Source: Spisula solida
Taxonomy: Eukaryota > Mollusca > Bivalvia > Venerida > Mactridae
Direction: 5' to 3'
Assembly (NCBI GenBank): GCA_947247005.1
Contig: OX365956.1
Span: forward strand, 999,501-1,063,500
DNA: 64,000 nt
Below the pieces are notes generated by a model. It was not told the DNA's origin. It worked only from the letters and a program-made list of their open reading frames with translations, and did not search any database. The position numbers were made by a program, and so were the translations under genes. This document shows positions 1 to 64,000 of the stretch, piece by piece (position 1 is the stretch's first letter; every line of letters starts with the position of its first letter).

Positions 1-274
1 CAATGTAATTTAGACTGATAATAGTCCTCAACCCTTCCGAATAACACAGTTTTGGTGACAAAATCGACCTCACGTCGAGAATAAGTCTGCTCGCCATGTC
101 ATTTCGGCGCTTGATTTCGCGAGCGTTTCTAGGTTAGCGCTATATGGTAAGGATTTGGGGAAAATGTGTCTTAGAGGGTAAGTGTCAGAATTCCGCGTCA
201 TCGATTTATGTGTTCTATGTCGTAAAAGTGTGTTGATATATTTTTTCGTAAAAATTGCTCATAATGCATGCAGG

Positions 275-705
275 GAGGTATTCTGACCCTTATGCCAACT
301 ATTTTTGCCAATTAATGTGGGTTGGTACCCTGACACTTACCTTTTAGACATTGTTACAATGTATGAAGGAAGGTAACCTAACCCTTACCTTTTAGACAAT
401 GTATGCATGAAGGAAGGTACTCTGCCCTTACCTTTTAGACAATGTAGGTGGGTAGGTACCCTGACCCTTACCTTTTAGATAATTTATGTTTGGAGGTACC
501 CTGACCCTTACCTATTAGACAATTTATGTTGGGAGGTACCCTGACACTTACGTTTTAGGCAATTTCTGTGGGTAGGTACCCTGACCCTTACCTTTTAGAC
601 AATTACTGTGGTTAGGTACCCTGACACTTACCTTTTAGACAATTTATCTGGGAAGGTATTCCAACCCTTACCTTTTAGACAATATCTCTTAGGGTCCTAC
701 ATGGT
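275..705. repeat. Tandem array, left arm of foldback element
   Basis: About seven imperfect units of roughly 55-60 bp, each with GGTACCCTGACCCTTACC followed by TTTTAGACAAT. The orientation flips near 700-735, where the complementary motif TTGTCTAAAAGGTAA appears. The array is the inverted counterpart of 2590-2870. Confidence 0.85.
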
Positions 706-724
706 ATTGTCTAAAAGGTAATTA

Positions 725-1195
725 AGGGTTAGAATACCTTCCTATGCCTATATAAGATACACTTTGTGGTGACTGCATGGTGTCAACATGCCATGCGGGA
801 GACATAACGCCACTTTGTGGCAACTGCATAGTGTCAATATACCATGCGTGAGACATAACGACACTGTGGTGACTGCATAGTGTCAATATACCATGCGGGA
901 GACATGAATACACTTTGTAGCGACTGCATGGTGTCAATATACACTGTGGGAGACATGACTACACTTTGTGGCGACTGGTCTGCATGGTGTCAACATACAC
1001 TGCGGGAGACATAACGGCACTTTGATGCGACTGGTCTGCATGGTGTCAACATACACTGCCGGAGACATGATGACATCGTGGCAACTGTATGGTGTCAACA
1101 TACCATGTGGGAGACATGTCAACACTTTGTGGTAACTGTATTTTGTCAACATATACCCTGAGAGAGACAAATTTGCATGGACCAACCAACTATAA
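725..1195. repeat. Tandem array of about 65-70 bp units
   Basis: About seven imperfect units containing GACTGCATGGTGTCAACATA and GGGAGACAT lie head to tail in the centre of the foldback element. Open frames on the minus strand here are products of the repetition, not genes. Confidence 0.85.
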
Positions 1196-1569
1196 CTGAC
1201 CAACCAGCCTCAAGCATGACTCCAATATAGCCCCCAAATACTTTATGATAATTGTAATAAAATTGTGTAATATCTAAAAAAATGTTTTTTATTATTCTTT
1301 AAACTAGCCCTTTCAACTGTGTACTGTTACTAGCTACACTAGTTGGAACCCCCAGGATGCATTGTGCTTACAGTGCCTGGTTAATGGTTCATATGGACAT
1401 GCACAACACCATTCACCATGCTAATATGTTACAAAGCCATCTAGCATCTAGCAGAGGGTGATTAAGAACCAAAGGGTACATATATAGTTATAAAGCAATT
1501 AGGTGAATGTGACAAAAAAGAGACACATGCACTGCTATCAAATATATACATTTCATTTCATTGCTACTG

Positions 1570-1715
1570 TCAATAGGTGTCGGCTACAGTCAGTGGGCGT
1601 CTGCTACTGTCAATGGGAGTCAGCTCCAGTCAGTGGACATCTGCTACTGTCAATTGGAGTTGGCTCCAGTCAGTACACATCAACTCCTATCAATAGGAGT
1701 CGGCTCCAGTTAGAG
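1570..1715. repeat. Short degenerate tandem repeat
   Basis: Several units of roughly 35-40 bp carry CTACTGTCAATGGGAGT-like and CTCCAGTCAGT-like blocks. They may be a diverged edge of the 21-bp array that follows. Confidence 0.6.
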
Positions 1716-1849
1716 GCATGGTTCCCACGGTCAGGTAAAAGTCACGGAAAAACATACTTTTTACAATGGTCATTTCAAGGTCAGGGAAAAGTCAGGGAAT
1801 TTTTAAATTAGGGAAATCTGAAAATTGAGCAAAAGTCAGGGACAGTGGG

Positions 1850-2330
1850 TGTCATACAGAGTGGGTGACATTCAAGAGTCAGTAGGTGTCGGTGGGTGTC
1901 AGTTAAGAGTTAGTGGGTGTCATACAGAGTCAGTGGGTGTCAGTTAAGAATCAGTGGGTGTCATACAGAGTCAGTGGGTGTCATACAGAGTCAGTGGGTG
2001 TCAGTTAATAGTCAGTTGGTGTCAGTTAAGAATCAGTTGGTGTCATACAGAGTCAGTGGGTGTCATACAGAGTCAGTGGGTGTCAGTTAAGAATCAGTGG
2101 TGTCATACAGAGTCAGTAGGTGTCATACAGAGTCAGTGGGTGTCATACAGAATCGGTGGGTGTCAGTTAAGAATCAGTAGATGTCATACAGAGTCAATGG
2201 GTGTCATACAGAGTCAGTGGGTGTCATACAGAGTCAATAGGTGTCATACAGAGTCAGTAGGTGTTACACAGAGTCAGTATGTGTCAGTTAAGAGTCAGTT
2301 GGTGTCAGTTAAGAGTCACTGATAACTGAC
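1850..2330. repeat. 21-bp minisatellite
   Basis: More than 20 units alternate between GTGTCATACAGAGTCAGTGG and GTGTCAGTTAAGAATCAGTG. Because the unit is a multiple of three it keeps one frame open for 122 codons, giving a repetitive peptide with no domain; I do not regard it as a gene. It is followed at about 2322-2455 by a duplicated block with AACTGACCAAACAGTGG. Confidence 0.9.
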
Positions 2331-2589
2331 CAAACAGTGGTAGTAATCTACAGCGACCCCCCTGGATAGCCCCTACTGTATAGTATACAGACTAATAACT
2401 GACCAAACAGTGGACTGGTAGTAATCTACAGTGACCACCCTGGTCAGCCTCAAATGCCCCTATACAGATTAATAACGTTGACAGTAACACACAGCCATAA
2501 AATTCATCCCCATAATTATTGTTAAACACTAACCTGCAGCGATCCTTGCAACCTTCAAATTGGAGAGTAAGGGTCAGAGTAAATTCATA

Positions 2590-2870
2590 CATACATTGTC
2601 TAAAAGGTAAGTGTCAGGGTACCTCCCAACATACATTGTCTAAAAGGTAAGGGTCAGGGTACCTCCCAACATACATCGTCTAAAAGGTAAGTGTCAGGGT
2701 ACCTCCCAACATAAATTGTCTAAAAGGTAAGGGTCAGGGTACCTACCCACATACATTGTCTAAAAGGTAAGGGTCAGAGTACCTACCCACATACATTGTC
2801 TAAAAGGTAAGGGTCAGCGTACCTTCCTTCATACATTGTCTAAAGGGTAAGGGTAAGAGTACGGCTTTTA
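2590..2870. repeat. Tandem array, right arm of foldback element
   Basis: Seven units of about 45 bp with ATTGTCTAAAAGGTAAG and GTCAGGGTACCTCCCAACAT, the reverse complement of the left-arm array at 275-705. Confidence 0.85.
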
Positions 2871-3475
2871 GTCAATATCACTGTAGATTATTGCCATTAG
2901 CACTATCGGTCTATTGACTTGGGTAAGTTGGGAAGGTATTCTAACTCATACCTTTTTGATAATCTATATTGAAAGGTATTATAACCCTTACCCATTAGAC
3001 AGTCTCTAGCTCTCAATGCCTACCCCGTCCCTATTCGTTTTTAGTTCAAATGCATTCAAATATTCACCAAAAACTATCTTATCAAACTTATCGCGTCGTC
3101 TGGTATCCGTTTTACGACAGTTTGGCCGTTTTGCGACAGTCCGATTTATGGTACACGGGTTTTGATGACGCGGAATCCTAGCGCTTACCCTTTAGACATT
3201 TGGGAATTGTAGGCCTTACCATATAACTTTAACGGCGTTCTATGACTTCGAATATCAAAGGGAAGGAACTCGTCACTATTTTTTTTATTTTAAATTTATT
3301 TTTTTAAAGATCGTCAAATATAATTACCAAGACATAATTTATTAAGCAGATTTATTGATATGAATACCGTAAAATAAAAATATTTAATGTTTACGGATGT
3401 TTATAAAATTTTCCGGACGGTACCGAAGTTTCCCGTAATAACACGAAATTACGTCGAAATGACGTCGGCTAATGA

Positions 3476-4557
3476 CAGGGGCGGTTCCAGGATTTGGCGT
3501 TAGGGGGGGCGTACATTCATGTATTGATAGCCCCCCCCCCCCCTCAAGAAAATGTGCGAGCGAAGCGAGCTAGAAAAAAATGTATCTCTGAGAAGCATTC
3601 CACACAATTTCGTTCTTTATCTTATAATATTCATTGATATAATTATTGTGAGAGCAAGGCGAGTAAGAATATATGCATTAATTATTTGAACAGCATATCC
3701 CTCAAACTCATTCCCTACTTGAAAAAATTAACTTATAGTGTTTGTGCGAGCGCAGCGAGCAAGGAAAAATGCAATTATCTATTTCAGCTTCGTACACCAC
3801 ATTCTTATTACCTGGTAATATTCACTGATGCAGTAATTGTCAGAATTAGAAAAAAAATCAGTGTTTGTCTGAGCAGCATACCCAAACAACTCAATGGTAA
3901 ATCAAAAGCTTTCATTGAATTTACGAAGTTCTTCATCGAGCGAAGCGAGCTAGAAAAATCGTTGTTTATATGAACAGCATAGTCAGGACTAACGATAATC
4001 GACTTGATAATATTCACTGATATATAGCTGCTGTGAATTCGTCGCGAAAAAAGGCAATGTCTATCTGAGCAGCATACCCTGCGAACTCCAGGGCTTCAGT
4101 TTTGTTTAAGTGGAAATGTGAAGTACTTGGGATTCAGCGACTAGGGAGTCCACGGGGCAGTGGCTTTCTACCTCGTGACTTTTTAAATAGAACCACGTCA
4201 ACTGCATTCTGAGGCATCTTATTTTTAATGAAAAGGACAGGTTTATTAGAAAATAAAGCCAACTCTATTAATAGTTTATGTCTTGTCGGACATTTTTAAT
4301 GTGCAAGAATCTCGGCATTTCTGTAGCCGATGTTTGGCACCATGCTACCAATCAGTCCCATATCTTGTTTTTGCATACAGCATTAAGTTCACTTTAAATT
4401 CCATAAATTAATTATTGGTTAATTTACGCGAGCGAAGCGAGCGAAAAAAATTGCATATCAATGTTGTTCTTACATCCAAAATATGAGAAATTACCTAGGC
4501 TCCGGCGATTTTAGGGGGAGCGTACGCCGGGTCCGCCCCCCCCTGGATCCGCCTATG
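3476..4557. mobile_element. hAT-like non-autonomous element
   Basis: Left end CAGGGGCGGTTCCAGG and right end CCTGGATCCGCCTATG form imperfect TIRs. AATGA stands directly outside both ends (3471-3475 and 4558-4562), a 5-bp direct duplication. CAGGGGCGG(A/T)TCCAGG-type ends are typical of short hAT elements. Inside, the motif GAGCGAAGCGAGC recurs about four times (near 3554, 3746, 3938 and 4430). There is no transposase frame. Confidence 0.75.
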
Positions 4558-4984
4558 AATGATGGACGGATTACGTTAATATAGTTTATTTATTTATGTT
4601 TGGCATGAAAATTGTCATGGCTTGATATATTTATATTACTGAGTACATATAATTATTGTTTTTGACTTGCCCCGTCAACGGCCGCAAGTTTGAAATGATA
4701 TCGATACATCTGCCGAAAGGTGAGTGGAACGAGCCTTCCACCAATTGCTACTATAAATGTGCAAAGTAATAGCTTGAGAGTGTGTGTCTATAGATAACCA
4801 TTTATATTTAGCAATGACGTCATTTTGAGCAATGCATTGTGGTATATGATATACGCCCACTGAAGATAAAGACTGAGCGTTTGTCTGACATTCAGTTATA
4901 ATATATATAGATGCCATCATTTGTCAACTTTCTTCTGAATTTTGTGTAAAACAGGCTTCCGTGAAACGTAAGTCAAATTTTATT

Positions 4985-5026
4985 GATAGCCGCCCTTGAG
5001 GCGGCTATACCCTTGAGGCGGCTATC
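4985..5026. repeat. Small inverted repeat
   Basis: GATAGCCGCC is followed by two copies of TTGAGGCGGCTAT, giving a short potential hairpin. No T-run and no gene context; function unknown. Confidence 0.5.
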
Positions 5027-5465
5027 TTATGGAACACCAACCAATTTTCTCCCCTGGGCGAGAAAGGACAAGTTACTGATAGTTATTTTCGTGGATATTG
5101 AAGCTATTAATTGATAACTATATAAACACAATGAAATTTTTATTTATTCCACCATAAATTACATTTTTTTGGATGGATAATGTTCGTAATTAAAATAAAA
5201 AATGTTTCCGTTTTAATAATTTAATTGCTGATCCCTTTTAGCGTAGACTAGCTGGGGTGTCCATTTTTTTTTAATACTGAACTGATCGCTAGTTGTATCG
5301 TTAGTTTTATTCGTTTACCAATGATGCTGATGATTTCGCGTGAAAACAATGATATAGAGTTTCATATAAATTTTCTTATATATCAAATACAGATAATGAA
5401 AAGAAAATAAATTGCTGAAATTTATCGTTAAACATTTTGTTGTATCGCCGGGTAAAGTCTATTTA

Positions 5466-5637
5466 TAAAATTCATTACTATAAATAGCCTTTTATTTTGG
5501 TTGCTGGTCTACTCATAACTCTTACCGAGTGAATCGGGAACCAAGCGAATATAAATTCATTACTATAAATAGCCTTTTATTTTGGTTGCTGGTCCACTCA
5601 TATCTCTTACCGAGTGAATCGGGAACCAAGCGAAGTG
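5466..5637 (+). repeat. 85-bp tandem duplication carrying TATA motifs
   Basis: Two nearly identical 85-bp copies run from ATTCATTACTATAAATAGCC to GGGAACCAAGCGAA. Each contains TATAAATAG, at 5479 and 5564. The duplication lies just upstream of the Helitron coding region. Confidence 0.85.
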
Positions 5638-5748
5638 ACGCTAAAGTCTGACCAATGAGCGTTAAGCTTCTGGTCACGTGCCGCGTGGGTCGCTGTTTTG
5701 ATACAATCCGCCATTTTGTAGAAGCAGGACGTGGACTGAGCTTTAACA
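5564..5748 (+). promoter_or_regulatory. Putative promoter of the Helitron gene
   Basis: Between the second TATAAATAG (5564) and the start codon lie CCAAT (about 5652), the E-box CACGTG (about 5676-5681) and CCGCCATTTTG (about 5708), a YY1-like site in reverse. This is a plausible RNA polymerase II promoter, inferred only from motifs. The transcription start is not known. Confidence 0.4.
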
Positions 5749-8700
5749 ATGGTAAGAGGTGTTTTGGGGAATTTTCATCAAGGTTCTGCAATTTTTTCGC
5801 CATACAATGGCATGCAATGTACTGCAATGGCTTTAGTTGCTTTATTAGGTCTTTTTCAATTTGGAAATGTTCCTTTTTCGACTATTACAGCTGCCGATGT
5901 TGATGGCATTTTGCATGAAGGCAACTCTTTGTACGCACGTATTGTGCAACCCATGCAACGCTTTCGCTATTTATCTCACACAGATTTACCAGATATTGCA
6001 AGTTTTCGTCAACAGTATTACAGTGTTCAGTACATAACTGATACGTATTATGGCTCCATTGATAGAACAGCAAATTTGGTTTTTGGTCAAATGGCCTTTA
6101 ATGATGCAATTTCACAGGCCTTCCTACTGTCAAGATACCAATTACTCACTTTAAATGATCTTACAATAGGTCTGTATTTGAATTCTGATAGTAATAGGTA
6201 CATGCTCTTTGATTCTCATGAAAGGGACATTAATGGTATGCAAAGTGAGGATGGTCGGTCTGTGTTGATGTCTTTTGAGTCTTTCGATGAACTTTTCAAC
6301 TTCATATTTGTCTATTATTCTGGATACACCTATGAACTCACACCCATTTACTTTACTTCAATTGAAACCAATGACCAAAGTAGTGATGTTGATAGTGTTC
6401 GTTGTTCACAACACATGAACAGTGAGCCAATGTGCACATTAGACGATAATTCTCAAGATGACAATCCAGACCTACTGTATGCATACCGACTTGAAACCTA
6501 TGACCGAAGTAGTGATGTTGATAGTGTTAGTTGTTCACAACACGTGAACAGTGAGCCAATGTGCACATTAGACGGTAATTGTCCAGATGACAGTCCAGAA
6601 CTACTGTATGCATACCGACTTGAAGCCTATGACCAAAGTAGTGATGTTGATAGTGTTCATTGTTCACAACACGTGAACAGTGAGCCAATGTGCACATTAG
6701 ACGGTAATTATCAAGATGACAAAGCTGAGCTACTGTATGCATACCGACTTGAAACTCATACAGAATTGCCTAATGATATAGAAAGTAGTTGTATGGAAAC
6801 AGAAATTGCTATAAATAATGACGATTCATTTCAATCAAGTCAAAGTTTAATTGAACCTCTTTGCATATGTAACATGACTGTACCAGACCATTCATATTCT
6901 AGTAAAAAGATTGTATCTAAAAAGAAAAAAAAGTATGGTAAAGATAAAATTCCCACTTTGACTGATCTAACACTCGTAAATGAAGAGGTTTCAAGTTCAA
7001 ATTTATGCATGTTAGAGGTAGGTCTAGTTTGCGATGTTGAAACTTCACTAAACATGACATTTATAGATTATGCGCTGTCAGCAAACCACATTAGTGCTTA
7101 CGAAATGTCTATTCGTTTAGTGCCAAAGTTTGTATGTTGCTCTTGTATGAGGCAGTTATTTGAAGATCAAGTAAAAACAATAAATAAAGGAAACCAGGTC
7201 ACTGAAACTTTGTCCTTGAACATACCTTGCCAGCTTTGTGTTACGTGTTGTTCTTCAATACGTAAAAATAAAATACCAAACATTGTATACAATGATAATT
7301 TCTTGAATCCTGGTATTATTCCAAATGAATTAATTGGTCTCTCTAATCTTGAGAAAAGGCTTATATCGCTTGTGAATATTTTTATGACAGTTATTATGTT
7401 ACCTGGTGGCCAGTATGCAGAAAAAGGTTTAGTAGTAAATGTACCTGCTCAAACTCAAGAAATAATTTCAAAACTGCCTTTAAATTCGCGTAACACTTCT
7501 CATGTTGTTGTTGGTTTTGAGAAAAGTAATTCCAGTGCTACAGAAGTAACTGGACACCCAGTTTCTTTGCAGAAATTAAGAGATGCTTTAACATGGTTAA
7601 AAAGAAATAATCCTTTATATTCAAATATAAATATTTCTGCTGACTGTCACCAAGTTGAATGCAATAATAGCTATGCACGTTTGGATTGTGACCTTGATGA
7701 ATGTGTCATAATACCTGTGAACCCATCTGGAAATTGCATTGTCAATAGTTCTTTAACTAATCAGCAAATTAACATAGGTCGTAATACAAATGCACCCATT
7801 AACATTTTGGAAATTTGCAGTGGTGAAGAACAAGCATTTCCTTGGCTTTTTCCTTTTGGTCACAGTGGTTTTAAGGTTGAACCTGAGCGTCCAATTAAGT
7901 TGAACCCCAACATGTACTTTCGTTCTAGATTGTATAATACTGATACAAGGTTTAGAAAAGATATAACCTACCTTTTGCATACTGCTGTTGCATACAACAT
8001 ATCTTGCTTGAAGTCTGCAGTTAATGTTAGAATGAAAATGATACATTCCAAAAGTCATGGTAATACTGATGCAGTGACTGTTGGTAACCTTAGAAATCTA
8101 CATGACCAGCCAGAGTTACTGGAAAATTCTTATATGTTCATGAAGAAAATAAAAGGTACAGTAGCATATTTTAAAAATATGTTGTATGATTTACTTGCTG
8201 CTTTTCGCTGCTTAGGACCCCCAACACTTTTTGTTACTTTATCAGCTGATGATTTACACTGGCCTGAATTAGGCATGACTTTAGAAAACATTGACTTTCA
8301 TGATGCTTTTGGGAAATCTTTTTTTACTTCTATGCGCAGTGATCCAGTCTTTACTGCTACACATTTTGAGAGAAGGTTCAGGTTTTTGATGAAACATGTT
8401 ATTTTGGCACAATCTAAACCTTTAGGTGAAGTACGCGACTATTTTGCACGAGTTGAATTTCAAAATCGAGGTAGCCCTCACATACACATGTTCATATGGA
8501 TAGCAAATATACCTCTTCTTATTGATGATAATACTGCCCAAGATGTTAAAACTTACATTAATAATACTATATCATCAGTAGTTCCTGATGAAAATTGTGA
8601 CCCAGAACTGTATGCACTTGTCACAAGATTACAAATACACAATCATTCTCCTTACTGTTCAAAAACCAGAACTATGTGTCGGTTTGGGTTTCCAAAAAAG

Positions 8701-11055
8701 TTATGTTCTGATACCAAGTTGTTGCGTAATGTTGATATTTTTTCACGCAATAAAGGAAGATTTTATGTCACAAAACGAGATGCCCAAAGCTTATATGTAA
8801 ATGACTACAATCCTGTCATTCTACGTCATTGGCGTGCAAATATGGATATTCAGATGATACAAAATGCGGAAGGTGCAGCTTATTACGTATGTTCATACAT
8901 ATGTAAGTCCGAGCCCGACGACTTAAAAAATGCTTTAGGGACATTAATACATGATGTCTTCCAGAGTAACCCATCTATTCCTAGAAACGTTCGGTTGTTA
9001 AAAATAGGCTTGTGTGTGTTAAAACATAGAAGAATGAGTGCCCAAGAGGCTGCATTTCGAATGGGCTCTTTACATTTATTACATGCTTCAAGACAATTTA
9101 TATTTTTAAATACCTGGCCTATACAGAAACGTATTAAGATTCTTAGGCCATTGCATGAACTTGAAAACCTTGATGATTCAGATATAAATGTTTTTCAGCT
9201 GAACATGTTAGATTACTATCGTGATAGACCAAGTACTTTAAATGATTATAGTTTATTTAGGTTTACATCTTGGTTTGTAAATATACCTGAACCACAAAAT
9301 AAAGAAAACACGTATCATTGTTCAAAGTATAATGTTTGGTTTCGACAAAAGTCAAAATTCAGTGTTGTACGTTACCCAAAATTTGCTGTTGGCTCTGAGG
9401 ACTATTTTTACAGTATGCTTCTTCTGCTTTTGCCTCACAGAAATGAAGAAGAACTTATTCATGGTTTTGCAACTGCCAAAGAAGCTTTTGAATCAAAGCA
9501 GTTATATTTTGATCAAAGTATTGATTTCATGTATATGTCTGTGACAGATGAAATAGAGTCTGCTATGAGAAGAATAAGAATGTGTGAAGCTGAATTATCC
9601 ACTGATAATTATAATAGTGAAGAGCAAGAAATAAACCTCCCAAATTCAACCTTCTCATCTATGCAATGTAATGATTTACCAGGTCAAAATACAAGCGATC
9701 AGTTTCATGGAGCAGTCTGTGGTGAAAATGTAAATGACACAACAATCCATTTACATAGTTTAGAATGTTCTTCTTCAGTTGAAGAATATCAGAAAAAAAT
9801 TAAAATGTTAACTCTTGACCAGAAGAAAAGTCTTCAACTTGTACAGTCTAGTATACAAAATTCCACACCTTTTCATTACTTTATAACGGGTGGTGCAGGA
9901 ACTGGAAAATCATTTGTTTTGGAAATAATAATAACCTACTTACAGCTATATACAGCCTGTCAAATTGGTACTTCACCTGTTGTTGTCTGTGCTCCTACAG
10001 GAACAGCTGCTAGAAATGTTCATGGCACAACTATTCATAGTTTGTTACAAATACCAGTGACACAGTATAATGAGTATGTACCGCTTTCTGACTTTGCATT
10101 ATCTAAGCTCCAGCGTACATTTAAAGTCATAAAAACAATAGTGATTGATGAGATCAGTATGGTTAGTGATGTTATGCTTACTTATATAAGTAGAAGACTG
10201 TCAGATATCATGAATGATGACAGTGCTTTTGGTGGTCTCAATGTCATAACTGTTGGAGACTTTTTCCAATTAAGGCCAATATTAGGAAAATTTGCCTTTT
10301 GCAATAAGCTTTTGTGGTCTTTATTTAAACCTATATTTCTGCACCAAAATATGAGACAATCTAATGATGTTCAATATGCCACTTTATTGAACAGAGCAAG
10401 AGTTGGATTACTATCTGAAGATGATATTACCTCCCTATTGTCTAGATTAAGTTATGATGAAAACATTGTGAACGGTGTTTTACATGTATACCCTCTCAGA
10501 AGAGATGTTTCAACTTATAACCAAAAAATGCTAGCTAAATTGCCATTTCTAAAGTATGCCCTACCATCGATTCACTTCTTTGGCAATAATGATTGTAATT
10601 CAGGTTCAGAAGTACCTGATTATATGATACCAGGTGATGATCGAGATGCTGGTGGACTTTTGAATAATTTAGAGTTATGCATCAATGCACGAGTTATGCT
10701 TCTACGTAATATTTTCACTAAAGATGGCCTTGTTAATGGAGCAATTGGATCTGTTCATTCATTTGATTTTGATAATGATGGTTCAATTTTGGCAGTCAAT
10801 ATTCTTTTCGATGATGACACAATTGGTCAGACTTTGCAAATACAGGAAAGTAATGCTATAAGTATTTCTCGTATTGAACATACTTTTTTGAACAATGGAA
10901 GATATATTGTCCGGTCTCAGTTCCCTTTAACACTTTCCTGGGCATGCACAATCCATAAAGTACAGGGACTTTCTCTTGACCACATATGTATTGACATAGG
11001 TAGTACTGTCTTTGAGAAGGGTATGGCTTATGTTTTTGTTGCAATTCGTGTCTAG
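5749..11055 (+). CDS. Helitron Rep/helicase with N-terminal peptidase-like domain
   Basis: One uninterrupted frame of 1768 codons. Residues about 1-180 resemble papain-fold cysteine peptidases of the OTU/viral-tegument deubiquitinase type: GMQCTAM (Cys24) and a FDSH motif (Asp155, His157). Residues 209-337 are three 43-residue repeats. About 456-625 match a DUF6570-like Cys-rich domain. The Helitron Rep part follows: HUH motif PHIHM (His911, His913) and the two catalytic tyrosines in YYVCSYICK (Tyr1046, Tyr1050). A Pif1-type SF1 helicase ends the protein: GGAGTGKS (Lys1387), DEIS (Asp1467-Glu1468), GDFFQLRP (about 1503-1510) and a motif V around SWACTIHKVQG. The frame stops inside motif VI: the expected YVALSR-like block is replaced by YVFVAIRV and a stop. 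The last helicase motif is therefore damaged and any further C-terminus lost. The role would be rolling-circle transposition in the nucleus. Family call is secure; activity is doubtful. Confidence 0.93.
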   Translation: MVRGVLGNFHQGSAIFSPYNGMQCTAMALVALLGLFQFGNVPFSTITAADVDGILHEGNSLYARIVQPMQRFRYLSHTDLPDIASFRQQYYSVQYITDTYYGSIDRTANLVFGQMAFNDAISQAFLLSRYQLLTLNDLTIGLYLNSDSNRYMLFDSHERDINGMQSEDGRSVLMSFESFDELFNFIFVYYSGYTYELTPIYFTSIETNDQSSDVDSVRCSQHMNSEPMCTLDDNSQDDNPDLLYAYRLETYDRSSDVDSVSCSQHVNSEPMCTLDGNCPDDSPELLYAYRLEAYDQSSDVDSVHCSQHVNSEPMCTLDGNYQDDKAELLYAYRLETHTELPNDIESSCMETEIAINNDDSFQSSQSLIEPLCICNMTVPDHSYSSKKIVSKKKKKYGKDKIPTLTDLTLVNEEVSSSNLCMLEVGLVCDVETSLNMTFIDYALSANHISAYEMSIRLVPKFVCCSCMRQLFEDQVKTINKGNQVTETLSLNIPCQLCVTCCSSIRKNKIPNIVYNDNFLNPGIIPNELIGLSNLEKRLISLVNIFMTVIMLPGGQYAEKGLVVNVPAQTQEIISKLPLNSRNTSHVVVGFEKSNSSATEVTGHPVSLQKLRDALTWLKRNNPLYSNINISADCHQVECNNSYARLDCDLDECVIIPVNPSGNCIVNSSLTNQQINIGRNTNAPINILEICSGEEQAFPWLFPFGHSGFKVEPERPIKLNPNMYFRSRLYNTDTRFRKDITYLLHTAVAYNISCLKSAVNVRMKMIHSKSHGNTDAVTVGNLRNLHDQPELLENSYMFMKKIKGTVAYFKNMLYDLLAAFRCLGPPTLFVTLSADDLHWPELGMTLENIDFHDAFGKSFFTSMRSDPVFTATHFERRFRFLMKHVILAQSKPLGEVRDYFARVEFQNRGSPHIHMFIWIANIPLLIDDNTAQDVKTYINNTISSVVPDENCDPELYALVTRLQIHNHSPYCSKTRTMCRFGFPKKLCSDTKLLRNVDIFSRNKGRFYVTKRDAQSLYVNDYNPVILRHWRANMDIQMIQNAEGAAYYVCSYICKSEPDDLKNALGTLIHDVFQSNPSIPRNVRLLKIGLCVLKHRRMSAQEAAFRMGSLHLLHASRQFIFLNTWPIQKRIKILRPLHELENLDDSDINVFQLNMLDYYRDRPSTLNDYSLFRFTSWFVNIPEPQNKENTYHCSKYNVWFRQKSKFSVVRYPKFAVGSEDYFYSMLLLLLPHRNEEELIHGFATAKEAFESKQLYFDQSIDFMYMSVTDEIESAMRRIRMCEAELSTDNYNSEEQEINLPNSTFSSMQCNDLPGQNTSDQFHGAVCGENVNDTTIHLHSLECSSSVEEYQKKIKMLTLDQKKSLQLVQSSIQNSTPFHYFITGGAGTGKSFVLEIIITYLQLYTACQIGTSPVVVCAPTGTAARNVHGTTIHSLLQIPVTQYNEYVPLSDFALSKLQRTFKVIKTIVIDEISMVSDVMLTYISRRLSDIMNDDSAFGGLNVITVGDFFQLRPILGKFAFCNKLLWSLFKPIFLHQNMRQSNDVQYATLLNRARVGLLSEDDITSLLSRLSYDENIVNGVLHVYPLRRDVSTYNQKMLAKLPFLKYALPSIHFFGNNDCNSGSEVPDYMIPGDDRDAGGLLNNLELCINARVMLLRNIFTKDGLVNGAIGSVHSFDFDNDGSILAVNILFDDDTIGQTLQIQESNAISISRIEHTFLNNGRYIVRSQFPLTLSWACTIHKVQGLSLDHICIDIGSTVFEKGMAYVFVAIRV
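6373..6759 (+). repeat. Three in-frame 129-bp repeats within the Helitron gene
   Basis: Copies start at 6373, 6502 and 6631 with GACC(A/G)AAGTAGTGATG. The exact 129-bp period equals 43 codons and preserves the frame, so the protein carries three copies of an acidic, Ser/Asp-rich linker between the peptidase-like and Cys-rich domains. Confidence 0.92.
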
Positions 11056-12039
11056 ACATATATAATTAACATGTCATAAGTTAATCATAATAAGCATACA
11101 AAGCTGTTTGAATACACTAAGAATATCGTATAACTAACGATAATATTAGTACAATACTCTGATGTCTGATTATCCCAAGGCTATGTACTATAGACGTTAC
11201 TAATAGAGTAATCAGAACGTTAATTAATTATTATGTAAGGCAATCTTACATATCTATCAATATAGATGAGGCTATATGGAGTGTATCGGCTTGTCTAGCC
11301 TATGTTTGTTTATACCATGATTTGGTATTAATTATTATGTAATCCAGCCTTAAGATCAATATACTATTGGACGAGTAACTATTGACCCAAGGGCTGTTAC
11401 ATCATGATAAGCTTTTATGTTTATAATGAATTATTGATGTTCTGTAAGGTGTATTACACTACAATTTCCTATCATTCTTGGAAAAACAAAATTTTATCTA
11501 AAATTTTTAACATGATACCCCAAGTTGACAACTATGTCCTATCCAACATTATTACATAGAATCACATACTGATGATCATAGTCATATAAAACCTGTAAAA
11601 TAATAACACATAATCATAGCAATAGTAAATACAACATAAACACGTATATACACACAAATAAAATGTCATCACTATGCAGTATATAAAGTTACCACACGCG
11701 AAAATACATTACAAACTAAAATGTCGTCACTATGAAGAATAGCATCGAAGTTGGGTATATAAAGTCACCACACGCGAAAATACATTACTAACTAAAATGT
11801 TGAATCAATGTTGCATATACCTACATGTATTATTAGTAGTATCGACTAGGAGTAATCATTTCTATATCAAGAATATTGCTTTCATGTATATAGTCTATAT
11901 TATAAATAGAGTTGTTTTCAGTAGTATTCATACTTTATATTAGTACTGTTTACACATTTTATATAAGTATTGCGTTCACATGTCATTTTAGTGTTGCTTT
12001 CACATTTCATATTACATGTACTAACAAGTTTCATTTTCA
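11056..12039. other. AT-rich non-coding tail after the Helitron gene
   Basis: No reading frame with a recognisable domain. A partial duplication at about 11650-11800 repeats ACCACACGCGAAAATACATT. No CTRR end preceded by a hairpin could be found, so the 3' border of the Helitron is unresolved. Confidence 0.5.
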
Positions 12040-12690
12040 CGCCCAACCCACAGGTTCCTATCTTAAAGGTTAAGGTTACAGTTGGAGGTCAAAAGGTCAA
12101 ATTGAGCTTGTCCGGACCATAACTTTGTCATAAACAGACCAATCTTTCTAATATTTGGCATGAATGTTAACCTTCATGAGGCGGAGTGTCATGCCCAACC
12201 CACAGGTTCCTATCTCAAAGGTCACGGTCACAGTTGGAGGTCAAAGGTCAAATTGAGCTTGTCATACATTGACCAATCTTTCTTATATTTGACATGAATG
12301 TTAACCTCCATGAGGCGGAGTGTTATGCCTAACCCCCCAGGTTCCTATCTCAAATGTCAAGGTCACAATTGGAGGTCAAAGGTCAAATTGAGCTTGTCAG
12401 GACCATAACTTTGTCATACATTGAGCCATCTTTCTTATATTTGGCATGAATGTTAACCTCCATGAGGCGGAGTGTTATGCCTAACCCCCAGGTTCCTATC
12501 TTAAAGGTCAATGTCACAATTGGAGGTCAAAGGTCAAATTAAGCTTGTCCGGACCATAACTTTGTCATACATTGAGCAATCTTTCTTATATTTGGCAGAG
12601 TGTCATGCCCAACCCCAAGGTTCCTATCTCAAAGGTCACAGTTGAAGGTCAAAGGTCATATTGAAGTTTGTACGGATCATTACTTCTTTA
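12040..12690. repeat. Tandem-core array (about 150-bp unit) with DR1 motifs
   Basis: Five head-to-tail units begin with GCCCAACCCACAGGTTCC (12041, 12193, 12327, 12479, 12607); two are shorter by roughly 20 bp. Each holds GGAGGTCAAAGGTCAAATT-like and CATAACTTTGTCATACATTG-like blocks. Layout and sequence style fit bivalve 'pearl'-like elements with a tandem core. Four units contain the direct repeat AGGTCAAAGGTCA (12238, 12373, 12524, 12646). Confidence 0.8.
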
Positions 12691-13260
12691 TGCTTGGTGG
12701 GATTAAATGTAACTTGACACATTTAAGTTGGTGCTTTTTTCAATGTGCGCCGAGGCTCGACATAATATGCCCGAGGGCACAAATTTCTAGTTTAATCTGT
12801 CCCTAGGATTCAGTAGGATAACATTTCATTTTGTTGCCTGATGTAATCGCATTACTTGTGAAACAACTTCAAATGTACATCATAGCCTTGTAATCATAGA
12901 AATAGCTGCAAACATATCAAACCATCACAACCATTATCAGCCCCAGACCTGGCTGCATCACATACAGCGCTGTCACATACTCACGTATTTGCTTTCCACT
13001 GAGGATGCTGCTTTACTACTTTGTTAACATGTCGCAGTTTTGTTTATTTTTGTTACTTGATATGTTCGTATGTAAACAATAAAAACATCATCTATAGTTG
13101 ATTCAATTTTGTTTCTATGAATTGCTACGCTGCCAGAATAGGGACTTAAATACGAAATGTAAATACACTTGATAAAGATTGTTACGGCGTAAGGAGTCCG
13201 CTTCATATCCGTTGAACACTTGAACGTTGAACATCGCAATGGGTTTCAAGTATTCTCACT
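12691..13260. other. No recognisable feature
   Basis: Moderately AT-rich sequence. I see no frame with a domain, RNA gene or clear repeat. Confidence 0.4.
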
Positions 13261-13261
13261 T

Positions 13262-13605
13262 GGAACAATGAGAGTCATTGTAAATGTAACCGTTCGTGTG
13301 AATGTTGGACTGTATGTTGTTGCATGTACAAAATGTCATAAAGCCACAATGTAAATGTGTCCGTTCATGTGAGGTTTCACTGTAAGGTACTGTATGTATA
13401 ACATTTCCTAAAGCCGCAATATAAATGTTATCCTTCATTTGAAGGTTGCACTGTGTGGTACTGTTTGTATAAAGTGTCCTAAAGTCGCAATGTAAATGTA
13501 ACAGTTCATGTGAAGGTTGCACTGTATGTTGCTGTATGTAACTAATGTCCTAAAGTCGCTATGTAAATGTAACCGTTCATGTGAAGGTTGCACTGTATGT
13601 TGCTG
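13262..13605. repeat. Tandem array of about 70-bp units
   Basis: Five imperfect units share CAATGTAAATGTAACCGTTC and GTGAAGGTTGCACTGTATG. The last two are the most alike, suggesting recent expansion at the right end. Confidence 0.85.
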
Positions 13606-15240
13606 CTTTATTGGTGCTGCATGATTTATTACATCTGATGTTCACGCGGTGTATACATAGTTGAATTTTATTAAAGTAGGATAACATGCTTTATCAGCGT
13701 GATAAACAATAGTGATTTTTATTGAAGTATAAATAGATGACCTAACCGATATTTTGAAATGATTACAAGTGTTTCGTCCGATTGTGAAACCAGTTCGCAT
13801 GTACATGTTTATTTGATAAGTCTGCCTTCGGTCACGTAGTTTATCAACTGATTATGTATATATTGCATAAAATACGCACGTAGCTTCTTAGTAGCTTAAT
13901 ACAATCAATTGTCAATTAGGTCGTGGTACAAATGTATATCAGTCTGGAGTTGAGATATCTCAACCAATCACGGCAAATAACTACACACCAAATTAGGACG
14001 GACCGTACATTTATTCTCTCCGACATAGTACGCGACGCAGGAAATATATGTGGGATTAGATTGCAACTGGTCAAGGCGTTTAGCCAGTGTGCCATCACTT
14101 GCCCAATTTATTTTACCAGACTTGTACACAATAACGACAATGCCGATGACAAAATCGCAAACAAACAGACATAATTATACGTTACCAATAGCCCCCAAGT
14201 TGATTTCCAACGCCCTGTTAATCGTGCGACGCTGTGTTAATTTTGCGTCGCTGCGTTAGGTTCTGCACGCGCCTTTTATCTAACGATCGAATTTTCTCCG
14301 AACCACCTTAAAATCACAGAATAATCAAATGTAACGACATTAGAATTATAAGAATGATAATTATGCTAGTCTTCGAGATACACAGTTTTCAAATTACCAA
14401 CCATTGCATTTTGTTCATTTCATCTGTTTCTTGCATAAATGACGCCAACATATTCATTCGGGTTACACGAGTAACGCGAGTTGTAAAAGGAACGAGTCGG
14501 GTAAACGCAGTGCGCATGCGTGTTATCTCTAACCTACTCGACCCAAGTAACCTCCAGATCGAGCCGCCTTCTCGTGTTCTCTAGTGTCAAAATGGCGGAA
14601 AGCGTAAAGGCATGCGTATAATCTCTAACCTAAATTTTGAACTTTGGGGAACATAACGTTTCGTTGCACATATCAGACAGTTTATTATAATACGACTGTT
14701 TTAGTCATTACGTCATCCTCCTCGTCGCAGTTAAACATTTCTTCTAACTTCATAATTGGTCGCCATTTTGAACTCGACTCGATTCGTACTCGATACGTTC
14801 GTGATATCACTACCGAGTTATCCGACTTCGCATGCCCAATTTTTTTACTCGGGTTACTCGGTTGCTAGTTGTAACGCTCATAAAGGCTTTGCGCAAACTT
14901 AACCTGTTTTGATTGTTGTTTCATCTGTGTGTATATGTATGAAACTACTGGTTGTGTTATAAGTATAAATATAATTCAAACACAACATAGGAAAACCAGT
15001 CAGATATTAAGTTCTATACAATGTATATAAACCTGGTTTCCCATTTATTTTTAGATTAGGGATGTCCCCAGTGTAACTAAATTTAAATCATATCATGCGT
15101 TAATCTTCACATCTTGTTCATTAGAGTTTCTGACAGCGAGCGATACCAGGTTAACCCTCGTTTCGTAGGTAAGATAACTACATGTATTCCATTTGCTGTA
15201 AATGTCAGATATAGTAGCCAAACAAATTATTAGGCAGACA
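13606..15240. other. Non-coding stretch with a fragment shared with 30.5 kb
   Basis: No coding region recognised. At 14262-14297 the segment CGCGCCTTTTATCTAACGAT and following bases matches the complement of the right end of the TTAA-flanked element near 30488-30520, so a diverged relative of that element may end here. Around 14460-14600 the sequence is CpG-richer, with TGCGCATGCGT and AAAATGGCGG motifs. Confidence 0.4.
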
Positions 15241-15394
15241 TTCTCAACTGGTAGCTACGACTTGCATCTCGAGGTAAAGAGTCATGGTGTGTGATTAGTT
15301 TACTGGATTAGTAACTCCGGCAACCCAGTTTCAATTCCCGGCCGCGGAAGGTTATACCATTCCATAACATAAGACGCTTAATAATCTTAGTCCA

Positions 15395-15605
15395 AAATTA
15401 GGGTCAAGGTGAAGGTCAAAATGGGGTCAGGTGATACAGGCGTGTGGAGAGTGTTTAAATACAACACCCATGCAATTATGAAAGCTTTGTAGGAAGCCAT
15501 AATAAGGCTGGAAGAAACGGTCAATTTGGGTTAACCAGGGACGGACGGACGAACCGACGGACAGGTGAATCACTATATGCCTCCCGATCTATTGATACGA
15601 GAGCA
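15395..15605. mobile_element. Interspersed element, second copy at 51633-51883
   Basis: The block from GGTCAAGGTGAAGGTCAAAATGG through GGACAGGTGAATCACTATATGCC is the reverse complement of the element inserted in the LINE at 51.6-51.9 kb. The ends are worn here. No coding capacity. Confidence 0.75.
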
Positions 15606-16846
15606 TAAAAAGCTGAATGCCTTAGCCGGATTTCCTAGTATCAATAAGTTTGATGCCTTAGCTGAATGGTCCAGCCTCAACAAGTCAAGTGCAACAGCAG
15701 AACAACCTAGCTCCAATGAGCTGAATGAACTCCTTTAAACAATTACAGGATTTCAACAAATATTATGCACAAAATTCCTTGACTTTTCCCTGACCACACA
15801 CCAACTTTCCCTGACCTTTTAGAGCGATTGCGTACGGAACTATCTTTTCGTTCGGGTAAAATATTACTATAAAAATAGAGAAAAATAAGTTTATTATTAA
15901 TTAGCTTTATATGGAAAAAAAGTTGCCGTTAGTAGTTCTAGGGCTGATAGCGTTACTATGACTCGTAGGCAATAAAATCACCATCTCCGTATTGATTAAA
16001 CAAACGTACGAGAATTTTCGCCAATTAATAAATTTTGGTCCTTCTCGGGAGTAGAGGAGCTGAGGAACAAAATGCCATCGAAGTTGCATGACCTTGAGCA
16101 AAGATTGAACAAAGCTGGTATAACATTCCCTTAACCGTTGTTTACAAGCTTTGTAACAGCAAGAAACAAACATTTTCGGCTGTAATGGCTCTTTAAGGAG
16201 GGCATAATTGACATCGAATTTCTTGTGAATTTTCTAATTGATCCCTATCTCCTTACAAGTGACGAATTTCCGCCAGGATGAAAATTTCCTTCCCTTAAAT
16301 CGTTGAATTTAAAATGGAATGAAATGATCTTAAGTTTGAAAGACTTTCCTTTTGTAAAATATCATGCAACTTCACGAAAAGAAATAAAATAGTCAAACTT
16401 GCTAAACCTTTTTTATAAGTATAGGGCCTATTTGTTGTAACAAAAGCAGAACACAACATAACGCTCTGTAAATGGCCGTTACATGATATGGTATATTGCA
16501 ATAACATTGAGAATTTCAAGATCTACCTCACGATGTCAATTTAAAGGTTGAATATTTGAAGGTTACAACTCGTATCATTGTCCGTATTTGGTATCTCCAA
16601 CTGTTAACCTCCTCGCCAGTATATTGAGTACAGCATTGATCACAATATGTAGATTGCCTGATAAAATAAATTAAAGTTATTGTGTAAGAGTCTGATGAAA
16701 TTTATACAAAGCCCATTAAGTGACAAATGTACTATTTTTCCATTGAAAAGGCACCTTATACCGTGTATGTACACATATAGTTACAGTTACTATAGCATAT
16801 TTAAACACAGCACAGCCTTATCACAGGTAAATGCATTATTGAAAAG
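15606..16846. other. No recognisable feature
   Basis: Short open frames only, none with a domain; no repeat noticed. Confidence 0.4.

Positions 16847-16894
<48 letters not shown>
16847..16894. repeat. (ATT)n microsatellite
   Basis: About 15 nearly perfect ATT triplets. A spurious poly-isoleucine frame crosses it. Confidence 0.97.
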
Positions 16895-16895
<1 letters not shown>

Positions 16896-17223
16896 CCATA
16901 TTTATATAGCACTTTTATCATGTGATTACACGTTCAAAAGTGCTTTACAATCAAATTTAAGACATGGTTAAAACATTTTTTCATAGATATATGCATGCAA
17001 ACATAACAACAAATGTATATATATATATATTAAAGTTTAAGGCTGAAATCCTCCCTCAAAGCATGGCAGTCTAAAATGGGTGTTTCATGAGCAGCGTCAC
17101 ATACCACTGCCACGAGAAACTAACTCCAAAGGAATAGTGAAACTTCCTTTAAGGAGGCGAAAAAGAATAAAAAAACTTTTTCTAATTTTTTTATATCTAC
17201 AATGTAATAGATTTTACAATATA

Positions 17224-18137
17224 CACTGCCCACCAAAAGTAAGTATACAGATGTTATTTGCCCACTTACTTGTCTGTAATGATACTATTTGCAGAACAGT
17301 GAAGCAACAATTTATTTGAAGAAAAGGAATATTTTTGTTTATCAAACGGAAAGGCCATACATTAATTGGTACTCTAGGAGCAAAATCAAAAGTTTCTATG
17401 TGCCTCTTGAATGGTACCTTTAATTGGCACAAAATGAGGTAAAATTCAGCCTTTTTGATCACATGGTTATTTTAGTTCCGAACATCTTCATCTTTATTTC
17501 TATCTCTATCTAGACTAATTTAGTAACTGTAGTTTCAGAAACTACTATAATTGTAGCCATCTGGTAAACAGATATTGAATAATTTAACCAAGTTTAATTT
17601 TGAAAAAAGTATTTACAGTATACCGACAGGTGTAGCGGTCCTTTTTTTCCCCGGCCAGTTTTTCCCCCGGGGGAAAAATGGACAGGGAGAAAAATTGGCC
17701 TGTTACTGTAGCAGTCCTTTTTCCCCCGGTGATCATTATACTAGAAACTTCAACTCCTAGGGGGGGGGAAACGGGACCAAGGGGGGAAAAAGAGGTCAAT
17801 GCTGCATTTGATCATCATACTAGCGACTTTAACTTCTAGGGGGGAAAAACGGGGCCAAGGGGGAAAAAGAGGCCAATACTACATTTGATCATCATACTAG
17901 AATCTTTAACTTCTAGGGAGAAAAACGGTGCCAAGGGGAGAAAAAAGAGGCCAAGGTAACGTTCAAATATCATAATAAATTTGACTTTTTAGGGGGGGGA
18001 AATGGACCAGGGGGGTAGAATGGACCGGCCAACTTTTTCCCCGGGGGAAAAACCGGGCCGGCTTGGTTTTTCCCCCAGGGAAAAACTGGACAGGGGGAAA
18101 ATTTGGCCTGTTATATACTTATTTTTGGTGGGCACTG
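17224..18137. mobile_element. Tc1/mariner-like non-autonomous element
   Basis: Left end CACTGCCCACCAAAAGTAAG and right end CTTATTTTTGGTGGGCACTG are TIRs with few mismatches, flanked by TA on both sides (17222-17223 and 18138-18139), the target duplication of this superfamily. The 914-bp body has no transposase. It carries about four copies of a 75-80 bp unit with ACTTCTAGGGGGGAAAA (about 17745-18000) and palindromes such as TTTTTCCCCCGGGGGAAAAA-like runs near 17660 and 18035. Confidence 0.88.
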
Positions 18138-18139
18138 TA

Positions 18140-18834
18140 GATCTGTCTAAATGTCTGTACTTAGAACCTTTATCAATGATACAAGTATAAAAACTACAAT
18201 ATTTAGCACAATAATTTAAATGGAAAGAGGTACATTGCGTGAACCGTGAACTAAACATTGGTAGCGATATGAAGATTGCTATATTGACAAAAAATTAAGT
18301 TGCACTATGTTTGTTCAAGTTAAACTCCGTCGGCAAATTGTCTGCTGAAACGCTGGTGGTGTCGGTGAATTTATTTATTGGAGACCAACGGGTTTCTGAC
18401 CCAATAAACGCGATGGTTACCTTTTGCAGCATAACTGATCAGGTAAGCGAATGAAACAATTTAAACGCAACGGATTTCCGTACGACGTCATCAGCAGCTG
18501 CTGCACGGCTTTAAGTAAAAGTTCCACTGTAATATATATTTACATAATCCGATTCATAAAGCAAAATAAACATCATGCCACATCTGGTTTATTCGTTTTT
18601 TTATAATGTTTTCAAGTGTTTGCCTGACTTTGTCGACCAATCAGCGGGTTTGGATTTTGGAAGCTATTGCGCATGTGCACCGTGCCTCTTCGTAAAGCCC
18701 GTCCAAGCGAACGTGTTCGGTTCTAAACTTGGAATATGAATGGATGGTATCAGTAAACCAACAATTTATAAAACGCACGATTTATTGAAGGACATCCCTT
18801 GGGGTGCGTCTAGACTGTAAATCTTGTCGTAGGT
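18140..18834. other. No recognisable feature
   Basis: Unique-looking non-coding sequence; nothing supported. Confidence 0.4.
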
Positions 18835-19318
18835 ATGGGTGGACCGATGCATCAAAATATCGATGCATTGCGATCCCGAGTGACCCGATAGTATTGATCA
18901 ATAATAAAACTCTCGGAAGTATTGCAGATAGTAAGCTCAACTATCGATGGTTAATAATTAGATAGATAATAAAATTTATTATTAATTTAAAACAACTTCC
19001 GTTCTCGTTCAAAACACTAATTTTAAATAAGCCAACGCATCAAAACTGCCACAAAGGCCCAATATCGCAATCGTTCATGTTCTACTTCTGTCCAACTCAT
19101 TTAAATCATTTCCACAAATAATAGATTAGTATTTTGTACAACAAAGTGATATCTTACACAGTGCAAATTTGCATTTACAAGTTAATCTCTGGTTTTCAAA
19201 TCTAGGCAATAACTATTGCAATAATATCGCAACAGTTGCCTGCAATACAATAGTATCGCAATAGGACTTTAAGCAATAGTATTGCAATAGTCAACAATGG
19301 ACTCAATAGTCATCCTTA
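18835..19318. mobile_element. hAT-like short element with GTCGTAGGT flanks
   Basis: GTCGTAGGT stands directly before (18826-18834) and after (19319-19327) this 484-bp block, a direct repeat compatible with the 8-bp duplication of hAT elements plus one chance base. The ends ATGGGTGGACCGATGC and GACTCAATAGTCATCCTTA are weak inverted copies. The interior is full of CAATAGTATTGCAATA-like words. Non-coding. Confidence 0.6.
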
Positions 19319-19327
19319 GTCGTAGGT

Positions 19328-22300
19328 CGAAGTTGTACATTTCACAAGGGATAATTTGAGAGGCAGATAATGGGTTAGACCACGTTTCGGTGTTACACCA
19401 AGCCGTTTCTGAGCTGTTGCGATTACCCAATGAATTTGTCGTAAATCACGTAAAAATGTATGTTAGAAGTGTACTACATGCAGTGCATTTTGTCTTATAG
19501 GTCAAGATGTATACACCAAGATGTCCCGTCTAGATGCACCTTTAATAAATGTTATCGTCCATTGGGCCTTTAACCACGATTTTCTCCCGCAAATTGTCCA
19601 TGTGTAGAACAATGTAGAGGCACGAAGACCACGTGTTTCTTGGGTTTACAACTATTGTGGATGGAGCAAACACTAAATCGGTTCGAGTTCGTGAAACAGT
19701 CACGCCGTTCCTTTAGGTTCAAATTCTTGAAGAAATCGTTTCACAAACTCTAACCTATACGTAGTGCATATAATATTGAATTATGAATTAATATGTGTTG
19801 AGTTTGTGTTTTAATGAATTAATCGCTTTACACAATCCCATGATCTGAAAGATCTATAATGTGTGTCTGGATATATATTTATAGTGTTTAATTATAAATT
19901 GAACACCTCTCGTTCTGAAAAGGTAAATGTAAAACCACGCATTTTATCTAAAGGTAACAAAGTACAATGGTTTGTTAAATTACTCCGTGTTTCTTTCGCT
20001 TTCAAATAAACTTCACTTGAAGTATAGTTGGCATGTCATCTTACAAAACTATATTTATACGTTAAACGCTTTTATAAACGTACTTGTACGTACAGGTAGA
20101 AATGGGGCTATCTGACAATGAAGTCATGGTTTATGATTTGAACTTATTTTGGTACCCGTGTTAACTATGTGTTTATCGACGGGCTTTAAATATTTATTGA
20201 AGAACCAGCACCCTTAGCTACGTGTTCAATGTTTACGATATAAAACTAACATGAGTGTCTAGACGATCGTCGAGGGCGGAAGTACGAAGGAATAACTGAT
20301 TAAGGCAGTGTTGATTATCATTCCGCTTGGGTTTATATTGAGTATTATGGATTTTCGTTTTGTTGAAAAATATCAAGATGCTTAACTGACTCTACGTGTA
20401 GAGACACACTCGATGTGACAGTATACATATAATAACGTAAGTCAATACAGCTATTTTAGAGTTTTTGTTAAACCAGTGTCTAGGGATACGGGCCTGCACG
20501 ACTAGCCAACCCTACACGCATTTGCTAGTCGAACGGCACTTTTTCAACATGCCGAAATATGGCTTTTATTTATAACATAATAGAATACTTGTCTTTCCTT
20601 TCGATAAAATAAATTATTATTACCCAATAGCAAAGGTTTTACCTACTTATCGCAGCAAACGATCGTCAAAACCGCCGATTGAAATTGTTCGTTTTAGTTG
20701 TTTAACGGTACAGGCTAAAATCAATATTTTTAATAATATATCGTTGTCGTCATGCGACTGCACGAAGTGTTCTCACTTGATATTTCATACAGTAATAAAA
20801 ATAATTTGTTTTTTAAAATATTTTGTAGTATATCTTTGTTGTATTTTGTAAATTGACAAAATTTATAGAGGTACTAAATAACAATTTGCATAATCCAAAG
20901 CATTGATTTATTGTGGGGATCTTGTAAATTTTCTGTCTCTCATGTATACCTTAAAACAGTCTGTGGATGTCGTGAATCAAGTTGTTACCATAGGCAGTCA
21001 GCACGTACCCAAATACTACCCCGGCCAAATCGGATTTTACCACTGTTTACTATGTTATGACAGGTTACTTTCAATATTTCCGATTATAAAAGTGCCGGTC
21101 ACATTTGTAGCCGTGTAGGTTTATTATTCATTGAAATGGTATATTACGGGTAACAACGTGTAGCTACTATATTTTACTTTCAGGATATATCAACACTTTA
21201 GTCCTTAGATACACACCCGTTTACACACCGAACGTCAGAATCAAGAATACAATTCCTTAATTAGGTCGCTAACTAAGACGTTCAGCAAAACCCAGATTTT
21301 CACGCTTGTAAACGTGAATTTTGCCTTGAAACAGAATGTATGCTTCACAAACGGGCCTAGCTAGTCATCCTTTCAGTTAGTGTAACTAAATAATTTACCT
21401 CACATGCCAATTAAACATCGCAATATTTCACTAGATCGATAATTAAAAAAATGTACGAAATTCGCCACCGTCAATTTCCAATTTTATTTAGTATTCCGAT
21501 AACCTTTTGACCTCAACAGATTTCGAAGCGATCGTTTGATTGGCTAGAGTGTGTGTCACGTCATTCATAGTTGTTCAATCGTGTAAGCTCGGCCATTTCC
21601 GTTTGTATCCGGTGTATATACTGAACTTCTTAATTGATGACCAAAAAAATTCGCGATTTGACTTATATTGTGTTAAGGGTGTGTATTTCAGGGCTAAACT
21701 GTTTATATATCTGGAAAGTAAAATATCTTCGCTACACGATGATACCTGTAAGATAGCATTTGAGTGAATAAATAAAAGAATACGACAAGTTATGTGACAG
21801 GCACTCCATTCTTCGTGATTCACCTTTCTTATATAGGTAAGCATTGAGAAGGTTGAATTGACTTTGTGCTGACGAACGAATACTAAATAAAGCTAGCTAA
21901 TCCATCTGATACACACGCATCTTTCCTAGATCCGGATCTTACAAATGAAGCAGACCAAATTGTTTGTAAGAGTTACGACAAATTCATTCGATTTAATATC
22001 CTTGCCTTTATAATTGGCTATGTATGAGCGTGCTGCCATAGCATTTATTCGTAAATACGTGTATTGTATCATGTATACTCAAGTATTGAATTTGCAGTTT
22101 GAGTCAATAAACGATGTTATGTATGGATTCAATGGTTTCTTTGATTTGCCAAACTACACCAAATGTGAGAAATATCATTATCATCAGAATTTAATCACAC
22201 AACAGTCTAACTGCAACAGTAAGGTTCCAATATATCCTATTTCTGTGCCTTATGCCAACCCTATACATTCCATGGCATTTTGCTGGAATTGACTGTGGTA

Positions 22301-22430
22301 CATGTATTGACCAGTGCATAAAATCAATTATAGAAAATAAAAGGGTTTTCCTACTTGCCTACCTTTTGTTTCCACATGTTACCAGAATTGAATTGACAGT
22401 AAGACGTCAAAGTAATGCACTATTCAATTA
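19328..22430. other. Long stretch without recognisable genes
   Basis: About 3.1 kb with only short random frames in all six frames, no clear repeats and no RNA gene that I could support. It may be host intergenic or intronic sequence. Confidence 0.4.
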
Positions 22431-22606
22431 AAACCACGCACCAACCCCGAGAAATATTTTTACTTTTGTCTTTTCGAACCCCGGGTAAAATCCCTGCCCC
22501 GTGACCTATACATATGGTAAACCACCCGCAAATTGCCCTGTCGTAAACATCACGGGTATAGTCACCGCTATACCCCGTCCTTCCTTGGGGTTGGGGCGCG
22601 TGGTTT
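22431..22606. mobile_element. Short MITE-like element
   Basis: AAACCACGCACCAACCCC at the left and GGGGTTGGGGCGCGTGGTTT at the right form TIRs with one small gap, enclosing about 175 bp. No coding frame. The flanks (CAATTA / CCATTG) give no certain duplication. Confidence 0.65.
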
Positions 22607-23387
22607 CCATTGACTGGCGCATAATATAGTGAACGAAAACAGATAAGTACTAGCTAAATAGAAAAGAGAATTTGAAGCCTACCGAAAACAGAAAACAAGA
22701 AACATATCAAAAACCAACGTTACTGCAACTAATTAATTCAATGTACTTTAGTATACTGACTCCCTAATTATTCAAAGGAAGACAGTAGGGCAATGTTTTA
22801 AAGAAGGTTCTTCCAAAGGAGCACAGTGATTGGATAGAAAGTGAAATGATTATAATTTGAGACTGTGAGAATTTATCAATATGTGAGTGGCTGTGTGTAT
22901 CGTACTAGTATGTATCTGTCTACATTCTTCCACAACATATGCTGGGCTTGAAATAGCTACATTATAGTGAACAATTTTGTAAAACCTAATTAATTTTGCA
23001 CTTTTTCGTTTGTCCTCTAAAGATCTTAAACCGAGAGAAGTTTGCATGTCAGAGACACTTTCATCAGTTTAATAATTGTTGTTAATCCATCTGACTGCTC
23101 TTCGTTGAATCATTTACAGTATTTATGATATGTTGCGTGTACACAACAACTACATTGTAAACAAACAGTGGGTGAATATATAGCTTGAAGTCTTGCATGA
23201 TATTTATAAGCTATTTATTTGACTTGTCTGTTTTAGTCCGGGTATTGCGTTTTATGAATTGAATTGTTTGTCGTTGTGCACATTTTGTTTATGATTATGA
23301 GTGGTGAACACCCAATCACCAGAGCGGCATACTAATCGAGAAGTCCCAGTTATTAAATAAGGAAGTGGCTATGCTAACGGGTCCGTA
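22607..23387. other. No recognisable feature
   Basis: AT-rich, non-coding; nothing supported. Confidence 0.4.
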
Positions 23388-23554
23388 AGAATAGCCTGAA
23401 CGGCTCTCCAGTACGAATAGTGAAACAGCCCCGCAAATGTTTCAGTAACATCATACTTTGTAAATGTGTGATTTATTGTACCATCGTATTGACATTTACT
23501 AATCATTTGATTGCCCTGTTCATAATTACTCTATATAGCAACATTCAAATGAAT

Positions 23555-23682
23555 ATTAATCATAATCTGTGTAAGTTAACTAATGCAACATTATATATGT
23601 GAATTACCTTTCCCTTAATCATAATTTGTGTAAGTTAACTAATGCAACATTATATATGTGAATTACCTTTCCCTTATAAATC
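23555..23682. repeat. 60-bp tandem duplication
   Basis: The unit from TTAATCATAATYTGTGTAAG to ATTACCTTTCCC occurs twice in a row, almost identical. Confidence 0.9.
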
Positions 23683-24315
23683 GCAGAATATTTATACAGT
23701 AACTCTTATACCGACCATGTAATTTATACTAACAAGTATTTTCCCAACTAACAGATGCTTAAATCTACCATACCGGAAATATAGATTGTATGTATGTGTT
23801 ACAGGGATCTAGTCAAATCAGGGATTCTGTTTAATCCCTGAACTTTTAGGGATTTAGTCGAATCACTAATTCCGTTTTGGAATAAGCTTAATCCCTAAAT
23901 TTAGCTAGGGATTTGACTAATTTACTGAAAAGAACGATTTTTTACTTATTCACTGAACTGGTTTTCAGGTTCATCCTTCAGCTGAATGATTCATGTCTTA
24001 AAATGTTATATCTAGTGTGACCCAACACAAATTAGAATATGTTTGAAATCGAGTTATGAAACACCTTAAATCACTATTTATTGTTACTCCGATATCTGAA
24101 CACATTTCTGTCAAAGGATGATTTATCCTTAAAACATAATTATGGAGAGAAAAGCTATTTAGAATATAACCCACATTATGAGCCAATAAAAACGCCGAAT
24201 TTTGGCGGTTAAATGAAAATTTAATCATTACAATTTTCTCTTCACAGACTTGACGTCATGCGTTGGCGCTACTTTCTATCGGCCAATCAGAATGTAGAAT
24301 GTTATATTCTAAGTT

Positions 24316-24417
24316 AGTTAGAACATATTAAGTAAATTTTAATGACTAAAAAGGACTCGCTTCGCTTCGCTCGCTCCGCCCTTTTTAATCATTAAAATTT
24401 ACTTAATATGTTCTAAC
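24316..24417. repeat. Near-perfect palindrome, about 38-bp arms
   Basis: GTTAGAACATATTAAGTAAA and the following bases to AAAAAGG are mirrored by CCCTTTTTAATCATTAAAAT through TTCTAAC, with one mismatch, around a 25-nt loop rich in CGCTTCG and CTCGCTCCG. It could form a strong hairpin in DNA or RNA. It is probably a tiny MITE. Confidence 0.88.
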
Positions 24418-25071
24418 TATAACATCAAAACATTCACAATTAAATATACCAATTTGTATGAAAGGTTGACACGACATGAACCCTGCTTTAAAAGTGTTCC
24501 CTGTATATTTTTGAAAGGGGCAAGAATTTACAATTATTTCGGTATGATCCAATGACCATAAAAGGAGTGGAATGTATTCACTTAGATTATAAGTACAAAA
24601 ACACCTCTTTAACATATATCCAGTGATCAGTATAACAGTAAATTGTAATCAGTATCATACAATGCAATACATTTGGCATGGTATTGGCCCAATCGTTTAG
24701 TCGTAGCCAGTTTACCGTGACATCGCATACGGGAATGTCAGAAGATTACATGTCAATAAGGAGAACACAATTACTGTTATAGAAGCTGTACGCGCGCAAT
24801 CAAATGGAGACGGTCAAGGATTTCTGAGATGCTCATGTAAATCTGGGTGTAAAACAAAATTGTGTAAATGTCGAAAAAAAAAGAATTGTGTAATTAAAGA
24901 TGTCACGGCAGCTTGGCATGCCACAAGTAATAGGCCGAACAATATCATAGTACCATATCATTGTCTACATTTGACTTCAACAAACAGTACATGTACAGTC
25001 ATGTAAATAGCTGTGCGTAGACTAACTACTAGTATATAGTTATTGTAAATGGCTAAACATATAGTAAATAA

Positions 25072-26115
25072 CCCAGCAAACATTACATATCGGTCCGATG
25101 TCGGTCCGATATCAGTTGCTATATCGGCCCGACATCGGTTGCCGATATCGGCTAGACATCGGATGTGCAACCCGGCTCGATGTCGGTCCGATATTGGCTG
25201 GCCGACATGAATATTTTCACAAAGCTAACCATTCTCAGACCATTTATTGTTTTGTATTTGTCTGATATACTTTTGTAAAAAATATGTTCTGCTACTTGAT
25301 GTTCTCTCGAAATTCCCAGTAGAACTTCGAGCAGCAGAAAGCTTGCTCCAAATTGCAGAGTATGTTGCTGCAATTGAGTGCTTATAATTTGTATACGAAA
25401 AATAGGATTATATATAGCTCATGTTTATTGATATTTGGGAAATTATGAAAGATTTTGTTAACTCTTCCCCCCCCCCACCATATAGTTTACACTTAGACAA
25501 CACACTGTTGGGTAAAAATAATATTTAGACCAATTAAATTTTTATATACAATAAATTTATCATTTTTTATTACCTCCCTTTTATCGCAACACCCGACGTT
25601 GATACGACGTCAATCCGACGTCTAACCAAACATTTTTATTACTGTCTTTTTTTGGTCAAAATCATAAGATATTTTCAACTATGACAGTGAAATGATGACA
25701 AAGTAACTAAAAAACAGATTTTTATTGAAAAACATACCATACTGACAATTTTACATTGGTAATCCAACGTATATCGGACCGTCATGTTTTCATGGCAATT
25801 TAAGACATTCTAATTGTACAAGTAAATTTCGTTAAACTAGTTATATAGTCTATATCGGACAGACATCGGTCCGATGTCGGAAATCCGTCACCGATATTCC
25901 GTCATGTAGCCGACATCGGTCCGATATGACGTGGGCCCGATATTGTCATGTTTTCTTGGCAATTTAAGACATTCTAATTGTACAAGTAAATTTCGTTAAA
26001 CTAGTTATATACAAATGTAGTCTATATCGGACAGACATCGGTCCGATGTCGGAAATCTGTCACCGGTATTCCGTCATGTAGCCGACATCGGTCCGATATG
26101 GCAATGTTTGCTGGG
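25072..26115. mobile_element. MITE with CCCAGCAAACAT ends
   Basis: CCCAGCAAACATTACATATC at the left and the complement of the same at the right (ending TGTTTGCTGGG). The body is rich in CATCGGTCCGATATCGG palindromes. An internal block of about 160 bp, beginning CATGTTTTCWTGGCAATTTA, is directly duplicated (about 25787-25930 and 25950-26105). Non-coding. Confidence 0.85.
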
Positions 26116-26359
26116 AACTAACTCTGAGTAAATGTTTGCATGCACATAATTGCCATTGTAATGTTTGAAATCAAATAAACATACTTGCTGATGATGGTAA
26201 ATTTAAAGTTTATTATTAAAATTCAGTTTATTTATCTATGTTTCATGTTATCAATATATCGATTTAGTCAAATCCCTAGCAATTTCAGGGATTTGACTTA
26301 ATCCCTAAAATATTCAGGGATTAGACCTAATCCCTGATTTGACTGGATCCCTGTAACAT

Positions 26360-26440
26360 ATACATGTATTTATTATGTATCCATGTTGTACTATGTACCT
26401 GGGACCAAATAAAGTTCTGTTCTGTTCTGTTTTTTCTGTT
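26360..26440 (+). repeat. LINE 3' tail remnant
   Basis: ACCTGGGACCAAATAAAGTTCTG followed by TTCTG repeats looks like the polyadenylation signal and simple-repeat tail of a severely 5'-truncated non-LTR retrotransposon. No coding part remains. Confidence 0.5.
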
Positions 26441-26639
26441 CATTTTAAAATGAGCCTGCGTGCATACTGAAATAGCGTGTCCAGCATCAAACACGTGAAA
26501 CAAATAACATACATACATAATTTATATCAGGTAATTGCTTCAAAGAGATCGATACATTTAAATAAAACAGTCGTAAGAATAGTCACTCGCGGGGCTGTTT
26601 CACTATTCTTACGGGAGAGCCGTAGGAATAGTCTGTCAT

Positions 26640-27159
26640 TAAATAAAGTGTATATAGCATGCTTTCCTGTAGTTTCGGGAACGTAAATAGTTGTTACTGC
26701 GCATGCGCGGAGAGAGTTATTTTTAGTTCATAGTATTTCTTCAAAAACATTAAAAAATATCTTGATTATTTGCAAGATCAATTTTCCATTTAATATCGAT
26801 GTAAACATTGAATTGTCGTAAAAACAACAGCTCACCGGAAGTCCAGATCTTGTAGCAGTTTCCTATGGTTTCGGGAATTCTGATTGGATGACTGTTTGGG
26901 CTATTCACGAGATGATATTGAGGCCCTGCTAGAGGTATCCATAAAAACGATAGTATGCATGCATGTTTTCAACAGGTTTTAATTTTATCACTTGAACTCT
27001 GTGGCAATAAATAAGATACTAAAAGCCAAGCAGGTGAATAATTATTCAACAAAAAATCTATTTCATTATCAAAATAATATAGATTGGTTATGAAAATAAA
27101 TAACATTGAAACATGTACAAACATATATACACTTAACAGTCAACGTTATATAACAACTG
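26640..27159. other. No recognisable gene
   Basis: Contains TGCGCATGCGCGG (about 26698) and two TTTCCTRTRGTTTCGGGAA-like words (about 26661 and 26862), but no TIR pair that I could define. Confidence 0.35.
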
Positions 27160-29383
27160 CTACTGGCAGTGGCAACACACAAATTGGTCACCTCTCCTAA
27201 TTACCCGTTTTGCATGGCAGAAAACTAAATGAACCCAGTGCCCACACAAGTCACATTGTCCCCAATTAACGATTTTCAAGTGGGGATTGTCATTTAGATT
27301 AGGTGGAGAGAACCTATTGCTGACACAACAAACGTCTGTGTCATCTTCGTCTTCGGATGATATTGATGATGAACATGGGTCAACAATCGTGATAATACCA
27401 CTTGTACTGGGTCTGAGTTGGTAAGCTGTGTTGATTCCTCAGCTAATGGCTCATCCGGCTGTCTATTCTCCTTATCACAGTCTTCATACGTGTTCATCTC
27501 CTCTAAGAATACCTGTAAGAAAATAATTTAAATTGTGCGTCTTACATTAATGTTAGCCAAGGGTGGATACATATTTAAATCGTACATATGCATATAGAAA
27601 GTTTCAGAGAATATTGGTAAATAAACTGACCTGACTTGTGATTTCTCTACCGCTTGGGTTTGGTTTTTTCCTAATTCTTTTCAATTTACACTTGCATGGA
27701 GATGGTGAATTTGTGTTTGTATCGTTCAGCTCACTCCTGAGGTATTCATCTACGGCGGCGCTTCCTCCCTCGATTGCCTTTAGCTTGTCCAGTGGTGAAT
27801 GGTCCCTGAAAGCCTCGCATGGAAGAAGTTTATCTTCAGGCACCGCATCTTCATTCATGGGGAAAATTCCTGTTTTTTTGAAGGCCGATACTATATTCCA
27901 TGGGTTCATGGCCTTCAAGTAGGCCTTGCAGGCTATTGCACCCATGTCGTATCTGAAATACAAACTCCAAATTAACATTGGAATCAAATATGGATGCGCA
28001 TTTATGTAAATACCTCATTGGCCATATTTAAACATGTGTTTCACCAATTGCATCATTTTTTAAATCTACATTTCATTGGGTGTAAATTGAATCTAAATAA
28101 GTACAAATCAACAGTCATTGATGTCAATCTTAAAGTCAAGACATACCGTGTAACTATCTTCCCCATGTTCGACTTCATGTATGAAGCACATTCGCTGTAG
28201 TAGAACCTCTTGAAGGGCCCGAACACAGCAACATCGAGGGGCTGTAGTATATGCGATGTGTGTGCTGGTAGAATGAATAGGATTATTTTCCTCTCAAGGG
28301 CCCATTCGATCATCAGTCTTGATGTGTGGGTTGAATGACCATCCATTACCAGAAGAACGTGCTGCTCAGGATCTCTTGATACGTGTTTCAAGAAATGATT
28401 TTCAAGGAAGTCCTTAAAAACCTGAGTCGTCGACCAGCCAGAGTCAGACATGACATACCTCGACCCAGGTGAGGTACCCTTCATCAGGTCATCATTCATC
28501 CGTTTGTCTGTAAATATATGCATTGGTTCACATTTAGTATTTTTTGTTATTATTTGGTTTAACAGATAATCAATACATATACATTTTAATAGATACTGTT
28601 AGTTTGAATACTTAAATTTACCATAAAACACTGCATAGTGCATACATTACTTATTATGTAAAAGCCAAAATGTTTTTTCATATAAGTACTACACAAACCT
28701 TTGAACACAAAGTAAGGTGGTGGGTGGTTGCCAGAAGCATTGGCACATCCAATTAGGGTGGTACTACCAGATCTTGGAGAGGTAATCGCCCGTGCCTTGC
28801 CTTCTGTTGGTGTAATAATGTTTGGCGGTCTGTGCTCGGGACTGATGGCTGTCTCATCCATATTATAGATCATTCCTGGTTTGTCATGTAAACCGTTATC
28901 ATTTATGGTCTTATACAAGTTTTTGAAATATGTTTTTACGATTTCTGGCGTAGCATTCTTGGCCCTACTGGCCTCGAGAGCACCAGGCTTAAATGACGCT
29001 ATTCTATCATGCCATCTCTTCATGAAACCGTATAACCAACAATTACTTAATGGTTTGTCAGTTGTTCTTCTATTAAACTTATACGCTAGTTCACCAGCGG
29101 TCTTCTGAAGAGCTCTGTTCGTATACCCATATCCCAACCTGGCACTACGTTCAGCCTCTTCCACCAGCCTAAGTTCTTCTTCTCTTGTTAATATAGTGGC
29201 ATTTCCTACATTCTCTGGGTCCACTTTTCCTTTGACCCTGTCAGCTAATGTCTGATATGGGATGACATACTCCAATGACACTTTATGAATGGAAACACCA
29301 CCTCTTCTGACATCTGACAAAGCCAACTTCAACTTTTCAGGGTCATAACATTTATATTTCCCATGACTTTTAGATGGTTTTAG
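27160..29383 (-). pseudogene. Pogo/Tigger-like DDE transposase, four exons, one frameshift
   Basis: Four coding blocks joined by GT-AG introns with matching phases: 29383-28699 (phase 1), 28507-28147 (phase 2), 27952-27631 (phase 0) and 27512-27160. Block 1 has a pipsqueak/CENP-B-type HTH (around KLKLALSDVRRGGVSIHKVS), a CENP-B HTH region and the first catalytic Asp in NMDETA (28858-28856). Block 2 has the second Asp in VMDGHSTH (28343-28341) and the third in LQPLDV (28235-28233), 35 residues between them. The last exon is one base short of a whole number of codons. After a shift near 27410 the frame continues into a Cys/His-rich tail (WGQCDLCGHWVH, then CCHC) and a stop at 27160. Before 29383 there is an acceptor (TTTTCAG), so the start codon lies on an upstream exon I could not find. 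It is either a once-domesticated gene or an intron-bearing transposon. Confidence 0.85.
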
Positions 29384-29536
29384 CTGAAAATAACGAAAAT
29401 AGTTGCATAGTAGGCCCAGATTTATTGCATTCTAGATCTACAAAAGATAGTGTTATTTCATCGAATTCATGTAAGACAACTATAATTGTTAGTGATTTTA
29501 TTGATTTATTTGATCTTGACTGGCAACAAAGATTTA

Positions 29537-31160
29537 CAGTCAACTCACCCCCCTACCAACTCACCCCCTGACCAACTCACCCTGTATTTGGATAACTCGC
29601 CCTACGCAATGACCAACTCATCCCCCTTAAGGAGGTACGAGCTGCCTTGTGCGCATGCGCGAAATTTCAAAATCGTATTAGATAAGAACAAACATGAATT
29701 TTAGTTTCAATGATTGCATATATGAATGTTGATTAATGAAAATAAACAAAATATTATCGCACAAATTAGATATTTTTAACTTTTTATTTTTTGCCTGTAT
29801 GAAAAAGTGGGTGGGGAACGGCAAAATTGTGAATAATATGGGTTCACAATAAGTCCCTACAATTGTTCAAATGCATATGCTTATATATAATATGTAGTGC
29901 ACGGTTTAGTTATAAGAGGTAGCCACACTTTGAAATATTTTTAAGAAAAAAATATTTCATTACAATATGCAAATTAGGTTAATTTTATGCAAATATATTC
30001 ATAATTAGTGCTTTTTTATCCACAGCTCCCAAAAAAGGCTGGTGACCCCTAATTTTTATTTGACTAAACTGGTGTTCTATTTGATACTAAACTTAGGGCC
30101 AATTTTAAATCATTTTCGATCGTTGGGTATTTTTTGACGTTCATTTGAAATCATTTGAAAATCACACTTTTTAGCAAGTGGGTGGGGTAACTATTTATCA
30201 TGTTCAAATACTGAATTTGTTCACCAGGCAGCTTGAACTGTGACTAATGTGAATAGGAATGACCATGGAACACACAAAATATCATGCATTGCTCAAAAGT
30301 GGTTTCATACAGTAATAATCTTAAAAAGAACATAATGGTGCCATAAATGCAGGAAATAGATAAAATGACCAAAATACAATGGTAGGTCATTAGAAAGCCA
30401 TGTATGTCGAAAACGAGCCCGGTGACATATCATTTTTATGATTTCAATGTTGTTCTAGAAGACTGTTCTGTCATTTTAAGATGTTTCAAGGAAAATTCGA
30501 TCGTTAGATAAAAGGTGCGCGTACCTCCTTAAAAAAATAACATACCAACTCACTCCCCTAAAGATATTTTTATTAAATTTAATAGATTTGTTGGAAAAAA
30601 TCACTTTGAATTGGTAGGATAATAGTTTATTATGAAATTATTAATATGTTCAATTATGTGATATTGGAGGCGTTGTTTTGTAAAATCCACAGTATTTTCA
30701 AACAGTTGCCATTTTGAAAACGCTGTAATGACAGTGAAAAAAGCGAAAAACAAAGGAAAAAAATAAAACAATTTGTCAAAAAACATTATGATTGAAAAAA
30801 TTAGGACTATAATTAGATCAATTATATCCATTGTCAATAGTCAAATACCTTGTTTAAAAACATTGGAAAATTAGATAACTTGCATAGAAAATCATAGTTT
30901 CCGAACGATCAAGTTTTGAAAATAACGAAGGTAAATAACTAAAAAACTCGCAAGTATTCGAGAAAGCAGAGATCTGTTAATTTATTTGTGTATAAATACA
31001 CTTTATTATCATGAATTAACACTAAGTTTAAAAATAAATATAAATTGATGGGGGGGGGGGAGTTGGACATTTCGAAATTGACATCGGGCGAGTTGTCCAA
31101 ATACAGGATGAGTTGGTAGGGGGTGAGTTGGTAGGGGGTTGAGTTGGTCGGATACCGCAA
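29537..31160. mobile_element. Inverted-repeat element with CCAACTCACCCC arms
   Basis: Left arm 29540-29625 (CCAACTCACCCCCTGACCAA, CTGTATTTGGATAACTCGCC) returns inverted at about 31048-31150. The word CCAACTCAYCCC recurs several times in each arm. The left arm is split by the TTAA-flanked element: CCAACTCATCCCCC precedes it and CCAACTCACTCCCC follows it. Non-coding. Confidence 0.7.
29627..30532. mobile_element. TTAA-flanked MITE (piggyBac-like)
   Basis: TTAAGGAGGTACG (29627-29639) and CGTACCTCCTTAA (30520-30532) are perfect inverted ends, with TTAA at each border as expected for a piggyBac-type duplication. The 0.9 kb AT-rich body has no transposase. TGCGCATGCGC lies near the left end. Confidence 0.75.
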
Positions 31161-31419
31161 CAAATAGCATGCATTCAATACATTTCTTAATTGGATTTTG
31201 ATTGGCATTCGTAACATACTAAACACATAATGACACACCATGCGGGGCCTCAAATTTACCCAAGCGCTTTCTGATGAAGACTAATTTGATCACGTGACCC
31301 GCTGAAGCGGACGCCATGTAAACAATATTGATAAAAACATTAAAATGAACAAATTCCATGGTAACAACGATAAATAAGGCGTGATTTTAGGTAACTGTTG
31401 TTGATTTATATTATATTTA
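31161..31419. other. No recognisable feature
   Basis: Short non-coding spacer up to the target duplication of the LARD-like element. Confidence 0.4.
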
Positions 31420-31423
31420 AGTA

Positions 31424-32244
31424 TGTTGTATCGAGTGAATTCTGGGTTTTAGTTCCGAATTACGGGGGATCCCGGGGTACGGTCTTTAGACCGTCCACTT
31501 TACCCGGAATGAGGTTATGACGTCATATCGCGAGCGGAAGCTCGATGGCAGACGATTCCAGGCAGATGCGTATTCACCATATCGACATTACAGGTTAAAA
31601 TCCGTTTTCCGGGATAACGGAATTTATTGAGCGACAATGTGCGAGATATTCCGAATGTACGTGAGGGGGGGAAATGCCTATAGCGTATAGAGCAACCAGG
31701 TACAATAATCGCGATTATTTAAACCAAATGATAAGAATTTGTAAAAAGTCTTACTAGTAAACAATGACAACACCATTTTACGACCTCGCTGACAATTTTT
31801 TTGCCAAAATAATATGTTTAACTTGAAAAATGCGTATATTTTCTCGCCATCGGTATCGAGCTACGGAAGCGGCAGTGTAGAATAAAATGCAATATTTCGA
31901 ATATAAAGCATTTTTTAGGATAATTCTTGCTAAAGTTTAAAAACAAAGATGTTTAATGATAATGTGTAATAATTGTTTTATATGTTTTTAATGTTTAAAC
32001 GTTCAAAAAAGAATAATTATATACACTCCCGCTATACCGCTTATTGCTCGCTAACCCCCTGACCGTGAACTTTCGGTTCCGGAAAAACGGGTATTATTGG
32101 GTAATGTCGATATCGAGAATATGGACGATCCTACGAGAGTTCCAGGACCAATAATAGATGCATGCACGGCTTACCGACCACAGGACATCGGTGAATATAT
32201 TCTCTTGTGACTTGTGCTTTAATTACCACCGGACGAACACTTCA
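31424..32244 (+). repeat. 5' LTR of the LARD-like element, split by a MITE
   Basis: Matches 47823-48096 over its two parts (31424-31572 and 32120-32244), with visible differences such as TTAGTTCCG versus TTAGTGCCG and GCAGATGCG versus GCAGCTGCG. Confidence 0.92.
31573..32119. mobile_element. 547-bp MITE inside the 5' LTR
   Basis: Ends TTCACCATATCGACATTAC and the complement of TTCTCGATATCGACATTAC are 19-bp TIRs with two mismatches. TA flanks both sides. The element is absent from the 3' LTR, which dates its insertion after that of the LTR element. Confidence 0.85.
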
Positions 32245-32245
32245 A

Positions 32246-32260
32246 TGGCGACGAGGAAAA
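32246..32260 (+). other. Primer-binding site of the LARD-like element
   Basis: TGGCGACGAGGAAAA starts one base after the 5' LTR. A TGG start is expected for pairing with a tRNA 3' CCA end. The tRNA species is not assigned. Confidence 0.7.
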
Positions 32261-32686
32261 CTGTGAATTTAATTTTAGGACTGTTTACATGGAAATCGAA
32301 AGTAGAGTGAAATATTTTGGAAAAAGTTGTTTTTGTTTACTTTGAACTCAAGTAAGTGGATTTTCTTGAAGTTTGAGAGGAAAATGGATTGTATTTAGAT
32401 TATTTCGGTAGTTTAATGGGGGAATGGGCGATTAGCAACCGCTAAAATTCCACCATTGTGTCACAAGATGAACAGAATATTTCTAAGCCAATTTAAGAAT
32501 GTGTGTGCATCTGAGGACTATTCAGAATGACTGTGAGCTCTAGTAGTTTGAGTATCTCTGTCTATGCTTGCTTGATTAATTGTTTTGATTAATAGTTAAT
32601 CGACACAAGTAGTGATGAAACAATTAATTTGTCTCACACCGCAGCGAATTATGTGATACGATAAAGCAGTATGTGTACTCGTTTCT

Positions 32687-32772
32687 AATGCCGAGGGTAG
32701 CGACGGCAAACGCATACCTCGATGGTTTTCTAGGTTGAAAATCGGGGAAAGGGTTAGAAGGGAGTAGGGAAC
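32687..32772 (+). repeat. 86-bp direct repeat, copy 1 (copy 2 at 44622-44707)
   Basis: AATGCCGAGGGTAGYGACGG through GGGAAAGGGTTRGAA recurs with few changes 11.9 kb away, i.e. about 2.1 kb apart in the LARD before the Gypsy insertion. It lies in the internal region, not in the LTR. Confidence 0.88.
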
Positions 32773-33613
32773 AACAGTATGCGATAACTGGTAATATCAG
32801 AGGCCTAGCTACAAGGACCTGTACGATAACATGGCTGTTTGTTTCCGCTGTAAGTTTCACGTGATTTATGTCTGTTTGTCAGTATGGAAGGCGGCCTTCC
32901 GTGTCTGTGGCATAGGAATTTGTAGAAATCACTGGGTAAGGGGACTCATTAGACCAGTAGTTCCAGTACTCGTGCCTGCAGTACCATACATGGGCGATTA
33001 ATTTCTGTACGATCTTTATTGAAAATTGTCCGCGTTTAGCGTGATTCCAAGCTTTGTTTACATTTTCATCCGAAAATAGTTCCCGCAGGCGTCGCTAGGT
33101 TACTGTGTCTAGGTTACCGATTTTACTCCATTCATACTCGCTATTTTGTTAAGCGGATGGGTTTATTTCAGTGTGTGTGGGCTATTGGCTTCATTCTTGT
33201 GTTTATTATTATAATCTTTAATGTTGCCGCGAATTAGCGCGCCACAAACCGTGAAACGGGTCATCCATAACACTTGGTTTTGATTTAGTGAAGATGGGAC
33301 AAGGGAGGCAATCCTTCCTCAATTATTTCTGTATACATCTGAGTTACCTCCCATTGCCCATTCTATTATCATTATGAATGTCATTTAAATATATTATTGT
33401 TCTGATTACCCTTTTGTCATGTCTTTTCAATTGGATTTTGAATTAAAATTAGTGTTTTTTATTTATACATGGTCTGTTTATTCAACATGCTTCAAGTGTT
33501 TCTGGTATTTTGGCCAATTTCATTCTAGATCTATTTAGTGTCTCATTTTACAGTAAAACTTATTGGCAACTGTTTGATCTTAAATTTAGTATTTTATTTA
33601 GGTGTTATGACTG

Positions 33614-33851
33614 TGTAGTGAATTGTCACTACATGGACTACAGTAAGACAGTATGTAAGTTTAACTCACCTAAGTGGGAAGTAGAAACTTCGGGTACGTC
33701 TTTCCAGTAGTAGGTATAAATGCACAGAGAGCGAACACAGGCTGACAAGCCTGGCCCAGAGCATACGTCAGACCAGGACGCTTCTGATTGGCTGATACCA
33801 CTTGTTATGGTTGGAACAGCCGGCCCGCTGTTCCGACGTACAAATACTACA
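33614..33851 (-). repeat. 3' LTR of the Gypsy element
   Basis: On the plus strand it runs TGTAGTGAATTG to AATACTACA, so TG and CA ends are present. No difference from 43192-43429 was seen. Confidence 0.95.
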
Positions 33852-33866
33852 TTCCCCCCAACTTTA
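33852..33866 (-). other. Polypurine tract
   Basis: On the minus strand AAGTTGGGGGGAA directly abuts the 3' LTR, the expected primer for plus-strand DNA synthesis. Confidence 0.8.
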
Positions 33867-34252
33867 TAAAATCAACCCCCACCCAGGATAAAGACCCCAT
33901 TTAGAAAACCCCATCTTTTACAAAAAGTAGGTTGCAGAATCCAAAAAGCACCCTACGTGGGCATGATAAATATATACCATAATTTCATAAAAAATCCCAG
34001 CCAAACAGGTAGCCACATGGGCACCTGAACGCAAGATAGGATAATGATCCACGCCCCCCTATCATAGGGACAATGAAATGGAACCCAAGTATAAGAAGAC
34101 TTGTTTTCCAGACCCAGAACCATAGTTGCTATCAAATAGTTAATTTAAAATACAGTAACTGATTAAGTAAAAATTGTCTTAAATTGAAAATGTTCTCGGG
34201 GGCTGTAATGTAAGTTGACCACAGTATAGACTAAAATAAAGCACTTCCCCCG

Positions 34253-36403
34253 TTAGGTAGAAACCAACTCCTGGCTGAAACGGTACAATCTCCTGGTGTT
34301 TTCCACGGTGGATTTAAGGACAGATGGGAGAGAAACTCCCCTCCAGTCCGAAACCATTTTTGCCACTTCCCCTATAAAACAAGGACGATTTACATGAGAA
34401 GACCCTCTTGGGGACAGGTATGGAGCATCCGTTTCTACCAAGAGTCTGTCATCTGGGACTCGTTTGAGACCCGCCACCTGGTCTGGGGAGAAGTACATAA
34501 CCGATGCTGTGAAGCCAAAATAACAGTTAGTGAAATATGAACTCCAACCTTCTACGTCAAAATAGTTGCCGCTAAAGCAATGTAAATGGATAGGTTGGAG
34601 TTTCCCACAGTGGTTTTTAACTATCTCAAATGCTGTGGAAAAGATAGCCAGGCCCTTTACCGTGTTATTTCCCCTTAAATGAAGAACGAGGGTCCTAGAC
34701 GTGGTGCAGTACGCACCAAGAAAGTGGTTCAGAAAAAAGACCTGTTCATCATAAGAAACCCGGTCTTCCGTGAGGTCCAGGCCTACTTCCCCTAGGGACA
34801 CAATGGCGGAGTGTGCCAATATATTTTGAAACCTTAGCTCCCTCTCTCGAGTGAGATCATGAATTTTGCGAGGGTGCACTCCTATTGCCATCCTAACCCT
34901 TGGATCGGTAGGGACCTCTGCTGGAAAAGTTTCCGGGTCGCAATACACAGCCACAATACCGAGCAGATTCACGGGAACTGGGGAGGCCAAAGACTCATTG
35001 AAAATATAGTCAATGCCTGACTTGCCACGCAATTTTCCCCCCAGTCGATCTACGTGCATATGACTGTCTATTGCACTTAGAGTCCTACATGAAAAAGAGG
35101 TTTTAACCTTAGGCCTTACTACTACTTGAGTGGAGGGTAAACTTAGGTCTTTTAACACTTCAGCTACCTTGGTTGACAGGGTAGCGGTTGCAACTGCCTT
35201 AGATGCAACAGACTTAACCCTACCCAGGTCAGACTTAGCCCTTTTCCACTCTGTGGCTTGCTCTTTGGAAACCATGTTGACTAACGCCACAATTGGTCTC
35301 CAATGAAATAAGCATGCCACTGAATTTAAAGGAAAGAAACTAAACCCTCCCTTAGGTAATTCCCAACCACGAGACACACATAAGGCCTTTAAATACTTCT
35401 GAAACTCAGAAGTGACCACAACACCCGCCGGAATTTTACCCCTACTATTTACCATTTCCACCAGGTCGACCAGCCCAACATCTTTTTGACCATTGATGAC
35501 CTTACCCAACTCCTTTAGAGACTTAATTTGCTGGGCGACCTTACCCACATCAATCTTGCACACCTTAAAATCCGTAATAAAAAGTTTAAATGACTTAGGC
35601 AGATGCCTTCCGACCACATGAGGTCTTAGAGCTCTTGACCTATGCATGCACCCCTGAACTGGACATGAACCTGGACCCTTTGTTTTAGGACGCTTGTTCT
35701 CCTTATTTTTACCTCCCTCTTTTTCCCCTTGTGTCCCCATTTTCTTAGTTGTAATTTTGACAACAGGCACCGGAGCAGGAGAAGGAGGTACGATTGGCTC
35801 ACTAGTGTCCATAGCGGAGTCTGCCATAGACTCTGCCATAATGTCTCCTGCAGTAGGACTAGCTAAAAGCTTGTCCTCCTCTTCAGGTGACAGACCTAGA
35901 TCACGACCAACAGCCGCATCCTCCCTCAAGACTTGGAGATTGTTATTATCATCCAATAACCTTACATCCTTACACACCCCCGAGAGCTCTTGGACCTTGA
36001 CCTGTTTCGGGATGGAGACCTTATTCCTACGGGAATTCTTATGAGGGATATTGTCTAATATCCACCGACTACTAAAAAATGTGGGAGCATAGAGCTGGGC
36101 TTGTTCAACCCAACCCCAATTTCCCCCACTTACGGCCAATTGATACATCTCCTTTACAAGACGTTTGAACTCCTCATCAGGAAATCCAACCGTCATGCCC
36201 AGGAGACCTTCCAATAACTGTTTGGGCGGAATTAACTGCCCATTAGTTAAGGCCGTCTCTATTTTAGTGGTGGTTTCAATTATCTTATTCATTGTTAAAT
36301 GTCCTAACTTACCGAAATGGAAATGGTTCTTAACCTGAAAGTATACAATGTTAAGAATATTAATTACAATTCGAGCAAAAGTACTCGTCGATATCGAGAG
36401 CAT
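34253..36403 (-). CDS. Gypsy ORF3: C2H2 finger plus TatD-type nuclease domain
   Basis: 716 codons from the ATG at 36403; a second ATG at 36292 (residue 38) comes after the pol stop and may be the real start. Residues 38-240 have no recognised domain and end in a Lys/Glu-rich basic stretch. A C2H2 finger follows: Cys247, Cys252, His262, His267. Residues about 443-712 form a TatD-family metal-dependent hydrolase: DSHMH (His448, His450), GVHP (about 508-511), SLGEVGLD (Glu539), VLHLRG (His575), HLHCFSG (His608), VETDAPYL (Asp659) and ENTRRLY. These are the usual metal ligands, so DNase activity is plausible. The gene lies where env would be, overlaps the pol end by 44 bp in another frame, and has an acceptor-like TACTTTCAG at 36335. 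Role in the element is unknown: DNA processing, target cleavage or interference with host DNA defence are only guesses. Confidence 0.9.
36330..36345 (-). other. Possible splice acceptor for ORF3 mRNA
   Basis: TATACTTTCAG followed by GTTAAGAACC lies about 45 nt upstream of the ATG at 36292. It suggests a spliced subgenomic mRNA as used for env genes. A donor-like CGGTAAGT occurs 22 nt further on, so the motif could also be chance. Confidence 0.35.
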
Positions 36404-39400
36404 CCACAGGTGTTAAATTAACGCAGGCGCCATGAAACCATTCTGCACATGCATCACATTGGATCATGAATCTCTGCTGGTATGGCTGTCTACAGTGACA
36501 ATACACAACTGAATCAGACCTGGAGTCCACCTTAGGTACTGATTTATTCAATAGTTGTATGTTATCCCTGAATTTTTCCAACCAAGAGGGTAATTCACGA
36601 TCCAAACATTTTTTAATTTTGTCATGGTGGGCAGTAAATATGATAGAACGGAATTTTATCTTGTAAATGGATGCTGACATTTTTGCAACTATTATTCCTG
36701 GACCCTTCCACACTGGTGCAAGTTTTCTACTTTTCCCTTTCGGGACGTGTGAGTTCAGAACATAAACCAAATCCCCAGTGTCATATTGTTTTTGTAGGAT
36801 TTTTAGGTCATAGTCCCGACTCATACGTTTATGGGCTCCCTTAAGTTTTTCCCTGGCGATTCGGTTGGCCTCGATCATGGATCCCTCTAATTCAGCTAGA
36901 TACTCGTCCTGTGTTTTGTTATCACCAAGTACCCCCATATTTAATGGATATAGCAAATCTGCAGGTAAACAGACCTCCCTTCCTAACATCAATTTGTTGG
37001 GCGAGTAGCCAGTGTCTCTGTTGACACAAGACCGTAAAGCCCCACTTATTTGAGGTAGGTATAAATCCCAAGTACCTGGAGATTTTTGTACAAAACACCT
37101 GACGGCATCCATTAAAGTTCTATTAAAACGTTCCACTTGGCCGTTACCGGACGGTCTGTATGGGGTAGTTTTGGCTTGATGAATTTTGGTAATTTCACAC
37201 ATTTTAGAGAACAAGTTACTTTGGAAATTTCTGCCTTGATCACTAAATATTTCAAAAGGAAAACCGAATCTACTAAAAAACTCATTGATCAAGGCCCTAG
37301 CTGTTACTTCCGCTGTCTGAGAAGGCAATGGAATACACTCTACCCACTTTGTGAACTGGTCCACAATCATGAGTACGTGCTCATTTCCCCTCTCAGTGCG
37401 TGTTAGAGGTCCCAAGAAGTCAATGTTCACCCTTTCCATGGGAGAACCGGCTTGAAAACTCTTTAGGGGGCTCCTTGACTTACGATTAGGTCGTTTGCCT
37501 TGGTTGCAAGGAACGCACGATGCAATATACCTTTGGGTATCCGCTCCCAGGCCATGCCAAAAGTACTTTTGTTTGAGTTTGGCCTTTGTACGTTCCATAC
37601 CTTGATGACCCCCGGAGGGTAAGTCATGGTTTAGACACAAAACCTCAAGTTTGAGGGATTCAGGAATAACCAGTAACTTATCCTCATCTTCAGGGTTCTC
37701 GCGCCATAAGACCCCCCCTGACAGAGTGAACATATCCTTATTGATCCAGTAGAACTTGGTACTTGGACTTGATCGGAATAAGGTACCCTCAATGGGCTCC
37801 TTTCCATCCATCAACCAGTCCAGCAATGGTTTTAGTTCTGGATCTTTGTTTTGGGCCTCAATTAACAGATTTTTATCAAAACCCCAATATGTCAAACCAG
37901 GTGTAGCCCCGTTAACAGCCCAGACAGAAACGCTTTCCCCAATTTCGCATTTACCCTCATTGGATACTATCTGAAAGTGGCTGTGGGGAGAGTCCCCAAT
38001 GTCGCCTTTTCCAGCTGATCCATGAGAAACTGCACAAGCTGTGGGTGAATCGTCAACAACGTTTTTGGTGGTCAAGGGTACTGCCTCATCTACGTTGGAA
38101 GCAAACTCAGACCAATTTTTATGCATTCGTTGACAATATGGACACCCACCGCAAGGTAAATTCTCAACCCCCCAACCTAATTTGTAATGTCTACACCCCT
38201 CAGAATTAGGTAATCTAGATAGTGCATCGGCATTAGAGTGCTTGGAACCTGGTCTATGACACACTTCCATGTCATATTGGCTCAGTTCTTCCAACCATCT
38301 TGCAATCTGACCTTGAGGGTTCTTGAAATTCAACAACCAGGTTAGACTACTGTGGTCAGTGCGAACTTTAAACCTATGTCCTAGCAAATAATGACGAAAC
38401 TGTCTAGTGAACTTTATGACCGCCAGCAATTCCAGTCTGGTAGTACAGTACTTTCTTTGCTCGGGAGACAAAGCACAACTAGCATATGCAATAACTCTTT
38501 CTTCCCCATTTTGTATTTGAATAAGCTCAGCTCCCACTGCAACCCCTGAAGCATCGGTATCCAATATGAACACATCTTGCCCATTGGGTATAGTGAGAAC
38601 TGGTGCCGATGTTAAAGCCAAAATTAAATTGTTAAATGCTGTTTCTTGTTCAGCCCCCCATGAAAATGCATTTTTTCCAGTTAACCTATAGAGGGGCGCA
38701 GCAATCTGGGCAAAATTTTTGATGAAACCCCGATGATAATTAGCTAATCCCAGAAAGCGTTCAACATCTTTTGAATTTTGAAGTACGGGCCAATTTTTTA
38801 TCACTTTAATGGACTCGTCTGCCATACATAGACCCTCGCCTGAGACAGTGCGGCCTAAAAAGTCAATCGTGGTCTTAAAGAACTCGCATTTCTTAGGCTT
38901 TAATTTAAGTTTGTATTGCCTTAGTCTCAAAAATACCTTTCTCAGATTTTGTAAGTGGTCCTGGAATGTTTTCCCCAGGACCATGATGTCGTCAAGAAAG
39001 GCTAAAACTATGTTCCATGCGAGACCCCTTAAAACCAGTCCGATAACCCTTGAATATGTTGCAGGCGCATTGCATAAACCAAATGCCAACTTAACAAATT
39101 CAAATAGACCATACTTAGTGACAAATGCAGTTTTTGGTCTATCCTCTTCCGCAATTGGTATTTGCCAATATGCAGAATTGGCGTCCAATTTAGAGAACCA
39201 ACAGTTGCCGTACAAAGCATCTAGACACTCCTCTATGATGGGCAATGGATAGACGTCCTTAATTGTGACATTATTTAAGGCCCTATAATCTAAACACCAT
39301 CTTAGTGACCCATTTCTTTTACGCACCAATACAGGGGGTGAGGCCCATTCAGAAATGGAGGGTTGAATTACCCCTGATTTAAGCATTTGATGTAGGTGCG

Positions 39401-40526
39401 CCTCCTCCTCAGCAGCAAAGCCAAGTGGAGTGCGACGCATTTTTTGTTTAATAGGCCTCGCGTCCCCGGTATCGATATGGTGATGGATATCTTTAAACCC
39501 CCCAAGATCGAAATCCGTTTTGGCAAAGACATCCTGAAACTCATTTATTAACTGTGCAAACTCAAGTGCCTGATTTTTATCCAATTCGGATATAGAATTT
39601 TTAACCATGCTTTCTAAATGTTCCGGCACTAGGGAAGTTTTGCCCGAAGTGTTTGCTTGAACAGAACATGCCCGAAAACCAGACTCCAGCTCTGCTGGTA
39701 TTGGTTCTACCGTGCATGCCATATGAGCCTCAGCAATCTTTTGCCCTTTCCTTAAAGTGACGTAGGTATCTGCCACATTCAATACACATACTCTGGTATT
39801 AGTACCCGACGTGTGTACTGTACGTGGCATAAGAAACCTACTATTGTCAACAGGTTCTATCACAAATTGAGATAAATCCTGTTCTAACCCACATTGTACA
39901 TGAGCCATGGAATTAGGGGGAATTACAATTCGTTTAGTAACTTTGACCGTGGAAACAGTAGGGGCGTTGTGGAATAAGCCCACAGCCATGGTAATGATCT
40001 CTGGACCTATTGTGAGATTGGACTTTTGTAAATCCAGTTGAACCCCATAGGTCTTTAAGAAATCCAACCCTAGCAACATTTCATCCTCTATGGGAGCCAC
40101 ATACACACACATGTTGTAAGTTTTTCCCCCAAGCTGAAGACGAATTGGACCCACAATAAACCCATACATATCTAATTGTTTCCCGGCCGTATGTAAAGTC
40201 ACCCCTTTAATGAACCTTGGTTTTGGTTCCATTCTCCTATACAGTGAGTCAGAGATTATGGACACTTCGGCTGCTGTGTCAACAACCGCCTGAGTACGCA
40301 AGGTATTGACACCAACAGGCACCCGGTACATAGACCCAGAACGCATTTGACAGACAGTTACTGTCTCAGGCGCTGCGTCTACGTCCCAAGCGTCAATGAT
40401 ATCACTACTCGCGCTGTCCACTAACTCAGAAGGCTGAGGCCCTGTACACCAAGAATTTTGGGTCGAACTTAGGCCTCCGTGTCCGACCCCATGTAGTTTT
40501 CCGAATCCTCTAGGGGACGGTCCAAC
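36360..40526 (-). CDS. pol: Gypsy Pol: protease, RT, RNase H, integrase, PHD finger
   Basis: The frame is open from just after a stop at 40527-40529 to TAA at 36360. It overlaps the gag end by about 58 bp in the -1 frame and lacks an early ATG, so expression by -1 frameshifting is likely. Residues are counted from the GTG at 40421. Retropepsin motif VDTAAEVS (Asp48); RT with KLDANSAYW (Asp413) and FLDD (Asp477-Asp478, Phe instead of the usual Tyr); RNase H with DTDAS (about 621-625), Glu664 and TDH (Asp689); integrase zinc motif His932, His939, Cys969, Cys972; integrase core Asp1001, Asp1061, Glu1097 with D,D-35-E spacing. The C-terminus is a C4HC3 PHD finger (Cys1308, 1310, 1322, 1325, His1330, Cys1333, 1349, 1352) with Trp1328 at the position used by H3K4me3 readers. 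A second Cys-rich knot lies at 743-767 between RNase H and integrase. All catalytic residues are present. Confidence 0.95.
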
Positions 40527-42376
40527 TCATTTTGGTCGCCGGACACATATGAAACTGACCTAGAAGTGTTAGGTCGTTTATTGGGGCATTCGGCTGCGAA
40601 GTGGCCCTCTTGTTTGCATGCATAACATATCTTTGTGTTATATGTTCTGCTACGCATGGGAGAGGGCGACTTTTCAAACCTTACCTTCTTAGGGTCAGAG
40701 GTCAATTTGTCCACTGCCCCCTTGATATCACTCAACATCCCCAGAACCTGGCCCATTTGCCTTTCTAGGTTAGTAACCCGGTCAGACAGGGACGCGGAAG
40801 GGGACCCTGAGCTTTCTCTAGGGTTGATGGGTCTAGCGCCACGACTTGGAGAGTTTGTAATGGCCATGACAGAGGGCGAGACTACCACTCGCTCACTAGA
40901 GCTAGCAGCCGTCTCCTCCATAGTCACAGCCCTTACTGATTTAGGCTTACCAAAAATGACATGATGATTGAGATTATGCCACCTTATGGCCTCCACGGCT
41001 GCATCGACAGAAGACGGGCGGCTTGGGCCAGTTATGACCATGTGCCCCGCTCTCTTGTCATTGCAACCCTGACAGAACCTAGTGACAGACAATTGTTCTA
41101 TCCTGCCATCAGGGAGTTCTGGAAACGCCCTGAATGCCAGGTCAGAAATCCTGTCTGCCCAATCATCTAAGTCTTCGTCGTCTTTTTGACAGGCAGTAGT
41201 GAATTCTGCCATTAAATTCTCCGGAATGTCTTTCTTTCCAAAGCGCTTAGTTAAATTGGCCTCTAATTGGTTATATGATATATCTGGATGTCTGTCCAGC
41301 AGATTAGCATAGTAATCAGCTGGCTTTCCATCCAGACACCACAACATAACAGATTTTCGAGATTCTCCCTCCCAGCCACTGTTTATACAGAAACTTAAGA
41401 ATTTCCTAAGCCATGTTTTCCATTCGGTGGTCCCATTATATATTAAGGGCTTGGGAATTTGGCACATTTTCTGGGTATTAGCCCTTCTTTCAGCCGTTCT
41501 GTTCCCCATGTCCCTAGAACGGTGACCACCCTCCCTCATCATGTCCGCCAACATCTGAGTGGTTTGGAGAGTGCCTTTTAGAATGCCAACCAAATTTTGT
41601 TCGGCTTCTGCAGGCTCCCTCCAACCACTACCTTGATGGTGATCATAGTAATAATCAGTATCTCTTTCGCGAGAGGGAGATCTATAATTATCTTGTCTGT
41701 TGTTGGTGTAAAGCTTAGTGGATTGAGAAACAGGGGTCTTAGTCTTATATTCTGAACGCTTAGCCCATTCTTTGGGGCGAGTGCTCTGGATATTTTGACG
41801 GATGTCATTTTTAGGTAGCTCCAATTTACGTTTTTGGAACTCTGTTATAACATCTATACACCCCCTCATCTCATCCGCCACATTTGGGTTAAGGGGCTGG
41901 GAATCTAACCCTGTCCCCTCAGATACCTCAATATCTTCAGGTTCATTAAAACCTTCTGATTTGACTGGCATGTCGCCTTTATGTGCATTGGCTCTATGAA
42001 TAGTTATTAATCCCTGTGAGGAATTCTCTGGCATTGAATTAAGCATGGTTAGTTCCGAATCTTGTTCAACAGTCTGTGTAGTGAGAACAGGTCCGGCCAC
42101 ATACGTGTCCGTATCTGACTCCCCACCAGAACACATTCCAAGATTCTCCAACACCTCCTTACTGTAAGGATAATGGGGCATATTAAAACTAATGCAATTC
42201 AAGAACTCCTCCGTTATTGTTATACCGCTTATATCATTTATATTTTGAATGGTAAATGGTCTATTTCCGCGGAGTTTCACAATTTGATTAGCCCTTGCAG
42301 GCCCAATGTTCTCCAATTTTTGCAAATTTTCGAAACTATCATAATTAATGTGAACTAGGATTGGTTTTTGAGCCAT
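40469..42376 (-). CDS. gag: Gypsy Gag with N-terminal helix-hairpin-helix and CCHC knuckle
   Basis: 635 codons from the ATG at 42376 (MAQKPIL); upstream codons in frame lack an ATG. About residues 15-60 match a ComEA-like helix-hairpin-helix: [20 protein letters not shown] and a following DISGI. The middle, around [19 protein letters not shown] to WHNLNHH, is the retrotransposon Gag capsid type. A coiled-coil-like stretch ([19 protein letters not shown]) precedes a single zinc knuckle [14 protein letters not shown] (Cys-Cys-His-Cys). The frame ends 58 bp into the pol frame. Gag should form the virus-like particle and bind genomic RNA. The HhH domain is not part of a standard Gag. Confidence 0.93.
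40496..40502 (-). other. Candidate gag-pol -1 frameshift site
   Basis: GGAAAAC in the gag frame (G GAA AAC) lies within the overlap between the gag stop and the upstream pol-frame stop. It is not a canonical X XXY YYZ heptamer because the P-site would mismatch. The overlap itself is solid; the precise site is a guess. Confidence 0.3.
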
Positions 42377-43191
42377 TTTTAAATAAGGTCTAATAAAGTT
42401 GATGTACAATGAATTACCAGGTCAATAACACAAGGGTATACAATTTAGGGTCAACAACAATAATAAACAATGAGCCAATTGGTAAGGACAAATGAACCAG
42501 AGTCACGTACAAAAAATTTATAAAATACCCCAAACAAATTGTTTTTGTGTTGAAAATCAGTCAACCATAAAATAAATCAAAATAACCCCAAAAAGTATTA
42601 CAAGGGCACAAAACTATGGTTCAGTCCTTCAAATTACATAAAGTGCAAGATAAGATGTTCAATATCTGTTCTTATTGGGAGTTTACGTTCAGTTTTAGTG
42701 AAATTAACTTGCCAACACGGCTCGTAGGTGAATAACCGGAAACAGGAAGTCGCGGTGCAAATCCAGATGAGAATCTCGAAAATGGCAATTCACAGCGCGG
42801 AAAAATATTTTTATTCAAAATATATCCGTGTTCCCGACAAAATATCACCCTACGATACGTAAAACAGCAAGCTAATAACCTATAGCGCCTTACGTCGCCA
42901 AGAAAAAATATCACGTGATGCAAACAATGGCCGCTCACACCACGGGAAAAATAAAAATCCCTGCGACGATTTAAGGCACAAAATAGCGTCCTTGTCCCAC
43001 TGTTTTGTGGACAACAACACTTAGAAATTGTTGGAAACAATGTTTACGTGGTGCAAGCTCAATAGCGGCCTGCACTGCACTACACGCAAATATTCCAACG
43101 ATTGAACGTAAGTCAATCCCCCAAACACGCACAGATATCAACAAACGCGTAAGCTATTTCACGCGAAGGAACAAATGCTCGCAGCGCCAAA
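42377..43191 (-). other. 5' leader of the Gypsy element with PBS
   Basis: Directly after the 5' LTR and a TT spacer lies TGGCGCTGCGAGC (43189-43177), a primer-binding site beginning with TGG. The remaining 0.8 kb is untranslated leader. A 122-codon frame inside it has no recognisable domain and is probably chance. Confidence 0.7.
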
Positions 43192-43429
43192 TGTAGTGAA
43201 TTGTCACTACATGGACTACAGTAAGACAGTATGTAAGTTTAACTCACCTAAGTGGGAAGTAGAAACTTCGGGTACGTCTTTCCAGTAGTAGGTATAAATG
43301 CACAGAGAGCGAACACAGGCTGACAAGCCTGGCCCAGAGCATACGTCAGACCAGGACGCTTCTGATTGGCTGATACCACTTGTTATGGTTGGAACAGCCG
43401 GCCCGCTGTTCCGACGTACAAATACTACA
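43192..43429 (-). repeat. 5' LTR of the Gypsy element
   Basis: Same length (238 bp) and sequence as 33614-33851. It should carry the promoter of the element, reading to the left. Confidence 0.95.
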
Positions 43430-44621
43430 ACTGATTGGCTGTTTCTTGGAGATTTTAAGGAACTGTAATGATCCTGGTTTATTAAGTCGGATAGATTATA
43501 ATTTCAATTATGTTATTATGGCTATATAATTATCATTTTCTCTTTGATATATTAATTCACATGTCTTTTATCTGGTTGTTTGACTTCATTCATATATTTT
43601 ATAAATAAATATCCTTTTATCTGGCATTATTGATTTGTGCGTTCATGATCTGTCTCCCTTTTTAAGGCCGTAGTAATAAATAAATTAAAGGTATACTGTA
43701 CATGGATGATTATGATCAATTGTTAATTGTACAAAGTTATTTATGATATTGATAGTATACATTTTACTTAGCGGAGCCGGCGGGGACACTTTTTATGGCA
43801 ATATGGAACTACTGAGATCTTTTTATTTGATGTAATATTGCGGGTTTAACTGATTAATGCAGTGAGTCTATGTGGTTTCTTTATAGTTAACCAGCGTTTG
43901 AGTTAAGTGGAGTGTAAATTGCTTTTCGTGATATGCCCTCTTTGTGTGTTACGACTCCTGCCAGAGAGGTAGGGAGTATGTCGTTGGGATCACAATTTGG
44001 TGTATATGTAATTTTCAAAGTTCCGATGAGGCCCTGTTGACGAGATGTATGGAATATTACCGAAGGGTTTTACCGGTAACTCATATATTAGGCTGGTCTT
44101 AATATAAGACGTACTATTTTATGTATGTCCGAGCAATCCAATGGAAGCACTAGAGTAGCTCTGTGAGGTGTAGGTCCTGCGGCAGTTGATTGTCGTATGT
44201 TGAACTGTGGAACGTATGGCCCTGAATTGGAAGTAAGGGTGGTCTATGATATATCTGGGTAGCGAACCCCTATTCAGAATATAGTCTAGCATACTAGCAT
44301 TTGGCATAGGGGAGTTACACTGCATTATTGAGGGGTGGAAGTTGTTCTGGACGTTAGTAGCCTTGGTCAGGGGAACAATGTTCAATAGTGCGGGTTACCA
44401 CAGATCACTATTCTAGGTAGTCTACTAGATGTTTATGGAACTGTACTGAATTTATTTGCCTCCATATAATGGGGTTCAGTAATCAAGTTCTTTAATACGG
44501 AGTGGAAATTGGGTTGTAAAAATATAGGGTTTATGGTCTCATCATGAAGCTTAATTTAAATGCTGTTTGACTGAGTGGGTATAAAAGCTAATATGGGGTT
44601 TAACACCATCTGCTCTTTGTC

Positions 44622-44707
44622 AATGCCGAGGGTAGTGACGGCAAACGCATACCTCGATGGTTTTCTAGGTTGAAAATCGGGGAAAGGGTTGGAAAAGAGT
44701 AGGGAAT
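44622..44707 (+). repeat. 86-bp direct repeat, copy 2
   Basis: Second copy of 32687-32772, in the same orientation, inside the LARD-like element. Confidence 0.88.
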
Positions 44708-44969
44708 TTGCCGTAAACCACTGGATGTTGTTAAATTGTTATATTATTCTATTATAGTAAGTAGAATTAGACTTTATTGTCTTGTCAACATCGACAGAGC
44801 ACACTCTGCTCGGTTGTTGGCAGATTACAGCCCTGCAGATACTCAATCCCATTTTGGTGAGAAGAACAACTGAGGGTTTGTAAATTTATCTATATTATAG
44901 ATATTCTGGATCTGTAGACTTGTCTACCCTGTGTTAAAGTGCAATAGTGGATCAGATTAACCTGTCTGA

Positions 44970-45420
44970 AGCACCTGGTCATCTTGTCCGGGTCATCATT
45001 ATTCACTCATTGGAAGTAGATCCTAAGAGCCAGTCATTTGACGGTTATATAAAAGTTCAGTTGTGTATCAGTTCCCCTTTACTGAAACGTTTTGGTCATT
45101 TTGTCCAAAGTGATGCTTCTGATACTTAAAATACATAAACTGGTATTTGGTAGGACTTCTTGTCTTCTGATCCAGTGGTTGTAAATCTACTTACAGTTTG
45201 ATTGGATAACGACCTTGACATTTTGTCGGTCAATTTCTATTCTCGCTATGAGTAGCAGTTCGCTAAATCTGAGTCAGGATAGGGCATTTTGTCGATTCTG
45301 TCTCAGTAGTTAGATTGTGTTACAACGGCCTGGACTTTTTGTCGGTCACATGATCTAAATTGCAGTCTGTTGAATTTGAGTTAAAGTATTGACATTTTGT
45401 CGGTTTTGTCACGGAAATAC
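44970..45420 (+). repeat. Dispersed CATTTTGTCSG words in the LARD interior
   Basis: GGTCATCTTGTCC, GGTCATTTTGTCC, GACATTTTGTCGG, GGCATTTTGTCG, GACTTTTTGTCGG and GACATTTTGTCGG occur at irregular spacing within 450 bp, all in the same orientation. Confidence 0.6.
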
Positions 45421-46594
45421 ATTAGACGGAATGGCAACTCATTCGACCCCCCACTATATTTCCTATATAGGCCGCCATACTGGAATGAAATATCGCGATC
45501 GGCTTACTTGTACGAGACTTAACGAGACTTGGCGAGATTCTCAAGTTGGCGCTATTTTTCCCCGCTAGCCGCCGCCATCTTGGATTATTTCATAAATTCA
45601 GCCTAATTTGTCAATGAGATATTTGTTTTCATTTAAAGCAACTCTTCGTCAAAATAAGCAAAAATGGGAATTTATTTGTTCCCTTATGTGTTTGGAAAGT
45701 TTTTGTATAGATAGTTTGGACGATTCATCTGTCAATTGTGACATAGACCACATTTTCTGTGACCTATCCTGATCGATAAATTTTCAATCGACGGGTTTTG
45801 GATTGCTTCCGATATTTACTTTTTTAAACCCCTAAGGAAACTTATTTACGACTGTTTTTCTAATAAATCAATATTTTTTGTGATCTTTGGGGTGTCCTCT
45901 ATTTGTTGAAAATGATCAAACCACTTAGTTTTGTGGTTTTGACACGAAAAAAAGACTTCTTTTGGATAAGTCATGTTCACAATTATCGTGCTTACCGAAG
46001 CGCGCAATGCATTATGGGTAGTCAGGTCATAATTAGGCTATTTTTAGACCTGCTTATCCGTTCTGTGTATATCCGTGGTTTTGTCTCAGTAAATAATCAG
46101 ATATACTTGTCCGAACCCTTTTGTAGCAGCTTTTCTTCAGTAACTTCCGGTCTGATAAGATAAAAGCAATGCCTGTTGTCTATTCATCTACGACATACAA
46201 AAACAAGACAGTTTGTATATTCATCTGTGACTTCACCTGACAAAAGTTCTTGAACACTGAATGGGTACAATGGTGATGTGAACCCAGTGTGAACATCTGA
46301 CAGCTCAGTGATAGTTTTCCATGGTGAGATGTGTATGGCCCAGAAGAAACAGGGTGTGGTGAATTGTAGAATACGACCACACTGCTCAGTGAAGTTACCA
46401 GATGATCCTAAGCAATGTCAGGGAAACTGATACCAAAGAAATGTGAAGTACCATTGTATGTGTAGATGTAGGACCATGGTATACCAGTACTGAATAAGAT
46501 GTATGTCATGTCAAAAGATCAAACAGCCAGGAACAATTGCCAGATATATAGAATGCAAGGAAAATAGTATGGAGTATGGCAGAAGATAGAACTT

Positions 46595-46690
46595 GCAGAT
46601 GTGTCGTGTGCCACATTAGAGATGCGGATGTGTCGTGTGCCACATTAGAGATGCGGATGTGTCGTGTGCCACATTAGAGATGCGGATGCA
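46595..46690 (+). repeat. 29-bp tandem repeat
   Basis: Three full units of GATGTGTCGTGTGCCACATT plus AGAGATGCG, and the start of a fourth. Confidence 0.92.
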
Positions 46691-47009
46691 GTTGTGTTGG
46701 ATAATGCTGTGCTACTCCTATGTGTGATGTAGCAGAAATCTGTCAAACTGAATGTTGATGTCTTCATGGAGAATAGTTGGGACTGTACGAAAAGATTGAC
46801 CCAACATTACCACTGCAAAATTGAGACTTTAATTAGATGCATATGAACAGCTATTAACAGGGTGACGTTGTTTGCCTTAAACAGGGAGTTAATATTAAGA
46901 AATTTGACGAGACATGACATATGAACTTGACCGTAGTACTGAGGTTGACTAATTATCAGGCCAGGGTTGCTTTGTCCTGTACATGTATATCTGATCAAAC
47001 AATTTCAGT

Positions 47010-47400
47010 AAAGACTTGGTCATTTTGTCCAGCCAACCTGATTTTGTTGTTGTTGTTACTTCTATATCCATACGGCTTGGTCATCTTGTCCAGCCAAACC
47101 GGATTTGTGAAACGACAACTCATTTCTCCATTAGGCTTGGTCATGTTGTCCAGCCGAACTGGATTGGTACAGCGTTGCTTATGTCAGTTAGGCTTGGTCA
47201 TCTTGTCCAGCAAACCTGATTATTTGTAGTAACTTCTATTCCATACGGCGTGGTCATCTTGTCCCGCCGAACTGGATTTGTGAAACGAACACCTATGTAT
47301 TCCATTAGGCTTGGTCATGTTGTCCAGCCAAACTGGGTTGGTATAGCGTTTCTTTATGCATTTGGCTTGGTCATGTTGTCCAGCTGAAATGTGTACTTCG
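47010..47400 (+). repeat. Tandem array of about 60-bp units with CTTGGTCATSTTGTCCAGC
   Basis: Seven units. The core GGTCAT(T/C/G)TTGTCCAGCC is far better conserved than the spacer, which suggests constraint on the core or spread of the core alone. Confidence 0.88.
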
Positions 47401-47566
47401 GTAGAATAGACCGATCATGCATGATGTTCCTGTGGGTGCGGAAGGATTAACTGAGGCCTTCAATTTATGTGGGTATTAATTTAGGGTTACTGAATTGTAT
47501 TTTAAATCAGCTGGGTTAATTGTGGTCATGATTATTGAATTCATTTCTGGATTAAATTTGGCCAGT

Positions 47567-47760
47567 TGTCAGTTATTGGGTTATATATTCTGCAGGGGCA
47601 GTTAGTTTTTTCATGGTTACCAGTACCATTTTGTCAGTTTTTGGGTTATATTCTGCTGTGGCAGTTAGTTTTTTCATGGTTACCAGTACCATTTTGTCAG
47701 TTTATGGGTTATATTCTGCTGTGGCAGTTAGTTTTTTCATGGTTACAAGTACTGATTAAT
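47567..47760 (+). repeat. Three tandem units of 63-65 bp
   Basis: Units start TGTCAGTT at 47567, 47632 and 47695 and contain GGCAGTTAGTTTTTTCATGG and CCATTTTGTCAG. Confidence 0.92.
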
Positions 47761-47822
47761 TGGATATCTCTCAGACTTTAATAAACCTGTTTGCGGGGCT
47801 CTTCAAATAAAGTCGGGGGGAG

Positions 47823-48096
47823 TGTTGTATCGAGTGAATTCTGGGTTTTAGTGCCGAATTACGGGGGGTCCCGGGGTACGGTCTTTAGACCGTCCACTTT
47901 ACCCGGAATGAGGTTATGACGTCATATCGCGAGCGGAAGCTCGATGGCAGACGATTCCAGGCAGCTGCGTAGATGGACGATCCTACGAGAGTTCCAGGAC
48001 CAATAATAGATGCATGCACGACTTACCGACCACAGGACATCGGTGAATATATTCTCTTGTGACTTGTGCTTTAATTACCACCGGACGAACACTTCA
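47823..48096 (+). repeat. 3' LTR of the LARD-like element
   Basis: 274 bp, TGTTG...TTCA, preceded by a purine-rich tract with GGGGGGAG and followed by AGTA. Confidence 0.92.
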
Positions 48097-48473
48097 AGTA
48101 TATTTACCTGTTTACTGCGCATTCTTGCGTTTTCAATAGCGATCAAAAATCTTCCGGCAAGTATTTGACTGGAATTCGGACACGCGCTTTCGGAGGAAAT
48201 ACGTCATAATATTGTTCACGAAACGATAGGAATTCCCGAAATTATAGGAAAGAAGGATAATGTACAGCAATTCGATTCCTTTTTCATTTAAATAATCAAT
48301 ATTCAAATGCTATCCATAAATGTTCAGACAAAAATAAATAGAACCTAATGTTTTGCGTTCTATATATCTGCGAATTACGGGAGGTCCCGGGGTATGGTCT
48401 TTAGACCGTCCGCTTTACCCAGAATGCATGATTATGACGTCACATCGCTAGCGGAAGCTCGATGGCAGACGAT

Positions 48474-49130
48474 TCGAGGTGGCAAGGGATACAGCTTTTG
48501 CTGATTTTCAGGTTCCGACTGACCGCAAGTAGTAAAAGCTATTTTTTGAAAATACACAATGAGACTGGAAAGTCTTTCGGCATCAGTCCGGGAGTCTAGG
48601 CAACATGGATGGAAAAAAACATCCAGACATAAGGCCTATACATTAGGTTGTGAAATTATGGCCCTTTAATTTACCCCCCACCCTCCCAATTTGCAGGGGA
48701 AAAATTACCAAAGTGACCACTTTCACAACATACACAGTTCTTTTAAACCCAATGCAATCCTATTTTTGGCTCCATTTTACAAATAAAGTACACCTGAGCT
48801 AAGTTATGCCACCAAGAAAAGTGTCTCCCATACAAGCCGTTTTTTTCGCAATTTGCTGTCAAACTTACATTTGGTTTCTAGCACGCTAAAATCTCACTTC
48901 CGCCAGTGGTTGAAACCTCCTTTTTGAAGAGTCATAAAATCATTCAGAGCTAGCTGAGATTTAGTTTCTATCATTTTTTCAAAAATATGAAGCCTTATTT
49001 TCACGTAATTAAAACAGAATTGCATATAGAAAATACCAAATTAATTTTTGGTGCCCATTAATAAGCTCTACCCTAAATATTTGTTATTTTCAGGACCCCC
49101 CTCTACCCAGTATATACCCTGCCACCTCGA
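48474..49130. mobile_element. MITE inside the solo LTR
   Basis: Left TCGAGGTGGCAAGGGATA and right TATACCCTGCCACCTCGA are inverted with one mismatch and one gap. The 657-bp body is non-coding. Confidence 0.82.
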
Positions 49131-49376
49131 GGCTACCCAGCTGCGTAGATAGACGTTCCTACAAAAGTTCCATGACGAATGATAGATGCATGCACGGCGT
49201 ACCGACCACAGAACATCGGTGAATATAATCTTTTGTGAATTGTGCTATAGTTAGACATAAGAAAGATAAAAAGAGTAAAACTAAGGAAGCCTTTATACAC
49301 TTGAAAAACGAAATTAAAAGACAAATTAAATTACAACAACATCTTACAACAACATCTTACAACAATATTATCCTCT

Positions 49377-50105
49377 TTTCCTATGGTTTCAGCCACTTAA
49401 GAATCAACATCCTATGTTTGCCCAAATATATTTTTGCAAGCTTGAAAAATGTTTAAAGTGTTATAGTTAGTCTTTTATCAATACAAATTGACCAAATTAT
49501 TTGGTCTACGTAGTCTTTTTGTAAAAATATAGCTATTTAACTGACCAGGGGTAGGTTTGTCTTAATTGTATAGTGTTTCCTATGGTTTCGGCCACTCTAG
49601 TTGAACATCCAAGAAATTATATTTTTTGAAGGATTCAAAGTGAAATATTTTTAGGTAATGTATCGTGGTGGTATGGGTTGTGGCGCGGTATCAGAAATGG
49701 CGCACCTGAGATTAGTGGTATTTTCTTGAGTTTAAGACCCAAAATGACAATACATTTCCAGCATATTTTTGGAAGGATGTATGGTTTTGGTCTGTAATGC
49801 AAATAAACAATGTTCAAAGTAACATGTCAACTAATGTTTAACATAAATTTATTTACACTCAATGCCTGCAGAGAGTGAAGCACCCTATTTTTTCAAGAGG
49901 CCCACTAAAAAAGTCACATTTTCATGATTTTTTCTTCTTTTTGTTACAAAATCACTTAAATCGGCTTAATTTCCTAAAAATTTATTCTTGAACAATATTG
50001 GGAAGTGTATTCTAGTTTTTGCATGCATTCCACATAATGGAGTAAAAAAATCCACTCTTTGAGCTATATTTTTCAAAATAAGGGGGTGGCTGAAACCATA
50101 GGAAA
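49377..50105. mobile_element. MITE with 20-bp perfect TIRs
   Basis: TTTCCTATGGTTTCAGCCAC at 49377 and its perfect complement ending at 50105. A third, slightly changed copy of this end lies inside at about 49577. It splits the LINE upstream of the RT. Non-coding. Confidence 0.85.
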
Positions 50106-50428
50106 GGATGAAACCAGAGGAAAGAAGGATACATAGAGCATATTTTAGGTATGAAAGATCTTGATGAAGACAAACACACTAGCAACTGCAACTTTAATAC
50201 CAAGAAACTTTTTAGTCTCATCAAAAATGCAAAACAAGATACCACAGGAATTGCTAGCCTGCGCTATTACTGAATGCCGAAAACAACTATTTGCCGAAAA
50301 CAAACACAGATTGCTGAAAACAAACGATATTTTCTATTATGTTGTGTTCTTTGTTCAGGTAATCTTCCTAAAATCTGGACTTCCAAATGTGGTCCCACTT
50401 TTCAAAAAGGGAGATAAGGATGACCTAG

Positions 50429-51195
50429 TCCAAGGTCATTCCATTTCATCGTCAAAGCCGTTTGTTCTTTGAAACCTAACAGGTCAACGGCACAGTTTGA
50501 GTCGCGTTCATTTTATGACAAAATGTACGTTTTCAACAAAATAATCATTGATACCCTATCAATTGGACAATATTCTATCAGTATACCCCAAAAAACAAAC
50601 AGTTTCGCAAGAAATACCATCAATTCCGTCTATTGTTTCAAACCTGTCCAATTTCAATTTTTTTGTTTACGATCGCCATTTATTTGAATGGGATTATAAC
50701 AATAGTGTTCCGAAACGAACCACATGATCAATGTTTTGATTGTCGGCTGCGTAAATTGCAATATTTATTTGTGTAAATGGGAGTTACATGATTTATAGCA
50801 AAAATAACTTGTTTGTTTCTTATGTAAAGGTATATCTAAAGGTTTTATTTAATTTTAAGACGTTTTCGACCATGTTTCATGAAATAACGGATTTTTCGAA
50901 AACGGCTCTTGCACGCACCTGTGATAAATTAATTATTCAAAATGGCTGCGGAAGCTGATCAAACGCGGAAGTAAATAAACTTTAAGCAATATATGATTAT
51001 CAGTAGGTGTTACATTGACTGTTTTAAGACAAAACCCTTGAAAAATATTACATTTATACGTAAATTATAGTTTTTGGGCGATTTTTGAACAATGAACGTT
51101 AAGCTTAAACAGTTGATTATTGAAGAGGGTTATTCCATAACTTAAAAGCCGACACGTCGTAAATAAAAGACCATTTAGTTATGGTATCCAGAACT
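50429..51195. mobile_element. Insertion inside the LINE RT region
   Basis: The LINE protein similarity stops at AAGGATGACCTAG (50416-50428) and resumes at AAGGAAGACCCAG (51196-51208), which look like a target duplication of about 13 bp with two changes. The ends show only weak inverted similarity. The 0.77 kb body is non-coding and unclassified. Confidence 0.6.
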
Positions 51196-51632
51196 AAGGA
51201 AGACCCAGCAAATTATAGGCCCAACTCTTTAACATGTATTCTATGTAAAGTACTAGAATATATTGTAGCCTCAAACCTTACTGCCCATTTTATTAGAAAC
51301 AACATCCTCTATGATTTACAACATGGTTTTAGGGCATTTCGATCCTGTGAGACACAGCTTCTGCAACTTGTTGACAACTTAGCTAAAAATATGACCAATA
51401 GCCAACAGACAGATATGATTTTATTAGATTTTAGTAAAGCGTTTGATAAAGTTAGTCACCTTAAACTTCTATATAAATTACAGGAACATGGAGTAAACAA
51501 TACAGTAATCTTATGGATTAAATCATTTTTAATTGGTAGAACACAAACTGTAGTTCTGGAAGGTGATTCATCTTCAGAGGTCCCTGTTACATCTGGGGTG
51601 CCCCAAGGATCCGTACTAGGCCCATTACTTTT

Positions 51633-51883
51633 TATGCCCCCCTATCGATAGATGGGGAGGCATATAGTGATTCACCTGTCCGTCCGTTCGTCCGTCCTGG
51701 TTAACCTAAATTGACCGTTTCTTCTAGCATTAATATGGCTTGCTACAAAGCTTTCATACTTGCATGGATGTTGTGTATAAACACTCTCCACACGCCAGTA
51801 TCACCTAACCCCATTTTGACCTTCACCTTGACCTAATTTTGGACTTAGACTTATTTATGGACAAGGCTTCCACAGGGGGCATA
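51633..51883. mobile_element. 251-bp MITE with TATGCCCCC ends
   Basis: TATGCCCCC (51633) and GGGGGCATA (51875-51883) are perfect 9-bp TIRs. It interrupts the RT coding region between GPLLF and the FADD block. Its body contains tandem CCGT words (GTCCGTCCGTTCGTCCGTCC) and matches 15.4-15.6 kb in the other orientation. Confidence 0.82.
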
Positions 51884-53008
51884 AGCGTTTATTGAACGCA
51901 GTCTTGTTCTTTTATATATTAATGATTGATTTACCTGACCACATAACTTCACAGGTCCGTTTATTTGCTGATGACACTGCCGTATATTTAGCTGTAAATA
52001 ACACTCAAGATTGCCAAATTCTCCAAAATGACTTGAATGAATTGATGAAATGGGAAGAAATATGGGAAATGGAGTTCAATCCTAGTAAATGTGTTGTCTT
52101 AAATATTACCAAAAAAAGAAATCCTATTACTTATAATTATATATTACATGGCCATATCTTAGAATCGGTTGACAGTGCCAAATTTATACCTTGGAGTAAA
52201 CATATCAAATGACCTCTCATGGAATAAACACATGAATCAAATAACTAATAATGCTGCTAAAACCCTTGGCTTCCTTCGCAGAAATATACTAACCAAAAAC
52301 CAAAAAATTAAAGAAGTTACATATAAAACACTGGTGAGACCCCAGGTGGAATATGCCTCATCTGTGTGGAGCCCCCATACTCAAACTAATATTAACAAAA
52401 TAGAAAAAGTCCAACGCAGAGCCATAAGATGGGTGAAAAATAACTACTCCCCGTATGACAGTGTCACCAGCATGCAAAACGAACTTGGTTGGCAGACCGG
52501 GCAACGCGACAGACGAGACCTCACGAGACTGACCATGTTTTATAAAATTGTGTATGGTTTGGTGGCCGTGCCAGATCATCATATCTTGTGGCACCTGTGA
52601 GAATGACACGCCACATGCACTCACTTTCATACAGACAAATTCATACCACTGCTAGCTACTATAAATATTCATTCTTTCCTTACACAGTCGTTCTTTGGAA
52701 TAGCTTACCAAGCCACATAGTCCTTCAACTAGACCTAGAGGGGTTTAAGAACCATCTTAGCCCCTCTCTCATCTCAAACCGCCCCTGAGTACCGGAACAG
52801 TGTTTTTATCAGCTTTTAAACTATAAATACTTCACCTTTTATTTAACACTATCACACTTTATTTCTTCTCACTTTCTCACTTTGAAGTCTTCTTTCATTA
52901 CTGTTAAATTGCTTTTATCTTACACCTGACGCGCACCTGCTAGTTTCCTCGAAAGGGGCTTAAGCAGTATTTATAGATAGATAGTTATTACCACCGGACT
53001 ACACTTCA

Positions 53009-54530
53009 GTATTTTATAATGTTCCCACAGGAAATCATGTGGTATCAAAATTTTTGTTGAACGCAGCTGCGGTATATTTCTTTCATTTAGTAGCATGGCT
53101 ACAGCTTGGCATACATTATACCATCGTAATAATTATGTTAATACGTTTTTATCTTGATAAAGAGCGCCTTCGGGTATTTCCGGATAATTTATCATTGACG
53201 ACTATTTTGCAATGCAATCTAATTAAAAGCAATCTAATTAAAACACGCTACGCTATGAGGTTCTGATGACCTATAGAAGGTCACCTCAGGCGACCTTTCC
53301 CATAAGCCAATCGGCGCCTTGCTTTCAGAATTCTGAAAGCGATTTGATTCTATTTTTAAATACGGTAGTTATCACAAACGCATGCATCTTATGCACCTAC
53401 TTCATTCTGATCACCTCGGTCTTTATGCATTGCAATGCCCAGTCACATAGAATCCTGCATTTTTCACGCAGAAAACATGTCCGCGCATTTTCAATGTCCG
53501 TGTGTGCGGGTACGCATTTTGTTGTGGCCGATTAATAAACAATGTCGGCAACCTAAAACCCGATAAACGCTTGCTTTTTAAATGAAAATCATTAACGACC
53601 TGCGTCAAACATCCAGACGATCTAGACTCATTCGTATTACGTCACATACATTTCCAAGTGCTAAAAGGGGCGTAGCCAGGCTTGAATTGATGAATTACGC
53701 AAACAAGTCTTGAAGTTGGTGGTCATGGTTGGGGTCCTCATGATTGTGGAAATTTGGGACTTTAATGACATTTTAGCCATATTTATATTTTTACTTTTCA
53801 CATAATTGTTACGCACGTGCGTACGTGTGTTTCGCTGGCCTGGCCCCTGGCTGAGGCACTATTTTTACTAATCAATCTAGTGAACAAGGTCGTTATTTGG
53901 TCATAACAGCACGTTACTACGAGTGTGACGTTCAACTGAAACGATATTGCATGTTTGTTATCATTAATTTAGGATAAAAAATTCTGGAAAGTGCGCGCAA
54001 ACTGGCCACAGGTAACTGTATCATAAATAAAAGAGTGTACAAAAAAAAATATTTTTTTATAAAATTTATAATATCTTAGAAAGGTTCATAACACGGGAAA
54101 TTGACCACAAAGTCACTGAGGTGCAGTTTGGTTTTAATAAACATTTCATACTCAGGTGTTATTTTAAATATAATTACATAATCAGAAACTAGCGAGCTAC
54201 GACTTTAATTTGATATCATGATTTCAAAAATCCGTCTATAAATAAGAACATAAACAGGGCGTGAACTCACTTTCTTTTGACCTAGTGACCTATTTTTTGA
54301 TCCCAGATGACCCAGTTATGAACTTGACCTAGATTTCATAGAAGAAATTGTTTTACTCTTTATCAATGATACAGTTACCTGTGAAACTGGCAGCCATTAT
54401 TTTAAGGTAGCTGAAATTGAACCCATCAGTTTGTAACTGTGTCAAGAAATAATTTAATTTTTCAAGTTGGAAAAAACATGTTTTTTAACAAAAATCATTA
54501 TGCTAAATTGAAAGTATACATGTACGTAAA
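53009..54530. other. No recognisable gene
   Basis: At 54280-54345 a single inverted unit resembles the pearl-like core (TTGACCTAGTGACC, TGACCCAGTTATGAACTTGA). Otherwise nothing supported. Confidence 0.45.
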
Positions 54531-55276
54531 CAGTCTTCGAAATTAGTTTTTCAATTGAACTAGCCAGTCGGGCGGGTTACTTGCAGAAAAACACCCGCCC
54601 AAATTTAAAATTACCCGCCCGACAATTTTTCTACAAAATGTAACGATGGGCTCATACATCAATAAACTAGCAAAAAGTTCAAAACTATTGATTCTGTTAT
54701 TTTTTATTTCACTTTAGCATAATAATCAGTCAATCTCTGAGCTGTAGAACGAAATTAACTTTGATAAAACAGTCTCAGAAAATTCACAAGCTGTTGTTCG
54801 CCCTCCGTCATATTGCGTTTGATCACCTTACTCGGTATGCCGCCCTCGATGTATTTCAGAGGCCACGACATTTTACTTTAATAGTATTTGTTTACTTTTT
54901 ACCGGAAACGAAAAGAAAATAAATATTTAGGAATAGAAATTATTTTTAAAACGGAAAGTCAGTCGAATCGACGGAAATGTAGTTACGAAAACAAGCGTCT
55001 GGCGGAGAGCGCCCTCTGGTGGAAACTATTTTTAGACGATACGTCATATAGCTGGTGATGTTGTTTAGGCTATTTTTAGCCTCGTAAACAGATTCCGGAT
55101 TTCCGACAAAGATGATGATTTTTCGCGAGTGTAAATATGTATTTTTAAACGTTTTAGGCAAATTATATTGGGATTTTTTTACTCTCCAAGTCCGGAGACG
55201 TCAATGGGGAATGTTACACGCCCAAATCGAAATTTACCCGCCATGGCGATCGGGCGAGTCCTAATTTCGAAGACTG
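54531..55276 (+). mobile_element. MITE copy 1, CAGTCTTCG family
   Basis: 16-bp TIRs CAGTCTTCGAAATTAG, flanked by CGTAAA on both sides (54525-54530, 55277-55282). It has about 190 bp more than copy 2, in the segment near 54650-54840. Subterminal blocks are rich in CCCGCCC and GGGCGGG. Non-coding. Confidence 0.88.
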
Positions 55277-55291
55277 CGTAAAAGATATTTA

Positions 55292-55836
55292 CAGTCTTCG
55301 AAATTAGGACTGCCCGATCGCCATGGCGGGTAAATTTTGATTCGGGCGTGTAACATTCTCCATTAACGTCTCCCAACTTGGCGAGTAAAAAAATCCCAAT
55401 GCAATTTGCCTAAAACGTATAAAAATACATATTTACACTCACGATAAATCATTATCTTTGTCGGAAATCCGGAATCTGTTTACGAGGCTAAAAATAGCCT
55501 TAACAACATCACCAGCTATATGACGTATCGTCTAAAAATAGTTTCCACCAGAGGGCGCTTGTTTTCGTAACCACATTTCCGTCGATTCGACGGACTTTCC
55601 GTTTTAAAAATAATTTCTATTCGTAAGTATTTATTTTCTTTTCCGGTAAAAAGTAAACAAATACTAAAGTAAAATGTTGTGGCCTCTGAAATACACCGAG
55701 GGCGCCATACCGTAAGGCGATCGTTACATTTTGTAGAAAAATTGTCAGGCGGGTACTTTTAAATTTGGGCGGGTGTTTTTCTGCAAGAAACCCGCCCGAC
55801 TGGCTAGTACAATTGAAAAGCTAATTTTGAAGACTG
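55292..55836 (-). mobile_element. MITE copy 2, inverted relative to copy 1
   Basis: Same family as 54531-55276 in reverse orientation, flanked by TATTTA (55286-55291, 55837-55842). It lies only 15 bp from copy 1, so the two form a tail-to-tail pair with arms of more than 500 bp. Confidence 0.88.
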
Positions 55837-55842
55837 TATTTA

Positions 55843-56525
55843 TATGAAAAATTATTTTACATTGTATAAAGAGTGATTTATTTACAATTGAAAATTTTCA
55901 TTTGTTGTGTCAAAATCCAGTAAAACGTACTCACTCAAATTTAATATAAATCACATTGTTGTGTTCTCCAATCTATTATCCAGGTGCTTGAATGCGAGTG
56001 ATTGAATGCGACGTATGCAACGAATTTATGACACAAGGTCAAACGCGTGCCACATGTCTTATGTAGAAGCGTATTTTGTTTCAAAGACAAAGAATGAAAG
56101 TTTTTTTAATTTCACTTAAAAAGTCTTTTTTTATTCAATTTAAACTGATTGATAATTTGTGACAGACACATATCGGTATTTGGGACATACAATACATAAA
56201 CAACTTGTAACAAAATATTGGTGTTTTTTACTCCTAATATACTTTTTAGAGTCATAGCCTAATGTGCAATAAGAACATGTTTATGTATGTGTCAATTGAG
56301 TATGTGCCGTTTGCGTGAGTGTCCTTGTGTTGTGTGATTCTAGGATTCCAACTCTTGAGAACCCTGGTACACTTTGGACATGTTTTTATTCAGATTCAAT
56401 CAGCATTAGCTGAGTTATAGTCCTTCGTGTGGTCAAAGGAGCTGCTCATGCGGTCCAAGAAGCAATTGTTCTTATAGAGGGGTGTACTCATTAGATTCTA
56501 AGCCCGTTCAACTTATGAGAAGTGC
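55843..56525. other. No recognisable feature
   Basis: AT-rich non-coding sequence; nothing supported. Confidence 0.4.
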
Positions 56526-57424
56526 TCAAGGTGAGCTATTGTGATCGCCCTATGTCCGGCGTCCAGCACTCTAGAGGTCAGTTTGCACTTAATCTGTATG
56601 AAACTTGGTCACAATGTTTGTCTCTATAAAATTAAGGACAAGTTTATAACTGGGTCATCTAGCTGGGGTCAAAAACTAGGTCACTAGGTCAAATCAAAGA
56701 AAACCCTTGTTAACACTCTAGAAGTCACATTTTTTAAATAATCTTAATGAAAGTTGTTCACAATGTGTATCTTTATGAAATCTAGGCCAAGTTTGCAACT
56801 GGGTCATCTGGGGTAAAAACAAGGTCATCAGGTCACATTGAAGAAAAACTTTGTTAACACTCTAGAGGTCACATATTTTACCTAATCTTTATGAAACTTG
56901 GTCAAAATGTTTGTCTCTATTAAATCTAGGTCAAGTTTGTAATTGGGTCAACTGGGGTCAAAAACTAGGTCACTAGGTCAAATCAAAGAAAAACCCTTGA
57001 CTTGTTAACACTCTAGAGGTCACAATTTTTATATAATCTTAATGAAACTTGGTCACAATGTGTATCTCTATGAACTCAAGGTCAAATTTGCAACTGGGTT
57101 ATCTGGGGTCAAAAGCTTGGACACCATGTCACATTAAAGGAAACCCTTGTTAACACTCTAGGGGTCACATTTACAGGCTTCGCGAAAGTGAGAAAAAAAG
57201 GCTGGACATCCGGTCCGGCATAAAATAAATTTGGCCGGACCGAATCAGTTTTGGCCGGACCGAACAATATTAATAGGAAACAGTTTTTTGTTGAGATTTG
57301 TATTCACAAAATGTGTTTCAGGAAATAACATACTGAAGACAGAGTACAGTATAAGTATTCGTCAAATCAGCGTCTTTTTGCAAATTAGTTCCCTTTCCGT
57401 CCTTTAAACATTACCCGTCCCTAG

Positions 57425-57920
57425 ATTTGCCACCTATTGCCACCCTTGCAGTAGGTGGAGCATTTAGACAATTTTCCACCTAAATTTCCACCAAAATGCC
57501 ACCTATATAAAATTTCCACCAAAAAATAGAAAGGGTGGCAGAGTAAGCAGAGTAGGTGGAGTATTTAGACATTTTTCCACCTAATGACACTCTAATGGTG
57601 GAAAATTGGTTTTCCACTAGATGCCACCTATTTCCACCAATTGCCACCTTTAGGTGGCAGAGTATGGCAGAGTAGGTGGAGTATTTAGACATTTTTCCAC
57701 CTAAAGCCACTTAAATGGTGGCATATTTATTTTTCACCTATTCAGATATTTTCCACCTAATAGGTGGCAATAGCTGGCATTAGGTGGCATTAGGTGGCAT
57801 TAGGTGGAAATTTGTGGCATTAGGTGGAAATTGGTGGCATCAGGTGGAAATTGGGTGGCATTAGGTGGAAATTGGGTGGCATTAGGTGGAAATTGGGTGG
57901 CATCTGCTGGAAAATCCTGG
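57425..57920. repeat. TTCCACC / GTGGCATTAGGTGGAAATT array, left arm
   Basis: Dense repetition of short words, switching from TTCCACCTAATGCCACC orientation to GGTGGAAATTGGGTGGCAT near 57775. Confidence 0.88.
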
Positions 57921-58206
57921 CGTCCCTTAAAAGGCATAAAAAAGCATATTATTTGAAAAGGTCCTTTTATTTTTCTAATATTATAATCCAAACAGAAGTT
58001 CAAAATCCAAGTATCAATTTTTTGTTGATGTCCTCAATGGCTTCAATAGGTGCCTTAGAACCCTCCATGTATCGGTTTTCTTCGTAGAAGGCCACTTCTC
58101 TAGCAAACAATCTGTTAAAACAAATGATTTTTATACAAATATGAAATTTTCAGAAAAAAAAACTGAATAACTAATTCCCATGATGCACTGTTGTATAGTA
58201 AAAAAA

Positions 58207-58275
58207 TAGTACTTGGTGAAGTGTTAGAGCGTTGGACTTTTAACCCAGAGGTAACAGGTTCAAATATTGGCAAAC
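58207..58275 (+). repeat. tRNA-Lys-like sequence (SINE head or tRNA pseudogene)
   Basis: TGTTAGAGCGTTGGACTTTTAACCC followed by AGAGGTAACAGGTTCAAAT resembles the D-arm to T-arm of a tRNA-Lys with a TTT anticodon; both internal promoter-box regions can be recognised. The stems are poorly paired and the acceptor stem is not intact, so it is not a working tRNA gene. Confidence 0.5.
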
Positions 58276-58513
58276 AATCTCACCGTGACCAGTTTAAGGA
58301 AAATAAATAACAAAATTAAGTAAAATAAAATTACTAAAATCCAGTATTTTAATTACTTGAATTGAATAATTACTTAAGGTAATTCATATTACTATAAGTA
58401 ATGAATTACTAAGTATTACTTGTTCAGTAAACTTCAAATACTTACAGTTTTTAAACTATAAGTAATACTTATTTTAAGTAAGGTTTTATTCATTTTAATG
58501 CACAGTCAATATT

Positions 58514-60033
58514 ATGCCCGCCAGGGGGATTGGCGTGGATACAGGGGGGTTTAGACAGATAAGGTGGGAATGAGACGACCTTATTGACTCCGAGTCCCGG
58601 GGTATAGACTTTGGTCCGGGAATTTCTTCATCGCGAAAGACAACAGTGATACTTTTATTCGTCTTTTTAGCTCACCTGTCACAAAGTGACAGAGTGAGCT
58701 TTTGTGATCACTCTTCGTCCGTCGTCCGTCCGTCCGTCCATCGTCCGTCCGTCAACAATTGGCTTGTGTAGACACTAGAGGTCACAATTTCAGCCTTATC
58801 TTTATGAAACTTGGTCACAATGATCATCTCAACAAAATCTAGGCCAAGTTCGATATTAGGTCATCCGGGGTCAAAAACTAGGTCACTAGGTCAAATCATA
58901 GAAAAACCTTGTGTAGTCACTAGAGGTCACAATTTTGACTTAATCTTTATGAAACTTGGTCACAATGAACATCTCGACAAAATCTAGGTCAAGTTTTATA
59001 TTGGGTCATCAGGGGTCAAAAACTAGGTCACAAGGTCAAATCATAGAAAAACCTTGTGTAGTCACTAGAGGTCACAATTTTGACTTAATCTTTATGAAAC
59101 TTTGTCACAATGATCATCTCGACAAAATCTAGGTCAAGTTTGATATTGGGTCATCCGGGGTTAAAAACTAGGTCACAAGGTCAAATCATAGAAAAACCTT
59201 GTGTAGTCACTAGAGGTCACAATTTTGGTCTAATCTTTATGAAACTTGGTCACAATGATCATCTCAACAAAATCTAGGTCAAGTTTGATATGGGGTCATC
59301 TTGGGTCAAAAACTAGGTCACTAGGTGAAATCATAGAAAAACCTTATGTAGTCACTAGAGGTCACACTTTATGAGACTTGGTCACAATGGTCATCTCAAC
59401 AAAATCTAGGTCAAGTTTGATATTGGGTCATCTGGGGTCAATAACTAGGTCACTAGGTCAAATCATAGAAAAAGTTTGTGTAGTCACTAGAGGTCACAAT
59501 TTTGACTTAATCTTTATGAAACTTGGTCACAATGGCCATCTTAACAAAATCGAGGTCATGTTCGATATTGGGTCATCTGGGGTAAAAAACTAGGTCACAA
59601 TGTCAAATAATAGAAAAACTTTGTGTAGTCACTAGAGGTCACAATATTGGCCTAATCTGTATGAAACTTGGTCACAATGATCATCTTAAAAATATCAGGT
59701 CAAGTTCGATATTGGGTCATCTTGGGTCAAAAACTAGGTCATTAAGTCAAATCATATAAAAACCTTGTGTAATCACTAGAGGTCACAATATTGGCCTTAT
59801 CTGTATGAAACTTGGTCACAATGATCATCTCTACAAAATCTAGGTCAAGTTCGACAGGTGAGCGACCTAGGGCCCTTTGGGCCCTCTTGTTTATTAAATT
59901 ACCCGGATGAAAAACTATGCCCCACGGTGGGGATATAGAAAGCAAGCATTGTCTCCAGGGTGGGAATTTAGACATCAAAAAAAAGAATTGTCTAATTCCC
60001 CCTGGGTCGCCCGCCGCTCCCCCGGATGGGCAC
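58514..60033. mobile_element. TIR element with GGGGGA subterminal blocks
   Basis: ATGCCCGCCAGGGGGATTGG at the left and the complement of GTGCCCATCCGGGGGAGCGG at the right, flanked by AATATT on both sides (58508-58513, 60034-60039). It contains pearl-like element B. Confidence 0.72.
58666..59892 (+). mobile_element. Pearl-like tandem-core element B
   Basis: Starts TTTTAGCTCACCTGTCACAA, includes CGTCCGTCGTCCGTCCGTCC, then about eight units of roughly 140 bp with CTAGAGGTCACAATTTTGAC and AACTAGGTCACAAGGTCAAA. It ends AGGGCCCTTTGGGCCCTCTTGTTT, where AGGGCCC-TTT-GGGCCCT forms a hairpin. AGCTCACCTGTC at the start is mirrored by GACAGGTGAGC near the end. Same family as element A that encloses it. 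Confidence 0.85.
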
Positions 60034-60039
60034 AATATT

Positions 60040-60629
60040 GATATTAAGTATTACTTTAAGTTAGTGTGTATGATTTGTAGCAATAAAATTAGTGAAAATT
60101 ACCTGTAGTACTAATAAAAGAGCGATACCTTATGAACCAGACAATTCATAAGAAAAGATCAAATTAGTACAAAACTTTAAAACTTACCATACACTGAAGA
60201 TAGTTCCATTGTATTGTTTCTACACTCTCCCTGAAGTGTTTGAAATCATCTAAATTTCCCAAGTTATGCTTAATTAAAAACACTGAAACTCCTCACAGTA
60301 AGCAATGAAATATGAAAGTCTTTTTATAAACTTAACTTTACAAGTAAATTGATAAAACACTGCAAAACAATCATTGAAACCAGATTATTTATCACTGATC
60401 TTCACTCACAGTCTTGAAAATATTTGAATTTGTAGGTCAGACTATGACTGTAAGGCTCACACTAGATGAGTCCATTATCTTTAGCTTTCACCCATGATTC
60501 TGAAATAGATTTACCCTTTCTTTGTGTAGTCAAAGGCTGAAAGGTCAGTTACAGTATTTGAGAACAGCCAGCTGGTTTGTTTACTTCTGTTTCGCTTCTG
60601 GTATGCCCTGAGTAATTTTGTTATTCAAT
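60040..60629. other. Interior of the foldback-like element, non-coding
   Basis: No frame with a domain and no repeat noticed. Confidence 0.4.
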
Positions 60630-61045
60630 TTTTCCACTCATTTGCCACCCTTTTTCCACCATGAACATATTAAAAAGTCCCCATCCTTCACAGCCTAAAA
60701 TTGTCTAAGTTTTTTTCCACCTATTTGCCACTCAGAAAATAGTCTAAGTTCCTTTTTTCCTCCCTTTTCCTTATAAATGCCATACATTTTCCACCATAAA
60801 AATTAACTGAGTTCATTTTACACTAGGTTCCAACTATTTGCCACCATGAAAAAATTCTATGTTCAAATTTCCACCAAATGCCACTTAAATGCCACTCAAA
60901 TAGGTGGCATTAACTGGCATATTTTCCACTATAGTGCAAAAAAATCATAAAAAGAGTGGAATTTCTTCATTTTCCATCTAATGCCACTTATTTCCACCTA
61001 ATGCCACCCTTTTTTGGTGGAAATAAGTGGAAAACAGCGGGATTA
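60630..61045. repeat. TTTGCCACC / TTTTCCACC array, right arm
   Basis: Repeated short words TGCCACC, TTTCCACC and GGTGGCATTAA. It is the inverted counterpart of 57425-57920, though more diverged. Confidence 0.82.
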
Positions 61046-61853
61046 GTGGCAAATCTAGGGACGGGAACCAACCTGCGCATGCGCATCGTTAAATTACCGG
61101 AAATAATGCTTCGTACCGATAAATTTCGAACCAGACGATACGAAAATTTTGACGGACATTCGGACCGGTGAGCTATAATTTTTGTCGGACCAAACTGATT
61201 TTCACCGGTCATGACCGGCGGTCCGGCGACTTTCGCGAAGCCTGCATTTATTACCTAACCTTTATGAAACTTGGTCACAATGTTTGTTTCTATGTAATCT
61301 AGGTCAAGTTCGTAGCTGGGTTATCTGGGGTCAAAAACTAGGTCACAAGGTCACATCAAAGAAAAATATTGTTAACACTTGGATCCAATGGTCTCGCTTT
61401 TTGCCTAATCTTTATGAAACTTGGTCACAATGTTTGTCTCTATGAAATCTAAGCCCTATAAAACTTAGGTCATGTTCGCCATTGGGTCAACTGCGGTAAA
61501 AAACTATGTCACCAGGTCACATTGAAGAAAAACCTTGTTAACACTCTAGAGGACACATTTTTTACCTAACCTTTATGAAAACTTGGTCACAATGTTTGTC
61601 TCTATGAAATCTAAGTCAAGTTCGTAACTGAGTCATCTGGGGTAAAAAAACTAGGTCACCAGATCATATCAATGAAAAACCTAATTTATACTCTAGAGGT
61701 CACATTTTTTACATGGTCTTTATAAAACCTGGCCACAACGTGTGTATTTGTAAAATCTACATTAAATATTAAGGCCATATCATAACAAATACTGATTCTG
61801 CCTTCACTGCTAGTCATCAAGTGAGCGCTTTATGGCCAATGGCCCTCTTGTTT

Positions 61854-62312
61854 CCAAAAGTCCCTAGGGATTTCCAGGACCCCCCCCAATCTGCACATCA
61901 GTAAGTTATCATGCAGTTTATACACTCTCATTTCTCTATAGATAATATAATTATGCACAATATAAATAATATTTACCAATTTCCTCACATTTACTACATT
62001 TCCGTGATCAATACTTACCTCACAGTGACACAGTGATTTTTTGGGCAAATTTTAGAGCCTAATACAAGCACTTTCTCCTAGCAAAAATAACTGTGAAGAA
62101 TGCATATTTTCCCCTTTTGTTCTCGCTGGTTTAAAAGCAACTAACGGTATGGTATGACTGTCAAAACAACAGATAGTCCGGCAGAACTTGGGATGAACCG
62201 GGAAATGTCGTCTATACAATATGTTTTTGCATTTTCTTGTTGCCAACAGGACAATACCATAACAGAATTTGGATGATGCCACCTTGTCATCATTGGGCAA
62301 CACCCGCAATGG
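61854..62312. other. No recognisable feature
   Basis: Short random frames only. Confidence 0.4.
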
Positions 62313-62708
62313 CAGGGCTTTATAAGGCCCCTTCACAATTTCCTATTGGTCCCTTTCACAATTTCTAAAGGCCCCTTCACAATTAAAATTGGCGCCATGG
62401 TTTTGTAAAATAAACTTCACCACAAAGCACCAAACAAACCAAACAAAGATAAAAAATCATATATTCCTGTACTGGACTTGATATGAAGCATTATATCATA
62501 GAGAAATGCATGTTTGGGCAAGTGGACAGAAATCGAGCTAACATCTGAAAAAAAATTATTTCACAATTTGCTGATTTATCGCGCTTAGTTTATCAAATTT
62601 GAAAAGTTTCTGCGCCTACTTTTTCACAATTTTGAGGATTTTCGCGCTTATTTTTCACAAAAAGAAAGGACCTCAGGGCCTTTTAACAATTAAGCGAAAA
62701 AAGCCCTG
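62313..62708. mobile_element. Short hAT-like MITE
   Basis: CAGGGCTTTATAAGGCCC at the left and GCGAAAAAAGCCCTG at the right give a TIR of about 9 bp, with further subterminal inverted words (GGCCCCTT / AGGGCC). AATGG and AATGA flank the ends. The word TTTCACAATTT recurs five or six times inside. Confidence 0.5.
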
Positions 62709-62753
62709 AATGAGGCCCCAAAGGGGTACAAGTTTTTTTCGCGAATTAGTTTA

Positions 62754-63270
62754 GTAAGTAAGTAAGTAACGACTTTATTTATAGTAGATAACATAATTGG
62801 TATTATACCAATTTTCAATATGGTCTACATATAGTAAACATATATACATAAATTACATGATAATATACAAACAAATTTATGAAGAAAATGAAAGTATTAG
62901 TTAAACTTAACAATATAGGATACACATGTATTGTTCAAAACATTAACATATAAATAAATAGCGTAGTATACATGTACATATAAAATCAATATTTAATTGT
63001 GAACAAAAGAGTTGAGATATGTGCATGCACAGATTATTGAGTAGTATTGCATTTCCATTCCAAGAATTGTCTAATAAAAGAACTTATGTTCTCTGCCTGT
63101 CTAATATTTAATGGAATATCATTCCAAATGGATGCTCCTGAGTAAGAAAAGCACCATTGAGTTGCGAAGCAATTGAATTGTTTTCATGTGACAAAATGTC
63201 CATTGATCACAGTAAATTTGTTTGACAGTTATTGTCCTAGTTTACTTTAAAGTAGATGCCCTTAGGAATA
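62754..63270 (-). pseudogene. 3' end of a LINE, minus strand
   Basis: On the minus strand a frame with FSYSGASIWNDIPLNI and QAENISSFIRQFLEW (about 63170-63050) matches the last segment of non-LTR retrotransposon ORF2 proteins. It is followed by a 3' UTR and a tail of TTAC repeats (62769-62754). 5'-truncated; different from the LINE at 49-53 kb, which ends in GATA repeats. Confidence 0.75.
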
Positions 63271-64000
63271 TATGTTTCTACACATTGACTTGTAAATGTT
63301 TTTGGTATTTTTTTTAGTAATTAGCCCAACTTAGATTCCAGTTTTTATTCATTTAACACAAAAATCCTTAATCTTTTTGTTTTTCCAACTTCGCAACAGA
63401 GAAGTCCATATAATTTCCATCACTTTGATAAAAAAATCCAATTTTTAATCCAACAAATCACTAATTTAATTTAGATAAAACACAGAGCTAAAAAAGCATA
63501 ACTGACCAGTAGTAGTAGTCAGTATCAACCCATTATTCGATCAAATTAAAGCAAATTAAAGCAAAACACCTGTAAATTTTGTATATCAAGACTAATAATG
63601 CGTGAATTAAAAATAAACAACCTTTCATAGTGGTAAAATGTGAAAATGAGGCCCTTACAATGATTTAAATCTAATATCATACAAAAAGAAAAAAACATCA
63701 GTAAATTAATGACAAGTTCCCCTGGTCCCATGGTCTATCCATTCTGATGTCAGGAAGTCATGATCATAGTAAAAGCAGAGCTCTATAGTCTATAGCAAAA
63801 CGTTTCACAAATTACACAATGGAATTATGGCGGATTTAATCTAACTGTTTATTTAAAAACGCTTAACGAGTGTATTTATTGAACAGCATTTCTCAAGTGT
63901 GATGAACAAAATTGTCAAAAGTCAGAACAGGGAAAACAGTACTTGAAAAGCACAAAAAGGAACACTGACAGTGAGTTACAAAGAAGAAACAACACAGACC
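63271..64000. other. No recognisable feature
   Basis: AT-rich sequence without a supported gene or repeat up to the window end. Confidence 0.4.

Follow-up and report, generated by a model that had tools for sequence, protein, structure and literature searches.

Introduction

What would a Ty3/Gypsy retrotransposon do with a nuclease gene in the place where such elements have either nothing or env? The question is raised by the window analyzed here, a 64,000-nucleotide stretch of contig OX365956.1 of the bivalve Spisula solida. RNase H and integrase are generally regarded as the only nucleases that an LTR retrotransposon has to supply for itself; an additional, conserved enzyme of a family that includes AP-endonuclease and R-loop activities would point to a step of replication or survival that other elements leave to the host. 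Among the papers listed by full-text searches of mainly open literature, none was recognizable by title, beginning of abstract and term counts as a report of TatD-bearing Gypsy elements. Passages from surveys of mollusc and annelid LTR elements (12 of 33 places in PMC6238403, and parts of PMC8220671) contain no third-gene nuclease, and TatD does not occur in a survey of polychaete LTR elements (PMC8556966).

Architecture of the element

The element spans 9816 bp of the minus strand (33614–43429), as delimited by its LTR pair, domain order and length; all of its features given below are on this strand. The two 238 bp LTRs (5′ LTR, 43192–43429; 3′ LTR, 33614–33851) are 100% identical and are flanked by a target-site duplication, CAGT, on the 5′ side (43430–43433) and the 3′ side (33610–33613); a matching 4 bp duplication is found in ten of the 12 copies of the same family (family A). 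Direct reading shows a purine-rich tract (33852–33865) adjoining the 3′ LTR and a putative primer-binding site (43176–43189) whose TGG begins two bases past the 5′ LTR. The gag frame (40469–42421) has a CCHC knuckle over the Pfam cut-off near its end, together with helix–hairpin–helix and PNMA-like matches that are both below cut-off. At the start of Gag in family B (L042:326–1726) the helix–hairpin–helix match reaches 32.9 bits, over the cut-off, compared with 17.8 bits (below) in the window copy; we would not expect this motif in a Gag. The pol frame (36360–40526) encodes protease, reverse transcriptase (RT), RNase H and integrase according to its open reading frame and the order of Pfam matches, and by similarity ranking its best match among solved chains is the Ty3 polyprotein (7q5b; 337.5 bits). 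The integrase terminates in a PHD finger (36366–36500; PF00628, 34.1 bits, cut-off 24). The closest solved relative of this finger is that of PHF2 (61.8 bits), followed by PHF8 and BPTF. The alignment with the integrase finger preserves four residues (Tyr, Tyr, Met and Trp) that we take to form the H3K4me3 cage of PHF2, and the integrase may therefore target active promoters.

The paired LTRs with a short target duplication and the Pfam order protease–RT–RNase H–integrase are those of Ty3/Gypsy elements (Metaviridae), with which the element also shares gag and a pol whose closest solved relative is Ty3. It differs from them in the PHD finger at the end of its integrase and in a third gene that encodes a finger and a TatD domain instead of nothing or env. 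The initial annotation had described an apparently intact, young Gypsy element with a TatD nuclease in the env position, and both points are borne out by the identical LTRs, the CAGT on both flanks and a PF01026 match in the frame directly 3′ of pol. The window thus holds a recently active Ty3/Gypsy element whose third gene directly follows a PHD-ended integrase, and we regard the anatomy of the element and of its third protein as described here as nearly certain.

The third gene and its predicted product

The third frame is open for 719 codons from stop to stop (34253–36412). It had initially been read as 716 residues from an ATG at 36403; the open frame stands but this start does not, since it lies upstream of both the pol stop and a splice-acceptor motif, whereas an ATG at 36292 is common to the related families. 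The gene from the shared ATG (34253–36292) encodes 679 residues plus the stop. Its product is predicted to consist of a helical N-terminal domain, a C2H2-like finger with a conserved helical region, and a class II TatD nuclease. The N-terminal domain (residues 1–98; 35999–36292) gave no confident match in a fold comparison. The finger (C210, C215, H225 and H230; 35603–35665) is invariant in 22 aligned rows; in a 27-row alignment of the window protein with families B and C and a further 24 sequences chosen from 218 returned, its last His is invariant and its other three ligands are at least 90% conserved. Together with the helical region, which the alignment shows to carry an NSxAxLxHWR motif, it covers 35243–35674.

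The nuclease domain (34280–35071), assigned by Pfam, alignment and fold, matches PF01026 (TatD_DNase) with an E value of 4.8e-34 and 118.3 bits (cut-off 27) over residues 448–711 of the open frame and positions 1–253 of the 253 in the profile, a significant result that excludes the absence of a match, named beforehand as a possible refutation. The domain has the TIM-barrel fold of TatD proteins. Its active site is of the HxH type (class II), with the motif DSHMH; the class definition in PMC10085689 assigns HxH to TATDN2/3. The metal ligands H, H, E, H, H and D are invariant in all 27 rows of the chosen alignment, and all six are also present in family D. They had been listed correctly as His448, His450, Glu539, His575, His608 and Asp659, in numbering from the ATG at 36403, and the description of a C2H2 finger followed by a full TatD domain was likewise accurate. 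No envelope domain was detected in the third protein, for which TatD is the sole Pfam match up to an E value of 0.1.

Copies in the host genome and related families

Searching the host genome (932 Mb in 36 contigs) with the third frame as query returned at least 64 matches; 62 of the 198 candidates were scored. Twelve of these places, the window copy and 11 others, contain the third frame at full length and were taken as the copies of family A; because they were retrieved through that frame, they are silent on how many copies lack it. LTRs flank all 12 fetched copies on both sides, and in ten the two LTRs do not differ at a single position. The third frame is free of stops in ten copies and contains a stop in two. 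In one copy (L004) the last part of gag and the first part of pol are missing, and gag or pol is disturbed by small insertions or deletions in several. Family A has moved very recently.

With the Pfam TatD model, 109 matches were obtained in the host genome. TatD-bearing open frames recur at 719, 747, 748, 753, 784, 806 and 823 residues, and there is one of 672. Beyond family A we examined family B (672 residues), family C (806) and family D (784), leaving aside the frames of 747, 748, 753 and 823. Over the aligned part, the third proteins of families B, C and D are 49–52, 30 and 29% identical to that of the window, with corresponding values for the TatD domain of 57, 36 and 36%. In families B, C and D, domain scans show the TatD frame to be preceded by integrase, a PHD finger or both, LTRs being shown in family A only, and in all four families a PHD finger ends the integrase beside the third gene. 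In family B gag is present, but the gag and pol frames are broken. A one-off capture, named in the initial annotation as an outcome that would overturn its reading, is excluded: three diverged families keep the order integrase/PHD, finger, TatD.

Integrase/PHD is found upstream on the same strand in 28 of the 38 TatD loci, some of which overlap one place; seven of the family D loci show only the last 17 residues of integrase/PHD because the stretch ends there. The ten loci that have no integrase upstream are decayed, truncated or rearranged copies, or families outside the query set. Eight of them (L023 included) have 294 to 1318 bases available for it, so decayed or pol-less copies exist, and in the other two the upstream stretch is too short or nearly so. 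At L023 a piece of integrase is present on the wrong side of the TatD frame. A copy of family C (L044 and L045; G000:C13:11883500–11893000) has no RT frame upstream of the integrase but instead 99%-identical blocks, which are repeated downstream of the TatD frame in changed order. Several family C matches in the host-genome searches share equal scores. This copy may be a spreading, pol-truncated derivative.

Relatives in other genomes

Protein collections were searched with the profile (best 120 of 4187 matches) and with the region (best 120 of 197). Among the matches listed, finger, HWR motif and TatD domain occur together in Lytechinus pictus, L. variegatus, Saccostrea cucullata and Pecten maximus, and shorter relatives without a complete finger occur in Haliotis cracherodii, Saccostrea echinata and others. 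The relatives are named as uncharacterized proteins or metal-dependent hydrolases. That such proteins might be annotated as host genes had been suggested in the initial annotation, and in oyster, scallop and sea urchins relatives do stand as ordinary genes. TatD-bearing elements could explain multi-copy TatD genes in the annotations of marine invertebrates. In two further papers, TATDN2 is among the non-Hox genes shown with the Hox cluster of the giant squid (PMC6962438), and neighboring YabD and TATDN2 genes are tabulated in an oyster mapping study (PMC10778899); these genes may be insertions of such elements. Two TatD proteins of the retroelement kind (P0130 and P0136) are labeled as belonging to Sedimenticola bacterial bins and are probably animal DNA, i.e. 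host contamination of the bin. Elements of this kind could also account for such TatD proteins in bacterial genome bins. In another relative (P0024), the chain that contains the finger and the TatD domain also gives a CCHC zinc-knuckle match, which hints at RNA binding by the third protein.

Constraint on the third frame

It had been claimed from the intact frame that the nuclease is kept by selection. An intact frame in a young element is by itself a weak argument for this, because such a copy has not yet had time to decay; codon changes among copies provide better evidence. The ratios that follow are raw counts against the commonest codon, uncorrected for transition bias and shared ancestry. 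The third frame of family A has 17 synonymous and 28 nonsynonymous changes (two of the latter being stops), with a pN/pS of 0.49 (p = 0.03); for the TatD domain alone the numbers are 5 and 7 (pN/pS 0.43, p = 0.17), which is not significantly non-neutral. The ratio is 0.23 in pol and 0.17 in gag; constraint on the third frame is weaker than that on gag (Fisher p = 0.04), and the comparison with pol gives p = 0.07. In the third frame, the eight loci of family D have a pN/pS of 0.25 (p = 6e-9) from 41 synonymous and 33 nonsynonymous changes, of which 16 and 12 fall in the TatD part (pN/pS 0.23, p = 1e-4). Selection on the third frame is clear in family D and marginal in family A. The claim of selection is better supported by family D and by the conservation between families (29–52% identity) than by the intact frame.

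A mere passenger, that is, a host gene captured once whose frame is open only through the youth of the copies, would suit the marginal signal in family A and the stops in two of its 12 copies. It is largely refuted and now very improbable: four families with third proteins 28–52% identical retain the frame, the ligands and the position, the family D ratio departs strongly from neutrality, and relatives of the same build occur in oyster, scallop and sea urchins.

Expression of the third gene

A splice-acceptor-like TTTCAG (36335–36340) lies between the pol stop and the ATG of the third gene. The motif recurs in families A (12 of 12 copies), B (both copies), C (one copy) and D (seven of seven and L054, the eighth locus, L052, being left out), and under a first-order Markov model the probability of meeting it by chance in such a region lies between 0.008 and 0.024 in families A, B and C. 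A splice-donor-like TAG/GTGAGT (TTAG/GTGAGT with the preceding base) is found in the 5′ LTR (43242–43250), and within family A, where the donor was examined, it is present in the 3′ LTR of all 12 copies. In the LTR of this family it is downstream of a TATA-like motif (TTTATA; 43293–43298) and a CCAAT-box-like motif (43365–43369), both of them sequence matches only. Retroviral env is translated from a singly spliced mRNA, and errantiviruses and other env-bearing Gypsy elements have a third gene after pol. The motifs suggest that the third gene is likely to be translated from a singly spliced, env-like mRNA, with its donor in the LTR and its acceptor after the pol stop. The element thus resembles errantiviruses in having a third gene after pol that is probably expressed, as predicted from these motifs, from spliced mRNA; unlike theirs, the only Pfam match of its third protein is to a nuclease (PF01026).

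Origin of the nuclease domain

In a tree of TatD domains, 66 of element type, a label assigned by search rank, are split from 32 of bacterial type by a single branch (100/100). A second tree contained 32 element-type and 23 bacterial-type domains and the host TATDN2-like gene, with TATDN1 and TATDN3 left out; eight long-branch rows had been dropped, and the set had been thinned to one in two of the element rows and about one in five of the bacterial rows. In this tree element-type domains plus host TATDN2 are separated from bacteria with support of 100/99, and element-type domains alone with 90/91. The host gene, on C12 (frames in L055 and L057), is split by introns and is missing its last exon; we call it TATDN2-like from features that we take to be those of TATDN2. 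The motif [FYH]CDP occurs in 50 of 67 element-type domains and in none of 148 others, and a more permissive version, selected post hoc, in 61 of 67 and three of 148. The host gene carries FCNP.

The element domain thus shares with TATDN2 the HxH active site, an [FY]C[DN]P motif and a similar FPN/FTN..GxT segment. It differs in that the element gene is a single frame whereas the host gene is split by introns, and the 700-residue frame of the host gene that runs into the TatD start is, by eye, without the finger–HWR module. Bacterial TatD/YcfH proteins stand further off, as the CDP motif is absent from the 148 bacterial-type rows and the bacterial-type domains in the tree fall on the opposite side from the element domains. 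QatD, of the Qat anti-phage system, is comparable as a recruited accessory TatD nuclease, but the window match to it (59.7 bits, NCBIfam) is far under the family cut-off of 230 bits and its context is prokaryotic defense. Descent of the nuclease domain from an animal TATDN2-like gene, and not from bacteria, appears probable. We hold it no more firmly because pairwise scores rank host TATDN2 as close to bacterial-type as to element domains and because TATDN1 and TATDN3 are missing from the tree. A captured nuclease of host type seems to be in use by a mobile element.

Possible function

The activities described for the TatD family frame what the third protein might do. TATDN2 is described as acting on RNA both as a 3′ exonuclease and as an endonuclease, as resolving R-loops and as being required in medaka primordial germ cells (PMC12709183); AP endonuclease activity is described for TATDN1, TATDN3 and E. 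coli TatDs, and 3′ exonuclease activity for TATDN1 and TATDN3 (PMC10085689). By analogy, the enzyme would most economically act on RNA:DNA hybrids, 3′ ends or abasic sites of the element itself. Tethering to the RNA, cDNA or capsid of the element would fall to the finger and helical parts, the nuclease would trim or nick RNA in RNA:DNA hybrids, cDNA 3′ ends or abasic sites, and a clean double-stranded copy would be delivered to the integrase. That the exact role of the protein is to process or repair nucleic acids of the element itself is a tentative assignment, to which we give slightly less than an even chance. Counting against it, the third protein is not fused to Gag-Pol, so that packaging with the replicating RNA is not required.

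The separate frame would also suit a protein of counter-defense, in which the nuclease destroys silencing nucleic acids or signals, for example small RNAs, or cDNA in the cytosol that innate receptors would sense. TREX1 is a 3′ exonuclease that limits innate sensing, and accessory genes are often under weaker constraint; the third frame of family A is less constrained than gag, and 3′ exonuclease activity is known in the TatD family (PMC10085689). We nevertheless consider counter-defense unlikely, as nothing in the present evidence ties the protein to a defense pathway and the finger and HWR region are conserved along with the nuclease, which suggests a fixed partner over a fast-changing host target. 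A part in target-site choice, with the nuclease and the PHD-ended integrase clearing R-loops or nicking active promoters in the nucleus for insertion, would make sense of the PHD finger adjoining the third gene in families A–D, of PHF2, PHF8 and BPTF as its closest solved relatives and of the action of TATDN2 on R-loops (PMC12709183). The regular 4 bp duplication in ten of 12 copies is, however, what the integrase alone is expected to produce, and we think this part quite improbable.

Returning to action on the element's own nucleic acids, its combination with the anatomy described, the spliced mRNA and the TATDN2-like origin is in our view the best explanation as a whole, with the chances that all of it holds evenly balanced. 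More broadly, and with somewhat greater reserve, there may be an animal LTR lineage that has captured a TATDN2-type nuclease in place of env, uses it on its own hybrids or damaged cDNA and pairs it with an integrase that reads chromatin. In that case, many of the genes annotated in molluscs and echinoderms as TATDN2-like or as metal-dependent hydrolases would be parts of such elements.

Other features of the window

On the plus strand, a 1771-residue open frame (5740–11055) with matches to Helitron_like_N (107 bits), PIF1 helicase (104 bits) and DUF6570 is a predicted Helitron replicase-helicase with an intact frame. Adjoining frames on the minus strand (28053–29431) match Psq and Tc5-type HTH domains and the DDE_1 endonuclease (74.9 bits) and represent a predicted, broken pogo/CENP-B-like transposase. 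A reverse transcriptase fragment on the plus strand (51163–51651; RVT_1, 86.1 bits) is LINE-like by eye. Two pairs of direct repeats, 31424–31572/47823–47971 and 32678–32771/44613–44706, lie 12 to 16 kb apart and bracket the Ty3/Gypsy element; they are not its LTRs. Tandem repetition is present at 47067–47410 and 47584–47772.
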